From: Plantactinospora mayteni
GTDB taxonomy: Bacteria; Actinomycetota; Actinomycetes; Mycobacteriales; Micromonosporaceae
Assembly: GCF_016862935.1 (NCBI RefSeq)
Contig: NZ_BONX01000052.1
Span: 1-64,000, forward strand
DNA: 64,000 nt
Direction: 5' to 3'
The position numbers and the translations under genes are program-made. Shown here piece by piece: positions 1 through 64,000 of the stretch; positions within the stretch are counted from its first letter, which is position 1; every line of letters starts with the position of its first letter. The notes beneath the pieces are model-generated. The model saw nothing but the letters and a program-made list of their open reading frames with translations. It had not been told where the DNA came from and did not search any database.

Positions 1-45
1 GGGCGTCCTCGCCAGTCAGCAGACCCGCAGCGGTGAGCGTCCCGG

Positions 46-110
46 CTAGTGATTGCGATCTACCACCACGCCGCCTAGCATCGACACTGATTGCAAACCA
101 CAATCACTAG
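46..110. promoter_or_regulatory. Inverted repeats upstream of the serine hydrolase gene, candidate operator
   Basis: CTAGTGATTG at 46-55 is matched by its reverse complement CAATCACTAG at 101-110. Within this, TGATTG at 88-93 and CAATCA at 101-106 form a tighter palindrome with a 7-base spacer, the spacing typical of TetR- or MarR-type operators. The site lies about 130 bases upstream of the gene at 237. A regulator lying left of the window is likely but not visible. The palindrome is seen; the operator role is inferred. Confidence 0.4.
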
Positions 111-236
111 GCGAGGCCATACCGGAGACACCACGGCGGCCGACGTGGCTTGCTGGGCGGGAGGACACGGGCGGGCGGCGCGCCACGCTCCGGGGAGGTG
201 CGAATCCTCCGTCGCGGTCGGGGGAGAGTGACGAGG

Positions 237-1334
237 ATGGAGATGGGCGAGATACAGGAACAGATTCAGCGTCATATCGGTACGCTGGTCGGTACCGGCG
301 CGGAGACCGGTGTGCAGGTCGCTGTCTATCGGGATGGCGCGCTGATCGTCGACGCGGTGGCCGGCACGGCCGACCCCGCCACCTGCCGACCAGTCACCTC
401 CGACACACCGATCTTCAGTTTCTCTACTGGCAAGAACGTGGCGGCCACGCTCGCGCATCTACTCGTGGCGCGGGGTTTCCTCGACTACGACAGCCCGGTC
501 ACGGACCTGTGGCCCGAGTTCGGTGTGCACGGCAAGGCCACGGCGACACTGCGGCACGTGCTGACCCACACGGTCGGTCTTCCGGCCATGCCGCGCGAGA
601 TCACCCCGCGCGAGCTTCCCGACTGGCCCAGGGTATGTGGGTCGCTGGCCGCCGCCGAACCGCGCTGGCGGCCGGGCACCGCCATGGGCTATCACTCCTA
701 TACCTTCGGCTATCTCGTCGGCGAGCTGGCCCGCCGCGCGACCGGGCAGCCCATGTGCGAGTTGCTGCGTGAGTGGATCACTGCGCCGCTCGGTATCGAG
801 GGGCAGCTCTACTTCGCCGCTCCGAAGGATTCCCTGCCCGGGTTGGCGCGCCTGGAGCAGCAGACGCGGCAATGGCCTGCCGGCCCTGACGACCGTGACG
901 CGATCCTCGCGCCGTGGGAAAACCAGCCGAGTGCCGACTTCGGCAACAACGGCGAGATCCTGCGCGCCGACATACCGTCGGTGGGCATCGCCACTGCGCA
1001 CGGCCTTGCCGCGATGTACAACGCCGTGTTGCAGGGCAAGCTCGTGGACTCTGCGCGCCTGGCGGAACTGTCCGCGCTCGCCTTCGAGGGCGTGGACCAG
1101 ACTTTCGGCACTCCGGCGCGGATGGCGTTGGGCTTCCCGATCGGCAGGATCGGTGCCCCCGCCGAGGAGAACTCCGTGGCGTTCGGGTGGCCGGGCGGGG
1201 GCGGAAGCTACGCCTACGCGGACCCCGTGCGGGGAGTCGCCTTCGCGCTGACGAAAACCCGGCTCGCTCCGAACTTCGACACCGCGCTGTCGGTCACCAC
1301 GATCCTGGCTGACCATCTTGCCGGGACCCGCTGA
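237..1334 (+). CDS. Serine hydrolase of the class C beta-lactamase / esterase family
   Basis: Predicted cytoplasmic protein of 365 residues with the serine beta-lactamase / D,D-peptidase fold. The SxxK motif is S63-T-G-K66, and the HTVGLP segment typical of the family's esterase branch follows. Near the C-terminus a GGGGS loop preceded by GWP sits where the KTG-like box occurs. There is no signal peptide, so an intracellular esterase or amidase role is more likely than penicillin hydrolysis. I chose ATG 237, behind a purine-rich GGGGGAGAGTGACGAGG tract, rather than an upstream start at 150 that would add a basic, low-complexity tail. The gene stands alone behind a palindromic site. The substrate cannot be read from the sequence. 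Confidence 0.8.
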   Translation: MEMGEIQEQIQRHIGTLVGTGAETGVQVAVYRDGALIVDAVAGTADPATCRPVTSDTPIFSFSTGKNVAATLAHLLVARGFLDYDSPVTDLWPEFGVHGKATATLRHVLTHTVGLPAMPREITPRELPDWPRVCGSLAAAEPRWRPGTAMGYHSYTFGYLVGELARRATGQPMCELLREWITAPLGIEGQLYFAAPKDSLPGLARLEQQTRQWPAGPDDRDAILAPWENQPSADFGNNGEILRADIPSVGIATAHGLAAMYNAVLQGKLVDSARLAELSALAFEGVDQTFGTPARMALGFPIGRIGAPAEENSVAFGWPGGGGSYAYADPVRGVAFALTKTRLAPNFDTALSVTTILADHLAGTR

Positions 1335-1389
1335 ACCTTCCCCGCGGCTGCGCCGGGGCGGAATTCGCCGACGATCACAAGGAGAAACC

Positions 1390-1922
1390 ATGTCCACTCA
1401 TACGGCCGACAACTCGACCGCGCCGCAGACCAGCCTCGGTCCGTTCTCCTCGCCAGGCGCCAACCCGACGCCGTGGGAGGCGACGGAGTGGGCACTGCGC
1501 CGGATCCAGAATTCCAGCTGTGCACGGTGCGCCGGGACGGCCGCCCGCACGTGACACCGTTGCTGGCGATCTGGTCGCACGGCGCGATGTGGTTCACCAC
1601 CGGCGACAACGAGCAGAAAGCCAAGAATCTCAGCGCCAACCCGCGCTGCGCGCTAACCGCCGGAACCGGCGCCCTGACCGGCATGGACTACATCATCGAA
1701 GGCAGTGCGAGCCTGGTCACCGACCAGGCCACCAGGGAAGCGGTGGCGACCGCGTTCGAGCAGGCCTATGGCTGGCAGCTCACCCGCGAGGACGGAACCT
1801 GGTACCAACTGGGCGAAGCCGTTCGGACCGGCAATGTTCAGCTCTACCGGGTCCAGCCAGACAAGGGGTTCGCCTTCGCCACGGGTAGCGAGTCGTCCCA
1901 GACTCGCTACCGCTGGAGCTGA
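1390..1922 (+). pseudogene. PPOX-family (pyridoxamine 5'-phosphate oxidase-like) gene broken by a frameshift
   Basis: The reading frame from ATG 1390 (preceded by CAAGGAGAAACC) gives the usual N-terminus of the family, with PFSSPGANPTPWEATE, then runs out of frame and stops at 1554. A different frame picks up the family body at about 1500 (EFQLCTVRRDGRPHVTPLL) and continues through KAKNLSANPRC to the SQTRYRW C-terminus, ending at 1922. Together the two pieces form one complete protein of about 175 residues. The join falls between about 1485 and 1510. Intact relatives are flavin- or F420-binding oxidoreductases of the split-barrel fold. Either the gene is inactivated or the assembly has an indel. 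It lies 55 bases after the serine hydrolase gene and could share its transcript. Confidence 0.8.
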
Positions 1923-2025
1923 GGGCACATCGCCTGGCTGCTCACGCCGCCGTCGGCAGCTCGGCCTCCGCGATCGACGACCGAGCAACGGCCTTCCCAG
2001 CACCGTGAGCACGAAGCCGGGCGCA

Positions 2026-2328
2026 TCAGCGACCCGTAGCAGGGTACGGCGGCGTCTTGTGGGTGCCGTAGTTGTCGCAGATCAGATGGATGTCGAGGTA
2101 GGCGGGCACGGTCTTGTCGATCGTGGCCAGGAACGTGCGGAACTCGGTGGCACGGTGCTGGCGGTGCGACTCACCGATCACCGTGCCGTCGGCGATGTTG
2201 AACGCGGCGAACAAGCTGGTGACCCCGTGCCGGTGGTAGTCGTGCGTACGCCGCTCCGGCATGCCCGGCATCATCGGCAGTATCGGCTGGGACCGGTCCA
2301 ACGCTTGGATGTGGGACTTCTCGTAGCC
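2026..2328 (-). mobile_element. IS630-family transposase fragment (C-terminal half, decayed)
   Basis: The minus-strand translation carries the recognisable IS630 DDE segment: EKSHIQALDRSQP, MPGMPERRTHDY, GVTSLFAAFNIADG and ICDNYGTHKTP. The first catalytic aspartate, normally in VDEKS, is replaced (GYEKS). The fragment ends shortly after the second aspartate, so the third acidic residue is absent. It has no N-terminal helix-turn-helix part. It cannot be active and is a scar of an old insertion. Confidence 0.8.
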
Positions 2329-2744
2329 CCACGGATGAGAGAGTGCGGCGATCACGGCGCGTCGTGGCGGGCCGGATTCCAGCGAAGAGGGCCCCGCAGG
2401 GAGTGCCAAGTAGCTCCGCTGAAGAGGGTTTGGCCGGGATCGACCGGCCTGCGCCTGCCTCGGGTGTGCACCACGCTCTTCGATCGGCCGCCAGGATCTT
2501 TGCCCACCGGGCAGCGGCATGTGGCGTTGCGATCCGCTGGCACCGTCCGCACCGCGCCGAGCAGGGAGCAGTTCCATCCCGGCGCCCGAGGCAATCCAGG
2601 CCGGGGAAGCCGGTCACATCGCGTGGGTGGTGGGGGAAGTCGGCCGGTACCGCGTCCCATGGCGGCCGGTGCGGTCGAGGACGCCGGGAGCGCCGAGCCG
2701 CTGCTCGTACCCGTCTGAGGACCCAATCGAGGAAGCCTCCCTGA
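2329..2744. other. Spacer between two IS scars, no recognisable gene
   Basis: Open frames here on both strands are rich in Arg, Pro and Gly and look like frame shadows of high-GC DNA. I recognise no protein family. The stretch is bounded by IS630 and IS5 fragments and is probably rearranged, non-functional DNA. Confidence 0.5.
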
Positions 2745-3023
2745 TCGCGCCGCCCCTGCCGCAATGATCTGATCCAATGGGCCATTGCGGCGTGGTGGTT
2801 GGGTAGCCGTTCGTAATCCCAGACGGTACGTCGGCACCGGTTGATCCAGGAGAACGTGCGTTCCACACACACCAACGACGCGCAGCACGACGAACGTGGT
2901 CTGCCCGACGAGTTCGGCGACGATCCGGACGGTCAGTGCGAGGCGGGTGGCGGCCCAGTCGACGAGCCGGCCGGTATAGCCGGGGTCGGCCCACACCAGC
3001 CGGACCCAGTGCCTGGATCGTGC
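2745..3023 (-). mobile_element. IS5-family transposase fragment (C-terminal part, frameshifted)
   Basis: On the minus strand one frame gives VWADPGYTGRLVDWAATRLALTV followed by IVAELVGQTTFVVLR. After a shift at about 2875, another frame gives VERTFSWINRCRRTV and DYERLPNHHAAMAHW. Both are hallmark C-terminal blocks of IS5/IS1182-like DDE transposases. The catalytic N-terminal and central parts are missing, so this is a remnant. Its upstream edge at about 3020 coincides with the 3' end of the membrane protein gene at 3661, which it appears to have truncated. Confidence 0.8.
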
Positions 3024-3661
3024 GACCGACCCCGCAGCCAGATCATGACCAGGACAGCCGCGATGGCCGGACCCAGTCCCCAGGCCAGTGGGGCGATCGC
3101 GCCCATGATCGCCGTGGAGTTGACCAGGAGTCCCAGTGCGCCACCCAGGCTGAGCACGCCCGTGACCGCGAGGGTTACGGCGATGCCGCGCTCGAGTCCA
3201 TGTCCACGGAACGCCGGGGTCAGAAACAGGCAGGCGAGCGAGAAGAACACACCCCAGCCGAGAATCTCGAAGGCGAACATGAGTGACGGCCAGCCGTACG
3301 GCTGGAACCACTCCAGCCCCGCTGTCTGTCCCAGGCCGGGGCTCTGCCGGACCAACGTCAGCGCCACGAACCGGTTGGCGCAGACCACCACAGCGAGCAT
3401 GACGATGAACGTCAGCGAGATGAACGTGAACACCTGCCGGTCCGCCGGCGCCGCGAGGTGGATGGCGCACCACAGCGGCACCATCACCAGGACCACGACC
3501 ATCATGATCACATGAAAGGTGGTCAAAAACGGTTCCTGGGGCGGAAACGGCAATCCCCTCACCATCATCACCGTGAGGGCCGCCAGGTAAGCCAGAACTA
3601 GGGCAGCGAAGCCGCCACCTGCCCACATACCCACCGGCGCGACCGATGTTCTCGTCTTCAT
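2933..3661 (-). CDS. Multi-pass membrane protein, C-terminus replaced by IS5 remnant
   Basis: The N-terminal portion of about 213 residues has roughly six hydrophobic helices, including the segment HVIMMVVVLVMVPLWCAI near residues 50-67. I do not recognise the family. From about position 3020 the frame enters the IS5 transposase remnant and ends in Gly/Pro-rich sequence at 2933, so the native C-terminus is lost. ATG 3661 follows an AAGGGGAGAGGGTC ribosome site. The gene is divergent from the TetR regulator at 3763, with overlapping palindromes between them. It is therefore probably that repressor's target, such as an exporter or a small-molecule responsive membrane protein. Function after truncation is doubtful. 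Confidence 0.6.
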   Translation of the reverse strand: MKTRTSVAPVGMWAGGGFAALVLAYLAALTVMMVRGLPFPPQEPFLTTFHVIMMVVVLVMVPLWCAIHLAAPADRQVFTFISLTFIVMLAVVVCANRFVALTLVRQSPGLGQTAGLEWFQPYGWPSLMFAFEILGWGVFFSLACLFLTPAFRGHGLERGIAVTLAVTGVLSLGGALGLLVNSTAIMGAIAPLAWGLGPAIAAVLVMIWLRGRSHDPGTGSGWCGPTPAIPAGSSTGPPPASH

Positions 3662-3674
3662 GACCCTCTCCCCT

Positions 3675-3721
3675 TAGTGGCGTACCGTATTCACGGTAGT
3701 GGCGAGGCTACTACGCCACTA
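3675..3721. promoter_or_regulatory. TetR operator region between divergent genes
   Basis: TAGTGGCGTA at 3675-3684 pairs with TACGCCACTA at 3712-3721. Inside this arm lies a second palindrome, TACCGT-ATTC-ACGGTA, at 3683-3698. The CACTATAGG sequence at the right edge could serve as a -10 element for the TetR gene. Overlapping palindromes between a TetR gene and a divergent membrane gene are the classical autoregulated arrangement. Binding itself is inferred. Confidence 0.6.
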
Positions 3722-3762
3722 TAGGCTTGCCAACGCACGCACCACAGCAGGGGGACGGCACC

Positions 3763-4539
3763 ATGGGCGAACAGCACCGAGCACGGACACCGACGGGTGT
3801 CGAACTGGCCTGGCGCGGCTTCAACGACGGGCCCCGGGCGGGCGAGTCGAGCAACGAGCGCAAGCCTGGCCCGCGACCGGGTCTCACCTTGGCACGGATC
3901 GTCACAGCCGCCATCGACATCGCCGACGGCGAAGGGCTCGCCGCCGTATCGCTGGCTCGCGTCGCCGCCGCCCTCGGCACCGTGACGACTTCGTTGTACC
4001 GGCACGTCCGCTCCAAAGACGACCTCGTCGTGGTGATGCGCGACGCCGCCGCTGCACCACCACCCGATCTGCCGCCACCCGACCCTCGACGGTGGCGCGA
4101 GTCGCTGGCTGCCATCGCCTGGCAGATCTACGACCTCTACCGACGGCATCCGTGGGTCCTGGAGGTGCCCACATCCGGCCCGCCAAGCACGCCGAACGAA
4201 CTCATGTGGGGCGAGCACATGCTCAGAGCCTTATCCCAAACGACCCTGGGTGCTCATGACCAACTCCGCGCCGTCACCCTGATCTCCGGCTACGTCCGGG
4301 AGCAGGCCCGCCTCACCCTCGACCCGATCATCGCGGACGGCAGCGACACCGCGACGGGCGACTACTTCGGATTTCTCGGCAGGGTCTTGACACCGAACCG
4401 GTATCCCATGTTCTGCCGCCTCTTCGCCGACCAGGCAAACACCGGGACCATCGGCTACACCGACGAGGATTTCCAGTTCGGCTTGGACCGCATCCTGACC
4501 GGACTTGCCGAACTCGATCGGGACGGCCACGCCCAGTAG
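3763..4539 (+). CDS. TetR-family transcriptional regulator
   Basis: 258-residue one-component repressor. A disordered N-terminal stretch of about 35 residues precedes the helix-turn-helix, ILTAAIDIADGEG-like in pattern and ending in TTSLYRHVRSKDDL (about residues 40-90). The ligand-binding C-terminal half resembles the TetR_C_1 class, with RRHPWVLEV. I chose ATG 3763 because GGGGAC lies about 9 bases upstream. An in-frame ATG at 3727 would overlap the promoter palindromes. The gene is divergent from the truncated membrane protein, with which it shares an operator region, so it likely represses that gene and itself in response to an unknown ligand. Confidence 0.85.
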   Translation: MGEQHRARTPTGVELAWRGFNDGPRAGESSNERKPGPRPGLTLARIVTAAIDIADGEGLAAVSLARVAAALGTVTTSLYRHVRSKDDLVVVMRDAAAAPPPDLPPPDPRRWRESLAAIAWQIYDLYRRHPWVLEVPTSGPPSTPNELMWGEHMLRALSQTTLGAHDQLRAVTLISGYVREQARLTLDPIIADGSDTATGDYFGFLGRVLTPNRYPMFCRLFADQANTGTIGYTDEDFQFGLDRILTGLAELDRDGHAQ

Positions 4540-4914
4540 GTTGGGTCCACGCGGAGCGCCGTGACCGCTGGGTCAGGCCCGTACCGAGACAATCAGCCGG
4601 CTGCACACCCTGCGGCTGGAACTCGTCCCGCAGGGCGACGACGTATCTGTCCGCCCAGCGGGCCGGTGCCTTGCACAATACGGGCCGTCTGCTGTCGGCG
4701 TACTCCTTGCGGTCGGTCAGCCCAGCATCGTCACCGGGCCGCGTGTGGCGCAGAAACAGCCGCTCGTGGGCAGACTCGCCCGCCGCGCAGCCGCCGACGG
4801 CCACAACATCACCGCGACGAACAATCTCTGCACGCCGTTTCGACGCGATCGTCGGGCAAGCCGGTTCCGGCAATCGTCCGCGCGGATGTGCCCACGACGC
4901 GGCGGCACGATGTC
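4540..4914. other. Gap of about 375 bases, no supported gene
   Basis: The frame of the downstream glycosidase stays open back to 4561, but the extra 118 residues are Arg/Pro/His-rich and lie before an obvious signal peptide, so they are not part of the protein. A minus-strand frame is also open here, without a recognisable family. The stretch probably holds the glycosidase promoter; I see no clear motif. Confidence 0.5.
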
Positions 4915-6978
4915 ATGATGTGCGGCGTGAATCGTCTCCGACGTCATGCCGCCGTTGGCCTGGTCGTGCTGGTGACGCTGTCCGGGTTCGGTGTGGTCGG
5001 CTCGCACCCCGCGGCCGCGGACACCGCCACAATCACCCTCTACGCCGGAGGCGGCGGCGACGACCAGGGCGATGTCTTCACGGCAATACTCGGCGCCAAC
5101 CATCGATACACATTCGATGGTTACGGCACCTGGGAGCCGGCGGCCGGTCGGGCCGTTCCCGACGTGGCGGCCAAAGCTCAACGGATGGGCATGAAGCTGC
5201 TGCGCTGGCCGGGTGGCACCGTAGGAAACACCGTCTGGTGGAAAGGCACCATCGGAAGTAACCGGATGTGCCAGCGGGACGGCCGGATCGGTCCATTTGG
5301 TGGCCTTGGCAACGCCGCCAATCCCGCCGACGACGTGTTGCTGGCACGGTACCCGGCCTACGGTCTCGACGAGCACATGACATTCACCCGAGCGATCGGT
5401 GCGGAAGCACAGATCATGGTTCCCATGACGATCGGCAACCCTATCGACGCGGCCGACCTCGTGGAGTACACGAATACACCGGCCGGCGACGGCGTCAACC
5501 CGAACGGCGGCACAGACTGGGCCGAGGTGCGCGCGGCCAACGGCCATCCGGAGCCCTATGGCGTCACCCGCTGGGAGCTGGGAAACGAGCACTACCACGC
5601 AGACCAGCGGTACTGGATGTCGCAGGACGATCCAAGCTCACCAACGCCCCGCCGGGCCGCGATCGAGCAATACATCAAGGGCGGCGACCGGCGCATCACC
5701 GGCGAAGGGCTCGGCAAGCTGGCGCAGCGCGACGACTCCGGCAACCCGTGCGCGGGTTCGACCGGGACGAAAGCGAGCGACGGCACCGCCGGTCAGGTAT
5801 TCAACATCAACTATCCCTCAGCGGTGGTCGACACGTTCACGCTTCGGGTCAACGGCGTCACCTGGCGGCGGGTGGCCAGCCTGGAGACCGCCGGGCCGCA
5901 CGACCGAGTCTACGTTCTGCGCCCGCACGTCGGCGAGGTGGCCTTCGGCGACGGCGTGCACGGCGCGATACCGCCGGCCGGGACCACCGTGGTCGCCGAC
6001 TACACGTCCACGCACCTGGGCTTCGTCGATTTCTACGCGCGAATGAAGGCGGTCGACCCCGACATCGACGTCTGCGCGTCGTGGGGGGCGGTCAACTTCC
6101 CGAGCTGGTTCAAGCAGCTCGCACCGGCGGGTAGCCGATACGACTGCCTCACCGCGCACCCGTACACCCACTTCGAGGGGCAGCAGCGGAACGACTGGGA
6201 CAGCGCCGTGGAGGCCCACGACTGGCACATGCTCAGCTCCTGGGATCAGCGGCAGTTCGTCGTCGACCTGCGGGAAGCGGTCAACGCCAACACTTCGGCG
6301 CCACACCCGTTCATCGCGATCTCCGAGTACGGCGCTCTGTGGGGACCGAACCAGCCGTTCAGGAACTACGCGTCCTCGATGACGCACGCGCTCTACATGG
6401 CCGACCAGTGGATCAACTGGCTGGAGCTGGGCGTCCCGTGGGCGGAGGGCAACGACTTCTCCTCCGACGGGTGGTACACGCTGTTGGGCCCCGCCGGGAA
6501 GGGGTTCGTGTTCTCCGCAGAGGCCGCCACCCGGGAAGCGGTAAAGCCAATGTTCGAGGCCCGGGGCAAGCGGATCCGTCACACTGTGTCGGGCACCCCA
6601 CTTCGCGACCCACCCGACGCGGAGATGTGTGACCACCCCACGCCGCCGCTGGCCCGATGCGATGACAGCTATGAGAAGCTCAATGTCACAGCCACGCGCG
6701 GCTCAGCGGGCGCAGTGTACGTCATGGTGGTCAACCGCTCCCCCGTGGCGGGCGACACGATCACCGCTCAGCTGGTCGTCAACGGGTTCGTCGGCAACGG
6801 CGCCGGCGAGGTGCGCCAAGTCGCGCCGTCGTCGTTTACGGCGTACAACGACGACGTTGCGCCGACCACGGTATCGATGGCGGCATCCACCCGCTCCGTG
6901 GACCCCAACGGCTTCACCGCCACCTTCCCGCCGCACTCGGTCACCCTGTTCCGGCTGTCGCCAGGTAGCGACCTCTAG
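4915..6978 (+). CDS. Secreted alpha-L-arabinofuranosidase-like glycoside hydrolase
   Basis: 687-residue exported enzyme. Residues 1-37 form a Sec signal peptide: a basic NRLRR start, a hydrophobic core, then AAA before the mature TATITLYAG. The catalytic TIM barrel shows LRWPGGT near residue 100. A likely acid/base glutamate is E225 in WELGNE, and a likely nucleophile is E471 in ISEYG. This is the clan GH-A pattern seen in GH51-type arabinofuranosidases. A region around residues 285-370 (FGDGVHGAIPP) looks like an inserted beta module. A C-terminal beta domain ends in PHSVTLFRL. The two ATG codons at 4915 and 4918 and GTG 4927 are all possible starts. It probably releases arabinose from plant polysaccharide outside the cell. 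It lies far from the catabolic island and has no LacI-type operator. The exact GH family is moderately sure. Confidence 0.75.
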   Translation: MMCGVNRLRRHAAVGLVVLVTLSGFGVVGSHPAAADTATITLYAGGGGDDQGDVFTAILGANHRYTFDGYGTWEPAAGRAVPDVAAKAQRMGMKLLRWPGGTVGNTVWWKGTIGSNRMCQRDGRIGPFGGLGNAANPADDVLLARYPAYGLDEHMTFTRAIGAEAQIMVPMTIGNPIDAADLVEYTNTPAGDGVNPNGGTDWAEVRAANGHPEPYGVTRWELGNEHYHADQRYWMSQDDPSSPTPRRAAIEQYIKGGDRRITGEGLGKLAQRDDSGNPCAGSTGTKASDGTAGQVFNINYPSAVVDTFTLRVNGVTWRRVASLETAGPHDRVYVLRPHVGEVAFGDGVHGAIPPAGTTVVADYTSTHLGFVDFYARMKAVDPDIDVCASWGAVNFPSWFKQLAPAGSRYDCLTAHPYTHFEGQQRNDWDSAVEAHDWHMLSSWDQRQFVVDLREAVNANTSAPHPFIAISEYGALWGPNQPFRNYASSMTHALYMADQWINWLELGVPWAEGNDFSSDGWYTLLGPAGKGFVFSAEAATREAVKPMFEARGKRIRHTVSGTPLRDPPDAEMCDHPTPPLARCDDSYEKLNVTATRGSAGAVYVMVVNRSPVAGDTITAQLVVNGFVGNGAGEVRQVAPSSFTAYNDDVAPTTVSMAASTRSVDPNGFTATFPPHSVTLFRLSPGSDL

Positions 6979-7083
6979 CGGGGCGCGGCGTCACAGGCTT
7001 GCGGTGGTCGAGCCGCGCATCGTGGCCGCCGGCTTCTTCGCCGGGAGTTTCGTGCCTCGTACCACGGAGGGAAGCACCAGCAC

Positions 7084-7311
7084 ATGCCCCTGATGCGTAT
7101 ACAGCTCGACAGCGACCGGACCATCGCCCGCCGAGTCCTGGAACTGCATCGGGCCGGCAAGATCCACCACGAGTCCCGCGACGCCGCCCGCGAGCAGGTC
7201 TGGCGCCACGGTCGCACCCCGGCCGGCGAACCCGTCTTCATCGGTGTCACGAACGGTGAACCCATCCGGCTGCTCTACGACGTCGAGGTCTACACGGACA
7301 CGGTTCCCTAG
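7084..7311 (+). CDS. Small hypothetical protein (75 residues)
   Basis: A short, charged, soluble protein with balanced composition (RIQLDSDRTIARRVLELH, then EPVFIGVTNGEPIRLLYDVE). It has no membrane segment or signal peptide and I do not recognise it. A GGAGGGAAG tract lies 10-17 bases upstream of ATG 7084 and ATG 7093. The composition is more protein-like than the competing minus-strand frame over the same bases. Function is unknown, and it may be a remnant of a larger gene. Confidence 0.45.
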   Translation: MPLMRIQLDSDRTIARRVLELHRAGKIHHESRDAAREQVWRHGRTPAGEPVFIGVTNGEPIRLLYDVEVYTDTVP

Positions 7312-7817
7312 ATCGCGTCGCCAGTCCGGAGAACGTGGCGGATGCGTCGATACCGCCGGGCCGCCCACGAACTGCACGACGCGGCACCGACCCCTTCCGT
7401 CACTGAGATGGGCACGCCGCGATCGGTGCTGGTGGCCGCCGCGCCGTGGACCCCCGCCCGGCGCCAGGCGGTCGCCGTGCGAGCGGGGTGCGATCACGAT
7501 CAACATCCTGCCCGAGGTCACGAGGTGGTCCTGCCCCGCCAAGGTCCGCCGGTCTTGCACGAGACCTGGCTCGATCCAGAGGTGTGCAGGCGTGTACTCA
7601 GCGAGCCGGACCACCCCACGAACGGCTCGCCGAGCCCACGCTGCCGATCTTGTTGGAGACCTCGAGGGCCAGGTAACGGGCAGGCATCCCTGCGGACCTC
7701 GGCGGGCCGTTCGGGATTCGTTAGGTAACGGGTTGGTGAGACAGACGCGCCGTCGAATTCAGTGCGGCGACCTGGTCGGCCCATGACCAGCCGAACGGGA
7801 CGGTGAGGTCCTCCGGG
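7312..7817. other. Gap of about 500 bases with no convincing gene
   Basis: Plus-strand frames between 7342 and 7786 and a minus-strand frame from 7614 are open. They are unlike known proteins, rich in Arg/Pro and lack good ribosome sites. I read this as intergenic or decayed sequence downstream of the MMPL transporter gene, which ends at 7818. Confidence 0.45.
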
Positions 7818-10004
7818 TCAGGCCGGTACGTGTTCCGGGGTTCTCTCGACCGGCCTGTCGTCGAGTTGGTGGCGCAGTTTCTCCCCTTCCACGTCGATGT
7901 TGGGCAGGATGTTGTCGAGCCAGCGTGGTAGCCACCAGGCGGCCTTGCCGAGCAGGGTCATCACGGCGGGCACGATGGTCATCCGGACGATGATGGCGTC
8001 GAAGAGGATGGCGGCTGCGAGGGCGAAGCCGATGGACTTGATGATGGCGTCCGGGGCGAGGATGAACCCGGAGAAGACGCTGATCATGATGATCGCGGCG
8101 GCGGTGACGACGCGGGCGCCGTGGCTGAAGCCTGTGATCACGGCTTCCCGGGGCGGGGTGCCGTGGACGTATTCCTCGCGCATCCGGGTGACCAGAAAGA
8201 CCTGGTAGTCCATGGCGAGGCCGAAGACGATGCCGATGAGGACGATTGGCAGGAAGCTGATGATGGGTCCGACCTGTTCGACGCCGAGTACGTCGGTGAG
8301 CCATCCCCACTGGAAGACCGCGACGACGGTGCCGAAGGTAGCGGCAACGCTGAGCAGGAACCCGAGGGTTGCCTTGATCGGCACGAGCAGTGACCGGAAC
8401 ACCAGCAGGAGCAGGATGAAGGCGAGGCCGACCACGACCGTGAGGTAGGGCGGTAGGGCGGCGCCCAGCTTCGCGGAGATGTCGATGTTGATGGCGGTCA
8501 GTCCGGTGACGGCGATGGTCGCGCCGGGGATGCTGCCGTCGCGGGTGCGGATGGCTCGTACCAGGCTCTCGGTCGCGGGGTCACTGGGACCGCTGGCGGG
8601 GATGACGGTCAGGATGGCGGTGTCGGCTGCCGGGTTCAGCGTGGGTTCGGTGACGGTGGCGACGTCGTCGAGCCCGCGGATCTGCTGGGCGACCTGGTCG
8701 GCGGCTGCCTGGGCGGTACCCGCGGTCGCGTCGACGACGACGATGAGCGGCCCGTTGAACCCGGGTCCGAAGCCGGCTGAGAGGGTGTCGTAGGCCTTGC
8801 GCTGGGTGGTCTCCGGAGCAGCGGTGCTGTCGTCGGGCATTCCGAGGCGCAGATCGAGTGCTGGCAGCGCGACTACCCCGAGCGCGATGACCGCGGTGAG
8901 TAGCACCGCCACCGGCCGTCGGGCGATCGTCCGGGCCCACCGGGTGCCGAGGGTGGCCCGGGCCCGCACGTCGTCGGGGCGCGGTTGCCGGATGCGGCCG
9001 GCGGTGAGGCGGCGACCGGTGAAGCCGAGCAGGGCCGGTAGCAGCGTCAATGCAATGACCACGGCGACCGCGACGGTGAACGCGGCGGCCAGACCCATCT
9101 GGGCCAGGAACGGGATCCCGACGACGGTCAGCGCCGCCAAGGCGATGATCACGGTGAGGCCGGCGAAGACGACGGCCGAGCCGGCGGTGCCGACGGCGCG
9201 GCCGGCGGCCTCATGGTGGTCGTGGCCGGCGGCGAGTTCGTCGCGGTATCGGGAGACGATGAACAGGGCGTAGTCGATGGCCACCGCGAGGCCGAGCATC
9301 AGGGCGAGGATGGGGGTGTTGGAGGAGAGGTCGACGAAGCCGGAGACCGTGACGATGGCCCCGATGCCGATTCCGATGCCGAGGAGCGCGGTCAGCAGCG
9401 GCAGGCCGGCCGCGATCAGGGACCCGAACGTGATGATCAGTACGACCGCGGCTACGACCACGCCGATGATCTCGCCGACGCCGAAGTTGGGTGAGCTGTC
9501 GAGCGCATTGCCGCCGATCTCGACGCTGAGCCCGCTTGCCCGGGCGCGGGCGGCAACCGCCGTGAGCGTGTCGCGGGCGGCATCGGTGAGATCGTCGGCG
9601 TTGGCCGTGTAGGTCGCTTGGGTGAAGCCGATCGTGCCGGCCTGGTTGATCGTGCCGGAGGTGAACGGATCGTTGACCGAGGCGACCTGCGGTGCCTGTT
9701 TCAGCTCAGCGACCGCGGTACCGATCGCCCGCTGGTATGCCGGGTCGCTCAGTTTCTCTCCGCCGGGTGCGGCGAACACCACGCGGGCGGTGACGCCATC
9801 GGCCGAGGCCTGCGGGAACCGTCCGGCGAGCAGGTCGACCGCCTTCTGGGCCGGGGTTCCCGGGATGCTGAACGTCTCCTGCGTGGGCCCAGACAGGGTG
9901 AGCGCGCCTACCAGGGCGGCCATCAGGACGGCCAGCCATGCGGCGGTGACCAGCCATCGGCGGTGGAACGAGAACCGGCCGAGCCGGTACAGCAACGAGG
10001 CCAT
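7818..10004 (-). CDS. MMPL-family RND transporter
   Basis: 728-residue inner-membrane permease with the MMPL layout. There is an N-terminal helix, a first extracytoplasmic loop (about residues 45-180), and a block of membrane helices with GLAVAIDYALF. A second helix and loop follow, then a second block with GLAMDYQVFL. The aspartates in these two motifs match the proton-relay residues of the family. The C-terminus is short and hydrophilic. ATG 10004 follows AGGAGACCTCAGC. The gene is divergent from the sensor kinase/response regulator pair at 10311-12241, which plausibly controls it. Family members export lipids, siderophores or drugs by proton motive force; the substrate here is unknown. Confidence 0.9.
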   Translation of the reverse strand: MASLLYRLGRFSFHRRWLVTAAWLAVLMAALVGALTLSGPTQETFSIPGTPAQKAVDLLAGRFPQASADGVTARVVFAAPGGEKLSDPAYQRAIGTAVAELKQAPQVASVNDPFTSGTINQAGTIGFTQATYTANADDLTDAARDTLTAVAARARASGLSVEIGGNALDSSPNFGVGEIIGVVVAAVVLIITFGSLIAAGLPLLTALLGIGIGIGAIVTVSGFVDLSSNTPILALMLGLAVAIDYALFIVSRYRDELAAGHDHHEAAGRAVGTAGSAVVFAGLTVIIALAALTVVGIPFLAQMGLAAAFTVAVAVVIALTLLPALLGFTGRRLTAGRIRQPRPDDVRARATLGTRWARTIARRPVAVLLTAVIALGVVALPALDLRLGMPDDSTAAPETTQRKAYDTLSAGFGPGFNGPLIVVVDATAGTAQAAADQVAQQIRGLDDVATVTEPTLNPAADTAILTVIPASGPSDPATESLVRAIRTRDGSIPGATIAVTGLTAINIDISAKLGAALPPYLTVVVGLAFILLLLVFRSLLVPIKATLGFLLSVAATFGTVVAVFQWGWLTDVLGVEQVGPIISFLPIVLIGIVFGLAMDYQVFLVTRMREEYVHGTPPREAVITGFSHGARVVTAAAIIMISVFSGFILAPDAIIKSIGFALAAAILFDAIIVRMTIVPAVMTLLGKAAWWLPRWLDNILPNIDVEGEKLRHQLDDRPVERTPEHVPA

Positions 10005-10310
10005 GCTGAGGTCTCCTGTCCAAGGCTTACGAAATCGCCGCCGCGTCGTCGGTGGACGGCGGCGTCAAGGTGTGGCTGTGGCCGGTGCGCGACCCGCCAG
10101 ACCTGGGTGAAACGCGACGCTTACATCGTTCGTCATGCGGACCCTGCCGGTCTTCGGCCTGGCGTCGTGACTCGATCCGCTCCGATCGCGGTATGCCGGG
10201 CACGGCAGCTACTGCGATCGCAGGCGCCCACGGGGCCAGGCACGGGGTTGCCTACTGCGCTCGGTGCGATTTCTTTGCCGCTGCGGCGACGGGTTGCCTA
10301 CTGTCGGCGT
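10005..10310. promoter_or_regulatory. Divergent intergenic region with a 13-base direct repeat
   Basis: GGGTTGCCTACTG occurs at 10245-10257 and again at 10291-10303, 46 bases apart, just before the sensor kinase start. Direct repeats of this kind can be response-regulator binding sites, but the spacing and role are inference. The rest of the stretch is open in several frames without a recognisable protein. Confidence 0.35.
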
Positions 10311-11576
10311 GTGGGAGCTGAGGAGCCGGCCAGTGGCCTTCGTCGCAGGGCCGGCGGCCGGAATGTGGCCGCGTCCGTGCAACGGGTGGGTCACCGGTGG
10401 CACCGGTACGCCGTCGCGCATCCCACGGCCACCCACGCGGCCGGTGCCGGCGTCCTGTTCCTGATCACCATGGCCATTGCGGCGGTCCAGGTCCAGCCCG
10501 CGCTCACGGTGCCGGTGTTCGGTAGCGCCCTGGTGGTCTGCGCGAGCTTCGTCGTCGTCCCGGCCCTACACTGGCCGACCTGGCTCATCCTGGCGGCGGC
10601 GACCGCCGGTGTGATCGCGATGTTGCCCGCCGGCGCACCGGAGCCGCCCGCCCGGCCTGCCCTGGCAGCGGCGATGCTGCTGTTCTCCCTGCGCGCCGAA
10701 AAGACCGCGGTGATCGCCGGCAGCACGGCCGTGAGCGTCGCCGTGGTCCTGGCCGGCGGCGTGGTATCCGCGTTGCAGGACAGGATCGCGCTGGCCAGTC
10801 TCGCCACGCTGCCGTGGCTTCTCGCGGCGGCCGCCCTCGGCCAAGCCGTTCGCGCCAACCGCGCACGACGCGCAATGCTCGAAGAACGGGCCCGCCGAGC
10901 GGAACAGAGCCGCGATGACGAGGCACGCCGCAGTGTGCAGGCCGAGAGACTACGGATCGCGCGGGAACTGCACGACGCCGTGGGCCACCAGGTAGCGCTC
11001 ATCAACGTGCAGGCGGGCGCGATGACCTACCTACTGGGCAAAGACCTCAGCAAGGCCCGGGAGTCCCTCGCCCACATCCAGAACGCCAGCGAGGCGGCAC
11101 TGGAGGAACTACGGCTCACGGTCGGCCTGCTGCGCCAGCCCGGCGAGACCGAACCCGTCGAACCGGCCGGACGGCTCGACCGGCTCGACGACCTGATCGC
11201 GTCCTTCGCCGCCACCGGCCTGCACGTGACCTACGAGATCAGTGGCCCACCCCGCCCGCTTCCCGAGGCCGTCGACCTCACCGTCTACCGGCTGATCCAG
11301 GAGTCCCTGACGAACACCGCCAAACACGCGGCCGGAGCGGCCGCGACCATCCGGCTCACCTTCACCCCCGCAACGCTGGCACTGACCGTGGACGACGACG
11401 GGCGACCACCACACAGCTCCACGCCCGAACGGGCACCCAGCCGGACCGGACACGGCATCATCGGAATGCGGGAGCGAGCCACCACACTCGGCGGCCGGCT
11501 CTCCGCCGGCCATCGTCCCGAGGGCGGCTTCCGGGTCACCGCCGAACTGCCGGCCGCAGCCGGTGTCACGCGATGA
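10311..11576 (+). CDS. Sensor histidine kinase, NarL/DesK type (HisKA_3)
   Basis: About 421 residues from GTG 10311. The N-terminal third has about five hydrophobic helices (from HAAGAGVLFLITMAIAAVQV onward), followed by a basic helical linker. The HisKA_3 dimerisation segment is RELHDAVGHQVALINVQ, with the phosphorylated histidine at about residue 221. The HATPase domain shows RLIQESLTNTAKHA and GHGIIGMRERA. There is no clear ribosome site; GTG 10365 and GTG 10377 are alternative starts. The stop overlaps the response regulator ATG (ATGA), so the two are translationally coupled. The stimulus is unknown. The divergent MMPL transporter is the likely output or co-regulated partner. Confidence 0.85.
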   Translation: MGAEEPASGLRRRAGGRNVAASVQRVGHRWHRYAVAHPTATHAAGAGVLFLITMAIAAVQVQPALTVPVFGSALVVCASFVVVPALHWPTWLILAAATAGVIAMLPAGAPEPPARPALAAAMLLFSLRAEKTAVIAGSTAVSVAVVLAGGVVSALQDRIALASLATLPWLLAAAALGQAVRANRARRAMLEERARRAEQSRDDEARRSVQAERLRIARELHDAVGHQVALINVQAGAMTYLLGKDLSKARESLAHIQNASEAALEELRLTVGLLRQPGETEPVEPAGRLDRLDDLIASFAATGLHVTYEISGPPRPLPEAVDLTVYRLIQESLTNTAKHAAGAAATIRLTFTPATLALTVDDDGRPPHSSTPERAPSRTGHGIIGMRERATTLGGRLSAGHRPEGGFRVTAELPAAAGVTR

Positions 11577-12241
11577 CGGCCGTACGCGTCCTGCTCGCCG
11601 ACGATCAGGACATCGTCCGCGCCGGACTGCGCCTGATGGTCGACAGCGCCGCTGACCTGACCGTCGTCGGTGAAGCCGCCACCGGTAGCGAGGCCGTCCG
11701 ACTGGTCCGGCAGACCCGGGCCGACGTCGTGCTCATGGACATCCGGATGCCCGTACTCGACGGTCTGGCCGCAACCCGCCAGATCACCGCCGACGAAAGC
11801 CTGGCCGGCGTGAAGGTGCTGATCCTGACCACCTTCGAGGTCGACCAGTACGTCTTCGACGCGCTCCGCGCCGGCGCCAGCGGCTTCCTCGGCAAGAGCG
11901 CACGCCCGGAGGCGCTGATCGACGCGATCCGTACCGTAGCCCGTGGCGACGCTCTGCTATCCCCCGCCGCCACCCGAGGGCTGATCGCCCGGTATCTGGC
12001 CCTGAGCGACCAAGGTACCGTCACGGTCTCCGGACTTCTCGACGGGCTGACCGACCGGGAACGCGAGATCGTCGGCCTCGTGGCCACCGGCATGTCGAAC
12101 ACCGAGATCGCCGAGCAACTCACACTGAGCCCGTTCACCGTCAAGACCCACGTCAACCACGCCATGACCAAGCTCGACGCGCGTGATCGCGCCCAACTGG
12201 TCGTACTCGCCTATCAAGCCGGCCTCCGCCCTTCCACCTGA
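11573..12241 (+). CDS. NarL/LuxR-type response regulator
   Basis: 222-residue partner of the preceding kinase. The receiver domain (1-120) has the acidic pair near the start (LLADDQ) and the phospho-acceptor D56 in VVLMDIRMP. K103-like lysine lies in GFLGKSARPE. The C-terminal LuxR helix-turn-helix is DREREIVGLVATGMSNTEIA, followed by TVKTHVNHAMTKL. It starts on an ATGA overlap with the kinase stop. It likely activates the divergent MMPL gene or itself; the target is inferred from position only. Confidence 0.92.
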   Translation: MTAVRVLLADDQDIVRAGLRLMVDSAADLTVVGEAATGSEAVRLVRQTRADVVLMDIRMPVLDGLAATRQITADESLAGVKVLILTTFEVDQYVFDALRAGASGFLGKSARPEALIDAIRTVARGDALLSPAATRGLIARYLALSDQGTVTVSGLLDGLTDREREIVGLVATGMSNTEIAEQLTLSPFTVKTHVNHAMTKLDARDRAQLVVLAYQAGLRPST

Positions 12242-12283
12242 CGCTCCGGCGCTCCCCCGGACTGCCGGGTCTGTGGATCACGC

Positions 12284-12933
12284 GCCGCCGTTGACGAACT
12301 GGAGCGGACTGGCCGTACCGCGATCGTGGTCCGGGTCGATAGTGAACCCGCCGGCGTGCTCGGCCTGTCCGACCAGGTCCGCCCCGGCGCCGCCGACACC
12401 GTGACCCGGCTCACCTCGTTGACCAGCGCGGCACCGCAGCTCCTGACCGGCGACAACCCACGCGCCGCCGCCCGGCTCGCGGCGCAGGTCGGCATCACCG
12501 ACGTCCGCGCGGGCCTGCTGCCGCAAGACAAGGTCACGACAGTACGGGAACTACAGGCTCGGGGAGAGCGGTGGCCGTGGTCGGCGACGGCGTCAACGAC
12601 GCCCCCGCCCTCGCCACCGCCCACGTCGGCATCGCCGTGGGCCGCTCCGGATCCGACCTCGCCCTCGACACCGCCGACGCGGTCATCACCCGCGACGAAC
12701 TCGCCGCCCTACCCACCGTCATCGCCCTCGCCCGCCGCGCCCGCCGACTCGTCATCGCGAACCTCGCCATCGCCGGCGCCTTCATCGCCATCCTGGTCAC
12801 CTGGGACCTCGCCGGCACCCTGCCCCTGCCACTCGGCGTCGCCGGACACGAAGGATCCACCATCCTCGTCGGACTCAACGGCCTACGCCTCCTGCGCAAC
12901 GCCGCGTGGCGTCGCGCCGCCAACCAGCGCTAG
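12284..12933 (+). pseudogene. Remnant of a P1B-type metal-transporting ATPase, frameshifted
   Basis: One frame gives AVDELERTGRTAIVVRVD, then GDNPRAAARLAAQVGITDV with the P-type TGDN motif, up to about 12565. The next frame continues with VAVVGDGVNDAPALATA, the P-type hinge motif, and ends with a membrane helix pair and GLNGLRLLRNAAW at 12933. The join at GAGCGGTGG reads correctly if one G is restored (GAG CGG GTG GCC). A single-base deletion near 12570 therefore explains the shift. The N-terminal metal-binding and membrane parts and the DKTGT phosphorylation site are absent. The piece is a dead 3' fragment lying between the response regulator and an IS701 scar. Confidence 0.8.
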
Positions 12934-12956
12934 TGCACTTGGATCCCGAGGCCCGC

Positions 12957-13194
12957 GGTCGTCGGGGTTGGTGCTGCGGCGAATCAGCAGCCACTGGTGG
13001 TATCCGTCGGTGTCGGCGTCAGGGAGGGTGGCCGCGGCCCAGGCGTAGCGGCGTGAACCTTTGGCGCCGTCACCGCACCTGCGCCGTTCCCACGCCTCGA
13101 CGGGGGCGGCGGTGGCCAACGGGTCGGGGCGCCGGTGGCCGGCTGTGGTGGGGATGCGTTGGTTGCGGGATACGGCGCGGACGTAGCTGATCCG
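12957..13194 (-). mobile_element. IS701-like transposase fragment
   Basis: The minus-strand translation contains YVRAVSRNQRIPTTAG, then VEAWERRRCGDGAKGSRRYA and DGYHQWLLIRRS. These resemble the central block of IS701/DDE_5 transposases (SKNQ, GAKGPR-Y-W, WLL-RRS). Only about 80 residues remain and no terminal repeats are visible. Its upstream edge is where the BTAD regulator gene loses its own coding sequence, so the insertion or a later deletion truncated that gene. Confidence 0.65.
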
Positions 13195-15272
13195 CTGGTG
13201 CCGTAGCCGGCGCGGTCTCCTCCGTCCACGCGGCACTGGCCGGCGACGGAGCCCGGCCCGGCCATCAGCCGCCGGGCGGCGTCCCGCCTGCCTGCGTGTA
13301 CCAGCGCACCGACGGTTCGGGGCAGGTCGGCGAGCGGGCCGGCCGCCCACAGGTGGTGGGCGAGACGCCCGGCGTCGCTGCGATCGAGCGCGTCGGCGAT
13401 GCGCAGGTGCAGGTCGGCGACCCGCCGTTGTGGTGTGGCCGCAGCGACGGACTCGCGGACCAGGTCGTGCGGGAAGTGGACCGTGTACGGGTCACGGGGT
13501 TCGAGCAGGCCGAGTGCCTCCAGCGGCTCGATGCGGTCGAGGCAGGTCTGGCCGTCGATGCCGGCGGCGCGGGCAAGCAGCGCGAGGTCGACGTCGGCTC
13601 CGATGAGCGCGGCGATCCGCAGGAGATCTCTGCTGTCGGGGTCGAGGCCGTCTGTCCGCGCGCGGACGACGTCTCGCACGGTGGACGGAACACCGCACCG
13701 CACAGCGCCGTCCGCCGCGGGTGGACCGCCATCAGTGAGGAACCGGGCCAGCTCCCGCACGAAGAACGGGTTGCCGCCAGTGCGGGCGTGGACGGCGCGG
13801 GCGACCGCCGGCTCAGGACGGTGGCCGGTCTCGAGGTGGACGAGTTCGGCCACGTCGGCCGGGCGCAGCGGGGCGAGCCGGATCCTGCGGTGATCGGGTA
13901 GGCGGCTCGCCGCAGCGAGCATCCGGGCCAGGTCCGGTCCGGGCACGGGCGCCCGGTCGCGGAGTGCGCCAACGACGACGGTGCCGGCTGACAGCCGGGC
14001 CGCCAGGTGACGGAACATCTCGAGCGAGGCGCCGTCGGCCCACTGAAGGTCGTCGAAGACGAGCACCACCGGCCGCGCTGCCGCGACCCGGCCGATGAGC
14101 GCGGCGAGCCGTTCGAACAGCCGGAACCGGGCGCCGCGGTCCGGAACCTCCGGCACGGCCGGTTCGCCGCCACGGGTATCCACGGGAACACCGAGCCTGT
14201 CAGCCTGCCACTCCGGCGGCATCTCGCCCAGGAGCGCTCGAGCCGCCTGCATCCACGGCCACATCGACGGCGTCGCGTCGTCTGGGAGGCAACGGCCCCA
14301 CGCGATTAGCGCGCCGCGCCGTTCCGCCTCACCGACGAGTTCCTCTAGGACGCGGGTCTTGCCGATGCCGGGCTCACCCTCGACCAAGGCGAGCCCCGTC
14401 CCTCCGGTGAACGCCAACTCGACCGTCTGCCGCAGCACGGCAATCGTCCCGACCCGCCCCACCAGAGCGCCGAGCGGGGTCTCCGACACGGCGACGGGCT
14501 TCCTTCTGGCCGCGCCGACCGGCGTCGCCTGCTGGTTCAGCACGCTGCGGTGCGCGGTCTCCAACGCTGCGCCGGGGACGACACCGAGCTCCTCGGCGAG
14601 CCGGGCCCGAGTCGCTCGAAACACCGACAACGCCTCCGCCCGCTGACCGGTGGCACCCAGCACGGTGACCAGAGCCGCCTGCACCGTCTCGTGTAGCGGC
14701 GCCATCCACGCCGCCAGCCGCAAAGCCTGGAGTACGCGCTCGGGCCGGCCCAGCGAGACCGCCAGCGGCGCGGCCGACACGCACGCGTCGAAGAACTCGC
14801 CATCCAACGCGGTGAAGACCGGCATCGCCGCCAGCCCGTGGGCCAGTCCATCACCCGCGGATCCTCGCCACAGCCCCAGCGCCTGCGCGTAACAGTCGAG
14901 CGCCCGATCTCGCTGCCGATCCAGGAGGCATGTCCGGGCGGTCTCCACCAACGTCCGGAACGTGACGAGGTCCAGCATGCCGGGGTCGGCGGTGAGTAGG
15001 TAGCCATCGCCCCGGCGCGCGAGGTACGAGCCGGCGCTGCGGGTGGACAGCCCGGGTTCCAGCAACCGCCGCAGCGCTCCGACGTACTTCTGGAGGATGT
15101 TCACCGCTGACGCCGGTGCGTCGTCGGCCCAGACCAGATCGATCAACTCGCTCGTGCTGACCGGCCTGCCCGCGTGGGCCAGGAGCACGGCGAGCAGATA
15201 CGCCTGTTGCCGGGGGCCCGGGTGCAGTTCAACACCATTACGCCACAGCCGTAGCGGACCCAGGATCTGCAT
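12984..15272 (-). CDS. BTAD-domain regulator with AAA ATPase module, C-terminally truncated
   Basis: A SARP/AfsR-like regulator. The winged-helix OmpR-type domain occupies about residues 1-95 (ILGPLRLWRNG, LIDLVWADDAP), and the BTAD helical domain about 100-245. An AAA/NB-ARC-like ATPase follows, with Walker A GEPGIGKT at about 299-306 and Walker B VVLVFDDLQWAD. Recognisable sequence ends at about 13270 (GRRDAAR). The last 95 or so residues to the stop at 12984 are Pro/Ala-rich translation of IS701 scar DNA, so the usual TPR-like C-terminal half is gone. ATG 15272 gives the classical MQILGPLRLW start; ATG 15338 or GTG 15356 are alternatives. It lies on the same strand as the hydrolase at 15357. 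Its role is probably impaired. Confidence 0.75.
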   Translation of the reverse strand: MQILGPLRLWRNGVELHPGPRQQAYLLAVLLAHAGRPVSTSELIDLVWADDAPASAVNILQKYVGALRRLLEPGLSTRSAGSYLARRGDGYLLTADPGMLDLVTFRTLVETARTCLLDRQRDRALDCYAQALGLWRGSAGDGLAHGLAAMPVFTALDGEFFDACVSAAPLAVSLGRPERVLQALRLAAWMAPLHETVQAALVTVLGATGQRAEALSVFRATRARLAEELGVVPGAALETAHRSVLNQQATPVGAARRKPVAVSETPLGALVGRVGTIAVLRQTVELAFTGGTGLALVEGEPGIGKTRVLEELVGEAERRGALIAWGRCLPDDATPSMWPWMQAARALLGEMPPEWQADRLGVPVDTRGGEPAVPEVPDRGARFRLFERLAALIGRVAAARPVVLVFDDLQWADGASLEMFRHLAARLSAGTVVVGALRDRAPVPGPDLARMLAAASRLPDHRRIRLAPLRPADVAELVHLETGHRPEPAVARAVHARTGGNPFFVRELARFLTDGGPPAADGAVRCGVPSTVRDVVRARTDGLDPDSRDLLRIAALIGADVDLALLARAAGIDGQTCLDRIEPLEALGLLEPRDPYTVHFPHDLVRESVAAATPQRRVADLHLRIADALDRSDAGRLAHHLWAAGPLADLPRTVGALVHAGRRDAARRLMAGPGSVAGQCRVDGGDRAGYGTSGSATSAPYPATNASPPQPATGAPTRWPPPPPSRRGNGAGAVTAPKVHAATPGPRPPSLTPTPTDTTSGC

Positions 15273-15356
15273 GAGCGGGTGTCCGCGTGTGAACTCCGGT
15301 CTGTTCCCGCCGGCCCTGATCGAAGACGACCCGAGCATGCTTGACGTCCACCTCAC

Positions 15357-16175
15357 TCAGTCGTTGAACTTCTTCAGGAAGGCCAGCAGGTCGAGGCTCA
15401 ACCGGTGCTGGTGGGTGTGGGCGAGGCCGTGCGGCGCGCCCGGATAGACGACGAGTTCGGCGTGCGGCACCAACGTGGCGCAGGCCCTGCCGCCGACATC
15501 GATCGGCACGATCTGGTCGTCGTTGCCGTGGATGATCAAGGTTGGGACGTCGAACCGGCCGAGGTCGGCGCGGAGGTCGGTGGCTGGCAGCGCCGTGAGG
15601 CACTGGTAGGCGTTGCGGTGCCCGGACGTCATCGACTGCAGCCAGAACGCGTCCCGGATGCCTTGCGAGATGTCGGCTCCGGGACGGTTGTCGCCAAAGA
15701 ACGGCCCGTCAGCGAGATCCCGGTACAGCTGTGACCGGTCGGCGAGGAAATCCGAGAGGATCCGGTCGATCATCTCGACCGGCATGTCGTCGGGAGAGGG
15801 CGGGACGGCGGAGACGAGGACGGCCTGGGCGACCCGGGCGGTACCGTGCCGGCCGATGTAGCGGGCCACCTCGCCAGCGCCGGTGGCGAACCCGATCAGT
15901 GTGATGTCCCGTAGGTCCAGGTGGTCGATCAGCGAGGCGAGGTCGTCGGCGTGGGTGTCCAGATCGTTGCCGTGCCAGGTCTGGGTGGACCGGCCGTGGC
16001 CGCGCCGGTCATGGGCGATCACCCGGTAACCGCACCCGGCGAGGAACAGTTGCTGCGCCTCCCAGCTGTCGCTGTTGAGAGGCCAGCCGTGCGACAGCAC
16101 GACCGGCCGGCCGGCACCCCAGTCCTTGAAGAAGATCCGGGTACCGTCGTGGATGGTGACGTGACTGACAGACAT
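15357..16175 (-). CDS. Alpha/beta hydrolase of the non-heme chloroperoxidase type, nucleophile serine replaced
   Basis: 272-residue alpha/beta-hydrolase closely patterned on bacterial perhydrolases and chloroperoxidases: [30 protein letters not shown] and [10 protein letters not shown]. The family acid (D220, in HGNDDQIVP) and histidine (H249, in APHG) are present. The nucleophile elbow, normally G-x-S-T-G-G-G-E-V, reads G-F-A-T-G-A-G-E-V, with the GCC codon giving Ala97 in place of Ser. As written, the catalytic triad lacks its nucleophile. Start is ATG 16175; ATG 16187 adds four residues. The gene sits between two large regulator genes on the same strand. An inactive, ligand-binding role is possible. 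Confidence 0.85.
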
Positions 16176-16249
16176 GGGGACTCTCATCGGGTCGGGTGCC
16201 GCGGTGTCCCCATGTAATCAGCGTGGCCCGGGACGAACCACGCAGGAAA

Positions 16250-18517
16250 TTACGCAGAATCGTCGGCGTCCAGTCCAGCCAGCGTCGCGCGCGCCGCCTC
16301 CTCGAGCTCCTTCAGCACGGCGCCTCCCCCGAGGTCGAGGCCACGGACTAGATGGGGGCGGGCCTCGGCGGTACGGCCGAGGGCCGCACATGCCTGCCCG
16401 ATCGCGAGGTGCGCGCTGCCGAGCATGCGCGGCGCGCCGAGCTCGGTCGTCGGTGACAGGGCCAGCTCGGCCGTACGCAGCGCCTCCTCCCAACGCCCGG
16501 CCAAGCAACACGCATAAGCGGCGTAGACCAGCGCGTTCACCCGGGCGACGAGGGCGGGACGGGGCGACACCGGGCGGCGTTCCAGCTCGGCCAGGGCTCG
16601 CTGGTGCTCGTCGATGGCCTCGTCGTAACGACCCTGCCGGGCGAGTGTGAGGGCCACGCCTATGATGTGCTGCACGTACCCGTCGTGGTTTCCGACCTGG
16701 TCGGCCAGGTCGAGCGACTTCCGACCGGCCCACAGCGCGTCGTCGAGCCGGTTCAAGGACCGCCAGGCGGTCCCGGCGTACTGCAGCGCCCACGCCTGTT
16801 CCTGGAGGTTCTCGATCGCCTCGGCCAGCCGGAATGCCTCCATCGCGACCTCGGCCGATTCGTCGAACCGCTGCCCGCTCCACGCAGCCGCCCAGGCGTA
16901 GTAGTTGAGGTGCACGGCCTGCTGGCGCCGGTCGGGCAGCGCGGCGGCGGCCGTCCGGGACAATCCGTAGACCTCGTACCAGCCGGGCCAGCGGGACGAC
17001 GCGTCGGAATACCAGTGCATCGCCTCGGCGAGGTCGACGACGAGCTGGTGGCGGCCGTCCGCGGCGGCGGTGCGCAGCGCGGGCAGCCAGTTACCGGCCT
17101 CCGCCCGCAGCCATGAGCCGGCCTCGTCGAGCGTGGCCAGCGGCACCAGGCCCGCCCAGCCGTCGGGCAGCGCCCCGTACCCGGGCTCGTGCCAGCGACC
17201 GGCGACGATGGCAGTCTCCAGCAGCCAGTCGGTCATCCGTCGGTGGGTGACGGCGCGGTTGGCGGGTGGTTCCTCGATCCGCAGCCGCTCGTCGGCGTAG
17301 AGGCGGATAAGGTCGTGGAACCGGTATCGGTCGGCATCCACCGGCTGCAGCAGCCCGAGTTCCACCAGCTCGTCGAGCAGGTCCTCCGCCTCGGGAGCCG
17401 CGGTTTCCGTCAGCACCGCCGCGAGCGGTGCCGCGAAATCGGCACCCGGGACGTGCGCGAGGCGGCGGAACACCGTGGCCGCCGCGACGGACAGCTGCGC
17501 GTGCGACAGCGCGAACGCTGCCGCCACCGCGGTGTCCCCCGCGGCCAGCGCGGCAAGCCTGCGGTCGGCGTCGGCGAGCCGGTCCACCAGATGCCCGACC
17601 GTCCATTGCGGTCGGCTGGCGAGCCGGGTGCCGGCGATCCGCAGGGCCAGCGGCAGGTGCCCGCACAGCCGTGCCACCGTCTCGACCTGCCCGGTCGCGG
17701 CGGAGTCGACCGCCTGGGCGGCGATCGCGCCCAGTAGGCGGGCGGACTCTCCCGGCGCGAGCGGCGTCAGCCCGATCCGCTGGACGCCCTCCAGGCCGCC
17801 GAGCGTCCGCCGGCTCGTCACCACGACCAGGCACCCACCCGCGGCGGGAAGCAGCGGCCGGACCTGGGCCTCCGATCCGGCGTTGTCGAGAATGAGCAGG
17901 CACCGCCGGTCGCGGAACATCCCGCGCAGTTGCGCGGACCGTTCGTCGTCGCTGCCGGCGATCTGACGGGAGCCGACATCGAGGGCGCGCAGCAAGCGAA
18001 TCAGCGCCTCACCGACCGGAAGCGGAACCGGGTCGGTGCCCCGCAGGTCGAGATACAGGGCGCCATCGGGAAAGGCGTCACGCAGATCTTCGGCGACCCG
18101 CACCGCGAACGCGGTCTTGCCCAAACCCGGCTGCCCGTGAACCACCAGCACCGGCGGCGGCGCGCCGCCGCCGACCTGCCGCGCCGTTTCCCGGGCCACG
18201 ACCAGGTCGCCGACCCGGCCCACAAAGTCGGTGACACCACGCGGCAGCTCACACAGCCGGGGCCGGCCGGCGGCGCTGGGCGACCGGGCCTGCCTCGCCG
18301 CCGCCTCCAGCCCGGCCCGCTCGTGGTCGGTCAGACGCAAGCCGTCGGCGAGCGCAGCGAGGGTGCGGACCTGCGGCGCACGGCTATGCCCACGCTCCAT
18401 GTCCGAGATGGCCCGAGCGCTGACCCCGGACGCCTCGGCCAACTGCTCCATCGTCAACCCGGCCGCCCGGCGCAACCCCCGCAGGCGGTCACCGAACGGA
18501 GACGTCGGGTCCGTCAT
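16250..18517 (-). CDS. XRE-family regulator with NB-ARC ATPase and TPR domains
   Basis: 755-residue STAND-type regulator. The N-terminal XRE helix-turn-helix spans about residues 8-65 (LTMEQLAEASGVSARAISDM). An NB-ARC/AAA module follows, with Walker A GQPGLGKT at 128-135 and CLLILDNAGS as Walker B, then winged-helix sequence and C-terminal tetratricopeptide-like repeats (about 480-755; QAWALQYAGTAWRSLNRLDDAL). Such proteins switch on a ligand, often a peptide or small molecule, through the TPR part. I chose ATG 18517; ATG 18562 would add 15 poorly conserved residues. An 8-codon ORF with hairpins lies about 250 bases upstream on the same strand, and an MFS permease gene is divergent. Confidence 0.85.
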   Translation of the reverse strand: MTDPTSPFGDRLRGLRRAAGLTMEQLAEASGVSARAISDMERGHSRAPQVRTLAALADGLRLTDHERAGLEAAARQARSPSAAGRPRLCELPRGVTDFVGRVGDLVVARETARQVGGGAPPPVLVVHGQPGLGKTAFAVRVAEDLRDAFPDGALYLDLRGTDPVPLPVGEALIRLLRALDVGSRQIAGSDDERSAQLRGMFRDRRCLLILDNAGSEAQVRPLLPAAGGCLVVVTSRRTLGGLEGVQRIGLTPLAPGESARLLGAIAAQAVDSAATGQVETVARLCGHLPLALRIAGTRLASRPQWTVGHLVDRLADADRRLAALAAGDTAVAAAFALSHAQLSVAAATVFRRLAHVPGADFAAPLAAVLTETAAPEAEDLLDELVELGLLQPVDADRYRFHDLIRLYADERLRIEEPPANRAVTHRRMTDWLLETAIVAGRWHEPGYGALPDGWAGLVPLATLDEAGSWLRAEAGNWLPALRTAAADGRHQLVVDLAEAMHWYSDASSRWPGWYEVYGLSRTAAAALPDRRQQAVHLNYYAWAAAWSGQRFDESAEVAMEAFRLAEAIENLQEQAWALQYAGTAWRSLNRLDDALWAGRKSLDLADQVGNHDGYVQHIIGVALTLARQGRYDEAIDEHQRALAELERRPVSPRPALVARVNALVYAAYACCLAGRWEEALRTAELALSPTTELGAPRMLGSAHLAIGQACAALGRTAEARPHLVRGLDLGGGAVLKELEEAARATLAGLDADDSA

Positions 18518-18653
18518 GCGAGCATGATAAGTGCGACCGGCGCCTCTCTCGGCATCGGCCACGGTCGGCCCGGGTGCGATGCGCGGGCCGATCCGGAGTC
18601 GGGTCTACACGCCGGCTGCGTCCTGGAAAGGTCGCTGAGCCGACCACATTTCC

Positions 18654-18747
18654 CCCGCAACGGGGACGGCCGGCGGTGTGCTCCGAAGAGATTCCCGCCG
18701 GCCGTCATCAGGGCTGCCCGTCCGTAGCCATGTCATCTCGGGCAGCC
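18654..18747 (-). terminator. Run of stem-loops downstream of the mini-ORF
   Basis: Read on the minus strand, CGGGCTGCC-type arms at 18739-18747 and 18712-18720 pair (9 bases, 18-base loop). A 12-base perfect stem follows, with arms 18695-18706 and 18665-18676 (GACGGCCGGCGG and its complement) and an 18-base loop. A short CCCCG-TTG-CGGGG stem comes next. No U-tract follows, which is usual for actinobacterial terminators. The hairpins separate the 8-codon ORF at 18795 from the regulator start at 18517, so they could be a terminator or part of an attenuator. Confidence 0.55.
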
Positions 18748-18768
18748 TGCTGACTCCACACCCTGGGA

Positions 18769-18795
18769 TCACCAGTACGGCGTGAACTTCTTCAT
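18769..18795 (-). CDS. Eight-residue mini-ORF with strong ribosome site
   Basis: ATG 18795 is preceded by GGAGGAGGTGGCC, a near-ideal ribosome site with 5 bases between GGAGG and the start. The codons read Met-Lys-Lys-Phe-Thr-Pro-Tyr-Trp and then TGA. The product is basic at the front and aromatic at the end. Downstream stem-loops and the XRE-NB-ARC-TPR gene lie on the same strand. It could be an attenuation leader peptide, a signalling peptide read by the TPR regulator, a minimal RiPP precursor, or chance. No tailoring enzyme such as a P450 is visible nearby. Only the ORF and its ribosome site are seen; every role is inference. Confidence 0.4.
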   Translation of the reverse strand: MKKFTPYW

Positions 18796-18957
18796 GGCCA
18801 CCTCCTCCGGGTCGTCAGCGCTGAGTCAGAGCCAACCATCGGCGACTTGACAGCTACTGAACTCGGAGCCTTCCGGACAGGAAGTGGCTCTTCAGCGGGC
18901 GGTGGCAGGGTCTGGGCGACATCGTGTCGAGCCGGGACCGGGAAGGACGCCACACCG

Positions 18958-20340
18958 ATGAAGCCGCTGCTGCGGAATCGAGAGTTCTGCGCCGTCGCCG
19001 TGACCGAGCTGCTGTCGGTGTTCGGCGATCAACTTGCCCGGGTGGCGCTGGCCCTGCTGGTCTTCGGACGTACCGGTTCCGCCGGGCTCAGCGGCCTGAC
19101 CTATGCGCTGACGTACCTGCCCACCGTCGCGGGTGGCATCCTGCTCTCGTCGATGGCCGACCGTCGGCCTCGCCGTGAGGTTCTGGTGGTGATCGACGGG
19201 ATCCGGGCAGCGGTCGTCCTTGCCATGGCGGTTCCCGGTGCCCCGCTGCCGTTGCTGTGCGGCCTGGTCGCGACGTCGGCGTTGCTGAGCGGCCCCTACC
19301 AGGCCGCTCGCCTCGCGCTGCTGCGCGACATCCTGCCGCAGCGGCAGTACGGCGCCGGGATGGCACTGCGGCAGTCGTTGAACCAGGGTGCGACGCTGGC
19401 CGGATTCTGCTCCGGCGGTTTCCTGGCCACCGCCGTTGCCCCCGCCACCTGTTTGATCATCGATGGCATCACCTTCGCCGTGTCGGCGCTCGTCGTCCTG
19501 CTGTTCGTCCGGCGCCGCCCGCCCGCCGCGCAGCCTGGCGAGTCGACGGCCGTCACGTCGACGTTTCGCCTCATCTGGCAGTCGTCGGCCCTGCGCGCCA
19601 TCCTCCTGCTGACCTTCTCAGCCCTGTTCCTCATCGCCCCGGAGGCGCTCGCCGTGGCGCTCACCGCCGAGCTGGGCCTCAGCCCGCGCTGGGTCGGACT
19701 GTTCCTGGCCTCGGCCGGGCTGTTCGCCGTGGTGGTCCTGTGGCTCTTCGCCAAATACGTCGCCGCGGCCCACTACCCGAAGGCGTTCCCGGTGGCGTGC
19801 GTGACGCCCGGCCTGCCGCTGTTGGCGGTCGCCGCGCTGGAGAACCCGTACATGATCATGTTGGTCTTCGGTCTCAGCGGCGCGGCCTGGGCGGTGCTCA
19901 TCGTCATCTCGGTGTCCACGTTCGCGGAGCTGCTTCCCGCCGACCAGCGGGCCCGGGGAATGGGCATCGCGGCGTCCACGAACCTCACCGCGCACGGACT
20001 CGGCGCCGCCCTCGCCGGGCTGGTCGCCGATGCGACCGGCGTCGCGGCGGCCATCAGCCTTCTCGGACTTGCGAGCATTCTCTTCGCTGTCCTGCCCGTT
20101 GTCCTTTGGGGCCGCGCGAGAAGTGACATCACTCCGCCGTCAGGCGGGCCGGCTCGACCCGAGAGCGCACGCCAGCTTCACGAGCGCGTGCCGCAGGTGC
20201 GAGCTGACGGCATGCGGCGCGCCTACTCGATCCGGCACAGCGCCCCCGAGCCTCTGTGGTCCGACAACGTGGACTGTGGTGGAGGACTTGCGGTCGCCAG
20301 GTCGGCTACCGCGAGGTCGCCGAGGGCGAGGCGACGGTGA
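18958..20340 (+). CDS. MFS permease
   Basis: 460-residue transporter with about 12 membrane helices and the typical central loop (VRRRPPAAQ). The DRRPRREV segment after helix 2 corresponds to the major facilitator A-motif region. ATG 18958 follows GGGAAGGACGCC; upstream in-frame sequence to 18847 is not hydrophobic and was left out. The last 80 residues after helix 12 are hydrophilic and overlap the 3' end of the convergent rhamnosidase gene by 35 bases. The native C-terminus may thus have been extended. It is a drug- or metabolite-efflux type permease; the substrate is unknown. It is divergent from the mini-ORF and XRE regulator and may be their target. Confidence 0.8.
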   Translation: MKPLLRNREFCAVAVTELLSVFGDQLARVALALLVFGRTGSAGLSGLTYALTYLPTVAGGILLSSMADRRPRREVLVVIDGIRAAVVLAMAVPGAPLPLLCGLVATSALLSGPYQAARLALLRDILPQRQYGAGMALRQSLNQGATLAGFCSGGFLATAVAPATCLIIDGITFAVSALVVLLFVRRRPPAAQPGESTAVTSTFRLIWQSSALRAILLLTFSALFLIAPEALAVALTAELGLSPRWVGLFLASAGLFAVVVLWLFAKYVAAAHYPKAFPVACVTPGLPLLAVAALENPYMIMLVFGLSGAAWAVLIVISVSTFAELLPADQRARGMGIAASTNLTAHGLGAALAGLVADATGVAAAISLLGLASILFAVLPVVLWGRARSDITPPSGGPARPESARQLHERVPQVRADGMRRAYSIRHSAPEPLWSDNVDCGGGLAVARSATARSPRARRR

Positions 20341-22903
20341 ACCGGTGGGTTCCGGGGCCGAGCCGCTGCGGTTCCTCGCCGGCCAGGTCGAGCGTGGCCC
20401 GGGCGCCGGTCGGCACCACGACCTCCACCCGGAGTGTGCGGTCGGCGAGTTCCCAGCTGATCGCCGCCCGGCCGTAAGGCGTCTCGTGCGCCGCCGCGGC
20501 GTGGGTGAGGTCACCGCCGGGCCGGGGCCGGAACAGGATCTCCCGGTACCCGGGTGCGGCCGGTGCGATGCCGGCGACGACCCGGTGCAGCCAGTCCGCG
20601 ATCGCGCCGAACGCGTAGTGGTTGAACGAGGTCATCTGTCCGGGGTTCACCGTACCGTCAGGCAGCATGCTGTCCCAGCGCTCCCAGATCGTGGTCGCGC
20701 CCTGGCTGACCGGGTAGAGCCAGGATGGGCAGTCCCGCTCCAGCAACAGGTTGTACGCGGCCGTGAGCTGCCCGGTTTGGCTCAGCGCGTCGGTGACAAC
20801 GGGGGTGCCGAGGAAACCGGTGCCGATACGGTTGCCGCCGGCCGCGACGAGTTCGGCCAGCCGCTGTCCGGCCAGCGTCGCTTGCCCCTCGGGGAGCAGG
20901 TCGAACACGATGGCGAGTGCGTACGCGGTCTGGGTGTCGCTTTTCAGCCGGCCGGACCCGGTCAGGTACCGCCCGGCGAACGCCGCGCGTACCTGGTCTG
21001 CGAGCCGGTGGTACTGCACGGCGTCGTCGGTTTCGCCGATGGTTTCGGCGATCCGGGCGAGGATCCGCGCGGACTGGGCGAAGTAGGCGGTGGCGACCAG
21101 GTACCTGTCGGTGGTGGCGGCGGCCGGGGCGTCCGGCGGCGCGCTCGGGTCGAGCCAGTCGCCCAGTTGGAACCCTTCGTCCCACAGGTGGTCGTCGCCG
21201 GCGAGCTTGTCCACGAGGTCGACCCAGGCTTTGGCGCTCGGGTACTGCCGGTTGAGGATCTGGATGTCCCCGAAACGCTGGTAGAGCGCCCAGGGGGTGA
21301 GTACGGCGGCGTCGCCCCAGCCCGCGCCGGGGCGGATCGGTGTCCACATGTGCCGGGCCGGGATGACCGGTACGTACCACGGAACGGTGCCGTCGGGGAG
21401 CTGCTCGATGGCGAGGTCGACCAGCCACGAGGCGAGCATTCCGGAGCAGTCGTAGAGGAAGGCGGCGGTGGGCGCGAACACCTGGATGTCGCCGGTCCAG
21501 CCGACCCGTTCGTCGCGCTGCGGGCAGTCGGTGGGTACGTCGAGGAAGTTGCCCCGCATGCTCCAGACCACATTCTCGTGCAGCCGGTTCAGCAGTGGCT
21601 CGGAGCACTCGAAGGAACCGGTGCGGATCATGTCGGTGTGGTAGACCCGGGCGACGATGTCGCCGCTCGCCACGGCCTGATCCAGGTTGCCCGCCCAGCC
21701 GTCCACCTGGAGGTACCGGAAGCCATGGAAGGTGAACCGGGGCTCCCACTCCTCGACCTCGCGGCCGGCGAGAATGTAGCTGTCGGTCGACTTCGCGTCG
21801 CGCAACGGGCGCCGGTAGATCTCCCCGTCCTGTAGCACCTCGGCGGTGCTCATGGTGACCCTGTCCCCGCGCGTTCCGCCGACCCGGATCCGGGGCCGGC
21901 CGACCAGGTTCTGCCCGAAGTCCAGCACTCGGGCGCCGGCAGGGGTACGCAGCACCGCCACCGGGCGAACCTCCTCGGTGCACCGGACCGGCGGGCCCAT
22001 CGGTGCGACCAGGGTGGCCGGATCGCGGTACCGGATCGCGACAGGGCTCCACGAACGGTCGTCGAATCCCGGCTCCGACCAGCCGGTCAGCTCCTCGCGA
22101 GCGTCGTACGCCTCGCCGTCGTAGTTGCCGGAGTGCAGGATCGGGCTGGCCGCCGCCCGCCATGTTTCGTCCGTGGCGATCACCTGAGTGCTGCCGTCGG
22201 CATAGCGCACCTCAAGCTGTGCGATCAGGGACAGGTCGCCGCCGAACAGGTTCCGGAAGCCGCCGCGCCAGCCGAGCCGGCCACGGTACCAGCCGTCGCC
22301 CAGCCACGAACCGATGACGTTCTCACCCTGTCCTATGTGGTCGGTGACGTCGTAGGTGTAGTAGCGCAGGCGCCGCGGGTACACGGTCCAACCGGGCGAC
22401 ATGGCGTCGTCGCCGACACGGCGCCCGTTGATCTCGACCTCGTAGAGACCGTGCGCACTGCTGTAGAGCCGGGCCGCCACGACCTCGCCGTCGATTTGGA
22501 AGGACCGGCGGACCAGGCTCGGCCGGCGCTCGTCGGACTCCGCCTCCTCGGGCCACCCGGCGCCGACCGGGACCGCGGTCCAATCGTCCGGTTCGAGCAG
22601 CCCCGCCTCGACGGTGGTGGGCTCGCTCCAGGGCGACGTCACATCCCTGCCGTGGACGCGGACCCGGATGATCCCGGACTCCCGGGAGCGCAACGGTTCG
22701 TTCGGCCACGGCACGAGGATCTGGTCGGCCGAGTCGACGCGGACGACCGTGACCTGCCCGCCCCGGGCGATCTCCAGTTCGTAGGCTTCCTGCTGCCATC
22801 CGGACGGCGCCGTGGTCCGCCAGGACAGCCGAGGCCGCGCTTCACCGATGCCCAGCGGGACTCGATGCTGCTCCGCCGTCGGGGCGTTCGGGGTGACGCT
22901 CAT
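20306..22903 (-). CDS. Alpha-L-rhamnosidase, GH78 family
   Basis: 865-residue enzyme with the GH78 domain order: N-terminal beta domains (PLGIGEARPRLSWR; LYSSAHGLYEVEINGRRVGD), the rhamnosidase N and concanavalin-like parts, then an (alpha/alpha)6 barrel. The catalytic acid block is DCPQRDERVGWTGD, and a C-terminal beta domain (FRPRPGGDLTHA) follows. There is no signal peptide, so it acts on imported rhamnosides inside the cell. ATG 22903 (MSVTPNAPTAEQHRVP) was chosen over an upstream frame that runs across the operator. It is the only gene leftward from the operator pair at 22976-23033. It removes terminal alpha-L-rhamnose from oligosaccharides or plant glycosides. Confidence 0.9.
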   Translation of the reverse strand: MSVTPNAPTAEQHRVPLGIGEARPRLSWRTTAPSGWQQEAYELEIARGGQVTVVRVDSADQILVPWPNEPLRSRESGIIRVRVHGRDVTSPWSEPTTVEAGLLEPDDWTAVPVGAGWPEEAESDERRPSLVRRSFQIDGEVVAARLYSSAHGLYEVEINGRRVGDDAMSPGWTVYPRRLRYYTYDVTDHIGQGENVIGSWLGDGWYRGRLGWRGGFRNLFGGDLSLIAQLEVRYADGSTQVIATDETWRAAASPILHSGNYDGEAYDAREELTGWSEPGFDDRSWSPVAIRYRDPATLVAPMGPPVRCTEEVRPVAVLRTPAGARVLDFGQNLVGRPRIRVGGTRGDRVTMSTAEVLQDGEIYRRPLRDAKSTDSYILAGREVEEWEPRFTFHGFRYLQVDGWAGNLDQAVASGDIVARVYHTDMIRTGSFECSEPLLNRLHENVVWSMRGNFLDVPTDCPQRDERVGWTGDIQVFAPTAAFLYDCSGMLASWLVDLAIEQLPDGTVPWYVPVIPARHMWTPIRPGAGWGDAAVLTPWALYQRFGDIQILNRQYPSAKAWVDLVDKLAGDDHLWDEGFQLGDWLDPSAPPDAPAAATTDRYLVATAYFAQSARILARIAETIGETDDAVQYHRLADQVRAAFAGRYLTGSGRLKSDTQTAYALAIVFDLLPEGQATLAGQRLAELVAAGGNRIGTGFLGTPVVTDALSQTGQLTAAYNLLLERDCPSWLYPVSQGATTIWERWDSMLPDGTVNPGQMTSFNHYAFGAIADWLHRVVAGIAPAAPGYREILFRPRPGGDLTHAAAAHETPYGRAAISWELADRTLRVEVVVPTGARATLDLAGEEPQRLGPGTHRFTVASPSATSR

Positions 22904-22975
22904 CGAGTTCCCGGGTCCTTTCCGCCGGCGTCGGGCCATCGGCCGGGAAGGCTGTCCGGCAGGACCGACCACGTA

Positions 22976-22989
22976 ATGACACGTTTCAA
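22976..22989. promoter_or_regulatory. LacI-type operator, copy 1
   Basis: ATGACACGTTTCAA lies 73 bases upstream of the rhamnosidase start. It shares TGACACGTTTCAA with copies 2, 4 and 5 and approximates the LacI-family palindrome TTGAAACGTTTCAA. Probable binding site for the regulator encoded at 41566. Confidence 0.75.
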
Positions 22990-23019
22990 GTAGAGGCGGA
23001 AACATCATATCGGACAGGG

Positions 23020-23033
23020 TTGACACGTTTCAA
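23020..23033. promoter_or_regulatory. LacI-type operator, copy 2
   Basis: TTGACACGTTTCAA lies 22 bases upstream of the GTG start of the Tm-1-like gene and 44 bases from copy 1. The pair covers the divergent promoters of the rhamnosidase gene and the Tm-1 operon, so both are likely controlled together. TTGACA within it could also act as a -35 box. Confidence 0.75.
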
Positions 23034-23054
23034 ACTTGGCCTGAGGATGGATTC

Positions 23055-24341
23055 GTGACCGTTCCCACACCACGCCAGCGCAACGAGGGTCGGACGAGCC
23101 CCGCCTCCGTCGCACTCGTCGGCACTCTCGACACCAAGGGCACCGAGTACCAGTGGGTGGCCGACCGGCTACGTGAGCACGGCGTCGACGTAGTCGTCGT
23201 CGACACCGGGATCCGGGCCGCCGTCGGCTTCACCGACCCCATCACCATCGACCAGGTCGAGGTCGCCCAGGCTGGGGGCGCGTCGATCGACGCGCTCCGC
23301 GACGGCAACGATCGCGGCGCCGCGGTCACCGCCATGGGCCAGGGGGCCGCCGCGGTGCTCGCCCGGCTACACGACGAGGGCCGGCTCAACGGGGTGCTCG
23401 CGCTCGGCGGCAGCGGCGGCTCCTCGATCGCCGCCCGCGCCGTACGCGAGCTGCCGGTCGGCCTGCCCAAGCTGATCGTCTCCACCATGGCGTCCGGCGA
23501 CGTCTCGCCCTACGTCGGCGCGAACGACGTGACGATGATGTACAGCGTCGTCGACATCTCCGGGGTCAACCAGGTGTCCCGGGCGGTGCTCGGCAACGCG
23601 GCGGCCGGCCTCGCCGCGATGGCCACCGCGCACGCGGCCCGCACCGCTCCGGCCGCGGCCCAGGCTCACGACCGGCCGCTCGTCGCCGCCTCGATGTTCG
23701 GCGTCACCACGCCCGCGGTGGACGTGGCACGCGCCCGACTCACCGAACTGGGGTACGAGGTGCTGGTGTTCCACGCCACCGGCGCCGGCGGCCGGGCACT
23801 CGAAGCGCTGGCCAGGTCCGAGCTGCTCGCCGGGGTACTCGACCTGACCACCACCGAACTGGCCGACGACCTGGTGGGCGGCGTGCTGAGCGCTGGACCG
23901 GACCGGCTCACCGCGGCCGGAGTCGCCGGAGTGCCGCAGGTGGTGAGCCTGGGCGCGCTGGACATGGTGAACTTCGGCCCGCGAGAAACCGTCCCCGAGC
24001 TGTTCGCGAACCGCCAGTTCTTCGTACACAACCCGACCGTCACCCTGATGCGAACCACTGCCGAGGAGAGCGCCGAGCTGGGCCGTCGGGTGGGCGCCAA
24101 GCTCGCCGCCGCGGCCGGTCCGACCGCGCTCGTGCTGCCCCGCGGCGGAGTCTCCGCCCTCGACGCGCCCGACATGGCGTTCCACGATCCGGCGGCCGAC
24201 GCGGCACTCTTCGGCGCGGTGCTCGACGTGGTACGTGGCAGCACGGTGACACTGGTCGAGACCGAGCGGCACATCAACGACCCCGAGGTGGCGAACCTGG
24301 CGGCCGACCTGCTGCATCGCATGATCAGCGAGAGGAGCTGA
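23055..24341 (+). CDS. Tm-1-like ATP-binding domain protein (UPF0261)
   Basis: 428-residue cytoplasmic protein of the Tm-1-like/UPF0261 family: [19 protein letters not shown] at the start, a glycine-rich [14 protein letters not shown] loop near residue 120, and [20 protein letters not shown]. The second lobe has [14 protein letters not shown]. The family consists of two Rossmann-like lobes that bind nucleotide; its reaction is not established. It is nearly always beside a PEP-hydrolase-like TIM barrel, as here, where the next ATG follows the stop by one base. GTG 23055 follows CTGAGGATGG. It is the first gene of a five-gene operon under the LacI-type operator at 23020. Confidence 0.85.
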
Positions 24342-24342
24342 G

Positions 24343-25167
24343 ATGGATCGCGCGACAGCGCTGGAGCGGTTGCGGGCGACCGTCGCCGCCGGCCGGCCGG
24401 TCATCGGCGCGGGCGCCGGCACCGGGATCTCGGCGAAGGCGGCCGAGGCGGGTGGCGTCGACCTCATCATCATCTACAACTCGGGCCGGTACCGGATGGC
24501 CGGCCGCGGCTCACTGAGCGGCCTGCTCGCGTACGGCGACGCGAACCAGATCGTCGTGGAGATGAGCCGAGAGGTGCTGCCGATCGTGCGGGACACCCCG
24601 GTCCTCGCCGGCGTCAACGGCACCGACCCGTTCCGGTTGATGGGCAGGTTCCTGGACGAACTGGCCGCGATCGGCTTCACCGGCGTGCAGAACTTTCCCA
24701 CGGTCGGCCTGTTCGACGGCGTATTCCGGCAGAACCTCGAAGAGACCGGGATGGGCTACGACCTCGAGGTCGAGATGATCCGGCAGGCCCACGAGCGGAA
24801 CCTGCTGACCGCGCCGTACGTGTTCGACGTCGACTCGGCGGCGGCGATGGCGCAGGCCGGCGCCGACGTGCTGGTACCGCACCTCGGGCTGACCACCAGC
24901 GGCACGATCGGCGCGCGGACCGCCGTGACGCTGGAGGAGTCGGCCGCCCGGGTCCAGCAGATGCGCGACGCCGCTGTCGCGGTCAACCCGGACATCCTCG
25001 TCCTCTGCCACGGCGGCCCGATCGCCGAGCCCGAGGACGCCGCGTACGTGCTGCGGAACACCACGGGTGTGGTCGGCTTCTTCGGCGCGTCGTCGATGGA
25101 GCGGCTGCCCACCGAGCGCGCCATCACCCAGCAGGCGATCGACTTCAAGTCAATCCCGTTGCACTGA
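24343..25167 (+). CDS. Phosphoenolpyruvate hydrolase-like TIM-barrel protein
   Basis: 274-residue TIM barrel of the PEP_hydrolase family: [52 protein letters not shown] and [12 protein letters not shown]. The family is named from homology, and a true PEP hydrolase activity is not demonstrated for this branch. It often accompanies a Tm-1-like protein, so the two probably act in one step or complex. The start lies one base after the preceding stop. The last codons (CCG TTG CAC TGA) form the first copy of a 15-base direct repeat, which continues into the intergenic space. In this island it is likely a sugar-acid lyase or aldolase-type enzyme. Confidence 0.82.
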
Positions 25168-25200
25168 TCCATCCCGTTGCACTGAATCCCGTTGCACTGA
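25153..25200. repeat. Three direct copies of ATCCCGTTGCACTGA
   Basis: The 15-base unit occurs at 25153-25167, 25171-25185 and 25186-25200. The first copy includes the last codons and stop of the PEP-hydrolase-like gene. The later copies repeat the same stop-containing tail before the cupin gene. It looks like replication slippage; I see no hairpin or coding role. Confidence 0.9.
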
Positions 25201-25223
25201 ATCACCGAACGGAGAAATCTGCG

Positions 25224-25649
25224 ATGACATCGGCCATGCGTGGACGTAGGCCCGACGAGGTGCCCACCCGCACGTTCGACTGGGGGACCATCAAGTGGCT
25301 GGTCACGCCCCACCTGGACGAGGGCGCCGGACTCACCACCGGTGAGGTCGTCATCTACCCCGGCCAGGGCCACGCGCCGCACGTCCACCCCAACGAGGAG
25401 GAGGTCATCTACGTGATCTCCGGCGAGGGTGCGCAGACCGTCGGCGACGGACCGGCGTTCCCGATCCGCGAGGGTGATGCCGTCTACATCCCGGCGAACA
25501 CCCTGCACTCGACGGACAACACCACCTGGCGCCCGCTCCGCCTCGTCGTCGTCTACACCCCGGGCGGCGCCGAGACCGGGCTCGACGAGCTGCCGGACGC
25601 CCGCATCCTCGAGCCGGGCGTCGCCTCCCGATGGACGCAGGCCGGGTAG
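25224..25649 (+). CDS. Cupin-domain protein, first of two
   Basis: 141-residue single-domain cupin. The first metal-binding motif is G-H-A-P-H-V-H-P-N-E-E-E, with histidines and a glutamate as ligands, and the second is around NTLHSTDN. ATG 25224 follows ACGGAGAAATCTGCG. It lies in the Tm-1 operon and directly precedes a second cupin gene (TAG then ATG with no gap). Small cupins in sugar operons are often isomerases, epimerases or lyases of sugar acids. The specific reaction is unknown. Confidence 0.8.
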   Translation: MTSAMRGRRPDEVPTRTFDWGTIKWLVTPHLDEGAGLTTGEVVIYPGQGHAPHVHPNEEEVIYVISGEGAQTVGDGPAFPIREGDAVYIPANTLHSTDNTTWRPLRLVVVYTPGGAETGLDELPDARILEPGVASRWTQAG

Positions 25650-26051
25650 ATGCCGGTCTACCAACCCGGCCAGTGGTTGAACCCGACGGACCGCCCGGAC
25701 TGGTGCGACATCGCCGGCGCCGGGCGGTTCGCCGTGCCCACCGAGAACGGCCGATTCGACCGCCACTACCACGACGACCACGAGATCTGGTTCATCGGCG
25801 AGGGGAAGGCGAAGATCCTCGTCGACGGCGCGGAGCGCTACGTCCAGGCCGGCGACATCGTCCTCATCCGCGCCGGTGACGTCCACGACGTGGTCGAGGT
25901 GTACCAGACGCTGCGCGGGTTCTTCGTGGAGAGCGGACTGCCGCTCGGCGGACGCACCGGCCACCTGCACCTGACCGAGGCGGACGCCAAGGGGCATCCG
26001 GTGCCGGCCAGGCCGGTACCCGCCGACTTCCCGGCAGCGGTGACGAGATGA
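25650..26051 (+). CDS. Cupin-domain protein, second of two
   Basis: 133-residue cupin with motif H-Y-H-D-D-H-E-I-W-F-I-G-E-G as the metal site and ILIRAGDVHDVVEV as the second strand pair. ATG 25650 directly follows the TAG of the first cupin gene, and its stop overlaps the ATG of the next gene (ATGA). It is distinct in sequence from its neighbour, so this is not a recent duplication. It may be a sugar-acid isomerase or a small-molecule sensor; function is unassigned. Confidence 0.8.
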   Translation: MPVYQPGQWLNPTDRPDWCDIAGAGRFAVPTENGRFDRHYHDDHEIWFIGEGKAKILVDGAERYVQAGDIVLIRAGDVHDVVEVYQTLRGFFVESGLPLGGRTGHLHLTEADAKGHPVPARPVPADFPAAVTR

Positions 26052-26908
26052 GTTCGCGCATCGCGGTCACCGGCAGCTCCGGCAAGCTCGGCAGGGCCAC
26101 CGTCGAACGGCTCCGCGCCGACGGGCACGAGGTCCTCGGTCTGGACCTCACTGGTACGCCCGGGGCCGGCTTCACCCGGGTCGACCTCGGCGACTACGGG
26201 CAGACGCTGGACGCCGTGCTCGGGGTCACCGCCCGCCACCGGGGCCTCGACGCGCTCGTGCATCTGGCCGCCATCCCGGTCAACGGCCTCGTGCCCGACG
26301 TCACCACGTTCCACCACAACCTGACCGTGACGTTCAACGTGTTCCATGCCGCCCTGCGCGCCGGGATCCGGACGATCGTCTACGCCTCCAGCATCAGCGC
26401 GGTGGGCTTCCCGTTCACCGAGGCGCCCACGTACCTGCCGCTGGACGAGGACAGCCCGCACCGGGCCAACAACACGTACGGGCTGGGCAAGGTCCTCGAA
26501 GAGGCGATGGCCGCCCAGCTCGTCCGGTGGGAGCCGGAGCTGCGCGTCACCGCACTGCGGTTCACCAACGTGACCGGCCCCGGCGAGTACGGGCGGTTCG
26601 CGGAACGGGGCCACGACCCGGCGTACCGCCGCGACCTGCTGTGGAGCTACGTCGACGCGCGGGATGGCGCCACCGCCGTGGCGCTCGCGTTGGCCGCCGC
26701 CCGCCCCGGTTTCGAGGTGTACCACGTGGCGGCGTCCGACACCGGGCTCGCCGTGCCCAGTGCCGACCTGGTCTCCGGGGCGTTCCCGGACGTCCCGCTG
26801 CGCAAGGAGCTGGGCACCTTCGAGACGCTGATGTCCATCGACAGGGCCCGTGACCGCCTGGGCTTCAGGCCCGTCCACCTCTGGCGTGCCGAGCTCGCCG
26901 CCGACTGA
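26048..26908 (+). CDS. NAD-dependent epimerase/dehydratase family protein
   Basis: 286-residue extended short-chain dehydrogenase/reductase. The nucleotide site is TGSSGKLG at the N-terminus, the family Asn/Ser region is VYASSISAVGF, and the catalytic Y-x-x-x-K is YGLGK near residue 142. The pattern (small size, VHLAAIP, RFTNVTGPGEYG) resembles uronate or aldose dehydrogenases of this fold as much as epimerases. It starts on an ATGA overlap with the second cupin gene and is the last gene of the operon. It may oxidise or epimerise the sugar handled by the Tm-1/PEP-hydrolase-like pair. Confidence 0.85.
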   Translation: MSSRIAVTGSSGKLGRATVERLRADGHEVLGLDLTGTPGAGFTRVDLGDYGQTLDAVLGVTARHRGLDALVHLAAIPVNGLVPDVTTFHHNLTVTFNVFHAALRAGIRTIVYASSISAVGFPFTEAPTYLPLDEDSPHRANNTYGLGKVLEEAMAAQLVRWEPELRVTALRFTNVTGPGEYGRFAERGHDPAYRRDLLWSYVDARDGATAVALALAAARPGFEVYHVAASDTGLAVPSADLVSGAFPDVPLRKELGTFETLMSIDRARDRLGFRPVHLWRAELAAD

Positions 26909-26952
26909 CCCGCCGACGAGTGTCCGACCCGGCGTCCCGCCATGGATCCCCG

Positions 26953-26978
26953 CGGTGGGGCGCCGTCGCACCCCACCG
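26953..26978. terminator. Stem-loop between convergent genes
   Basis: CGGTGGGG at 26953-26960 pairs with CCCCACCG at 26971-26978 across a 10-base loop. It lies directly after the beta-galactosidase stop on the minus strand and 45 bases after the epimerase stop on the plus strand. It probably terminates both operons. Confidence 0.5.
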
Positions 26979-29900
26979 TCAACCGGAGATCGAGAGCCGC
27001 AGGCCGAACTCGTACGGCTGGATCGGGACCCGGTACCGTTCGGGCAACGCCGGCCCGCACGACGCGCTGCCAAGTCCCTGCTGGGCGTGGTCGAGATTGA
27101 GCCAGACCCGACCCGAGTCACGCAGTTCGTACGGGTGGCGGGCCTGGTCCAGCGCCTCGCTGGTCCAGCGCCGGACGGTGAACGAGAACCACGGCTCCCC
27201 CACCACCCGCAACACGGGCAACCCCTGCCCGGACAGCTCCAGCCAGCGGGTCTCGACGTGGTTGCCGTTCTCCTGCGGAAACGGGTACGGCGTCTGAAGC
27301 GCGTCGACGCTCGAGCTGAACCTGCCGACCCGGGCTGCCGTACGGCTGTCCACATAGGTCTCCCCCGGGCCGCGGCCGAACCACCGGGCCGCGCCGAAGC
27401 CACCGGGCAGCGCCATCCGCAGGCCCAGTCGGGGAAGCGTGATGCGGTGTCCGCCGATCGGGGTGTCCGCCCAGATCCCCTCGGGCTCGACCCGGACGGT
27501 CAGCGCCAGACTGGCATCGGCGCACAGCGCCCAGCGCAGCACCGCACGCAGGGCCAGGGTCTGGGCCGCCGGTCCGCTGCGCACCCGGACCACGAGCCGG
27601 TCGCCCGCCTCGGTGCGAACCTCGTCGACGCGGTGCAGCATCCGGTCGAGGCCGACCGCCCGCCAGCCGGCGACGAGGTCGTTCAGCGCGCCCTGTCCGT
27701 GGTCGTTCTCGGTCGGTGCCCGCCACACATCGAGTTCCGGGCCGTCCACCTCAAGCCCACCGAACCGGACCAGCCGGCCGGAACCCGGATCGAACTCGGC
27801 CGGGCCGAGGACCAGCCGGTCCCCCACGATCGCCGGGCCGGACCGGGTCGGCGGCCGAGCGAGCGCCCCCTCGGCGGCCAGCCCGACATCAGGTGGACGG
27901 ACCGGCGGGACGGCCGGCGGACCGGCCAGCCCGACATCAGGTGGACCGGCGGGCGGGACGACTGGCGGACCCGCCAGCCCGACATCAGATGGACCGGCTG
28001 GCGGGACCGATTCGGCGAGCCGGCCCTGGCCCCAGGCCACCTCGTGCCCGGCCGATGCCCAGTTCGTGGCCGCGCCGAGCACGGCCCGCACAGTGAGCCA
28101 GCGTTCGCCGGCCCGGGCGGCGGTGCCGCGAGCCGCCTCCGGCAGCGGCACCCGGGCCGAGGATCGGGCCGGCACCGCGGGCGGGTCGAACTCGCCGGCC
28201 GCCACCGGCACACCGTCGTCCTCGACTGTCCAGGACAGCCGCAGATGGGCCAGATCGGACACGTCGTACCGGTTCCGCAGCGTCAGCCAGCCCGCCTCGG
28301 CGTCCACCGCGATGTCGACCGGCTCGATCGCCTTCGCGTACTCGCGTAGTCCGGGCGACGGCGTGCGGTCCGCGAAGAGCAGCCCGTCCAGACAGTAGCG
28401 GCCGCCGTTGGGCTGGTGGTCGATGTCTCCGCCGTGCCGAAAGTACCCGACGCCGTCCGCGGTCCGCCCGCGCAGCCCGTGGTCGATCCACTCCCAGACG
28501 AAGCCGCCACAGAACCGCTCGTACCCCTCGAGGATCCGCTGGTAGTCGACCAGCGACCCCGGCCCGTTGCCCATCGCGTGGGCGTACTCGCAGAGCAGGA
28601 ACGGCAGGCCACGGCGGCGTACGTCGTCGGCGGAGCCCGGTTCCACGCCCTCGGGCGCCGGCTCCTCCCGCCGCCCGATCAGCTCCAGCTCCGCCAGCGA
28701 CGGGTACATCAGGCTGTGGAAGTCGGAGTGCCGGTAGCTGCGGTCGCGCTCGTAGTGGATCGGCCGGGACGGATCGCGCTCCCGGATCCAGCGTTCGATC
28801 TCGCCGAACGCCGCTCCCGAGTCGCTCTCGTTGCCCAGTGACCAGACCACCACGCTCGGGTGGTTCTTGTCCCGCTCCACCATCCGCTCGACCCGGTCGT
28901 GCAGCGCCGCCCGCCACGCTGGATCGGCGGGCGGGTTGCCCTGCCACCCGGCGTAGATGAAGCCGTGCGTCTCGATGTCACACTCGTCCACCACCCACAG
29001 CCCGTACTCGTCGCAGAGCCGCAGGAACTCCGGATGGGGCGGGTAGTGGCTGGTCCGGACCGCGTTGATGTGGTGTTGTTTCATCAGCACGACATCGCGG
29101 CGCATGGTCTCGACGTCGAGGCAGCGACCCCGGTCCGGGTCGTGTTCGTGCCGGTTCACCCCGCGGAACAGCACCGGCGCCCCGTTGACGAGCAGCCGTC
29201 CACCCTCGACGGAGACGGTCCGGAACCCGACGGCGAGTTCGATCCGCTCGTCGCCGGCCCGCAGCGTCCCCCGGTACAGCCGGGGTGACTCGGCGCTCCA
29301 CGGCTCGATGCCGGCGAGCGCCACGTCGACGCCCGTCGGTACCCGCAGGCCGAGCTCGGGGATCTCCACCATCCCGGTTACGTCGGCGTCCACCCGCAGC
29401 GTGCCGGTCCGGTCCAGGTGGCGGTAGCCGGCGTGGACGAAGAAGTCGTCGATGGATCCGACGGGCCGGGCGATCAGCTCCACGTCCCGGAAGATGCCCG
29501 GCAGCCACCACATGTCCTGATCTTCCAGATAGCTGCCGGACGACCAGCGGTGCACCCGGACCGCGAGCACGTTGCCGGTCGGGCGCAGGTGGTCGGTCAC
29601 GTCGAACTCGAACGGCAGCCGGCTCCCCTTGGAGTGCCCCAGTTCCACTCCGTTGAGCCAGACCTGGCCGCACGAGTCGACCCCCTGGAAACGCAGCACG
29701 GCGTGACCAGGCGGCCAGCCGTCCGGCCGGTCGAACCGCAGCCGATAGTCGCCGGTCGGGTTCTCCCGAGGCAGCCGGGGCGGGTCGAGCGGGAACGGGA
29801 ACGCCGTGTTCGTGTAGAGCGGCTGGTCGTACCCCTCGAGCACCCAGTGTGCCGGTACCCGGATGGTCGCCCAGTCCGTGTCGTCGAGGTCCGGCGCGGC

Positions 29901-30053
29901 GAACCCGGGTCCGGTACCGGCCGCCGTCGGGGAGAGCCGGAACCGCCACCTACCGTTCAGGCAGAGCCGAGGGGCGTCGGAGCGGAAGTCGGCGCGGGGC
30001 CGGCGTCGGCCGGCGCCGGGCGCGACGTCCTCGACGTAACGCAGGTCGGTCAT
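26979..30053 (-). CDS. lacZ: Beta-galactosidase, GH2 LacZ type
   Basis: 1024 residues, the same length as Escherichia coli LacZ. The jelly-roll sugar-binding domain (LNGRWRFRLSP; VLRFQGVDSCGQVWLNG), Ig-like domains and TIM barrel are present. The acid/base region is VWSLGNESDSG, the nucleophile region LLCEYAHAMGN, and the C-terminal domain ends near GLGSASCGP. No signal peptide, so intracellular. ATG 30053 is 11 bases after the stop of the aldo/keto reductase gene; the open frame upstream of it is that gene's shadow. An insertion of about 43 residues made of a 16-residue repeat (PPDVGLAGPP) interrupts the fifth-domain region. It is the last gene of the operon starting at 34236. It cleaves terminal beta-galactose from imported oligosaccharides. 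Confidence 0.92.
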   Translation of the reverse strand: MTDLRYVEDVAPGAGRRRPRADFRSDAPRLCLNGRWRFRLSPTAAGTGPGFAAPDLDDTDWATIRVPAHWVLEGYDQPLYTNTAFPFPLDPPRLPRENPTGDYRLRFDRPDGWPPGHAVLRFQGVDSCGQVWLNGVELGHSKGSRLPFEFDVTDHLRPTGNVLAVRVHRWSSGSYLEDQDMWWLPGIFRDVELIARPVGSIDDFFVHAGYRHLDRTGTLRVDADVTGMVEIPELGLRVPTGVDVALAGIEPWSAESPRLYRGTLRAGDERIELAVGFRTVSVEGGRLLVNGAPVLFRGVNRHEHDPDRGRCLDVETMRRDVVLMKQHHINAVRTSHYPPHPEFLRLCDEYGLWVVDECDIETHGFIYAGWQGNPPADPAWRAALHDRVERMVERDKNHPSVVVWSLGNESDSGAAFGEIERWIRERDPSRPIHYERDRSYRHSDFHSLMYPSLAELELIGRREEPAPEGVEPGSADDVRRRGLPFLLCEYAHAMGNGPGSLVDYQRILEGYERFCGGFVWEWIDHGLRGRTADGVGYFRHGGDIDHQPNGGRYCLDGLLFADRTPSPGLREYAKAIEPVDIAVDAEAGWLTLRNRYDVSDLAHLRLSWTVEDDGVPVAAGEFDPPAVPARSSARVPLPEAARGTAARAGERWLTVRAVLGAATNWASAGHEVAWGQGRLAESVPPAGPSDVGLAGPPVVPPAGPPDVGLAGPPAVPPVRPPDVGLAAEGALARPPTRSGPAIVGDRLVLGPAEFDPGSGRLVRFGGLEVDGPELDVWRAPTENDHGQGALNDLVAGWRAVGLDRMLHRVDEVRTEAGDRLVVRVRSGPAAQTLALRAVLRWALCADASLALTVRVEPEGIWADTPIGGHRITLPRLGLRMALPGGFGAARWFGRGPGETYVDSRTAARVGRFSSSVDALQTPYPFPQENGNHVETRWLELSGQGLPVLRVVGEPWFSFTVRRWTSEALDQARHPYELRDSGRVWLNLDHAQQGLGSASCGPALPERYRVPIQPYEFGLRLSISG
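27881..28009. repeat. 48-base tandem repeat inside the beta-galactosidase gene
   Basis: The motif GCCCGACATCAG starts at 27881, 27929 and 27977, giving an exact period of 48 bases. There are two full copies and a partial third. In the protein this is a 16-residue Pro/Gly repeat (PDVGLAGPP type), so the frame is kept. It appears to be a slippage-expanded linker between LacZ domains. Confidence 0.9.
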
Positions 30054-30064
30054 CCAGGTGCCGT

Positions 30065-30955
30065 TCAGTCGTCGAGCGTGGTCGTCGGTGGTGTGCCGAG
30101 CCCGGCGACCGCGGCGAAGAAGCCGTCCGGGATCGGGAAGGCCGCCAGCTTTTCGAGTTCGGCCAGCCGGCCGAGGTCCGAAACGCCGACGACGGTCGAG
30201 TCGACGCCGGGTGCGGTCAACGAGAAGTGCAGCGCGGCGGCGGCCAGCGGCACGCGCCACTCCCGGCACATCCGGGTCAGCCGGTCGACGTGGCCGAGCA
30301 GTTCCGGCGGGGCGGGCCGGTAGCCGTAGCGGCCTCGCGCGTTCGCGGAACCGGCGAGGATCCCGCCGCCGAACGGCGCGGCGTTGAAGACCAGCATCCC
30401 CCGCTCCTTGGCCGCCGCGATGATGCTCGCGGCACTGGTGTCGACCAGCGTGTACCGGTTGTGGGTGAGCACCGCGTCAAAGGCACCGGTCCGGACGTAC
30501 TCCTCGACGAGCCGGCGGCGACCGGCGGCGATTCCGATGGCCCCGACGAGCCCCTGCTCGCGCAGCGCGACCATGGCCTCGACCGCGCCGCCGGGCGCGG
30601 TCGCCTCGGCGAGCGTGATGCCGTACGGGTCGTGCAGGTGGTAGATCGGCAGATGGTCGACTCCGAGCCGCTCGACCGTCTCCTCGAAGGAGCGCTTCAC
30701 CCGGTCCCCGTCGAACCCGCCGGTGGCCGGGTCGGCGTCCGCCTTGGAGAAGATGGTCGCCGGACGGCCGGGCTCCGACCAGTCCCGCAACACCGCACCG
30801 AGCAGCGCCTCGCTGCGCCCGCCCGCGTACGCGTTCGACGTGTCGACCTGCCCGAACGGCGATCGGAGCAGAGCTGCGGCCAGCTCAAGCGCGTCGGGTT
30901 CGGGGTGCCGGGCGCCGAGGCTCGAGGCCCCGAGGGTCAGTCCAGTAACCGTCAT
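30065..30955 (-). CDS. Aldo/keto reductase, D-threo-aldose 1-dehydrogenase-like
   Basis: 296-residue AKR. The N-terminal TLGASSLGAR, the catalytic tyrosine block VDTSNAYAGGRSE, VDHLPIYHLHDPYG, and the C-terminal cofactor region VDSTVVGVSDLGRLAELEKL resemble the branch that oxidises aldoses such as L-fucose at C1. In this island it would convert the free sugar to a lactone, feeding the lactonase-like protein at 35773. It lies between the permease gene (1-base gap) and the beta-galactosidase gene in the operon that begins with the solute-binding protein. The substrate is inferred. Confidence 0.82.
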   Translation of the reverse strand: MTVTGLTLGASSLGARHPEPDALELAAALLRSPFGQVDTSNAYAGGRSEALLGAVLRDWSEPGRPATIFSKADADPATGGFDGDRVKRSFEETVERLGVDHLPIYHLHDPYGITLAEATAPGGAVEAMVALREQGLVGAIGIAAGRRRLVEEYVRTGAFDAVLTHNRYTLVDTSAASIIAAAKERGMLVFNAAPFGGGILAGSANARGRYGYRPAPPELLGHVDRLTRMCREWRVPLAAAALHFSLTAPGVDSTVVGVSDLGRLAELEKLAAFPIPDGFFAAVAGLGTPPTTTLDD

Positions 30956-30956
30956 G

Positions 30957-31871
30957 TCAGCCCTTCAGCGAACCGGCCGCCAGGCCGGCCATGATCTGCC
31001 GGTTCAGGAACAGGTACAGCACCAGCATGCCGAGCACGTTGAGGCTGATCGCGGCGAACAGCGGCCCGTACTCGGTGGCACCGTACTCGTCGCTGAAGTG
31101 CAGCAGCCCCACCTGGACCGTGGCCAGTTCCTCCCGGGTGGTGAAGGTGAGCGCGATGAGCAGGTCGTTCCAGACGCTGAAGAACTCGACCAGGGCGATG
31201 GTGACGATCGCGTTGCGCATCATCGGCACCCCGATGCGGAGAAACGCCCGGATCATCCCCGCCCCGTCGATCGTCGCCGACTCGAAGACCTCCCGCGGGA
31301 TCGCCCGGAAGTAGGCCGCCATCAGGAAGACCGTCAGCGGCAGGCCCATCACCGTGTACGTGATGATGAGCGGCCACAGCGTGTTGGTGAGGCCGATCTG
31401 GAAGTAGGCCGTGAAGAGCGGGACCAGGATCATCTGCCCCGGGACCATGATGCCGGCCAGGAAGACGAGCAGGACCGTGTTGCGTCCCTTCCAGACCAAC
31501 ACCTCCAGGGCGAACGCGGCGGCGATGCCGAGCACGATCATGAACGCCACCGACGGGACCGTGACCAGCACGCTGTTCAGCAGGTTCCGGGCGAGGTCGC
31601 CGCCGAGCCACGCCTCCTGGTAGTTGTCGAAGCTGAACTGCCGGGGCAGCGCCCATGTGGGTTCGGTGAAGAACTCGTTCTGCGTCTTGAACGAGCCGAG
31701 CACCAGCCAGACGATCGGATACACCTCGACGAGCACGAGCAGCGTGATGAGCAGACGTACCGGCAGCCGCCGCAGGGACCGGCCGGCCCGCCCGGGTCGC
31801 GCCGCCCGGCCCGGGCGCGACGGGTCGGGGCGCGTCGCGGTCGGCCTCGTTGCCGTGGACTGGATCGCCAT
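30957..31871 (-). CDS. Sugar ABC transporter permease, MalG type
   Basis: 304-residue inner-membrane permease of the carbohydrate uptake 1 class, with about six helices and the EAA-loop sequence EVFESATIDGAGMIRAFLRIGVPMM that contacts the ATPase. The basic N-terminal tail of about 35 residues is cytoplasmic. ATG 31871 starts three bases after the stop of the other permease gene. It works with the MalF-type permease (31875) and the lipoprotein at 32908. No ATP-binding gene is present in the operon, so a shared MsmK-type ATPase encoded elsewhere must energise it. Confidence 0.92.
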   Translation of the reverse strand: MAIQSTATRPTATRPDPSRPGRAARPGRAGRSLRRLPVRLLITLLVLVEVYPIVWLVLGSFKTQNEFFTEPTWALPRQFSFDNYQEAWLGGDLARNLLNSVLVTVPSVAFMIVLGIAAAFALEVLVWKGRNTVLLVFLAGIMVPGQMILVPLFTAYFQIGLTNTLWPLIITYTVMGLPLTVFLMAAYFRAIPREVFESATIDGAGMIRAFLRIGVPMMRNAIVTIALVEFFSVWNDLLIALTFTTREELATVQVGLLHFSDEYGATEYGPLFAAISLNVLGMLVLYLFLNRQIMAGLAAGSLKG

Positions 31872-31874
31872 GCC

Positions 31875-32759
31875 TCAGCTCCTGGTGTTGTCGCGTCGGG
31901 CCGACCGGAACACCGCCAGCGTGACCAGTAGACACATGATGGTGAGCACGAACGCGATGGTGCTGCCGTAGCCGTAGTCCGCGTAGTCGAAGACGGTCCG
32001 GTACATGAGCAGCGTCAGCGGGGTGGTCTGGCCGCCCGGCCCGCCGTCGTTCAGGGCCAGCAGCGTGTCGAACACCTTGATGGTGTTGTTCAGGCTGAAG
32101 ATGACCGAGGAGAGCAGTACCGGCAGCGAGAGCGGCAGGACGACGAACCGCACCAGCCGCCAACCGGTCGCCCCCTCCATCCGGGCCGACTCCAGCACCT
32201 CGTCGGGGATGTCCAGCAGGCCGGCGTAGAGCAGGACGGCGAAGAACCCCATCGACCGCCACAGCTCCATGAGGATCGCCACGACGAAGGTGCCGCCCCC
32301 GGTGGCGAACCAGTCGATCGACGAGAGCCCGAACGCGTCGAGACCCGCGTTGACCGGACCGTCCTGCTGGCCGACCGCGAACAGGCTCTTGAACAGCAGG
32401 GCGACCGCCACTGTCGGCAGCACCGTCGGGAAGAACACCACGGTACGCACGAACGTCGACGCCTTGCGCAGCACGAAGACGTACATCAGCGCCAGGGCGT
32501 AGCCGAGGACTATCTGCCCGATGGAGAGCACGAGCGCGTACCGGAGGGTGAAGCCCAGCGCCGCGCGTGCCTGCGGGTCCCGGAAGAACTGGACGAAGTT
32601 GTCGAACCCGATGTACTCGTAGCCGCTGAGCGGATTGCCGGTGAAGAACGTCAGACCGAGCGACCAGAAGACCGGGACGAGCTTGACGCCGGTATAGACG
32701 AGCAACGCGGGCCCGAGCAGGATCAGGATCGCTTTTCTGTCGCCGAGGACGCTCTTCAC
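31875..32759 (-). CDS. Sugar ABC transporter permease, MalF type
   Basis: 294-residue permease with six helices and the EAA motif EVLESARMEGATGWRLVRFVVLP. I chose GTG 32759, behind GAAAGGAACGAT, because the open frame further upstream (to 32873) is Arg/Pro-rich and not membrane-like. The other permease follows almost without a gap. It forms the heterodimeric channel of the importer together with the MalG-type subunit. Confidence 0.9.
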   Translation of the reverse strand: MKSVLGDRKAILILLGPALLVYTGVKLVPVFWSLGLTFFTGNPLSGYEYIGFDNFVQFFRDPQARAALGFTLRYALVLSIGQIVLGYALALMYVFVLRKASTFVRTVVFFPTVLPTVAVALLFKSLFAVGQQDGPVNAGLDAFGLSSIDWFATGGGTFVVAILMELWRSMGFFAVLLYAGLLDIPDEVLESARMEGATGWRLVRFVVLPLSLPVLLSSVIFSLNNTIKVFDTLLALNDGGPGGQTTPLTLLMYRTVFDYADYGYGSTIAFVLTIMCLLVTLAVFRSARRDNTRS

Positions 32760-32907
32760 ATCGTTCCTTTCGAGGGGGCGACGCCGCCACCGAACGACAC
32801 GACGGCGTGCCGGCGGGTGGGGAGCGGACCAGACTCGATCTGGTTCCGCTCCCCCGCCCCCGTGGTCGGGCACGTCCGCATGTTCCGCCGCATGGTCGCG
32901 CCTGTGC

Positions 32908-34236
32908 TCAGCGTGCCTTTTCCAGGTCGGCCTGCAACATCGCCATGTACTGCTCCGGCGACTGCTGGCCGGTCAGCAACAGCGCCACGTTCTTCTGCGC
33001 GTCCGCCGTGGTCTTCGCGTCCCACAGCGCCTCGAACCAGAGGACGGTCTCGGTCGTCTTGCTGACGATCGCCTGCAACTCCGCCGTCAGCGGCGGAATG
33101 GCGTCCACCGGCTGGTTCAGCCGGAACCCGGAGATCACTCCCTGGTTCTTCAGCACGCTGCTGCCGTAGTTCTCGGCGATGCAACCGAGCCAGTCGCCGA
33201 CCTTGGGACCGTACGCCGCGGCGGACGTCGCGGTGGCCGCGCCCGCGTTGGCCGGCCACTGGCCACTGTTGCCCTTGCCGCCGTCGACGCCGGGGAACGG
33301 GATGAAGCCGACGTTCGACACACCGACCTTGTTCTGCGCCGGGTCGTTCAGGTTCGCCAGGAAGTACGAGCCGGTGTATGTCATCGCGGCCTGGCCGTTG
33401 AGGAACTGCGCGTTCGCGGCGTCGGCGGCCCGAGAGGTGACGCCCTCGCCGAACAGCCCCGCGCGGCCGAGATCGGCGATGGTCCGGGCCGCCGCCACGT
33501 ACTCCGGGTCGGTCAGTTTGGCTTGACCGTTCTGCACCTTCGTCATCGCGTCCGGTCCGACGGACCGGAAGATGTAGTTGCCGATCAGGCGGGTGATCGG
33601 CCAGCCCTGGGCGCCGGCCTGGGTGATCGGCACGACGCCGGCTGCCTTGAGCTTCTCGGCCACGGCGACGAACTCGTCCCAGGTCGTCGGCGGGGTGACG
33701 CCGTGCTGGGCGAAGAGCGTCTTGTTGTAGAAGATGCCCTCGATGTTGTACTGGAACGGGAGGGAAGCCATGTTGCCGCCGTATGCGGACTTCACCGTGG
33801 CCGCCGCCGCCGGGAGGATGTCGTCCCAGTGGCCGAGTTCCTTGAGCTTCGTCTCGTAGTCCACGGTCAGTTTGTTCTTGCCGAGGTCGCCGTCCGGCCT
33901 GACCTGCGCGGTACCCGCCACGAACATCACCGGGAGGGCTTTCTGGCTGGCCAGCAGGGTAACCTTCTGGACCACGTCGGACTGCGCCACTGTCTCGCTG
34001 CTCAACGGCAGGGCGGTGTTCTGCGTCTGGCACGCACCGCTCGACAGCGCGGTGAGCTCGTTCCGGATGATGGCGTTCTCGGCGGGGGTCAGCAGGCTGA
34101 ACGCGGTGGCACTGTCGCCGTCTTCGCCGCCATCCTCACCACCCGGGGCGCAGCCGGCGAGCACGAGCGTGGCCGCAGCACCCACCGCCGCAGACCGGAC
34201 AACCCACCCACGCCGCCTCGTCGCTGTAGGGGTCAC
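32908..34236 (-). CDS. Extracellular sugar-binding lipoprotein of an ABC importer
   Basis: 442 residues. A basic N-terminus (TRRRGWVVR), hydrophobic stretch and lipobox LAGC place the lipidated cysteine at residue 29, followed by a Gly/Asp/Glu-rich flexible linker. The body fits the family 1 solute-binding fold: FQYNIEGIFYNKTLFAQHGV, PPTTWDEFVAVAEKLK and GQAAMTYTGSYFLANL. It is anchored outside the membrane and captures the oligosaccharide or glycoside. It is the first gene of the minus-strand operon (binding protein, two permeases, aldo/keto reductase, beta-galactosidase), with LacI-type operators at 34266 and 34392 upstream. Confidence 0.92.
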   Translation of the reverse strand: MTPTATRRRGWVVRSAAVGAAATLVLAGCAPGGEDGGEDGDSATAFSLLTPAENAIIRNELTALSSGACQTQNTALPLSSETVAQSDVVQKVTLLASQKALPVMFVAGTAQVRPDGDLGKNKLTVDYETKLKELGHWDDILPAAAATVKSAYGGNMASLPFQYNIEGIFYNKTLFAQHGVTPPTTWDEFVAVAEKLKAAGVVPITQAGAQGWPITRLIGNYIFRSVGPDAMTKVQNGQAKLTDPEYVAAARTIADLGRAGLFGEGVTSRAADAANAQFLNGQAAMTYTGSYFLANLNDPAQNKVGVSNVGFIPFPGVDGGKGNSGQWPANAGAATATSAAAYGPKVGDWLGCIAENYGSSVLKNQGVISGFRLNQPVDAIPPLTAELQAIVSKTTETVLWFEALWDAKTTADAQKNVALLLTGQQSPEQYMAMLQADLEKAR

Positions 34237-34265
34237 GTTTCCTCCTTGTGAAGCGCGATGGGAGA

Positions 34266-34279
34266 TTGAAGCGTTTCAA
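34266..34279. promoter_or_regulatory. LacI-type operator, copy 3
   Basis: TTGAAGCGTTTCAA is the most symmetric of the five sites. It lies 29 bases upstream of the solute-binding protein start and 113 bases from copy 4. Two sites in one divergent region allow looping control of the import operon and the dehydrogenase operon. Confidence 0.75.
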
Positions 34280-34391
34280 GCGCAGAGGCTAGTGGTGGCC
34301 TCGACCACTGTCAAGCACAGGACAAGGCCAAATTGCACGTTCGTTATCTCCGGGGCGCGCACTGGGCGAGCACTCGTAACATTACCCGCGT

Positions 34392-34405
34392 TTGACACGT
34401 TTCAA
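34392..34405. promoter_or_regulatory. LacI-type operator, copy 4
   Basis: TTGACACGTTTCAA, identical to copies 2 and 5, lies 78 bases upstream of the short-chain dehydrogenase ATG at 34484. It would control the plus-strand pair at 34484-35659. Confidence 0.75.
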
Positions 34406-34483
34406 GCAACATGGAAGCATGGCACCCATGATCGAAAGTAACGCTGAGTGTCGAAACGACGATCCGGACGTCCGGGTCGCGCC

Positions 34484-35233
34484 ATGAGGTTGGCAGGCAA
34501 ACGGGCCGTCGTCACCGGCGCGGCCGGAGCACTGGGCGGCGTCATCTGCGAACACCTGGCGCGCGAAGGCGCCCGGGTCGCCGGCCTCGACCTCGATCCC
34601 GTCGGGCTCGACGCGGTGGCCGAGCGGGTCCGCACGCACGGGGTGGACGCCTGGACGGAAGCGGTCGACCTCACCGACTTCGAGGCCGTGCAGGCTGCGG
34701 CGGAGCGCCTGATCGCGCAGTGGGGCGGCGTCGACATCCTGGTCAACGGCGCGGGCGGCGGCGCCGTCAGCTTCTTCCACGAAATGACCTACCAGACCTG
34801 GTCGACCCAGGTCGACCGGAACCTGACAACGGTCTTCAACGTCACCCGGGCCGTGCTGCCCTCGATGCTCGCCCAGCGGCACGGGCGGATCGTCAACATC
34901 GCCTCGGTGGCGGCCATCGCGGGCGGGCGACTGGTCCGAGGCGCCACCGCCTACGCCGCGGCGAAGGCGGGCGTGGTCGGCCTGACCAAGGCGCTCGCGA
35001 TCGAGGTCGCCGAGCAGGGGGTGACCGTGAACTGCCTCGCCCCCGGCGCCCAGGCGACACCGGGCCGGGACAACGACACGACGGAACGGCGCGAGGCCCT
35101 GCTCAGCCAGATTCCCACCCGGCTGCTCGGCGAGCCGGACCATCTGGCCGAGACCGTGGTGTACCTGGCATCGCCGGCCACGGTGAACGTGACCGGGGTG
35201 ATCCTGCCGCTCGACGGCGGGCATTCGATCTGA
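34484..35233 (+). CDS. Short-chain dehydrogenase/reductase
   Basis: 249-residue classical SDR. The cofactor motif is TGAAGALGG, the structural motif NGAGGG replaces NNAG, and the catalytic set is Ser in NIASVAAIAGG with YAAAK. C-terminal ILPLDGGHSI is typical. ATG 34484 gives MRLAGKRAVVTGAAG; GTG 34448 is an alternative. The next gene, a carboxymuconolactone decarboxylase homologue, follows by 15 bases. Under the LacI-type operator at 34392, it is probably a sugar or sugar-acid dehydrogenase of this pathway. The substrate is not visible. Confidence 0.87.
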   Translation: MRLAGKRAVVTGAAGALGGVICEHLAREGARVAGLDLDPVGLDAVAERVRTHGVDAWTEAVDLTDFEAVQAAAERLIAQWGGVDILVNGAGGGAVSFFHEMTYQTWSTQVDRNLTTVFNVTRAVLPSMLAQRHGRIVNIASVAAIAGGRLVRGATAYAAAKAGVVGLTKALAIEVAEQGVTVNCLAPGAQATPGRDNDTTERREALLSQIPTRLLGEPDHLAETVVYLASPATVNVTGVILPLDGGHSI

Positions 35234-35248
35234 CACAGGAGAAACCGC

Positions 35249-35659
35249 ATGACCGATCGGTTGGCCAAGGGCAAGCGCAGGTTCGAGGAACTGTACGGCG
35301 AGGGCAAGGCCGACGGGCTGATCGCCATGCAGACCGGCCTGGCCCAGGACCTCGCCCGCTACGGCATCGAGTTCAACTTCGGCGACGTGTACTCGCGCCC
35401 GGGCCTCACCCTGGCCCAGCGGGAGATGATCACGCTCGGCGTACTGGTCGCGATGGGCGGGCTCGAGCCGCAGCTACGCGGCCACACCCGGGGGGCGCTC
35501 AGGGCCGGGATGACGCCCACCGAAATCATCGAGACAGTGATCCACACGGTGCAGTACGTGGGCTTCCCCCGCGCGCTCAACGCCATTCGGGTGGTCACCG
35601 ACACGCTCGTCGAGAACGGCGCCGAGATCCCGGAGCCGTTGGGCCCGGACGCTGACTGA
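35249..35659 (+). CDS. Carboxymuconolactone decarboxylase family protein
   Basis: 136-residue all-helical AhpD-like/CMD-fold protein: LTLAQREMITLGVLVAMGGLE, HTRGALRAGMTPTEIIETVIH and YVGFPRALNAI. It lacks the AhpD CxxC pair, so a decarboxylase/isomerase-type role is more likely than peroxide reduction. ATG 35249 follows ACACAGGAGAAACCGC. It is co-transcribed with the SDR. In sugar-acid clusters such proteins often act near lactones or beta-keto acids; the role here is inferred. Confidence 0.85.
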   Translation: MTDRLAKGKRRFEELYGEGKADGLIAMQTGLAQDLARYGIEFNFGDVYSRPGLTLAQREMITLGVLVAMGGLEPQLRGHTRGALRAGMTPTEIIETVIHTVQYVGFPRALNAIRVVTDTLVENGAEIPEPLGPDAD

Positions 35660-35772
35660 CCCGCCAGCCGGCCCGGAGCACACCGGTTCACCGGCCAGGG
35701 CGCCGCAGGTTGCTCCACGCGGCGCTCGGCCGGCCCGCGCCGTGATCGCTGGCCGCGGCCCGGGGACCTGCG

Positions 35773-36648
35773 CTATCCGACACTCGGCCGGGCGTCCCGG
35801 GTGGTGGTCCGGATCCGGTAGAGGCTCGTCGCCCCGGTGATGAACAGATCCCGCCCGTCCTCGCCCCCGAAACACAGGTTGGACACCGGCTCCGGCACGG
35901 GTACGGCTCCCAGTCGGGTGCCATCCGGCGCCAACACCTGCACCGAGTCGTGGCTCGACGTCCAGATCCGGCCCAGCTGGTCGACCCGGAGCCCGTCCGG
36001 GAATCCGGGCTGGATCTCGGCCAGTACCCGGCCGTTGTGGCAGTGCCCGTCGACCACGTCGTATGCCCGGATGTGCCGTCGGCCGTCCGGGTGCCGGGCG
36101 AGCGAACTGTCCGAGACGTAGAGCACCCGCTCGTCCGGGGCGAAGGCCAGCCCGTTCGGGTGCCACATGTCGGTGATCACGCTGGTGACCTCGCCTGTCC
36201 GCTCGTCGAACCGGAACACGTGGCACCCGTCGTACTCCTGGACCGCGGGACGGCCCTGTGCGTCGGAGACGATGCCGTAGGGCGGGTCGGTGAACCAGAT
36301 CGCGCCGTCGTCCGCGACGACGACGTCGTTCGGCGAGTTCAACCGCTTGCCGGCCCAGGAGTCGACGAGCGTGGTGAGCCCTGCGGCGGTCTCCCGCTCG
36401 ACCGCACGACGCCCGTGCGAGCACTGCACCACCGCGCCGCCACGGTCGAGCGTACGGCCGTTGGTGAACTCCACCCCGCTGCGGTAGACGCTGGTGTGCC
36501 CGGACTCTAGGTCGTACTCCAGGATCCGGTCGTTGGGGATGTCACTCCATCGGACCCGCCGGGTCGCCGGCAGCCAGACCGGCCCCTCACCCCACCTGGC
36601 GCCTGTGTACAACGTTTCAAGCTCGGCGCCCGCCTGGATGATCGCCAT
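35773..36648 (-). CDS. SMP-30/gluconolactonase-like protein
   Basis: 291-residue six-bladed propeller of the SMP-30 (regucalcin) lactonase family. Metal-site residues are in GARWGEGPVW (Glu), RLNSPNDVVVADDG (Asn, Asp) and WHPNGLAF. C-terminal blades include NLCFGGEDGRDLFITGATSLYRI, the usual family ending. ATG 36648 follows CTGAGGCG. The larger frame upstream overlaps the divergent kinase promoter and was rejected. It is divergent from the erythrulose-kinase-like gene across the operator at 36728. It probably hydrolyses the sugar lactone made by a C1 dehydrogenase to the free aldonic acid. Confidence 0.87.
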   Translation of the reverse strand: MAIIQAGAELETLYTGARWGEGPVWLPATRRVRWSDIPNDRILEYDLESGHTSVYRSGVEFTNGRTLDRGGAVVQCSHGRRAVERETAAGLTTLVDSWAGKRLNSPNDVVVADDGAIWFTDPPYGIVSDAQGRPAVQEYDGCHVFRFDERTGEVTSVITDMWHPNGLAFAPDERVLYVSDSSLARHPDGRRHIRAYDVVDGHCHNGRVLAEIQPGFPDGLRVDQLGRIWTSSHDSVQVLAPDGTRLGAVPVPEPVSNLCFGGEDGRDLFITGATSLYRIRTTTRDARPSVG

Positions 36649-36727
36649 CGCCTCAGCATGACAGATCCCGCTGCGCAACTGCGACTGAGCAGCCACCTGT
36701 TTGCCTCGGCGGCGTCCTGGGTTACTG

Positions 36728-36741
36728 TTGACACGTTTCAA
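36728..36741. promoter_or_regulatory. LacI-type operator, copy 5
   Basis: TTGACACGTTTCAA lies between the divergent SMP-30-like gene (start 36648) and the kinase gene (start 36764). It is identical to copies 2 and 4. Confidence 0.75.
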
Positions 36742-36763
36742 GTGTCGTCGAGGAGGTGCCACG

Positions 36764-38548
36764 GTGGCGCGACTGGTCAACGAGTCGGCGGCCTTTGCCG
36801 ACGAGGCGGCGGGCGGCTTCGCCCGGGCGTTCTCACCGTGGGTGAGGCGGGTTCCAGGTGGCGTGGTCCGCCGCACCCCCGACCCTGCCCCGCGGGTGGC
36901 GCTCGTCATCGGCGGCGGGTCGGGGCACTACCCGGCCTTCGCGGGTCTCGTCGGAGCCGGGCTGGCGCACGGCGCGGCGATGGGTAACCTGTTCGCCGCC
37001 CCGTCGGCGCAGCAGGTGTACTCGGTCGCCCGCGCCACCGACCAGGGTCGGGGTGTGCTGCTCTGCTACGGCAACTACGCCGGCGACGTGCTCAACTTCG
37101 ACCTGGCGCAGGACCGGCTACGTGCCGAGGGTATCCACTGCGAGACGGTGGTCGTCACCGACGACATCTCCAGCGCCCGGCCGACGGAGCGGCGGCTGCG
37201 GCGCGGCATCGCCGGCGGTCTCGCGGTGTTCAAGGTGGCCGGTGCGGCAAGTGCCGAGGGCCGGGCACTGGACGAGGTGGCCCGGCTCGCCCGCCGGGCG
37301 AACGACCGGACCCGCTCGCTCGGCGTCGCGTTCGACGGTTGCACCCTGCCCGGCGCCGCAGCGCCGCTGTTCACCGTGCCGAACGGGCGGATGGCGGTGG
37401 GCATGGGCATCCACGGCGAGCCCGGCATCGACGAGAGGGACGTGCCGACCTCCGACGAACTGGCCCGGACCCTGGTCGGCTCGCTGCTCGCGGAGCCGCC
37501 TGACGACCTGCCCGAGGCCCGCGGGGCCCGGGCGGTGGCCATCCTCAACGGTCTGGGGTCGGTCAAGTACGAGGAACTCTTCGTGCTCTACGGCGCGGTC
37601 GCCGAACTGCTCGACCGGGCCGGCGTGGAGGTGGTCGAGCCCGAGGTGGGCGAGTTCGTCACCAGCTTCGACATGGCCGGGGTCTCGCTGACCCTCTGTT
37701 GGCTCGACGAGGAGCTCGACCGGCTGTGGCGGGCGTCGGCGAACACACCGGCCTTCCGCAAGAACGCCGCTGGCCCGTGCCTTGCGGCCCCCGCTTCCGC
37801 CGACGGTACGAGCAGCGTCGGTGGCGGCGTCACCGGGGCGAGTACCGCCGATGCCGGCGCCCCGGTTCAGGACGCCGTCGCGCCGGCCTCCGAGGCGGGC
37901 CGGCGGGCGGGACGCGCCGTGCGGGACGCGTTCGCCGCCGCCGCCCGCGGCATCGACGAGCAGGTCGACGAGCTCGGCCGCCTCGACGCGATCGTCGGCG
38001 ACGGCGACCACGGCATCGGCATGCAGCGTGGTGTACACGCCGCACTCGACGCTGCCGAGTTCGTCGCCGCCGGCGGCGGGGGCGCCGGCACGAGCCTGCG
38101 CCGGGCGGCGGACGCCTGGGCGGACCGCGCCGGCGGCACGTCCGGCGCGCTGTGGGGCGCGGCGTTGCGGGCGGCGGGGTCGGCGCTCGGCGACGACGGC
38201 GAGCCTGACGCCGCCGCCGCAGCAGCAGCGATCGAGGCAGCGACGACGGCGGTCCTCGCCGCCGGGCGGGCCGTGGTCGGGGACCGGACGATGGTCGACG
38301 CACTCGTACCGTTTCGCGACGCCTTCCGTGCCGCCAGTCCGGGTGGCATCCCGGCGGCGCTGGCGGCTGCGGTGCCGGTCACCGAGTCCGCCGCCCAGGC
38401 GACCGCCAACCTGCTGCCCCGGGTCGGCCGGGCGAGGTCACACGGCACGAGGAGCCTGGGCACGCCGGATGCCGGAGCCGTTTCACTGGCGCTGGTGCTC
38501 CGCGCGGTGCTCGACAGCGTAGGTCCCACCACCGGGGAGGCCGGATGA
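36764..38548 (+). CDS. lerK: DhaK-DhaL fusion kinase, probable L-erythrulose kinase
   Basis: 594 residues. The N-terminal DhaK domain keeps all three key positions of dihydroxyacetone kinase: His in [10 protein letters not shown] (about residue 55), Asp in [10 protein letters not shown], and the substrate-binding His in MGIHGEPG. A Gly/Ala-rich linker (about 345-385) leads to the ATP-binding DhaL domain, with metal-binding [13 protein letters not shown] and GGTSGALWG. Fused ATP-dependent kinases of this type include dihydroxyacetone, L-erythrulose and D-erythrulose kinases. The next two genes encode RpiB-like and triose-phosphate-isomerase-like proteins, which makes L-erythrulose kinase the best fit. 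GTG 36764 follows GAGGAGGTGCCACG. The stop overlaps the next ATG. Confidence 0.83.
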
Positions 38549-39006
38549 ACGTGGAGAAATGGCGGATCGTGATCGGCTCGGACGACGCCGGCTTCGAGTA
38601 CAAGGAGGTGCTCAAGCGGGATCTCGAGGCGAATGACCTGGTCGCCGAGGTCATCGATGTGGGCGTCGGCGCCGACGACACCACCGCGTACCCGCACGTC
38701 GCGGTTACCGCCGCCCAACTCGTCGCCGACGGGCGGGCCGACCGGGCGCTGCTGATCTGCGGCACCGGCCTCGGCGTGGCGATCGCCGCGAACAAGGTAC
38801 GCGGCATCCGTGCGGTCACCGCGCACGACTCCTACTCGGTGGAGCGCTCGGTGCTCAGCAACAACGCCCAGGTGCTCACCTTCGGCCAGCGGGTGGTTGG
38901 CCTGGAACTCGCCCGGCGCCTGGCCCGCGAGTGGCTCACCCACCAGTTCGACGAGTCGTCCGCCTCGGCGCAGAAGGTGGCCGTGCTCGACGGGTACGAG
39001 ACGTGA
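38545..39006 (+). CDS. derI: RpiB/LacA-family sugar-phosphate isomerase, probable D-erythrulose-4-phosphate isomerase
   Basis: 153-residue RpiB-fold isomerase: [34 protein letters not shown], and the catalytic-cysteine motif [19 protein letters not shown]. The fold interconverts aldose and ketose phosphates. Next to an erythrulose-type kinase and a TIM-like isomerase it fits the enzyme making D-erythrose 4-phosphate. It is coupled on both sides, starting on ATGA of the kinase and ending on GTGA with the next gene. A ribose-5-phosphate isomerase role is less likely in this context. Confidence 0.82.
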
Positions 39007-39776
39007 GCCGCACGGCCGCCGTCACGATCGGAGTGAGCCTGAAGCTCTACCTCGACGTCGCGACAACCCTTGGCTGGTGTGAACAGGTGCGTGAACTGGC
39101 CCGTAGCCGGCCTGCCGTGCAGAGGGGACACGTCCGGCTCTGGGTGGCACCGAGCCTCCCGGCGCTGCCGCTGGTCGCCGAGCGGGTACGCGACTCGGGG
39201 CTCGGCGTCGGCGCGCAGGACCTGTTCTGGGCGGACCGTGGCGCCTACACCGGCGCGGTGAGCGGGGCGGACCTGCGGGACCTGGGCTGCCGCTACGTGG
39301 TGATCGGGCATGCCGAGCGCCGGCGGTACTTCGGCGAGGACGAGAACGCGGTCGCCCGCAAGACCGCCGCGGCACTGCGCAACAACCTGATCCCGGTACT
39401 CTGCGTCGGGGAGGCCGAGCCGGGGTCGGTGACGCAGGCCGCGCGGCAGTGCCTCCGCCAACTCGATGCGGCGCTCGGCCCGGAGAGCGGGCCCGGCGAG
39501 ATCGTCGTCGCCTACGAGCCGCACTGGGCCATCGGCGCCAGCGAACCCGCCGGGCCGGCGCATATCGGCGCCGTCTGTACCGCGCTACGGGACCGGATCG
39601 CCGCCGACCCGAAGCTCGCCGGCAGCGCGGTGATCTACGGCGGGAGCGCCGGCCCTGGGCTGCTCACCCGGCTCGGCAATCAGGTCGACGGCCTGTTCCT
39701 GGGCCGGTTCGCGCACGACCCGCGGCGGCTCGGCGAGGTCCTCGACGAGGCGGAACGGATGGCGTTGCCGGCATGA
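39003..39776 (+). CDS. lerI: Triose-phosphate isomerase-like protein, probable L-erythrulose-1-phosphate isomerase
   Basis: 257-residue TIM barrel with the catalytic residues of the superfamily: Lys in GVSLKLYLD, His in [14 protein letters not shown], Glu in [10 protein letters not shown], and the phosphate-binding IYGGSAGPG. The canonical NWK and GHSERR are changed to SLK and GHAERR, as in TIM-like isomerases of tetrulose phosphates rather than glycolytic enzymes. GTG 39003 overlaps the preceding stop (GTGA). Its own stop overlaps a 27-codon repeat-derived frame leading into the next gene. Expected reaction: L-erythrulose 1-phosphate to D-erythrulose 4-phosphate. Confidence 0.82.
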
Positions 39777-39859
39777 GCGAGCGTAGCGAGCGAATCAGCC
39801 AGCTCAGGGCGGACAAGCCTCATGGCGGTACGGAGCGAAGCGGAGTGCCGGCATGAGCG
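39766..39859. repeat. SERSERIS-type coding repeat inserted at an ATGA junction
   Basis: TGCCGGCATGAGCG occurs at 39766-39779 and 39846-39859, exactly 80 bases apart. Between them lies a GAGCGTAGCGAGCGAATCA / GGAGCGAAGCGGAG repeat, a short dispersed element I know from actinobacterial gene starts. The insert forms a 27-codon frame (39773-39856) that overlaps the preceding stop and the next start by ATGA at both ends, so translational coupling is preserved. Confidence 0.8.
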
Positions 39860-40650
39860 GCATCGGCCTCGGCACGTACGCGTTCTTCTGGCAGCACTCG
39901 GCCCGCGCGACGGAACCGCTCTCGCTCGAACAGATGGTCGACCGGGCCATCGGGCTGGGCGCCGAGGTGTTCCAGATCTGTGACTACCCGGCCGTCGAGC
40001 GGTTCGACGAGCAGCGGCTGGACGCGCTCGCCGCCCGAGCCCGGGCCGGCGGTCTGGCCCTGGAACTCGGCACCCGTGGGCTCGCCGTGGCGCACCTGGA
40101 GAACTACCTCGGCCTGGCGCGGCGGCTGGGGGCGAGGCTGGTCCGGACCATGCTCACCACAGCGACGTCGCGGCCCACCCTGGCCGAGGCCGCGCGACTG
40201 CTCGCCGAGGCGCTCCCCGGGTACGAGCGGGCCGGCGTGACGGTCGCCCTGGAGACGTACGAGCAGGTGCCGTCGGCGGACCTGGTGGCGCTGGTGGACC
40301 GGGTGGGCAGTCGCAACCTCGGCATCTGCCTCGATCCGGCGAACTGCGTGGCAGCGCTGGAGCACCCGAACCAGGTGATCGACACCGTCGCGGAACACGT
40401 CGTCAACCTGCACATGAAGGATTTCCGGTTCACCCGGGACGAGAGCTGGGTCGGCTTCCGGCTGGCCAGCTGCCCGCTCGGCGAGGGCCTGCTCGACCTG
40501 GATTACCTGTTCGCCCGGGTACGCCCCGCCGAGCGGGGGATCAGCCGGATCATCGAGCACTGGCTGCCCTGGCAGGGCGACGAGGTCAGCACGTTCTCGC
40601 TCGAGAACCGGTGGACAGAACAGGGAATGACCTACCTAAGGAGGAAATGA
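39853..40650 (+). CDS. oiaC: Sugar phosphate isomerase/epimerase-fold protein, probable 3-oxo-isoapionate decarboxylase
   Basis: 265-residue xylose-isomerase-like TIM barrel (GLGTYAFFWQHS, VFQICDYPAVE, VALETYEQVPSADLVALVD, LGICLDPANCVAALEHP, NLHMKDFRF, IIEHWLPWQGDE). Metal-binding Glu, Asp, His and Glu positions of the fold are present. The fold covers isomerases, epimerases and some decarboxylases. It sits between erythrulose-phosphate enzymes and an ApnO-like gene, matching the D-apionate pathway, whose decarboxylase OiaC belongs to this fold and makes L-erythrulose. That assignment is from context and memory of the pathway; the fold itself is sure. It ends on an ATGA overlap. Confidence 0.72.
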   Translation: MSGIGLGTYAFFWQHSARATEPLSLEQMVDRAIGLGAEVFQICDYPAVERFDEQRLDALAARARAGGLALELGTRGLAVAHLENYLGLARRLGARLVRTMLTTATSRPTLAEAARLLAEALPGYERAGVTVALETYEQVPSADLVALVDRVGSRNLGICLDPANCVAALEHPNQVIDTVAEHVVNLHMKDFRFTRDESWVGFRLASCPLGEGLLDLDYLFARVRPAERGISRIIEHWLPWQGDEVSTFSLENRWTEQGMTYLRRK

Positions 40651-40652
40651 TC

Positions 40653-41507
40653 ATGGCAAGTCCTCTGGAGATCGCCCTCGTCGGCGCTGGCGGCAAGATG
40701 GGCATGCGGATCTCGGACAACCTGCAGCGCACCGGCCACGTGGTCCATTACAGCGAGAACTCCCCCGCTGCCCAGCGGCGCGTCGTCGAGGCGGGACGCC
40801 AACTCAGCGACCCGGATACCGCGGTGCGCGACGCCGACGTGGTGATCCTCGCCGTTCCGGACATCGCCCTCGGCGTGGTGTCCCAGGCGGTCGTCCCACT
40901 GCTGCGCCCGGACGCCATCGTGCTCACCCTCGACCCGGCCGCCGCGTACGCCGGCGTGCTGCACAAGCGGGACGACGTCCACTACGCGGTCGCCCACCCC
41001 TGCCACCCGTCGGTCTTCCTGGAGCGCAGCACGCCCGAGGAGTACGCGGACAGCTTCGGCGGGGTCGCCGCGCCGCAGGACGTGGTGGCCGCGTTCGAGA
41101 GCGACGCCCCGGCCCGGCGGGAGATCGCCGAAACGATCATCCGGATCATGTACGGACCCGTCATCGACGTGCACTGGGTCACCGTCAAGCAGCTCGCCGT
41201 GCTCGAGCCCACGCTGGTCGAGACCGTTGCCTGCATGGTCGGCGACCTGCTGCGGGAGGCATTGGCGGAGACCGTGAACACGGTGGGCGTGCCCGAGCCG
41301 GCGGCCAGAGCCATGTTGTACGGACACGTCCAGGTGGCGCTGAGCAACACGCTGCGCGGCGCGAACCCGTTCTCGGACGCGTGCCGCATCGCGATGGACT
41401 ACGGTCACGAGACCATTATCCGCACCGACTGGAAGAAGATCTTCGATGACAGCGAACTCGACCGGGTGATCGCCCGCATGCTCCGGCTAGAGTCCGTCGA
41501 GTCGTAA
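40653..41507 (+). CDS. apnO: 6-phosphogluconate dehydrogenase-like oxidoreductase, probable D-apionate oxidoisomerase
   Basis: 284 residues. The Rossmann motif is VGAGGKMGMRISDN, with VVILAVPDIALG after it. The helical C-terminal half (HWVTVKQLAVLEPTLVETVA; MDYGHETIIRTDWKKIFDD) matches the uncommon PGDH_C-type domain rather than ordinary 6PGDH. D-apionate oxidoisomerase ApnO, as I recall, belongs to this group and converts D-apionate to 3-oxo-isoapionate with NAD. ATG 40653 lies 8 bases after AAGGAGG; ATG 40647 is too close to it. It is the last enzyme gene of the operon starting at 36764, with the regulator gene 58 bases downstream. Confidence 0.72.
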   Translation: MASPLEIALVGAGGKMGMRISDNLQRTGHVVHYSENSPAAQRRVVEAGRQLSDPDTAVRDADVVILAVPDIALGVVSQAVVPLLRPDAIVLTLDPAAAYAGVLHKRDDVHYAVAHPCHPSVFLERSTPEEYADSFGGVAAPQDVVAAFESDAPARREIAETIIRIMYGPVIDVHWVTVKQLAVLEPTLVETVACMVGDLLREALAETVNTVGVPEPAARAMLYGHVQVALSNTLRGANPFSDACRIAMDYGHETIIRTDWKKIFDDSELDRVIARMLRLESVES

Positions 41508-41565
41508 CCCGGGGTGGTGCCGCCGCCTGTCGCGTGTCTACCGTAGTTGTCAGACGAAGGGTGTT

Positions 41566-42588
41566 GTGAGGTTCGAAGTGCCGAGGGTCGGAATCCGGGA
41601 GGTCGCCGCGCTAGCCGACGTCTCGATGGGCACCGTGTCCCACTTCCTCAACCATCCGACGAGGGTATCCGCGGAGAAGGCGAAGCGCATCCAGGAGGCC
41701 ATCGAGAAGCTGGGCTTCGTACGCAACAACGCCGGTCGGCAGCTTCGCCTGGGACGCAGCAGCACCGTCGCGTACATCGTGCCCGACGTCAGTAACCCAT
41801 TCTTCGCCACCATCGCCGAGGGGGTCGAGCGCCGGGCGGCACAGGCCGGGCTCTCCGTCTTCCTGGCGAACTCCGGCGGTGACCGGGCCCGCGAGGACTC
41901 CTATCTGGCGCTGTTCGAGGAGCAGGGGGTCCGGGGCATGCTGGTCGCCTCGCACGACCCCATCGAGGACCGGCTCGCCGCCGCCCGGACCCGGGGTACG
42001 CCGTCGGTGCTGGTCGGCCGGCGGGCCAACTCGGCCGCCCAGCCGTCGATCTCGATCGATGACGTGTCCGGCGGGTACCTGGCCGCCCGGCACCTCATCG
42101 AGATCGGCTGCCGCCGGATCGCGTTCGTCGGCGGCCCGCTCGGCATTCAGCAGATCGCCGACCGGCTGCAGGGCGCGAGCAACGCGGTCCGCGAGTCGGG
42201 CACGGCGATGCTCGAGATCATCGACATCGAACACCGGATCATCTCGGTCGGCCACAAGGTGGGCGCGGAGTTGTCCGGACGCCCGGCCGAGCACCGCCCG
42301 GACGGCATCTTCGCCGTGAACGACCTGCTCGGCATCGGGCTGGTGCAGACCCTGGTGGGCAACGGTGTACGGGTACCCGAGGATATCGCCGTGGTCGGAT
42401 ACGACGACATCGAGTACGCGGAGAACTCGCTGGTCCCCCTCACCTCGGTGCGGCCCCCGCACGAGGATTTCGGGATCGCCGCCGTGGACCTGCTGCTCAC
42501 TGTTATCGGCGACGCTCCGCTGCCCGCCGAGACCCAACTGGTCTTCGCCCCCGATCTGGTGGTGCGGCGCAGCACGACGCGCGGCTGA
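41566..42588 (+). CDS. LacI-family transcriptional regulator of the catabolic island
   Basis: 340-residue repressor. The N-terminal helix-turn-helix is GIREVAALADVSMGTVSHFL, with hinge helix EKAKRIQEAIEKLGFVRNNAGRQL. The periplasmic-binding-like effector domain follows (STVAYIVPDVSNPFFATIAEGVE; GYDDIEYAENSLVPLTSVRPP). GTG 41566 follows GACGAAGGGTGTT. It ends the enzyme operon and may be co-transcribed with it. Five operators of LacI type (CGTTTCAA right half, TTGACA or TTGAAG left half) occur in the window, all in the three divergent regions of this island. It is the only LacI-type gene here. The effector is probably a sugar or sugar acid of the pathway. Confidence 0.9.
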   Translation: MRFEVPRVGIREVAALADVSMGTVSHFLNHPTRVSAEKAKRIQEAIEKLGFVRNNAGRQLRLGRSSTVAYIVPDVSNPFFATIAEGVERRAAQAGLSVFLANSGGDRAREDSYLALFEEQGVRGMLVASHDPIEDRLAAARTRGTPSVLVGRRANSAAQPSISIDDVSGGYLAARHLIEIGCRRIAFVGGPLGIQQIADRLQGASNAVRESGTAMLEIIDIEHRIISVGHKVGAELSGRPAEHRPDGIFAVNDLLGIGLVQTLVGNGVRVPEDIAVVGYDDIEYAENSLVPLTSVRPPHEDFGIAAVDLLLTVIGDAPLPAETQLVFAPDLVVRRSTTRG

Positions 42589-42667
42589 ACCGAAGCCGTT
42601 CGTCGACCGCACCATCGCTCACATCGCCCGACTCGACCCGGACGCCGTGGCCGCTCGGCCACGAGCC

Positions 42668-42698
42668 GCCGGCTCGGGCGGCAGTTCGCCGAGCCGGC
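42668..42698. terminator. Stem-loop between the sugar island and the ESX locus
   Basis: GCCGGCTCGG at 42668-42677 pairs perfectly with CCGAGCCGGC at 42689-42698 over an 11-base loop, 80 bases after the LacI stop. The surrounding 250 bases (42589-42839) hold no supported gene and mark the border between the two gene blocks. Confidence 0.55.
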
Positions 42699-42839
42699 CG
42701 GGATGCGGCGGCAAGCGCCTGGCCGCTAGCTGCCGACCCGCTTCCCAGGCGGACCGGGTCCAGTCAGGGTAGGTGCGTCCCCCGCCCCGGGTGGACCCTC
42801 CGGCAGCTCGCCGCCGGGGGCGGATGTCGCGGAGCTGCC

Positions 42840-44222
42840 ATGAACAACACTGGCCTGGTCCGGGTGACCGTCGCGGCGCCGGCCCGGCGGATCGACCTGG
42901 CCCTGCCCGAGCGGTCGCCGCTCGCCGAGCTGCTGCCCGCCCTGTTGACGCACGCCGGCGAGTGCCTCGCCGACGCCGGGGTGGGTGCCGGCGGGTGGGC
43001 GCTGCGCCGGGTTGACGGGACCGCGCTGGAACCGGCCCGTACGCTGGCTGGGCATCGAATACGGGACGGCGAGGTGCTGTACCTGACGCACGCCCGTACC
43101 GACTGGCCCGAGCTGGAGTACGACGACCTGGTTGACGCGATCGCCACCGGCTCGGCCCGGCTCGGCGGCGCCTGGGGCCCTGGGCACACCCGGGCCACCG
43201 GTCTCGGCGTGGGCGCGCTGACCGCCCTGCTCTGCCTGGTCGCGGTGTTACGGGCGGGACCGCCGTGGTCCGGTCCGGCATGGTGGGCACTCGGCACGGC
43301 CGGCCTGCTGCTCGCCGTCGGTGTCATGCTGGCCCGGGCGGCCGGCGACACCGGGGGCGGCGTGGTCAGCGCCCTGGTCGCGTTGCCGCTGGCCGTCGCC
43401 GGCGGCGGCCTCGCCCTGGCCGGTGACCGCGCGCTGACCGCGCTCGGCGCGCCGCATCTGCTGACCGCCGGAGCCGCGCTGCTCCTCGCCTCGATCGTCG
43501 GCCTGCTCGGTGTGGTGGACCGGGCCGCGCTGTTCGTCGCCGGCACCACGGCCGGACTCTTCGGCGTCATCGGCGGCTGGCTCACCACCCTGGAGGCGCT
43601 GGAGGCGCACGAGACCGCCGCGCTCGTGGCGGGCCTCGGTCTGGCGTTCTCACCGGTACTCGCCCCGCTGTCGATCCGGCTGAGCCGGGTACCGATGCCG
43701 GTCCTCCCCCGCGTCGCCGCCGACCTGGTACGCGACGACCCGCAGCCACCCCGGGCCGCGGTGTACGCCGCCGTACTGCGAGCGGACAGCCTGCTCACCG
43801 GCATGGTGGCCGGCCTGGCGCTGGCCGCCGCCGTCTGCCAGGTGCTACTGGCACGCGCCGGCGGCACCGCCGCGACGATCCTGGTGACCGTCCTGACGAT
43901 CGGCTTCCTGCTCCGCGCCCGGCTGTATCCGATCGGGCGGCAACGACTGCCGCTGCTGCTCGCCGGGCTGACCGGGGCGGTGTCCCTGGCCACCGGGCCG
44001 CTGATGGCCGACCGGTCGGACCTGCTCGCCGTGACGGGACCGGTCCTGCTTCTGGTCGGTGGGCTCGTCGCGCTGCTCGCCGTGGTGTACAGCGTCCGCC
44101 GGCCCGGCCCGTACCTGGGACGGTACGCGGAACTGCTGGAGGTGCTGGTGGTGTTGGCGGTCCTGCCGGTGGTCTGCTCCGTGCTCGGCCTGTACGGCTA
44201 CGTACGCGGATTGGGCGGCTGA
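42840..44222 (+). CDS. eccD: Type VII secretion membrane protein EccD
   Basis: 460 residues. The N-terminal 85 residues are a ubiquitin-like YukD domain (VRVTVAAPARRIDLALPER; DGEVLYLTHARTDWPELEYDDLVDAI), followed by about 11 hydrophobic helices to the end (VLGLYGYVRG). EccD forms the channel-like vestibule of the ESX inner-membrane complex with EccB, EccC and usually EccE. ATG 42840 lies 6 bases after GGAG. The eccB ATG follows the stop by one base. No eccE follows in the window. Confidence 0.92.
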   Translation: MNNTGLVRVTVAAPARRIDLALPERSPLAELLPALLTHAGECLADAGVGAGGWALRRVDGTALEPARTLAGHRIRDGEVLYLTHARTDWPELEYDDLVDAIATGSARLGGAWGPGHTRATGLGVGALTALLCLVAVLRAGPPWSGPAWWALGTAGLLLAVGVMLARAAGDTGGGVVSALVALPLAVAGGGLALAGDRALTALGAPHLLTAGAALLLASIVGLLGVVDRAALFVAGTTAGLFGVIGGWLTTLEALEAHETAALVAGLGLAFSPVLAPLSIRLSRVPMPVLPRVAADLVRDDPQPPRAAVYAAVLRADSLLTGMVAGLALAAAVCQVLLARAGGTAATILVTVLTIGFLLRARLYPIGRQRLPLLLAGLTGAVSLATGPLMADRSDLLAVTGPVLLLVGGLVALLAVVYSVRRPGPYLGRYAELLEVLVVLAVLPVVCSVLGLYGYVRGLGG

Positions 44223-44223
44223 C

Positions 44224-45648
44224 ATGGCGTCCAAGCGCGACCAGTTGCACGCGTACCAGTTTCTGGTGCAGCGGGTGATCTCGGGCCTGGTGACCAGGGA
44301 GAGCGACCCGGAGCAGCCTCCGTTCCGCCGGCCGGTCTACGCCGCGTACGGTGGCATCGCCGTCGCGGTCATCGCGCTGGCCGTCGTCGGCATCTACGGG
44401 ATCATCGTGCCCGGCGGCGCCAAGAGCTGGCGCGGCGGCGATGCGGTGGTGGTCGAGAAGGAGACCGGGACCCGCTACGTCTACCTGGACGGCCGGCTGC
44501 ATCCGGTCGCCAACTACACCTCGGCCCTGCTTGCACTCGAGCGGCACGCGCAGACCCGGGTGGTGTCGCGCAACTCGCTGGTCGGGGTGACCCGGGGGCC
44601 GCGCATCGGCATTCCGGACGCGCCCGACGCCCTGCCCGCGCCGAAGCGGTTGCTCTCCGGGGAGTGGACGTTCTGCTCGCAGCCGGGCCGGGACCGGACT
44701 GGAGCGGCCGTGTGGGAGTCGGTGCTGATGGTCGGGCACCGGCCCGCGGCGGGCGACCCGCTGGCGGAGCGGGCGCTGCTGGTCGCGGTCGCGGGGTCCG
44801 GCGAGCGTCACCTGGTGTGGCAGGGATACCGACACGCGATCGACAGGGCGGACACGGTCGCCGTGGAGGTGGCGCTGCGCGCCGGACCGGCGATCCCGGT
44901 CAATCCGGCGGTGCTCGACGTGCTGCCGGCCGGCCGACCAATCACGCCGATCGTGGTGCGGGACGTCGGCAAGCCATCCCAGGCGGTGCCCGGCCGGAAG
45001 GACATCCGGGCCGGCCAGCTGTTGGTGGCGACGAGTTCCGGGGGCGTGCAGCACTATCTCGCCGAGGTTGGCCAGTTACGGCCGATCAGCGAGTTGCAGT
45101 ACGACATCCAGCTCGCCTCCCGCAGGACCGCCGCCGCGTACCCCCGCAAGAAGCCGGCCGGCGTGTCGCTCAGTCTGCTGGAGGCGGCCGGGGCCAAGCA
45201 TGCGCCCGCCGTACCCGTCGCTGCTGGTGACCCGCCGGTCCTGCCGCCGGAGTTCGCGGCCGGCGCGACGTCGACCACCATGTGCCTGGTGTTCGCCCCG
45301 CGTGGGCCGGTGCCGGCCGTGCTGCTGGACCCGGCGATGCCGAGCGTCGACCCGATGCGGCAGACCCCGGGCAGCACCGAAGGAGGTACTCGGCTCGCCG
45401 ACCGGGTGCTGGTGCCGGGCGGCGGGGCCGCGGTCGTGGAGTCGATGCCCGCCCCGGACGCTCCGGCGGGCACCCTGCTGCTGGTCACAGACCTCGGCAT
45501 CGCCCACCCGCTGGCCGACCCGAAGGTCCTTGAGGTGTTGGGCTACCCCGGGGTACGCCCGGTCCGCATGCCGGCCGGAGTGGTCAGCCGCCTACGGATG
45601 GGCACCGCCCTGAGTCACGACGGCGCGATGCGCCACAGCCAGACCTGA
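44224..45648 (+). CDS. eccB: Type VII secretion protein EccB
   Basis: 474 residues. The N-terminal cytoplasmic part SKRDQLHAYQFLVQRVISGLV is the EccB signature. One membrane helix (AAYGGIAVAVIALAVVGIYG) follows at about residues 39-60, then a large extracytoplasmic domain with repeats and two cysteines (WTFCSQPG, TTMCLVF) that form the conserved disulfide. EccB belongs to the ESX core complex. It is directly downstream of eccD and ends before a strong bidirectional terminator. Confidence 0.92.
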   Translation: MASKRDQLHAYQFLVQRVISGLVTRESDPEQPPFRRPVYAAYGGIAVAVIALAVVGIYGIIVPGGAKSWRGGDAVVVEKETGTRYVYLDGRLHPVANYTSALLALERHAQTRVVSRNSLVGVTRGPRIGIPDAPDALPAPKRLLSGEWTFCSQPGRDRTGAAVWESVLMVGHRPAAGDPLAERALLVAVAGSGERHLVWQGYRHAIDRADTVAVEVALRAGPAIPVNPAVLDVLPAGRPITPIVVRDVGKPSQAVPGRKDIRAGQLLVATSSGGVQHYLAEVGQLRPISELQYDIQLASRRTAAAYPRKKPAGVSLSLLEAAGAKHAPAVPVAAGDPPVLPPEFAAGATSTTMCLVFAPRGPVPAVLLDPAMPSVDPMRQTPGSTEGGTRLADRVLVPGGGAAVVESMPAPDAPAGTLLLVTDLGIAHPLADPKVLEVLGYPGVRPVRMPAGVVSRLRMGTALSHDGAMRHSQT

Positions 45649-45680
45649 GCTGGTCCCGGCCGACAGTGGGCCAGCCGGAA

Positions 45681-45712
45681 GCGGCCCCGGGAGAGATTTC
45701 TCCCGGGGCCGC
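45681..45712. terminator. Strong bidirectional stem-loop terminator
   Basis: GCGGCCCCGGGAGA at 45681-45694 pairs perfectly with 45699-45712 (14 bases, 4-base GATT loop), between the convergent ends of eccB (plus) and the proline-rich protein gene (minus). Confidence 0.85.
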
Positions 45713-45734
45713 GACGCTTCGGTGACGATCGGGT

Positions 45735-47150
45735 TCAGTGGCGGTGGATCCGCGCCGGCGGGCGGGACTCCTCGGTACGCCGCTCGCTGACCTGCCACAT
45801 GTCCTCGTCGATCAGCTCCACGGTGGCCGGCGCGTCCGTCTTTTGGATCAGTCGGGGCCTGGGCGGGATCGCGTGCGGGCTGCCCTTGCCCGCCTTACCG
45901 CTCAGCAGCGCGGGCATGCCGGGAGTGGGATTCCGGGGTCCATGGCCCCGGCCGGCCCCCGCTGGGCGGGCCGCGCCCGACCCCGGCCCCCCGCCACCAC
46001 CCACGCCCGCCCCGGCTCCGGCCATCGGCGGCATCATGGGCGGCATCATCGGCACACCGCCGGCCGGGGTCGAAGTCCCGGCCAGGCTGGCGGGCGGCAG
46101 CGTTGGCGGCGGGCCGCTCGGCGCGACCTGCGCCGGCCCGCCGACCGGGGTGGCCGCCTGCGCGATCGAGGCGGCACCCAACCCGGCACCGCCACCGAGG
46201 CCACCGCCGCCCAGGCCGACCCCCGGGATGCGGGCGCCGCCGCCGAGATTCGCGGCGGGCACCCGTCCGTTTCCGCTGGTACCGCCGATCGGCGGGATCA
46301 CCGGCGGGAGACCCGGACCGATGCCGGGGCCACCGCCACCCGGCGGGGTAAGTCCACCGGGACCCATTCCGCCAGGGGGCGGGGCGCCGGTGGACGGCAG
46401 GGTGGGTGTGGACGGCTGGCCGGAGAGCGACGGCCCTGTCCCGCCGCCGGGCGGTGCTCCGCCCCCGCCGGGGGGTGCCCCGCCGCCGGGCGCCGTCGCC
46501 TCGCCGCCCTGGGGTACGTCGGACATGCCGTTGGGGACGCCGCCCTCCGGGACGCCGGGATCGGGGGCCGAGAGTGGGCCCCCGCCAGGGTCCTCAATCC
46601 GGTGGAGGTACCACTCGTTACCCTGCACGGCGTCTTGCACCGCACCGGTCGCCTCGGTGAAAAGGTTGCCGAGCGCCTTCATCCTGTCCTTGGCGGCCTG
46701 GAGGTATGCCTCGATCAGACTCACGACGTTGGCGCGAGCGAAGAATACGTTTTCATCAGCCACGTTCGCATCGATAAGACCGTCGGCCGTTTTGAGCTGT
46801 TCGATCAGCGGTTTGGCCGCCTCGAACTGCTGCTGGACGAAGCCAAGGGTGGGGGCGATATCGTTGCCGGCGTTCATGATCTTGTGCCATGGCGCCGCGC
46901 TGTTGAGGTACTCCCTCCGTCCCTCGATCGTTGTCGCAGCACTGTCGGCCACTTTTAGCATCTTGGCGCCGTTCGGATCGTCCCACGCGGCGTTCAGCGC
47001 AGCGGTCTCGTCCCTTATCGACTTCAATGATTGACCAAGTTCGATGGAAGCTCGAGCCCACACGTCAACCTGGTCGAGAATGGCCTGCGCGTGATTCTTC
47101 TCGGCCGTCATCTGGTCCACCAGCTTCTGGAACTGTGCGGCGTAGTCCAT
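45735..47150 (-). CDS. ESX-associated WXG100-like protein with long Gly/Pro-rich tail
   Basis: 471 residues. The first 170 or so are helical and resemble WXG100/LXG secretion domains (YAAQFQKLVDQMTAEKNHAQ; NAAWDDPNGAKML). About 230 residues of Pro/Gly-rich repeats follow (GGGAPPGGGGAPPGGG; VPMMPPMMPPM). A short conserved-looking C-terminus (VELIDEDMWQVSERR) closes the protein. It is likely an ESX substrate or wall-spanning accessory. ATG 47150 follows AAAGGGGGAATGAC. It is the last gene of the minus-strand run eccC, 47163 gene, this gene. I do not know a named family for the whole protein. Confidence 0.7.
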   Translation of the reverse strand: MDYAAQFQKLVDQMTAEKNHAQAILDQVDVWARASIELGQSLKSIRDETAALNAAWDDPNGAKMLKVADSAATTIEGRREYLNSAAPWHKIMNAGNDIAPTLGFVQQQFEAAKPLIEQLKTADGLIDANVADENVFFARANVVSLIEAYLQAAKDRMKALGNLFTEATGAVQDAVQGNEWYLHRIEDPGGGPLSAPDPGVPEGGVPNGMSDVPQGGEATAPGGGAPPGGGGAPPGGGTGPSLSGQPSTPTLPSTGAPPPGGMGPGGLTPPGGGGPGIGPGLPPVIPPIGGTSGNGRVPAANLGGGARIPGVGLGGGGLGGGAGLGAASIAQAATPVGGPAQVAPSGPPPTLPPASLAGTSTPAGGVPMMPPMMPPMAGAGAGVGGGGGPGSGAARPAGAGRGHGPRNPTPGMPALLSGKAGKGSPHAIPPRPRLIQKTDAPATVELIDEDMWQVSERRTEESRPPARIHRH

Positions 47151-47162
47151 GTCATTCCCCCT

Positions 47163-47489
47163 TTATGCACCCTGACCTTCGACCGGTCTCGGTGTCGGCG
47201 TCGGATTAAGCACGCCCTCGATGGAGATCCGGTTCACTTCGTTCGCGACGAGGTACTGTTGGCCGCCCTGCCGGGCGGCGTACTCGAACTCGTCGAAGCG
47301 GGTGTTGACATCGGTCATGAAGATCTTCAGGTAGTCGAGGGCCTTGGTGTTCTCAGCGACGAACGTCGCGCATTGCTCCAGCCCCCCGCAACCGGAAAGC
47401 TGCTCTGTCGGCGGGTTGGTCCTGACGAGCGTGTAGGCAAGCATCGCGTCGGGTTGCCCACTGAGCAGCCCGCCTCCTGGATGTGTCAT
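47163..47489 (-). CDS. Small ESX-locus protein of unknown function
   Basis: 108 residues: a short polar start, a Cys pair (SGCGGLEQC) at about residues 33-39, then a helical stretch (FVAENTKALDYLKIFMTDVNTRFDEFEYAARQGG) that looks like an ESX substrate helix. The end is Pro-rich (PTPTPRP). No membrane helix. ATG 47489 follows GGGAGGCCAG. It lies between eccC and the Gly/Pro-rich protein on the same strand and probably pairs with the latter, as small partners do in ESX loci. The family is not recognised. Confidence 0.65.
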   Translation of the reverse strand: MTHPGGGLLSGQPDAMLAYTLVRTNPPTEQLSGCGGLEQCATFVAENTKALDYLKIFMTDVNTRFDEFEYAARQGGQQYLVANEVNRISIEGVLNPTPTPRPVEGQGA

Positions 47490-47574
47490 CTGGCCTCCCG
47501 GTCCACTGGTTCAATGTCGTTGGTTCAGTTCAGCATTCGCCTCGGCGGGCAGAGTCCGCGACGACCGCAAGCGG

Positions 47575-50500
47575 TCAGGCCGGATCCGCGGGTGGCAGCC
47601 AGGCGAGCTGGACGATCTGCGGTACGCCCCGGCGGGTGACCAGCCGCCCACGGCCCGGCGGCAGCGGCTCGGCCTTGAGCCCGCCGAGCAGCGGTCCCTC
47701 GTCCTTCGATCCGGACAGCAGCAGGCCGGCCGAGCCGACGTCCCGGAGCCGGGCGATGAACGAGTCGTGCATCGCCCGACCGGCGCCGCCGGTACGCCGG
47801 GTGACCACCAGGTGCAGACCGATGTCCCGGCTCTGCGGCAGGTACGGCATGAGGGGCAGCAACGGGTTGTTCGCCGGCGTGGTCACCAGGTCGTAGTCGT
47901 CGACGAGGACGAACAGTTCCGGCCCCGCCCACCAGGCCCGCTTGCGCAACTGCTCCGGGGTGACGTCGGGTCCGGGCAGCCGGTCGGCCATTCCCCGGGC
48001 CGCCTCCGTGATCAGGTGCGCGGTGGTGGCCAGATCGGTGCCGTAGCCGAGCAGGTGCTCGTTGCTCACCTCGCCCAGCAGCCCCCGCCGGTGGTCGATC
48101 AGGAGCACCCGCGCCCGCGCTGGCTCGTACGTGTGCGCGATCCGGCGGGCGAGCAGGCGCAGGAACCCGGTCTTGCCGGACTCGATGTCGCCGAGGAGCA
48201 ACACGTGCGGTTCGGAGTCGAAGTTCAGCCGCGCCGGCCCGAGATCCTGCTCGGCGATACCGATCGCGAACTGGAGGTTCCGCGGGTCGTCCGCCGGCGG
48301 CAGGTCGAGGTAGGGCACCCGGTTGGGCAGCATCCGCACCGCTGGCGCCGGGTCGCCCGTCCAGGCGCCTCGCACGGCGTCGACCATTCCGGCCACTGCG
48401 GCGGTCAGGTCGTCGGGCGTCCGCTGGCCGTCGATGCGCGGCAGCGCCATCAGCATCTCGTGCTTGCTGACGCTGATCCCCCGGCCGGGTGCGTCCGCCG
48501 GCACCCGCATGGCGATCTTCCGGTCGATCACGGAATCGATGGGGTCGCCGAGCCGCAGCTCCACCCGGGTGCCGAAGAGGTCCCGCACCGTGGTTCGCAG
48601 ATCGAACCAGCGCGAGCAGGCGACGAGCAGGTGCACCCCGTAGGCCAGTCCGCGGGCGGCGATCCCGGCAACCACCTCCTCGAGGTCCTCGAACTCCTTC
48701 CGGAACGTCAGCCAGCCGTCCACCACCAGGAAGACGTCGCCGTACGGGTCGTCGGTGACACCGCCGCCCGCGAGCAGCGCCCGGTAGCTGGTCATGCCGT
48801 CGATCTCCCGGTCGGCGAACCGGCGTTCCCGCTCGGTGAGCAGCGCCGTCACCTCGGCGACCGTACGCCGCACCGCCGCCGGGTTCTGCCGGCCGGCGAT
48901 TCCGCCGACGTGCGGCAGCCCCCGGAGCGGGCCGAGCGCGCCCCCGCCGAAGTCCAGGCAGTAGAACTGCACCTCGCGCGGCGTGTGGGTGAGCGCGAGG
49001 CTGGCGACGATGGTACGCAGCGCGGTGCTCTTCCCGCTCCGCGGCGCACCGACCACGGCGGCGTTTCCGGCCGCACCCGCCAACTCCAGCACCAGCGGAT
49101 CGCGTCGCTGCTCCAGTGGCCGGTCGACGACCCCCACCAGCGCCCGCAACGATCCACACCGGTCGGACAGGGCTGCGTGAAGCCCTCGTCCCGGCTCGGT
49201 GGTCAACCCGCCGAGCAGTTCCTCCAGGGTCGGGGACTCCGCCAGCGGCGGCAGCCACACCTGGTGCGCCGGGGTGCCCCGGCCTGCGATCCGCTCCACC
49301 AGGATGTCCAGCAGGCTCTCCCCGACCGCCTCGTCCGGATCCTCCTCGGGCTCGGTGGGCTCCTCCTCGGCCTCGATCCGCGGAGCGAGGTAGCTGGTCG
49401 AGTACTCGATCAGCCCGAGCTGTTCCGGCTCGCCCGGACCGGTGGCAGTCGCGACCGTCAGGCTGTGCACGCCGGAGACGTACGCCGAGCGGAACCGCGC
49501 CATCGGCTCGGTGCCGAACCTCAGGAATCCGTGGCCCGGAGCCCGAGGCAGCGAGAACGCGTCGGGGACGCCCAGCACCACCCGACTGTCCATGTCGGAG
49601 AAGGTGCGCAGGCCGATCCGGTAGGAGAGGTGGGCGTCGAGGCCGCGCAGCCGGCCCTCCTCCAGCCGCTGGCTGGCCAGCAGCAGGTGCACGCCGAGCG
49701 AGCGACCCACCCGACCGATCTGCACAAAGATGTCGATGAAGTCCGGCCGGGCCGACAACAGCTCACTGAACTCGTCGCAGACCACGAACAGCGTCGGCAC
49801 CTCGGGCAGCGGCGCGCCGGCGGCCCGGGCCTTCTCGTAGTCGCGCAGCGAGGAGAAGTTGCCCGCCGCCCGGAGCAGCTCCTGCCGCCGGAGCAGCTCA
49901 CCGTTGATCGCGTCGGCCATTCGGTCGACCAGTGGCAGTTCCTCGGCGAGGTTGGTGATCACCGCGCTGGTGTGCGGCAGCCGGTCCATCCGGGCGAAGG
50001 TGGCGCCACCCTTGAAGTCGATCAGCGCGAAGTTGAGCATGTTCGGCGGATGGGTCACCGCCAACGCCAGCACCAGGGTACGCAGCAGCTCGCTCTTGCC
50101 CGAGCCGGTCGCGCCGATCAACAGCCCGTGCGGGCCCATGCCCTCCTGCGCAGACTCCTTGAGGTCCAGCTCGATCGTGGTGCCGTCCGGCCGGATGCCG
50201 AACCGCACCCGCAGCCGGTCCCGGCTGGGCCGCTGCACCCAGGTCTCCGACGGGTCGAACGCGTACGGGTCACCGAGGTCGAGCAGGTCTTCGAGGCCGA
50301 GTTCGACGTTCAGCGGCTGGTCGCCAAGACTGCCCCCGGTCAGCCGCAGCGGTGCGAGCTGGCGGGCCAGCGCCTCGGCCCCGTCCATCGCCAGGGTGTC
50401 AGCCCGGCCCAGCTCGGTCTCCCCGTCCGTGGTGAGGCTGGACAGCGAGCCGCCGTCGGCGAGGTCCAGCACCACAGTGGACTGTTCCAGGGCTCGGGGC

Positions 50501-51576
50501 GGTGCGGTGGTCAGGTCGATCACCGAGACGCCCTCGACGCCGCCGCCGGTCATCAGGTGGTCGGAGCCGGCGATCACGCCGCCGTCGAGCACCACCACCA
50601 GGTGCGGGCCGGCGACCCGGACGCCCCCGTTGTCAGGGTCGAAGCGCGGGCGGTTGGCCAGCAGGTCCTCCAGAATCGCTTCGAGGGCGGTGATCGTCGG
50701 GGCGACCAGCCGGACCGGGCCGAGCGCGTCCGTACGCTCCGGGTGCAGCGCGTGCGGCAGCCACTTGAGCCACTCCCACTCCGGCCGGCACTCCGGCCCG
50801 GCGCAGACCGCGATCCGCAGGTCGTCCGGCGCGTGCAGGGTGGCAAGCTGGCCCAGCATCGCCCGGACCAGGCCGGTGACCCGCTCGTGGTCGCCGCGCA
50901 CGTGGATCCGGCTGAACCCGTTGACCGCCATCGCCAGTGGCAGGTCCGGGATCGCCGAATAGGTGGTGATGAACCGGCGCAGGGCGAGTGCGGAGAGCGG
51001 CTCCAACTGCTCCATCGGCTTGGTGTCCGGCGGGATCAGCCGAGTCCCCAGGCTCTGCCGGCCGACCCCGATCCGGGTCACGCCGAAATCCAGGTCGTCT
51101 CGGCGCCGTTCCCAGAGCCGGTAGCTCGGCACCAGCGACCACAGCGTCGCAGGGTCCGGATGCAGGTACCAGAGCGCGTCCCGCTGCCGGTCGGCGGCGC
51201 GACCGACGCGGATCCGGTGTTGGGCCAGGCCCCGCAGGTAGAGCCGGCGGGCGTTGCCCATCTCGCGCTTGCTCGGCCCACCACTGTTGAGGAAGGCAAC
51301 CGCCACCATGCCGAGCATCGCCACGCCGAACAGCCCGAAGACCACGTAGCGCAGCGTGGCGTACGAACCGGAGCCGCTGCCGCCGAACATTCCGCCGCCG
51401 CTGAACATGAGCACCATCGCGCCCATCATCGCGATCATGGGCAGGACCATCAGCAGTTGCGTCCACTGCCGGGCCGGCGGCGCTGGAATCTCTGGTGGTG
51501 CCTCCAGCAACAGCTCTCCGGAGGGCATCTCCGGAGCGGGCCGGCGAGACGGCCTGCGCACCACCACCGTCGCCAT
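47575..51576 (-). CDS. eccC: Type VII secretion ATPase EccC (fused EccCa-EccCb)
   Basis: 1333 residues, the usual length of single-chain EccC. Two membrane helices lie near residues 40-95 (MLVLPMIAMMGAMVLMF type). Three FtsK/SpoIIIE ATPase domains follow: the first with GATGSGKSELLRTL (intact), the second with GAPRSGKSTALRTI, and the third with GDIESGKTGFLRLL. The first domain also keeps TLFVVCDEFSELL as Walker B. EccC recognises WXG100 dimers and drives their export. ATG 51576 follows GTAGGGAGGTCGCGGTC. The gene is divergent from the Esx pair at 51769, with a 190-base promoter region between them. Confidence 0.95.
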   Translation of the reverse strand: MATVVVRRPSRRPAPEMPSGELLLEAPPEIPAPPARQWTQLLMVLPMIAMMGAMVLMFSGGGMFGGSGSGSYATLRYVVFGLFGVAMLGMVAVAFLNSGGPSKREMGNARRLYLRGLAQHRIRVGRAADRQRDALWYLHPDPATLWSLVPSYRLWERRRDDLDFGVTRIGVGRQSLGTRLIPPDTKPMEQLEPLSALALRRFITTYSAIPDLPLAMAVNGFSRIHVRGDHERVTGLVRAMLGQLATLHAPDDLRIAVCAGPECRPEWEWLKWLPHALHPERTDALGPVRLVAPTITALEAILEDLLANRPRFDPDNGGVRVAGPHLVVVLDGGVIAGSDHLMTGGGVEGVSVIDLTTAPPRALEQSTVVLDLADGGSLSSLTTDGETELGRADTLAMDGAEALARQLAPLRLTGGSLGDQPLNVELGLEDLLDLGDPYAFDPSETWVQRPSRDRLRVRFGIRPDGTTIELDLKESAQEGMGPHGLLIGATGSGKSELLRTLVLALAVTHPPNMLNFALIDFKGGATFARMDRLPHTSAVITNLAEELPLVDRMADAINGELLRRQELLRAAGNFSSLRDYEKARAAGAPLPEVPTLFVVCDEFSELLSARPDFIDIFVQIGRVGRSLGVHLLLASQRLEEGRLRGLDAHLSYRIGLRTFSDMDSRVVLGVPDAFSLPRAPGHGFLRFGTEPMARFRSAYVSGVHSLTVATATGPGEPEQLGLIEYSTSYLAPRIEAEEEPTEPEEDPDEAVGESLLDILVERIAGRGTPAHQVWLPPLAESPTLEELLGGLTTEPGRGLHAALSDRCGSLRALVGVVDRPLEQRRDPLVLELAGAAGNAAVVGAPRSGKSTALRTIVASLALTHTPREVQFYCLDFGGGALGPLRGLPHVGGIAGRQNPAAVRRTVAEVTALLTERERRFADREIDGMTSYRALLAGGGVTDDPYGDVFLVVDGWLTFRKEFEDLEEVVAGIAARGLAYGVHLLVACSRWFDLRTTVRDLFGTRVELRLGDPIDSVIDRKIAMRVPADAPGRGISVSKHEMLMALPRIDGQRTPDDLTAAVAGMVDAVRGAWTGDPAPAVRMLPNRVPYLDLPPADDPRNLQFAIGIAEQDLGPARLNFDSEPHVLLLGDIESGKTGFLRLLARRIAHTYEPARARVLLIDHRRGLLGEVSNEHLLGYGTDLATTAHLITEAARGMADRLPGPDVTPEQLRKRAWWAGPELFVLVDDYDLVTTPANNPLLPLMPYLPQSRDIGLHLVVTRRTGGAGRAMHDSFIARLRDVGSAGLLLSGSKDEGPLLGGLKAEPLPPGRGRLVTRRGVPQIVQLAWLPPADPA

Positions 51577-51768
51577 GACCGCGACCTCCCTACGTATTCC
51601 GCCTGCCGGGATCGTCGCCGCTGTCGGGGACGCGTGGGCCGGGATGGCAGGAAGGTGCCGGCTGGTCCGCCGGTCGACCAGGCGCCCCTAGCGTCGATAC
51701 CGGGTGCCGCACCCGCGGCCCGGGCCGTCCGGCTCACCAGCCCCGGCATCAGCAAGAAGGAGCAGCCG

Positions 51769-52119
51769 ATGAGCATGCTTGCCGGTAGAACACCAGGGTT
51801 AGATTCCGCGTCGCAGGCCACCAACGTCGTCGCCGATTCCATGGCGTCGTACATCGCCAGGTTGGAGGCGATCGTGGGGGAGGTAATGGCGACATGGCGG
51901 GGAGGCGCAGACCAGGCCTTCAAGGACAAGCAGACGGAGTGGCGCGCGGCCGGGGACAACTGCGTCCGCAAACTCCGCGAGCAGTCGGTTGCCCTGCAGA
52001 AGGGCAGCGGCGCGTACAACGAAACCAACCTCGAAGCGATGGGGATGATGAGGTCAACGCAGCAGGGCGGCGGGTCCGCGCCGTTCGGTGGTGGCCTCGG
52101 CGGCCCGGTCGCTGGTTGA
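51769..52119 (+). CDS. esxB: WXG100-family protein (EsxB/CFP-10 type)
   Basis: 116 residues, two helices with the WXG turn in VMATWRGGADQAFKDKQTEW and a Gly/Ser-rich tail (GGGSAPFGGGLGG). ATG 51769 follows AGAAGGAGCAGCCG. The large plus-strand open frame that runs across eccC is a shadow. It is the first member of a pair with the gene at 52149, expected to be exported as a heterodimer by the ESX machine. The symbol reflects type, not orthology. Confidence 0.85.
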   Translation: MSMLAGRTPGLDSASQATNVVADSMASYIARLEAIVGEVMATWRGGADQAFKDKQTEWRAAGDNCVRKLREQSVALQKGSGAYNETNLEAMGMMRSTQQGGGSAPFGGGLGGPVAG

Positions 52120-52148
52120 CAGTCGGAACCTAGGAGAGGACTCGGCAC

Positions 52149-52445
52149 ATGACCGACTGGATCAGAGCCGAATTCGGGGCTCTTGACCAACTCCGGCAAG
52201 GCATCGCCACGACCGGCGCCGGTTTCGACGGCGAACACGACACCTGGTCGTCCGTCATCGGCCAGCTCACGGAGGACTGGCCGGACATGGCCGGCGGCAA
52301 ATTCAACGAGGTCACCACGGCGGCGCTGAACTTCGACCGGTTGAACAACGAATTTCTCGTCATGCTGGGCGTCGCCGTCGACCGGGCGAACCAGCTCTAC
52401 CAGGGGACTCTGGCGGAAGTCAGCAGGCTGATCCCGGAAAGCTGA
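52149..52445 (+). CDS. esxA: WXG100-like partner protein (EsxA/ESAT-6 type)
   Basis: 98 residues, helix-turn-helix hairpin with the turn at LTEDWPDMAGGKF. The Trp is present but the Gly two residues later is replaced (W-P-D), so the motif is degenerate. It lies 29 bases after the EsxB-type gene and has the ESAT-6 length. A ribosome-like AGGAGAGGACTCGGCAC precedes ATG 52149. It is probably the heterodimer partner for export. Confidence 0.8.
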   Translation: MTDWIRAEFGALDQLRQGIATTGAGFDGEHDTWSSVIGQLTEDWPDMAGGKFNEVTTAALNFDRLNNEFLVMLGVAVDRANQLYQGTLAEVSRLIPES

Positions 52446-52458
52446 TCGGCCCGAACAC

Positions 52459-52550
52459 TGAACCTTTTTCAACCTCCGCTTGCGGTTCGTCGGACCGCAA
52501 GGTCGGAGGCGGGGCGTGAGCGCCGCGCGGTTCAGGTTGAAAAAGGTTCA
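52459..52550. terminator. Large nested inverted repeat between the Esx pair and mycosin
   Basis: TGAACCTTTTTCAACCT at 52459-52475 is perfectly complementary to 52534-52550 (17 bases). Inside, CCTCCG-CTTGCGGT at 52473-52486 pairs with ACCGCAAGG-T-CGGAGG at 52494-52509. It separates convergent genes, so a bidirectional terminator is likely. The long arms could also mark a small mobile element. Confidence 0.7.
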
Positions 52551-52567
52551 CTCCTCGGCGCAGCGGG

Positions 52568-53860
52568 TCAGCTCCTCGTCCGCTCCTCGACGGGGGGCGG
52601 CGGAAACAGGAAGATCTCCTCCGGTGGCTCGTCGCGGGGCGGGGCTGCCGCCGGCAGCTCCGCCCGCCCCGGCAGCCAACGGCGGCGGCGGCCCCGCGGC
52701 AGCGCCCAGGCCAGGACCGCGGCCAGCGCGAGAGCCACCGCGCCCGCGCCCGCACCGAGCTTCGCGCTGGCGCTCGTCCGGTCCCACCAGGCCGCGACGC
52801 GGACCGCCTCCGGATCCGGCGCGGGGAGCACCACCTCGGGCATCGCGAGCGGGTCGCGCTCGGAGAGCCCCTCCGTCACCGCCCGATACGGGTCGACGAC
52901 GCCAGCGCCGTACTCCCGGCTGGACCGGCCGCCCCGGGCCGGTGCGGCGGTCGCCATGAGGCGCTGGGCCGTCTGTTCCGCGGTCAGCTCGGGCCAGGCC
53001 GAACGCACCAGAGCGGCGGCGCCGGCGACGAACGGCGCGGCGAAGCTGGTGCCGTCGTGGTAGGTGTGCCCACGCACCCTGGTCGCGCCGACCACCCGCG
53101 TACCCGGCGCCACCAGATCCACGTAGTCGCCCACCTGGGAGCCCGAGGGGCGGGCACCGGCGATGTCGATCGCGCCGACCCCGAGCACCCCGGGGTACGC
53201 CGCTGGAAACGACGCGGTCGGCCCGCTGTCCTGCCGGTTGCCCACCGCCGCCACCAGCAGCGCGTCCTTGGACTGCGCGTAGCGAACGGCGTTGCGTACC
53301 GCCGGGAAGTCGCCGTAGCCCGAGAGCGAAAGATTGATCACCTTGGCGCCGCGGTCGGCGGCGTACCGGATGCCCCGGGCGACCGCGGCGGGATCGATCG
53401 GGATCGGCTCGCCCTGGTCGTTGAGTTCGCGGTCGGTGATCCGGACCGGCAGGATCCGTGCCCCGGGCGCGACCCCGCGAAAGCCGACCCCGCCCGCCGA
53501 TCTGGCGGCGATGATGGAGCCGACCGCGGTGCCGTGCGAGACGCAGTCGAAGTTGCCCCGCAGGTCGCCGACGAGGAAGAAGTCCCGACCGGCCAGCACC
53601 CGCCCGCGCAACTGCGGGTGGTCCGCGTCCACCCCGGAGTCCACCACCGCGACGACGACGCCGGCACCCGTGCTGTGCCGCCAGGCGCTCGGCAGGTCGA
53701 GCAACTGCTGGGCCCACGGCAGGTCGGCGATGGCCGGCCGCCCGGGCTCCGGGTCGCGACAGGCGCTGGCCGGCGGCGCGGCAGACGCGGGCCCGGCCGA
53801 GACCGAGGGTACGGCCACCGCCACCGCGATGGCCAGGAGAACGGCGGTGGGTGTCTTCAC
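52568..53860 (-). CDS. mycP: Mycosin, subtilisin-like protease of the ESX system
   Basis: 430 residues from GTG 53860. A signal peptide (TPTAVLLAIAVAVAVPSVSA) and mature start precede an S8 peptidase with Asp in VVAVVDSGVDADHP, His in CVSHGTAVGS, oxyanion Asn in AAVGNRQDSG, and Ser in HDGTSFAAPFVAG. A Pro-rich linker leads to a C-terminal membrane helix (AGAVALALAAVLAWAL) and a basic, Pro-rich cytoplasmic tail. Mycosins cap the periplasmic side of ESX complexes and are needed for secretion. An ATG at 53899 would add 13 residues; GTG 53860 is favoured by a GGAG tract. Convergent with the Esx pair. Confidence 0.92.
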   Translation of the reverse strand: MKTPTAVLLAIAVAVAVPSVSAGPASAAPPASACRDPEPGRPAIADLPWAQQLLDLPSAWRHSTGAGVVVAVVDSGVDADHPQLRGRVLAGRDFFLVGDLRGNFDCVSHGTAVGSIIAARSAGGVGFRGVAPGARILPVRITDRELNDQGEPIPIDPAAVARGIRYAADRGAKVINLSLSGYGDFPAVRNAVRYAQSKDALLVAAVGNRQDSGPTASFPAAYPGVLGVGAIDIAGARPSGSQVGDYVDLVAPGTRVVGATRVRGHTYHDGTSFAAPFVAGAAALVRSAWPELTAEQTAQRLMATAAPARGGRSSREYGAGVVDPYRAVTEGLSERDPLAMPEVVLPAPDPEAVRVAAWWDRTSASAKLGAGAGAVALALAAVLAWALPRGRRRRWLPGRAELPAAAPPRDEPPEEIFLFPPPPVEERTRS

Positions 53861-53986
53861 GATGACGCATGCTCCGACGCGCTCCGGGGTCCTGGGCACC
53901 CGTGACCGGAACAGGCCAGTGTCCTCCGGAGCGGCCGGGGCCGCGACATGCTGATTCTCGGGTGTGGACCACGCTGGGAGGCCAGG

Positions 53987-54379
53987 TTGGACATCTCAGT
54001 TGGCGAGCTGACCACGCGGCTCGCCGAGTACTCACGGCTGACCGAGGATCTGCTGGCGATGCGCGAGGGGATGGACAGGATCCGCATCACCGCCTACTCC
54101 GCGGACGAGCTGGTCACCGTCACCGTCGGCGGCCGGGGTGAGCTGATCAACCTCGAACTGGACCCACGAATCTACCGCGAGCCGGACGCGACGGCCCTGG
54201 CCGAAAGTATCGCCGCGACCATCCGAGACGCGGCCGAGGCGGCGGCCCAGGACGCGGCCCAGATCGCCGGGCGGGTGATCGGTGCCGGGCCCGACGACGA
54301 GGTGGACCCCTGGTTCGACCCGGCTCTGCGACTGCTTGACAGCGAGCCGGAAAGGAGCCAGCGGCTATGGCGGGAATGA
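53987..54379 (+). CDS. YbaB/EbfC-family protein
   Basis: 130 residues from TTG 53987, which lies 5 bases after GGGAGG. An ATG at 53948 has no ribosome site and precedes an unusual Cys/Trp-rich stretch. The body fits the YbaB/EbfC fold: AEYSRLTEDLLAMREGMDRI, VTVTVGGRGELINLELDPRI, and helices to the end. YbaB-like proteins are frequent in actinobacterial ESX loci, where they may be nucleoid-type or chaperone-like proteins. It overlaps the next gene by 13 bases and likely forms an operon with it and the giant toxin gene. Confidence 0.82.
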   Translation: MDISVGELTTRLAEYSRLTEDLLAMREGMDRIRITAYSADELVTVTVGGRGELINLELDPRIYREPDATALAESIAATIRDAAEAAAQDAAQIAGRVIGAGPDDEVDPWFDPALRLLDSEPERSQRLWRE

Positions 54380-54708
54380 CCGGCGACGGCATCCGCATGG
54401 ACATCGGGGCGACCCGGGCGGTGATGCAAGTGCTCAGCCAAGTGGCCGCCACACTCCGGGCCAGCTGGACCGACGCCGAGGGCGCGATCGAATCGCAGGT
54501 CGGCCAACTCGGCAACGACCGGATGGGCCGGGAGTTCCGCGCGTCGTTCGACCCGGTGGTGGAGGAGCTCGCGGTGAAGCTCGACCTGCTGATCGGCAAG
54601 GTCGAGCGACGGGGGAGGACGGGCCATCTCGCCGTGGACCGCTACGAGATCACCAAAGCGGAGACCGAGCAGGTCATCAGGGATGTGCCCCAAGCGGGCC
54701 AGTCATAG
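54367..54708 (+). CDS. WXG100-like ESX substrate
   Basis: 113 residues, helical hairpin with W at LRASWTDAEGAIESQVGQL in the place of the WXG turn (W-T-D, no Gly). A second helix follows (FDPVVEELAVKLDLLIGKVERR). It lies between the YbaB-like gene (overlap) and the giant toxin gene (18 bases). Its position suggests it is the small partner that targets the toxin for ESX export, as in other WXG100/LXG toxin operons. Start ATG 54367. Confidence 0.75.
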   Translation: MAGMTGDGIRMDIGATRAVMQVLSQVAATLRASWTDAEGAIESQVGQLGNDRMGREFRASFDPVVEELAVKLDLLIGKVERRGRTGHLAVDRYEITKAETEQVIRDVPQAGQS

Positions 54709-54726
54709 CGGTCGGCGGGCCACGAT

Positions 54727-57700
54727 ATGGACATCCCCGAGCCGCCCGACCCGAGCGGGTTGTGGGCGGAGATCAAGGCGCTGGCCAACCCGTTTCCGCA
54801 GGACAGCGAGACCCAGGCGTACGCGCTGGCGGACGCACTGGATGCTGCCGCCGGAGGAATCGAGCGAGCCGCCGACGACATTCCGGTGATCGCCGGCCTA
54901 CTGCCCGCCGTCTGGCCGGACACGGAGGGATTGAACTCCGCGGAATCTGTGCGTGTCCTCGACACTGAGCTTCGCCCGCTCGCGCAGGCCCTGCGGGAAC
55001 TGGCCAAGCACGCCCGCGAGTACGGCCGGACGATCGTCGAGACAAAAATCAGTCTGTGGATCGAAATCGGCGCCAGCGCGGCCCTGTTCGTCGCCCTGCT
55101 CCCCTTTCCGGGCGCTGCCGCCGGGGTGGTGTCGCGGCTGGCCGTACGCCTGGCGATGTTGGGCGCGGAGGGGGCCGGGCGGCTGGCGGCCAGCGGCCCC
55201 CTGCAAATGGCGAAGCACCTCCTCATGCAGGCCGGGATCGGGGCCGCTACCGAGACGGGCAACAGCACCACGACACAGCTCCTCAGCATGGCCGGGGGCC
55301 ACCGCGACCAGTTCAGTGGCAAGGACCTCTTGATCTCGGGCATTGCCGGCGCCAGCGGGGAGGTGGCCGGGGACGCCCTCCGGAGGGTGGCCACCGGAGC
55401 GATCGCCGAGGCAATACAACGGGGACTCCAGCGAATCGGTCTCCCCGCGCCGCTTGCCAGCCATCCGGCGATGTTCATCGAGGCGACCGCCAACAACGGC
55501 ATCACCTCACCGACGTCCAGCTACGCCGCCGACAAGGCCGTGAACGGCGATTGGGCGGCCCTCGCGGACATCAACGGCTACCTCACCGCCGTGGGGAACG
55601 ATGGGTTGAGCTCCGGACTGATGGGGGCGGGTGCTGCCAACAGCCGGCATCTCGGGCTGCAGCTGAACCAGCTCGGCTCGCCGCCGGAGTCGGGGCCCAC
55701 CGTTGGGACCGGCTCGCCGGTACCCATCGATGGGAACCCGCCGATCAACCAGCCCGCGATGCTGGTGTCGGACCCGGCCACGGCTCCCCTATCGCCTGGC
55801 CAGGCTGTGACACCGACCGAGGCTGTGACACCGACCGCGGCGGCGGCACCGACCGAGGCGGCGGTGCGGCCGCCTGGGCAGGCCGTGACGCCGCCGGTAG
55901 GCCAGGCCGTGACGCCGCCGGTGACCGACGCGGGCCCGGTTGGGCTGGACACCAACCGGCAGGAGCGGGGCGTGCCCCCCGCGGCCAGCACCGCTCGTCC
56001 GGCGCCAGCCCCAAACGCTGGCCCGCCGAACGATGCCGGGACGACCGAATTCGGTACCTCGGACCCCACGCAGTCCGAGACCGCTGCCGGTCCGGCTGTG
56101 ACCCCGTCCCAACCCTCCGGTCTAGACACCGTGCACCAGCCCGAGACGGTCGCGCCCGACGGCACCTCGGGGACCACCGACGCACCGGCGGACGGCGCAG
56201 CGGAGGCCGGCCCACCGGGGGGCGGCTCCCTGGAAGGCCGCGCCCCAGTGGAGGCCGGCCCATCGGCGGACGGGCCAGCAGAAGGCCGCGCACTGGAAGA
56301 CCACACCCCAGCGGAGGCCGGGCCAGCGGCGGCCGCGCCAGCGGAGAATGGCCCGTCCGCAGCCGGGCTGTCGGGAGACGGCTCGTCGGCGATCGGCCCA
56401 CCGTCCGCCGGAACGTCGGCGGCCAACCCGTCCGCGCCGATCACCCCGCCGTCCACCTACACCGCCGTGCACCCGATCGTGTACTCCGCCCTGCACCCGA
56501 ACGGCCCGAACGGCCCCGGCTCCGGCTCCGACCCGACGCGCCGAAGTAGGCCAACCGATCCCGACCTCACGGGTCCCGACCCGATCGGCCCCAAGGCGAC
56601 TCGCACGGACGGGCCGGGTACCGCCCCGAACGGGCTGCGCCAGGACCCGGACAGCGACGTCGTACGGGGTGCCCGCGCGTACGACCGCGATACTGCAACA
56701 CTTCCGGAAGGCGGAGGAAACCGACCAGGAGATTCACTACCTCTTCGGGTACCCAGAGCTGGACCGGAGGTTGACCATCAACAAGCTGGACCGGACATTC
56801 CGGGTGACGGACGAGCGCGAGAACCCCGCCCTCAGAGCGGTGGTACGACGGATCCTGACCCGGGAGGCCGCCGAGAAGACCTGGCCGACAGGGGGCGGGA
56901 TCCAGTCCTAGCCCGCACCTCCGGAGAGCGAGGCCCCCACGGGTCAGATTCGCCCCGGATCACTGCGGCGCACCCCGGACCTCACGCGGACAATTCCCAT
57001 ACCGCCACCGATCTGCCGGGGGCACCGGCGAGCGTCGGCGAGTCGGCTCCGCAACGGGTGTTCTGGCATCTGAAGCGGGCGCTGCAGGGCCTTGGCTCGC
57101 TGGAGGTCAACAACAAGGAACGCATCGCAATCCTGCGGATGCCGGGCAGACCGGCACTGCGGTTCATCGTGGGCACTCCGCCCGGGGGCACCCGAGCGCA
57201 CCGGACCGAGGTCGCGGAGAATGGCGAGGCCGTTGTCGACGTCGTGATCTCGGACCGCCCGCCCGTCGGCGAAGCAGCGGCCAGGCGGTGGGTCAACCGC
57301 ATCGTGGCCCATGAGCTGGCCGAGGACGCCGCCCTGCGGAACGAGAGCTTCGTGGCGCGCGCCAGGGCGAAGCTGCGGGCGTTGACCGAGGGGCCGGCGC
57401 ATCCCGACGCGCTGCGACGCGGGGCCGACCCGTCACTGAACAAGCGCAGTCCGCACGACGAGGGCCACCGGGCCGAGGTCAAGGTTCTGGTGGCGGAACT
57501 GAAGGCGGCCGCGGCGAAGGCGGCCGCGGGGGACCCGGCTTCAGCCAGAGCCGTGAAAGACATCGAGGTCGAGTTGGGTCTGTTGCTCGACCACCTCGGT
57601 ATCGGGCATCCGGATCCGAACGCACCGGACGCGCGACACGCCAAACACCGGCGGACCCTGTTGAACCTCAGCATCGACGAGTACGCGGCAATCCGGCCAC

Positions 57701-60700
57701 TGCTGAGCCACGATGCCGCGTGGCGCTCGCCCGAGCGGCGGGTGGCCCAGCTGGCACGAACCGGCGAGGTCGAGACCGTCAAACTCCACGACGGGACCCC
57801 CGTGCTTGTGCGGTTCCGTCGACGCAGAGACGGGGGCGGGACCGGATTCACGGTCAACCCGCCGAAACCGCGATCCGATTCGGACGGACTACCCGTACGC
57901 GGTCCGGACGGGCGCGTACTCATGGACCCTGCCGAGGTCGTCCTCGATCGGTGGGCCAACATCCCCAAGTTGGTGAAGCACGGCCTCCTCGACCACGTGC
58001 GGGCCAGGTTGGAGCCGCCCACCTTCGTACCGTGGACGTCGCGGGCTAGTACGCCGGACGAGTTGGCCAAGCTGGCCGAGGCGGTCCACTCCGCGAGCGA
58101 CAAGATCAACGATGGTTTGGCCGAGGTCGATGCGAAGCTCATCGGCTGGCTCGATACCGGCGACCAGATTGTTGTCCAGGTTAGGACCAAAGACGGTGAC
58201 ATCGACGTAAAGCTGCGGCTCGGTTCGCTGTCTGAGGGTGAGACAGCCCGGCTGGAGGCGGTTGTCGATCCCAGCCCTGGTACGACGCGTCAAGCCCGGC
58301 TTGTCATCGCGGAGAACGTCACGGAGCTGAACGCAACCGTCGCCGAGGCGGTGGTGTGGACGGTCGAGAGGCTCCGCCAGGTCGATGACATGCTGCGCGT
58401 CGCCCGCCGCGGCGCCAAGGTGGACAAGGCGCTGCTCGCGGCCGTCGAACAGGCCCACCGGATGGGGAACCCCGACCGGGTCGTGGCGAATCTCGCCAAG
58501 GCGGGCCTGCTCAGCGACCAGCCCGGGTCCCGGCAACTGGTCAAGGGACTGCTGAACTGGCTCAGCAAGACGAAGGGGACGATCATCCCGCGGAAGACGA
58601 TCATCCCGTTGCGGATGTTCGACACCGGCTTGCCGCGGAAGGACGTCGACGCATTGCAATCTCTGCACCGGGCGCTCGACATGGCCGTGAAGGAGAATTT
58701 CACGAACGGCCACGTCCGCGGTGCCGGGATCCGTCACCTGAACGGTTTGACGCCGGTGGCGAGGATACGCATCGACGACTCTTACCACCAGATTCCGGTC
58801 GAGGTCACAACGCCTGGCCAGCGTGACTTCGCCGTACAGCTCGTACCCGACAAGAACGCCCCGAACGGGTACCGGATGCAGGTGCGGGAGGACGCGAGCG
58901 AGGCGGCGATCCTCACCGAGGTCGCCAGCGCACTGGCGGAGTACGACGTTCTCGCGCGTCTGGTCGGCCCCGGCATGGTGGCCGAGCAGGATCCGGAAAG
59001 GTTCACCGAAGCTGCGACGCGCAGTGCTCGGCTCGCGGTGCTCACGTCGTTCTACGGCCGTGCCACTCCGGCCGAACGGCTCTTGATCGAACGGTACGCC
59101 AACGCGACGATGTCCCGCCCGGAGGATGCCGTCAACAAGCTGCGCGAGGTGACCAGGCATCGGGGGGGAAGACTCAAGGGGCCGCTGGTCGCCGGCCCTC
59201 AGGGGCGAAAACCGTACCGGCCTGCCATGTTTCGCCGGCTCGTCTCGCAGGTCGGCAGCGTCGCCAACACCGTGCTGGTCGGCGTGGAGTACGGCCGCAG
59301 CCCGGTCGGCATGTGGACGAGCGTGTATTCGGGGCTGGTCGGCAATATCGCCCAGGGCTACGCCGACGGGAACCTCGGCAAGCCGTTCCCGAACGTCCAG
59401 CTCGTTGCCGACCCTGAGGCCAAGCTGGTCAACAAGGAAAAGGTGCGCAACCCACCCGCCCGCAGTACGGGCGACCCGATCATGGACAACGTCCAGAAGC
59501 GGGTCCTGAATGCCGCTTCTTCAAGCGTGACCACGTATGTCGTCATCCAGCTCCTGGGCGGCGACCCGAGCAGGGCCGGCGTCGGCGGTACGTTCACGCT
59601 TGTGGCGTCGCTCAGCCAGGCGGTTGCGGACAAGGCCGCCGATCCGTACGAGATGACCGCGACCGGCAAATACAGCGCCCTGGAAAAGCTGGAGCCGGAC
59701 ACGGTCCGCAACATCTGGGCGGAGAACTTCTACTTCTTGATCCGGAGCCTCCACGACGAGGGGCAGACGCCCGACGCCCAACTGAAACAGCAACTGGAAG
59801 ATGCTCGGGAAAACATCCAGAAGGCGATCGACAAATCCGAGGAGGAGGTCGAGAACAAGGTCGCCGCCCTGCACCGGCGCCGCAGCGTGGTGGTCCAGCC
59901 AGCCAAGAACCTGTGGAACCGCACGGGCGGGCGGGTTTCCGACGGGTGGAAGTTCAAGCCGGCGCCGGGCCAGAGCTACGAGTTGCGCCATCTACTGATG
60001 AAGGCGCAGGCGCCCGCTCTGGTCAACCCGCTGCGCGTCGGGTGGCAGCACGCGGTGATGCAGGGGCCATCGCTGTACCTCGGGTTTGGGACAACCCCGG
60101 AGCTGATGCTCGCGAACATGCTGGGACAGGCAGGGCGCGGCGCCGGCTACGGGGCGGTCTGGACGCACCTGTCGGCGTGGGAGGCCGACGACAAGACGGC
60201 AGTGGCCGCCGCGAGAGCCCTGAACCAGCTCCGTGAGTCCAAAAAGATGATCGATGAGCTGCTCAGCGCCGATCCGCGCAACAGGCGCCCCGGTCCGCCA
60301 TCCGGACGCCTGGCGATTCTCACGCAGACCCAGCGGGATCGTGCGGCCAATATCCCGCCGGAGCAGTCAGCCCGGTTGCAGTCGCTGAAGCACGTCGCGG
60401 GCTTCGTCGGATCGGCGATCGCCGCCAGTCCGCTACTTCTGGCGGACATTCCAGACGGTAGTGAGCACATCTGGCTGATCGGGTCGGCCGCCGTCGCCGC
60501 CGCGTACGCCCTCGGTGAGGGCGTCATGCGCGTGGTCACCCCGATAATGAAGCGGATCGATGCCGACCGGCAGCTTGGAGAAGCGGCCAAACGGATCCCG
60601 TTAACTCCACTGGAAAGGGCGCAGGACGCGACCAGAATTGCCGAGCAGGCCGCCAAGGCGGCCGAAGAGATCATGCCAATGCCGGTGCCGGACGAGGAGC

Positions 60701-62112
60701 GGGTGCCGTTGGCGATCAGGATCGCCGAGGGCATGGTCCGAGCTGGGCTTGGCGCTTGGCGCCTCCTCGCCGAAAGTGGCACGGCGTTGCGGCCGGGGGA
60801 CAATCCCCCTGGTGGCGTGCACCTGAGCCGCCGGGACGCGGCGGCGGTCAACCGCCTGGTCGAAATCGTCCGGGACCTGGATCGGGTCGTGGCGATGGAG
60901 CAGAATCATCAGCGGATGCCCGTCGGCCAGCCCCCTGAGATGCTGCGCGGAGACCTGCGGCTACAGCTGGAGTTTCTGGGCCTGCTCGCCGGCCAGGCCG
61001 GCTCGGCCGCCCGGTGGGAGGCCGTGGTCAAGGACGTCCAGCTCCGGTTCGATCTGGACCTGGAAAGCGAGACGGCGCTGGCCGAGCTGCGCAAGGACTT
61101 CGATGAGGATTGGTCGGACAACGCGACGCGGGACGCGGTGCACACGTGGGTGGACAAGGAACACAAGAAGAACCTGCTGAGGTACAACCTGATTCAGGCA
61201 CTCGACGTGATGGCCCGTAATGGATGGTCCACGGTCAACGTTGCGGCGCCGGGCGGGCTACGCGATCTGCGTCTCACCCCGGACGGTACGGTCCGGGTCA
61301 GTACTTGGAGGGGCTCGTTCGAGCTAGAAGTCCAGCCCCGCCGAAACGGGGACGATGCCGGCGTGGCCATACTCGAACCTCGGCCAAAGGGACCGCACCG
61401 GCTCTACGTCGACCCCGCCGTCATCGGTGACCCGACCCCGCCCGCCGTCATCGGTGACCCGGCCCGGCTGGCAAAGGTGCTGCACGGCGCCGTCAATGCC
61501 TGGCTCGCCGATCGTGGTCCGGACCTGACCGCTCCGGACTTCGGCGGTGCCACCATCCTGGCCTTCCACGATCCGAGCGAGGGCAGCACCGCAGCAAGCC
61601 AGGGAAGCCCCGCACCGGCCGGTGGCGGAAACACGACGGCTGGGGCCGCCGGGAAACCGACGGGCGCAGTGCCGGACGGCGCCCCGTCCATGGCCGGCCC
61701 CGGCGGCAACTGGCGTACGATCGACGAAACGCCAGGCGGGGCGATAGGGCAGCAGAACAATGCCTCCTGTGTCTCCGCTGTCGGCGCGATGCTGTCCGGA
61801 AAGTCGCAGGATGACCTCATCGATACGCTCGGCGCGCCGGCACCGATCGCCCGCCTGGCAGCGGCGCTCGGCCCCGACTGGCGTGGCGGGTACGTCGGCC
61901 CCGACGCGTTGCACCTACTCAACCAACGCGCACCCTGGGGCGCTGAACTCAAGGACCCGCTCAATCCCATCGGACACGCGGTCGTGGTCGACGGGGTACG
62001 CCCCGACGGGCGAATCATGATCCGCGACCCGTGGGGCGGCGGTTCGTCATACGCGATGGACGTTGACGAATTCCTCGACTACTGGAACGGAAACGCGGTG
62101 TTCAAAGAATGA
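54727..62112 (+). CDS. Giant WXG100-like polymorphic toxin with C-terminal papain-like domain
   Basis: 2461 residues. Residues 1-110 are a helical WXG100-like export domain (LWAEIKALANPFPQDSETQA), followed by a hydrophobic stretch (ALFVALLPFPGAAAGVV). A Pro/Ala-rich linker runs over about 330-640 (repeats of VTPTEA and PPGQAVTP). Next is a degenerate stretch (about 655-725), then a mixed alpha/beta central body including VAHELAEDAA at 859-868 and long helical regions. The last 130 residues (GQQNNASCVSAVGAML; PIGHAVVVDGV; IRDPWGGGSSY) resemble papain-fold toxin/glutamine deamidase domains. The candidate triad is Cys2348, His2417 and Asp2434. The neighbouring immunity gene overlaps the stop. 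Exported by the ESX system, it would act in rival cells. Confidence 0.8.
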   Translation: MDIPEPPDPSGLWAEIKALANPFPQDSETQAYALADALDAAAGGIERAADDIPVIAGLLPAVWPDTEGLNSAESVRVLDTELRPLAQALRELAKHAREYGRTIVETKISLWIEIGASAALFVALLPFPGAAAGVVSRLAVRLAMLGAEGAGRLAASGPLQMAKHLLMQAGIGAATETGNSTTTQLLSMAGGHRDQFSGKDLLISGIAGASGEVAGDALRRVATGAIAEAIQRGLQRIGLPAPLASHPAMFIEATANNGITSPTSSYAADKAVNGDWAALADINGYLTAVGNDGLSSGLMGAGAANSRHLGLQLNQLGSPPESGPTVGTGSPVPIDGNPPINQPAMLVSDPATAPLSPGQAVTPTEAVTPTAAAAPTEAAVRPPGQAVTPPVGQAVTPPVTDAGPVGLDTNRQERGVPPAASTARPAPAPNAGPPNDAGTTEFGTSDPTQSETAAGPAVTPSQPSGLDTVHQPETVAPDGTSGTTDAPADGAAEAGPPGGGSLEGRAPVEAGPSADGPAEGRALEDHTPAEAGPAAAAPAENGPSAAGLSGDGSSAIGPPSAGTSAANPSAPITPPSTYTAVHPIVYSALHPNGPNGPGSGSDPTRRSRPTDPDLTGPDPIGPKATRTDGPGTAPNGLRQDPDSDVVRGARAYDRDTATLPEGGGNRPGDSLPLRVPRAGPEVDHQQAGPDIPGDGRAREPRPQSGGTTDPDPGGRREDLADRGRDPVLARTSGERGPHGSDSPRITAAHPGPHADNSHTATDLPGAPASVGESAPQRVFWHLKRALQGLGSLEVNNKERIAILRMPGRPALRFIVGTPPGGTRAHRTEVAENGEAVVDVVISDRPPVGEAAARRWVNRIVAHELAEDAALRNESFVARARAKLRALTEGPAHPDALRRGADPSLNKRSPHDEGHRAEVKVLVAELKAAAAKAAAGDPASARAVKDIEVELGLLLDHLGIGHPDPNAPDARHAKHRRTLLNLSIDEYAAIRPLLSHDAAWRSPERRVAQLARTGEVETVKLHDGTPVLVRFRRRRDGGGTGFTVNPPKPRSDSDGLPVRGPDGRVLMDPAEVVLDRWANIPKLVKHGLLDHVRARLEPPTFVPWTSRASTPDELAKLAEAVHSASDKINDGLAEVDAKLIGWLDTGDQIVVQVRTKDGDIDVKLRLGSLSEGETARLEAVVDPSPGTTRQARLVIAENVTELNATVAEAVVWTVERLRQVDDMLRVARRGAKVDKALLAAVEQAHRMGNPDRVVANLAKAGLLSDQPGSRQLVKGLLNWLSKTKGTIIPRKTIIPLRMFDTGLPRKDVDALQSLHRALDMAVKENFTNGHVRGAGIRHLNGLTPVARIRIDDSYHQIPVEVTTPGQRDFAVQLVPDKNAPNGYRMQVREDASEAAILTEVASALAEYDVLARLVGPGMVAEQDPERFTEAATRSARLAVLTSFYGRATPAERLLIERYANATMSRPEDAVNKLREVTRHRGGRLKGPLVAGPQGRKPYRPAMFRRLVSQVGSVANTVLVGVEYGRSPVGMWTSVYSGLVGNIAQGYADGNLGKPFPNVQLVADPEAKLVNKEKVRNPPARSTGDPIMDNVQKRVLNAASSSVTTYVVIQLLGGDPSRAGVGGTFTLVASLSQAVADKAADPYEMTATGKYSALEKLEPDTVRNIWAENFYFLIRSLHDEGQTPDAQLKQQLEDARENIQKAIDKSEEEVENKVAALHRRRSVVVQPAKNLWNRTGGRVSDGWKFKPAPGQSYELRHLLMKAQAPALVNPLRVGWQHAVMQGPSLYLGFGTTPELMLANMLGQAGRGAGYGAVWTHLSAWEADDKTAVAAARALNQLRESKKMIDELLSADPRNRRPGPPSGRLAILTQTQRDRAANIPPEQSARLQSLKHVAGFVGSAIAASPLLLADIPDGSEHIWLIGSAAVAAAYALGEGVMRVVTPIMKRIDADRQLGEAAKRIPLTPLERAQDATRIAEQAAKAAEEIMPMPVPDEERVPLAIRIAEGMVRAGLGAWRLLAESGTALRPGDNPPGGVHLSRRDAAAVNRLVEIVRDLDRVVAMEQNHQRMPVGQPPEMLRGDLRLQLEFLGLLAGQAGSAARWEAVVKDVQLRFDLDLESETALAELRKDFDEDWSDNATRDAVHTWVDKEHKKNLLRYNLIQALDVMARNGWSTVNVAAPGGLRDLRLTPDGTVRVSTWRGSFELEVQPRRNGDDAGVAILEPRPKGPHRLYVDPAVIGDPTPPAVIGDPARLAKVLHGAVNAWLADRGPDLTAPDFGGATILAFHDPSEGSTAASQGSPAPAGGGNTTAGAAGKPTGAVPDGAPSMAGPGGNWRTIDETPGGAIGQQNNASCVSAVGAMLSGKSQDDLIDTLGAPAPIARLAAALGPDWRGGYVGPDALHLLNQRAPWGAELKDPLNPIGHAVVVDGVRPDGRIMIRDPWGGGSSYAMDVDEFLDYWNGNAVFKE
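61414..61461. repeat. 27-base direct repeat in the toxin gene
   Basis: CCCGCCGTCATCGGTGACCCG occurs at 61414-61434 and 61441-61461, with a period of 27 bases. It adds a duplicated PAVIGDP nonapeptide just before the C-terminal papain-like domain and keeps the frame. Confidence 0.9.
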
Positions 62113-62393
62113 CGGACAACCTACCCCCGGCCCGCTGGCGGCTGACCGGCATGGCAGCCAAGGACGACTCGACCTATACCGTCAGCGTGGTGGACGACGA
62201 CGGAGAGACCCGCGAGTACGAGTTCACCGCCGAGAATGTCGACATCGCCGGCAGTCCCGTCCTTCTGGTCTCCGGTTTGGAGTTCGGCGACGACACCATC
62301 TGGGATCGCGAGGGTGCGGTCGCCGTTTCCGAGGCGGTACGAGCCTTCCACATAGCCCGCCAACGCACCCTCCGCCTCGGTCGCCCGTCGTAG
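62109..62393 (+). CDS. Candidate immunity protein for the papain-like toxin
   Basis: 94 residues, small, acidic and rich in beta-strand patterns (YTVSVVDDDGETREYEFTA), ending in a helix and a basic tail. Its ATG overlaps the toxin stop (ATGA), the usual arrangement for an immunity gene. No family is recognised. No signal peptide or membrane helix, so it acts in the cytoplasm of the producer. The immunity role is inferred from position and size. Confidence 0.65.
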   Translation: MTDNLPPARWRLTGMAAKDDSTYTVSVVDDDGETREYEFTAENVDIAGSPVLLVSGLEFGDDTIWDREGAVAVSEAVRAFHIARQRTLRLGRPS

Positions 62394-62586
62394 CTTCTTC
62401 GCGGACACCAACGAGAACCACCCGGCCCCGGGCACGGTCCAAGACGGTCCAAGACGTAGCTCCCGGTCCTGGCCGCCGACGCCGCCAGGGAAACCCGCCA
62501 CACCGCACCTGCGGTGCCTCAGGCCCGCGCTCGCTGGTTTCAGCACTCGAGCATCTTCACTGTCTTCGATTGGAGAAGCTGGCTAC

Positions 62587-63216
62587 GTGTCGAACATCGA
62601 GAAGATCAACGCCGAGCCGCATGCGTTGATGGCCGACATCGATCGAGCGCGAGGGCTGACCGACCTGGGCCTGCCGACCTCCGGACTGGTCGCGATCGGC
62701 CACTACCTGGGCGTCTTTCCCACCGAGGAGGGCCGGTGGCATCACGAGGTCCGGCGCGGACCCGACATCGAGCGGCTCACCGAGCCCGAGGCCAGGGCCT
62801 GGGCGGCACCCGGCGACCCGAGCCACGCACCAGCCACCCTGGATGCCCTGGTCAGCCGCGGCCTGCTGGTGCCGGTCTCCTGGGACGACGCCACCGGGTT
62901 CGCCCGCGCCCACCGGCTGCTGCCGCTGCTCTCCGGGCTCGGGCCCGACCCGCAGGAACCGGACAACTGCCGCATCGGCACGTTCGGGAAACCGATCGTC
63001 ACCGTGGACCGGCTCGGCTACGAACTGTGGATCGAAGCGGGCGGCCAGCCGTCGCTGTGGGACGCCTGCCGCAGGTTCGCCGTCACGAACACCGAACCGG
63101 CCCTGATCGACCCGTACGCGGTCCTCCTCGCCCTGCTGGACCGGCTCGACACGCTCACCACCGCCGGGGCGGCCTGCCTCGACCTTGCCGTGCCCGCCGC
63201 TCCGGGATCTGAGTGA
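62587..63216 (+). CDS. Unknown protein, first of a diverged tandem pair
   Basis: 209 residues, soluble. Features: GLVAIGHYLGVFPTEEG near residue 35, RIGTFGKPIVTVDRLGYELW, then QPSLWDACRRF and DPYAVLLALLDRLDTL. These blocks line up in order with GHYLG, LYGIGGPDGPWILTDNLAHD, TPTLWDVCEAL and ADELLPYLLRRLHLLV of the next gene, so the two are paralogues. The family is not recognised. It starts with GTG 62587 or the nearby Met; a GGAGAAGCTGGCTAC tract precedes. Its place after the toxin/immunity pair suggests a role with the ESX locus, but this is only context. Confidence 0.65.
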   Translation: MSNIEKINAEPHALMADIDRARGLTDLGLPTSGLVAIGHYLGVFPTEEGRWHHEVRRGPDIERLTEPEARAWAAPGDPSHAPATLDALVSRGLLVPVSWDDATGFARAHRLLPLLSGLGPDPQEPDNCRIGTFGKPIVTVDRLGYELWIEAGGQPSLWDACRRFAVTNTEPALIDPYAVLLALLDRLDTLTTAGAACLDLAVPAAPGSE

Positions 63217-63217
63217 C

Positions 63218-63886
63218 ATGCCCACCAGCACAGCACCGCTGATGTTCCCCGTCGGCCACTACCTCGGACCGACCGTCGGAGCCTCCGACCCCCTCGCCGG
63301 CCCGCACCGGGTACGCGTCGCCGGACAGATCCGCCCGCTGCCGGGCGGTGACCCGTACACCCTCTGGCTGCTCGCCCACACCGTCGGCGGCGGCCCGCAG
63401 CCCTGGGCCCCGGACCAGATTGCCGAGCCGGCCCAATTCGCCACCCCAGCCCAGATCGCCGATCCGGCGCCGTGGCTGACCCCGGAGCGCTTCGACCGGG
63501 CCGTCGCCCAGCTCGCCGAGCGCCGGCTGCTGCTCGTCGTCGATCCCGACGACCCGGCCGAGGCCACTGCCATGGCGCGGTCGTACCGGTGGAACAGCAT
63601 GCTCCACGGGCACGGCATGCGACTCGAGTGGAACGGCCTCTACGGCATCGGTGGACCCGACGGGCCGTGGATTCTTACCGACAACCTGGCTCATGACATC
63701 TGGCGGTGGGCACCGGTCACCCCCACGCTGTGGGACGTCTGCGAAGCCCTCGCCCCGGCGTACGAGGATCCGCTCGACGACGACGATCCCACCGTGACCG
63801 GGGCCGACGAGTTGCTGCCCTACCTGCTCCGCCGGCTGCATCTGCTGGTCTGCTCCGACGCGGGCTTCCTCGACGAGGCGTACTGA
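63218..63886 (+). CDS. Unknown protein, second of a diverged tandem pair
   Basis: 222 residues from ATG 63218, one base after the stop of its paralogue. An earlier in-frame start at 63185 overlaps that gene. Conserved blocks with the neighbour are FPVGHYLGPTVG, ERRLLLVVDPDDPAEA, TPTLWDVCEAL and LLPYLLRRLHLLV. It has no signal peptide and no membrane helix. Function is unknown. It may be regulatory or act with the ESX toxin operon. Confidence 0.65.
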   Translation: MPTSTAPLMFPVGHYLGPTVGASDPLAGPHRVRVAGQIRPLPGGDPYTLWLLAHTVGGGPQPWAPDQIAEPAQFATPAQIADPAPWLTPERFDRAVAQLAERRLLLVVDPDDPAEATAMARSYRWNSMLHGHGMRLEWNGLYGIGGPDGPWILTDNLAHDIWRWAPVTPTLWDVCEALAPAYEDPLDDDDPTVTGADELLPYLLRRLHLLVCSDAGFLDEAY

Positions 63887-63903
63887 GAGGCGGGTGCCAT
63901 AGC

Positions 63904-64000
63904 ATGGGCGGCATGGCGTTGCGGCTGGCCCGGACGAGCGCGGAGGCGCACCTCTACATGGAGCTGCACCCGTGTGAATCCTGTGGGGAGAGCGGCTTCG
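63904..64000 (+). CDS. Start of a further gene, cut by the window edge
   Basis: The frame from ATG 63904 or ATG 63913 stays open to the end and reads MALRLARTSAEAHLYMELHP followed by CESCGESGF. The C-x-x-C pair suggests a zinc site. This short piece resembles small conserved ESX-locus proteins that begin with a TSAEAHLYM block. The rest lies outside the window. Confidence 0.5.
   Translation, partial: MGGMALRLARTSAEAHLYMELHPCESCGESGF

Follow-up and report, generated by a model that had tools for sequence, protein, structure and literature searches.

A putative D-apionate operon within a predicted LacI-type regulon of Plantactinospora mayteni

Which substrate does the gene island around a LacI-type regulator in the actinomycete Plantactinospora mayteni serve, and do its genes make up a complete route? 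The window analyzed here, a stretch of 64,000 nucleotides, holds an operon at 36764–41507 which the original prediction had assigned to the conversion of D-apionate to D-erythrose 4-phosphate. The five consecutive enzyme genes it had named are present as open reading frames at the expected places, with the expected domains and all families in one operon, and are followed by the regulator gene:

36764–38548, plus strand: candidate LerK-like L-erythrulose kinase (Dak1 and Dak2 domains, subfamily PRK14479; GTG start with GAGGAGG upstream)
38545–39006, plus strand: candidate DerI-like isomerase, RpiB family (LacAB_rpiB domain)
about 38994–39776, plus strand: candidate LerI-like isomerase, divergent triose-phosphate isomerase family (TIM domain; start uncertain, 38931 to 39003)
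39853–40650, plus strand: candidate OiaC-like 3-oxo-isoapionate decarboxylase (AP_endonuc_2 TIM barrel)
40653–41507, plus strand: candidate ApnO-like D-apionate oxidoisomerase (PGDH_C and NAD-binding domains; the frame can open at 40611)
41566–42588, plus strand: LacI-family regulator, which probably represses the island (domain matches)

All five enzymes carry the Pfam domains expected for the pathway, third-position GC is high across their reading frames (0.86–0.93), and the spacing (start of a gene minus end of the previous one) amounts to −3, −12, 77, and 3 bases along the operon. The TIM-family gene stands as predicted; its start, earlier given as 39003, is one end of the range listed above.

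Family membership and conserved gene context support the assignment of the operon to the route from D-apionate to D-erythrose 4-phosphate. The 40653 product belongs to the PGDH_C family, members of which adjoin relatives of the D-apionate lactonase ApnL, and its weak KARI matches fit a reaction in which the substrate is both oxidized and rearranged. The 39853 product, for which closer kinship with tagatose or xylulose epimerases had been named as part of the case against the assignment, matched sugar-phosphate epimerases only weakly, the hits to models and structures of L-ribulose-5-phosphate 3-epimerase (UlaE type) being far below the cut-offs; its residues E134, D161, H187, and E235 are invariant in nine of nine sequences. 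Among the NCBIfam matches of the kinase and the decarboxylase, the names LerK and OiaC did not occur, and the models placed the Dak-type kinase to the level of subfamily PRK14479 only. The RpiB-type gene, one of three in the genome, scored 209 bits against the NCBIfam model for actinobacterial ribose-5-phosphate isomerase (above the cut-off of 168) and 145 bits against that for D-erythrulose-4-phosphate isomerase (below the cut-off of 240). For the TIM profile, 11ef (named L-erythrulose-1-phosphate isomerase; 175.3 bits) and the best TPI (174.5 bits) were level; a separate, typical TPI is encoded elsewhere in the genome.

The same genes recur together in other genomes. When loci fetched through ApnO were scored by tblastn, with bit-score thresholds set by hand, all five operon genes were found together in 72 of 97; the grouping is thus not due to chance. 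Of the 25 loci without the full set, 11 span less than 12.1 kb. G383, with 34 matching positions at the end of a contig, is not among the loci fetched. Relatives of ApnL lie near the ApnO family in 31 of the 97 loci (the weak match of L083, about 100 bits, was below the thresholds and therefore not counted), an apiosidase-family gene in six, and relatives of one Gfo/Idh/MocA gene in two. On pSymB of S. meliloti, a PGDH_C gene is located ∼4.4 kb from a Gfo/Idh/MocA gene, with ribose-type transporter genes in between, and the same Gfo/Idh/MocA gene adjoins an ApnL relative. The usual partners at ApnO loci elsewhere are different ones, namely a GntR gene (76 of 97) and an MFS gene (58 of 97); relatives of the LacI regulator described here were present in 10 of 97.

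The surroundings that had been claimed for the operon (aldo/keto reductase, SDR, SMP-30, ABC importer, GH78 rhamnosidase, and GH2 enzyme) were all found, along with further genes:

35773–36648, minus strand: SMP-30/gluconolactonase-like protein and candidate apionolactonase (start probably at 36648)
35249–35659, plus strand: CMD-family protein (domain match)
34448–35233, plus strand: SDR oxidoreductase and candidate D-apiose dehydrogenase (possible alternative start at 34484)
32908–34236, minus strand: solute-binding lipoprotein of an ABC importer (domain match)
31875–32873, minus strand: ABC importer permease (domain match)
30957–31871, minus strand: ABC importer permease (domain match)
30065–30955, minus strand: aldo/keto reductase, second candidate sugar dehydrogenase (domain match)
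26979–30053, minus strand: GH2 β-galactosidase-type enzyme (likely start 30053; no signal peptide by eye)
26048–26908, plus strand: extended SDR of the epimerase family (weakly similar to Azf and uronate dehydrogenase)
25224–25649 and 25650–26051, plus strand: two small cupin genes (domain match)
24343–25167, plus strand: PF09370 TIM-barrel protein, corresponding to the TBST half of Tm-1-like proteins of plants
23055–24341, plus strand: UPF0261 protein, corresponding to the N-terminal half of Tm-1-like proteins of plants
20306–22903, minus strand: GH78-type α-L-rhamnosidase, probably a cytoplasmic enzyme (start probably at 22903; no signal peptide by eye)

For the importer, a binding protein and a pair of permeases were identified; none of the proteins scanned is an ATPase. 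The similarity of the epimerase-family gene at 26048 to uronate dehydrogenase is weak and confined to part of the gene. The PF09370 domain bears the name TBST. The UPF0261/TBST pair has been linked to plant Tm-1-like proteins (PMC5028733).

The divergent promoters of the island have an operator-like palindrome in common. In the window, this LacI-type motif has five occurrences against 0.00 expected; of its tight form, the 9.84-Mb genome contains four copies, every one of them within the island. A first palindrome scan had given a single operator (about 34264); the motif came from reading the promoters. The sites, to which no strand is assigned, are:

36728–36741: putative LacI-type operator TTGACACGTTTCAA, between the SMP-30 and LerK genes
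34392–34405: putative LacI-type operator, before the SDR gene
34266–34279: putative LacI-type operator, before the importer operon
23020–23033: putative LacI-type operator, before the UPF0261 gene
22976–22989: putative LacI-type operator that differs from the perfect palindrome at two positions, located between the genes for rhamnosidase and UPF0261

Judged by these sequences, the earlier suggestion of a shared regulon is strongly supported. The LacI regulator would bind to the operator-like sites and is probably the repressor of the island, with a sugar as the ligand that releases it. Also inside this regulon lies a pair of bacterial Tm-1-like genes (UPF0261 and PF09370).

The further claim of a complete apiose-use island aimed at rhamnogalacturonan-II is weakened. 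No ApnL relative was found in the genome when one Microbacterium ApnL relative served as the query, in a search run without positive control; the apiosidase family PF13204 had no match in the genome (the control matched in 2 of 14 genomes); and both glycosidases appear to be cytoplasmic enzymes. A D-apiose dehydrogenase of the Gfo/Idh/MocA type was absent from the Pfam matches of the island. The SDR-CMD-SMP-30 cassette would likely substitute for the missing parts. Five of the 97 ApnO loci, drawn from two parts of the ApnO tree, have SDR, CMD, and SMP-30 together. As these loci were chosen for ApnO, a survey of CMD in 200 genomes of the family is the better test of the association: relatives with at least 75% identity were present in seven (one being P. 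mayteni itself), each of which belongs to the 12 ApnO-positive genomes, and in two of the seven they lie on a contig other than that of ApnO. No locus among the 97 combines ApnL with SMP-30 plus CMD, but 31 and 5 loci are too few to claim mutual exclusion. At L043, an SMP-30 relative is found together with ApnL. Two genes of a Pantoea plasmid were rejected as relatives of those in the window, its SMP-30 matching at only 23% over 184 residues and its CMD not at all at E 1e-3.

Gene families, conservation of the operon, and shared operator-like sites are direct observations of this analysis. On the reading we prefer, with a probability of about 0.8, the five genes encode D-apionate catabolism under LacI, together with the importer, the glycosidases, and the SDR-CMD-SMP-30 genes. 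In the scheme that we infer, for every reaction as well as for the substrate of the island, ApnO would oxidize and rearrange D-apionate to 3-oxo-isoapionate, a β-keto acid that OiaC would decarboxylate to L-erythrulose; LerK would phosphorylate the latter, and LerI (TIM family) and DerI (RpiB family) would isomerize the product of LerK to D-erythrose 4-phosphate, which would feed the pentose phosphate pathway. This is the reaction order of the known D-apionate pathway. LacI would control the operon along with the ABC importer, the cytoplasmic GH78 and GH2 enzymes, and the SDR-CMD-SMP-30 cassette, which would oxidize imported apiose and open the lactone to yield D-apionate, replacing the usual ApsD and ApnL. 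The SDR/SMP-30 step, to which we give roughly even odds, is the least certain part of this explanation.

The core operon is of a known kind, the upstream partner set an unusual variant. ApnO-, OiaC-, LerK-, LerI-, and DerI-type genes, which form a single operon in P. mayteni, also make up the oxidative D-apiose pathway with a 3-oxo-isoapionate decarboxylase reportedly described by Carter et al. in 2018, whereas the island has SDR, CMD, SMP-30, and LacI genes instead of the Gfo/Idh/MocA dehydrogenase and ApnL. The erythritol/L-erythrulose catabolism of Brucella and Yarrowia has, to our knowledge, neither ApnO nor OiaC. As described in PMC5992420, it likewise leads from L-erythrulose to erythrose 4-phosphate via a DHA-kinase-type enzyme and TpiA2- and RpiB-type isomerases, but begins with erythritol or erythrulose. 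The ApnO family is also common to a kinase route in an apiose-growing strain, for which PMC11747546 lists ApnO, a 3-oxoisoapionate kinase, and a 3-oxoisoapionate-4-phosphate decarboxylase; there, phosphorylation precedes decarboxylation. Matching genes were found not in the window but in L040–L042, where a RuBisCO-like gene and an SBD_N/NBD_C kinase lie next to distant ApnO genes, consistent with the kinase and decarboxylase listed for that strain.

The LacI island might instead serve another plant glycoside sugar (e.g., a rhamnosyl-galactoside) via the UPF0261/TBST, cupin, and epimerase genes, the apionate operon being no more than a fused addition in this lineage, which we consider somewhat unlikely. 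In the relatives G055 and G075, the island ends with operator, RpiB, and LacI, without LerK, TIM, OiaC, and ApnO; as only RpiB of the five is kept, its use there would extend beyond a self-contained apionate operon. However, both genomes carry all five operon genes together on another contig. Although UPF0261, TBST, and cupin genes with operator-like sites of two mismatches also occur in G115, outside the 12 ApnO-positive genomes, all seven of the 200 family genomes with a CMD relative of at least 75% identity have ApnO, and two Microbacterium loci (L081 and L118) have relatives of the rhamnosidase and the epimerase next to ApnO, ApnL, and apiosidase. The neighborhood in G115 gave no clue to the UPF0261/TBST pair: of six neighbors scanned, five have domains of no evident sugar role and one has no domain.

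Quite improbable is that SDR and SMP-30 catalyze the first steps of oxidative L-rhamnose use, as dehydrogenase and rhamnonolactonase, with rhamnose supplied by GH78. Both families fit that pathway, and GH78 belongs to the regulon, but neither the enolase-type dehydratase nor a recognized aldolase of the L-rhamnose pathway is among the Pfam matches of the island, and the three cassette genes accompany one another at the five ApnO-selected loci described above. Still less probable is an operon for the use of a tetritol, L-erythrulose, or some unknown branched acid different from D-apionate. Despite the fact that LerK, LerI, and DerI alone would suit L-erythrulose, and that the specificity of ApnO is not readable from its sequence, OiaC and ApnO are conserved parts of the operon with relatives adjoining those of ApnL and apiosidase.

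With D-apionate catabolism as the preferred reading, a rare-sugar pathway in actinomycetes, the operon for which is spread patchily over many of their families, is linked to a defined regulon marked by operator-like sites. Genes can thus be named for assay, both the Tm-1-like pair and the candidates that might substitute for ApsD, ApnL, and apiosidase. It is a tentative and, in our view, unlikely proposal that the island is a new apioside-use system, in which an SDR or AKR dehydrogenase, an SMP-30 lactonase, and CMD, all non-homologous, would replace ApsD and ApnL, a GH2 or GH78 enzyme, of a family not known for apiose release, would replace the apiosidase, and the UPF0261/TBST pair would act in a carbohydrate pathway. 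We take Tm-1 to be a plant virus-resistance protein and this pair its bacterial counterpart. If the proposal is true, the orphan Tm-1 family would gain a metabolic context through the role of the pair.

The five ORFs originally predicted to take D-apionate to D-erythrose-4-phosphate are present at 36764-41507, all with coding-like GC3 and the expected domains, and adjacent ones overlap or almost touch. The genome measures 9.84 Mb, and its contig C52 contains the window.

Five-gene operon and adjoining regulator gene (window positions)
36764-38548, LerK-like kinase gene, Dak1 and Dak2 domains
38545-39006, RpiB gene, LacAB_rpiB domain
about 38994-39776, TIM gene, TIM domain
39853-40650, OiaC-like gene, AP_endonuc_2 domain
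40653-41507, ApnO-like gene, PGDH_C/NAD-binding domains
41566-42588, LacI-family gene, 3′ of the operon

Farther 3′, within 42840-62112, lie Type VII secretion genes for EccD, EccB, an FtsK/SpoIIIE ATPase and a subtilase, along with the gene of a protein of 2461 residues whose N-terminal domain is WXG100-like.

The pathway assignment would have failed had the 40653 product been closer to non-apionate dehydrogenases and the 39853 product to tagatose or xylulose epimerases. Judged by sequence, the 40653 product is a member of the ApnO family; the best solved ApnO relatives are 5t57, named a semialdehyde dehydrogenase NAD-binding protein and presumably an ApnO, and 3c24. The 39853 product weakly matched uncharacterised TIM barrels and Art22, and its profile reached only 22.6 bits with the L-ribulose-5-phosphate 3-epimerase UlaE; no tagatose epimerase was among its matches. 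NCBIfam models of UlaE-like epimerases matched 7 or 8 of nine OiaC relatives, at E values of 2e-5 or worse and far under their cut-offs. L-xylulose 5-phosphate is a further substrate of UlaE-type enzymes, so the product is remotely akin to xylulose epimerases, like this fold as a whole. Residues E134, D161, H187 and E235, which we take to be the expected metal-ligand places of this fold, are invariant in all nine aligned relatives. Since the first product groups with ApnO and the epimerase matches of the second are weak, the D-apionate assignment stands as a prediction from family membership.

The kinase belongs to the PRK14479 subfamily. The operon TIM gene is a divergent paralogue: a second TIM in the genome scores 313 bits against its 173. 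A profile of ten TIM orthologues ranked 3s6d top (210.8 bits), followed by 11ef, which is named an L-erythrulose-1-phosphate isomerase and stood level with the best TPI. The RpiB gene exceeds the cut-off of the actinobacterial RpiB model and lies under that of the D-erythrulose-4-phosphate isomerase model. These family data allow L-erythrulose kinase and isomerase roles, and the roles in the last three steps are likely because of the operon context and the Yarrowia/Brucella precedent for the same kinase, TIM and RpiB types (PMC5992420).

The locus is patchy, as PGDH_C (PF16896) is rare: own genome included, it occurs in 12 of 200 same-family genomes and 8 of 396 genomes of the phylum, and in none of six listed same-genus genomes. 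The 97 ApnO loci compared comprise 17 from family and phylum genomes and 80 from named genomes; the latter are the best 80 of at least 556 confirmed, which gives close relatives excess weight. The full set of five occurs in 72 loci. Among the other 25 are 11 stretches of less than 12.1 kb, three loci with ApnO but no OiaC (L074, L083 and L086) and the distant L040-L042; for the remainder, some genes lie outside the fetched stretch, are absent or fall under thresholds. In the ApnO tree, G444 (labelled "same class") falls among Streptomyces, and the likewise labelled G455 and G514 among Microbacterium, which makes the source of the window an actinomycete. The TIM match of L033 (11272-11978) is in two pieces, and the CMD matches of G031 and G103 were counted with one internal stop; sequencing error, decay or alignment ends are alternative explanations.

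Gene neighbourhoods tell more about the ApnO family than its solved relatives do. A relative of the D-apionate lactonase ApnL was found within the stretch in 31 of the 97 loci; the one copy scanned against the NCBIfam model, that of L078, reached 228.6 bits (E 1.4e-67; curated cut-off 750). Relatives of a Pfam Apiosidase gene occurred in six loci and of a Gfo/Idh/MocA dehydrogenase in two. On S. meliloti pSymB, a PGDH_C gene clusters with an ApnL relative, a Gfo/Idh/MocA gene and genes for a ribose-type transporter, and among plasmid records ApnO matched 251 and ApnL 236, with similar host lists. In the Microbacterium loci L069, L081, L093, L100, L105 and L118, ApnO is accompanied by an ApnL relative and by a gene of the apiosidase family; three of them (L081, L100 and L118) carry a relative of the window's rhamnosidase as well. 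A conserved MFS transporter gene occurs in 58 of 97 loci (e.g., L048, L055, L079, L092), often immediately 5′ of LerK and accompanied by a divergently oriented GntR gene; in many of these loci neither a dehydrogenase nor a lactonase is seen, which would suit uptake of D-apionate itself. In an Acidimicrobiaceae bin, L083 (5643-17512) holds a weak ApnL relative, ApnO, an importer, an amidohydrolase, UPF0261/TBST and a 468-residue protein without Pfam match, and no match to OiaC, LerK, TIM or RpiB; this set is possibly another way of using the ApnO product. L040-L042, from another part of the phylum, have an ApnO of 37-38% identity that adjoins a RuBisCO-like protein and an SBD_N plus NBD_C kinase (domains scanned in L042), which we take to be DUF1537; L042 also has a BKACE gene. 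The kinase and RuBisCO-like neighbours match a kinase route named for an apiose-growing Rhodobacteraceae strain (PMC11747546).

The predicted shared regulon gains strong support from operator-like sites. A putative operator, TTGAAACGTTTCAA, derived by reading two promoters, occurs five times in the window at ≤2 mismatches (expected 0.00; 100 shuffles), in the rhamnosidase/UPF0261, importer/SDR and SMP-30/LerK intergenic regions. The tight form TTGANRCGTTTCAA is exact at four places genome-wide, all inside the window (23020, 34266, 34392 and 36728); one mismatch adds 22976 and four sites on other contigs (reversed-pattern control, 0 and 2). Relatives G121, G103 and G031 have operator-like sites at matching promoters and conserved island gene order. 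The other fetched loci contain 13 sites (≤2 mismatches) in 1.68 Mb, five of them in L035, which has several island genes in common. G055 and G075 also have sites at matching promoters, and there the island ends with operator, RpiB and LacI, without LerK, TIM, OiaC and ApnO. All five genes, with an ApnO of another clade, lie together on another contig of these draft assemblies, in whose fetched stretch no LacI-type operator was found. Either a redundant part was lost with RpiB retained, or RpiB serves a separate purpose there; the layout is evidence against a single-purpose island.

The regulon includes three candidate sugar dehydrogenases (SDR, AKR and extended SDR), the candidate lactonase SMP-30 and a CMD protein. 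SDR, CMD and SMP-30 co-occur in 5 of 97 ApnO loci, spanning two parts of the ApnO tree. In a search independent of ApnO, seven of the 200 family genomes had CMD relatives of ≥75% identity, and each of the seven is one of the 12 ApnO-positive genomes (hypergeometric 3.5e-10, kinship ignored and own genome counted); with weaker relatives (≤47% identity), 50 of 200 match. A complete apiose island aimed at RG-II had been proposed. Its upstream candidates (SDR, AKR, SMP-30 and importer) are present, but genome searches found neither a Pfam Apiosidase nor, without a positive control, an ApnL relative. Because no signal peptide was seen by eye in rhamnosidase (GH78) and GH2 at their likely starts, and the solute-binding protein resembles a lipoprotein, a small glycoside would be expected to be imported and cut intracellularly, rather than polymeric RG-II being attacked.

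The UPF0261 and PF09370 (TBST) genes, at 23055-25167, lie under the same putative LacI-type operator as the apionate operon. By domain content, each member of this bacterial pair corresponds to one half of plant Tm-1-like proteins; the UPF0261 domain was termed uncharacterised in a 2016 paper (PMC5028733). The PF09370 protein occurs at ≥85% identity in 7 of 200 family genomes, six of them among the 12 ApnO-positive, and in L083 the pair lies about 7 kb from ApnO. The operon core adds one more example to a published type of pathway; it is the upstream gene set and regulon that make the locus a variant, and the UPF0261/TBST pair is its most notable element.
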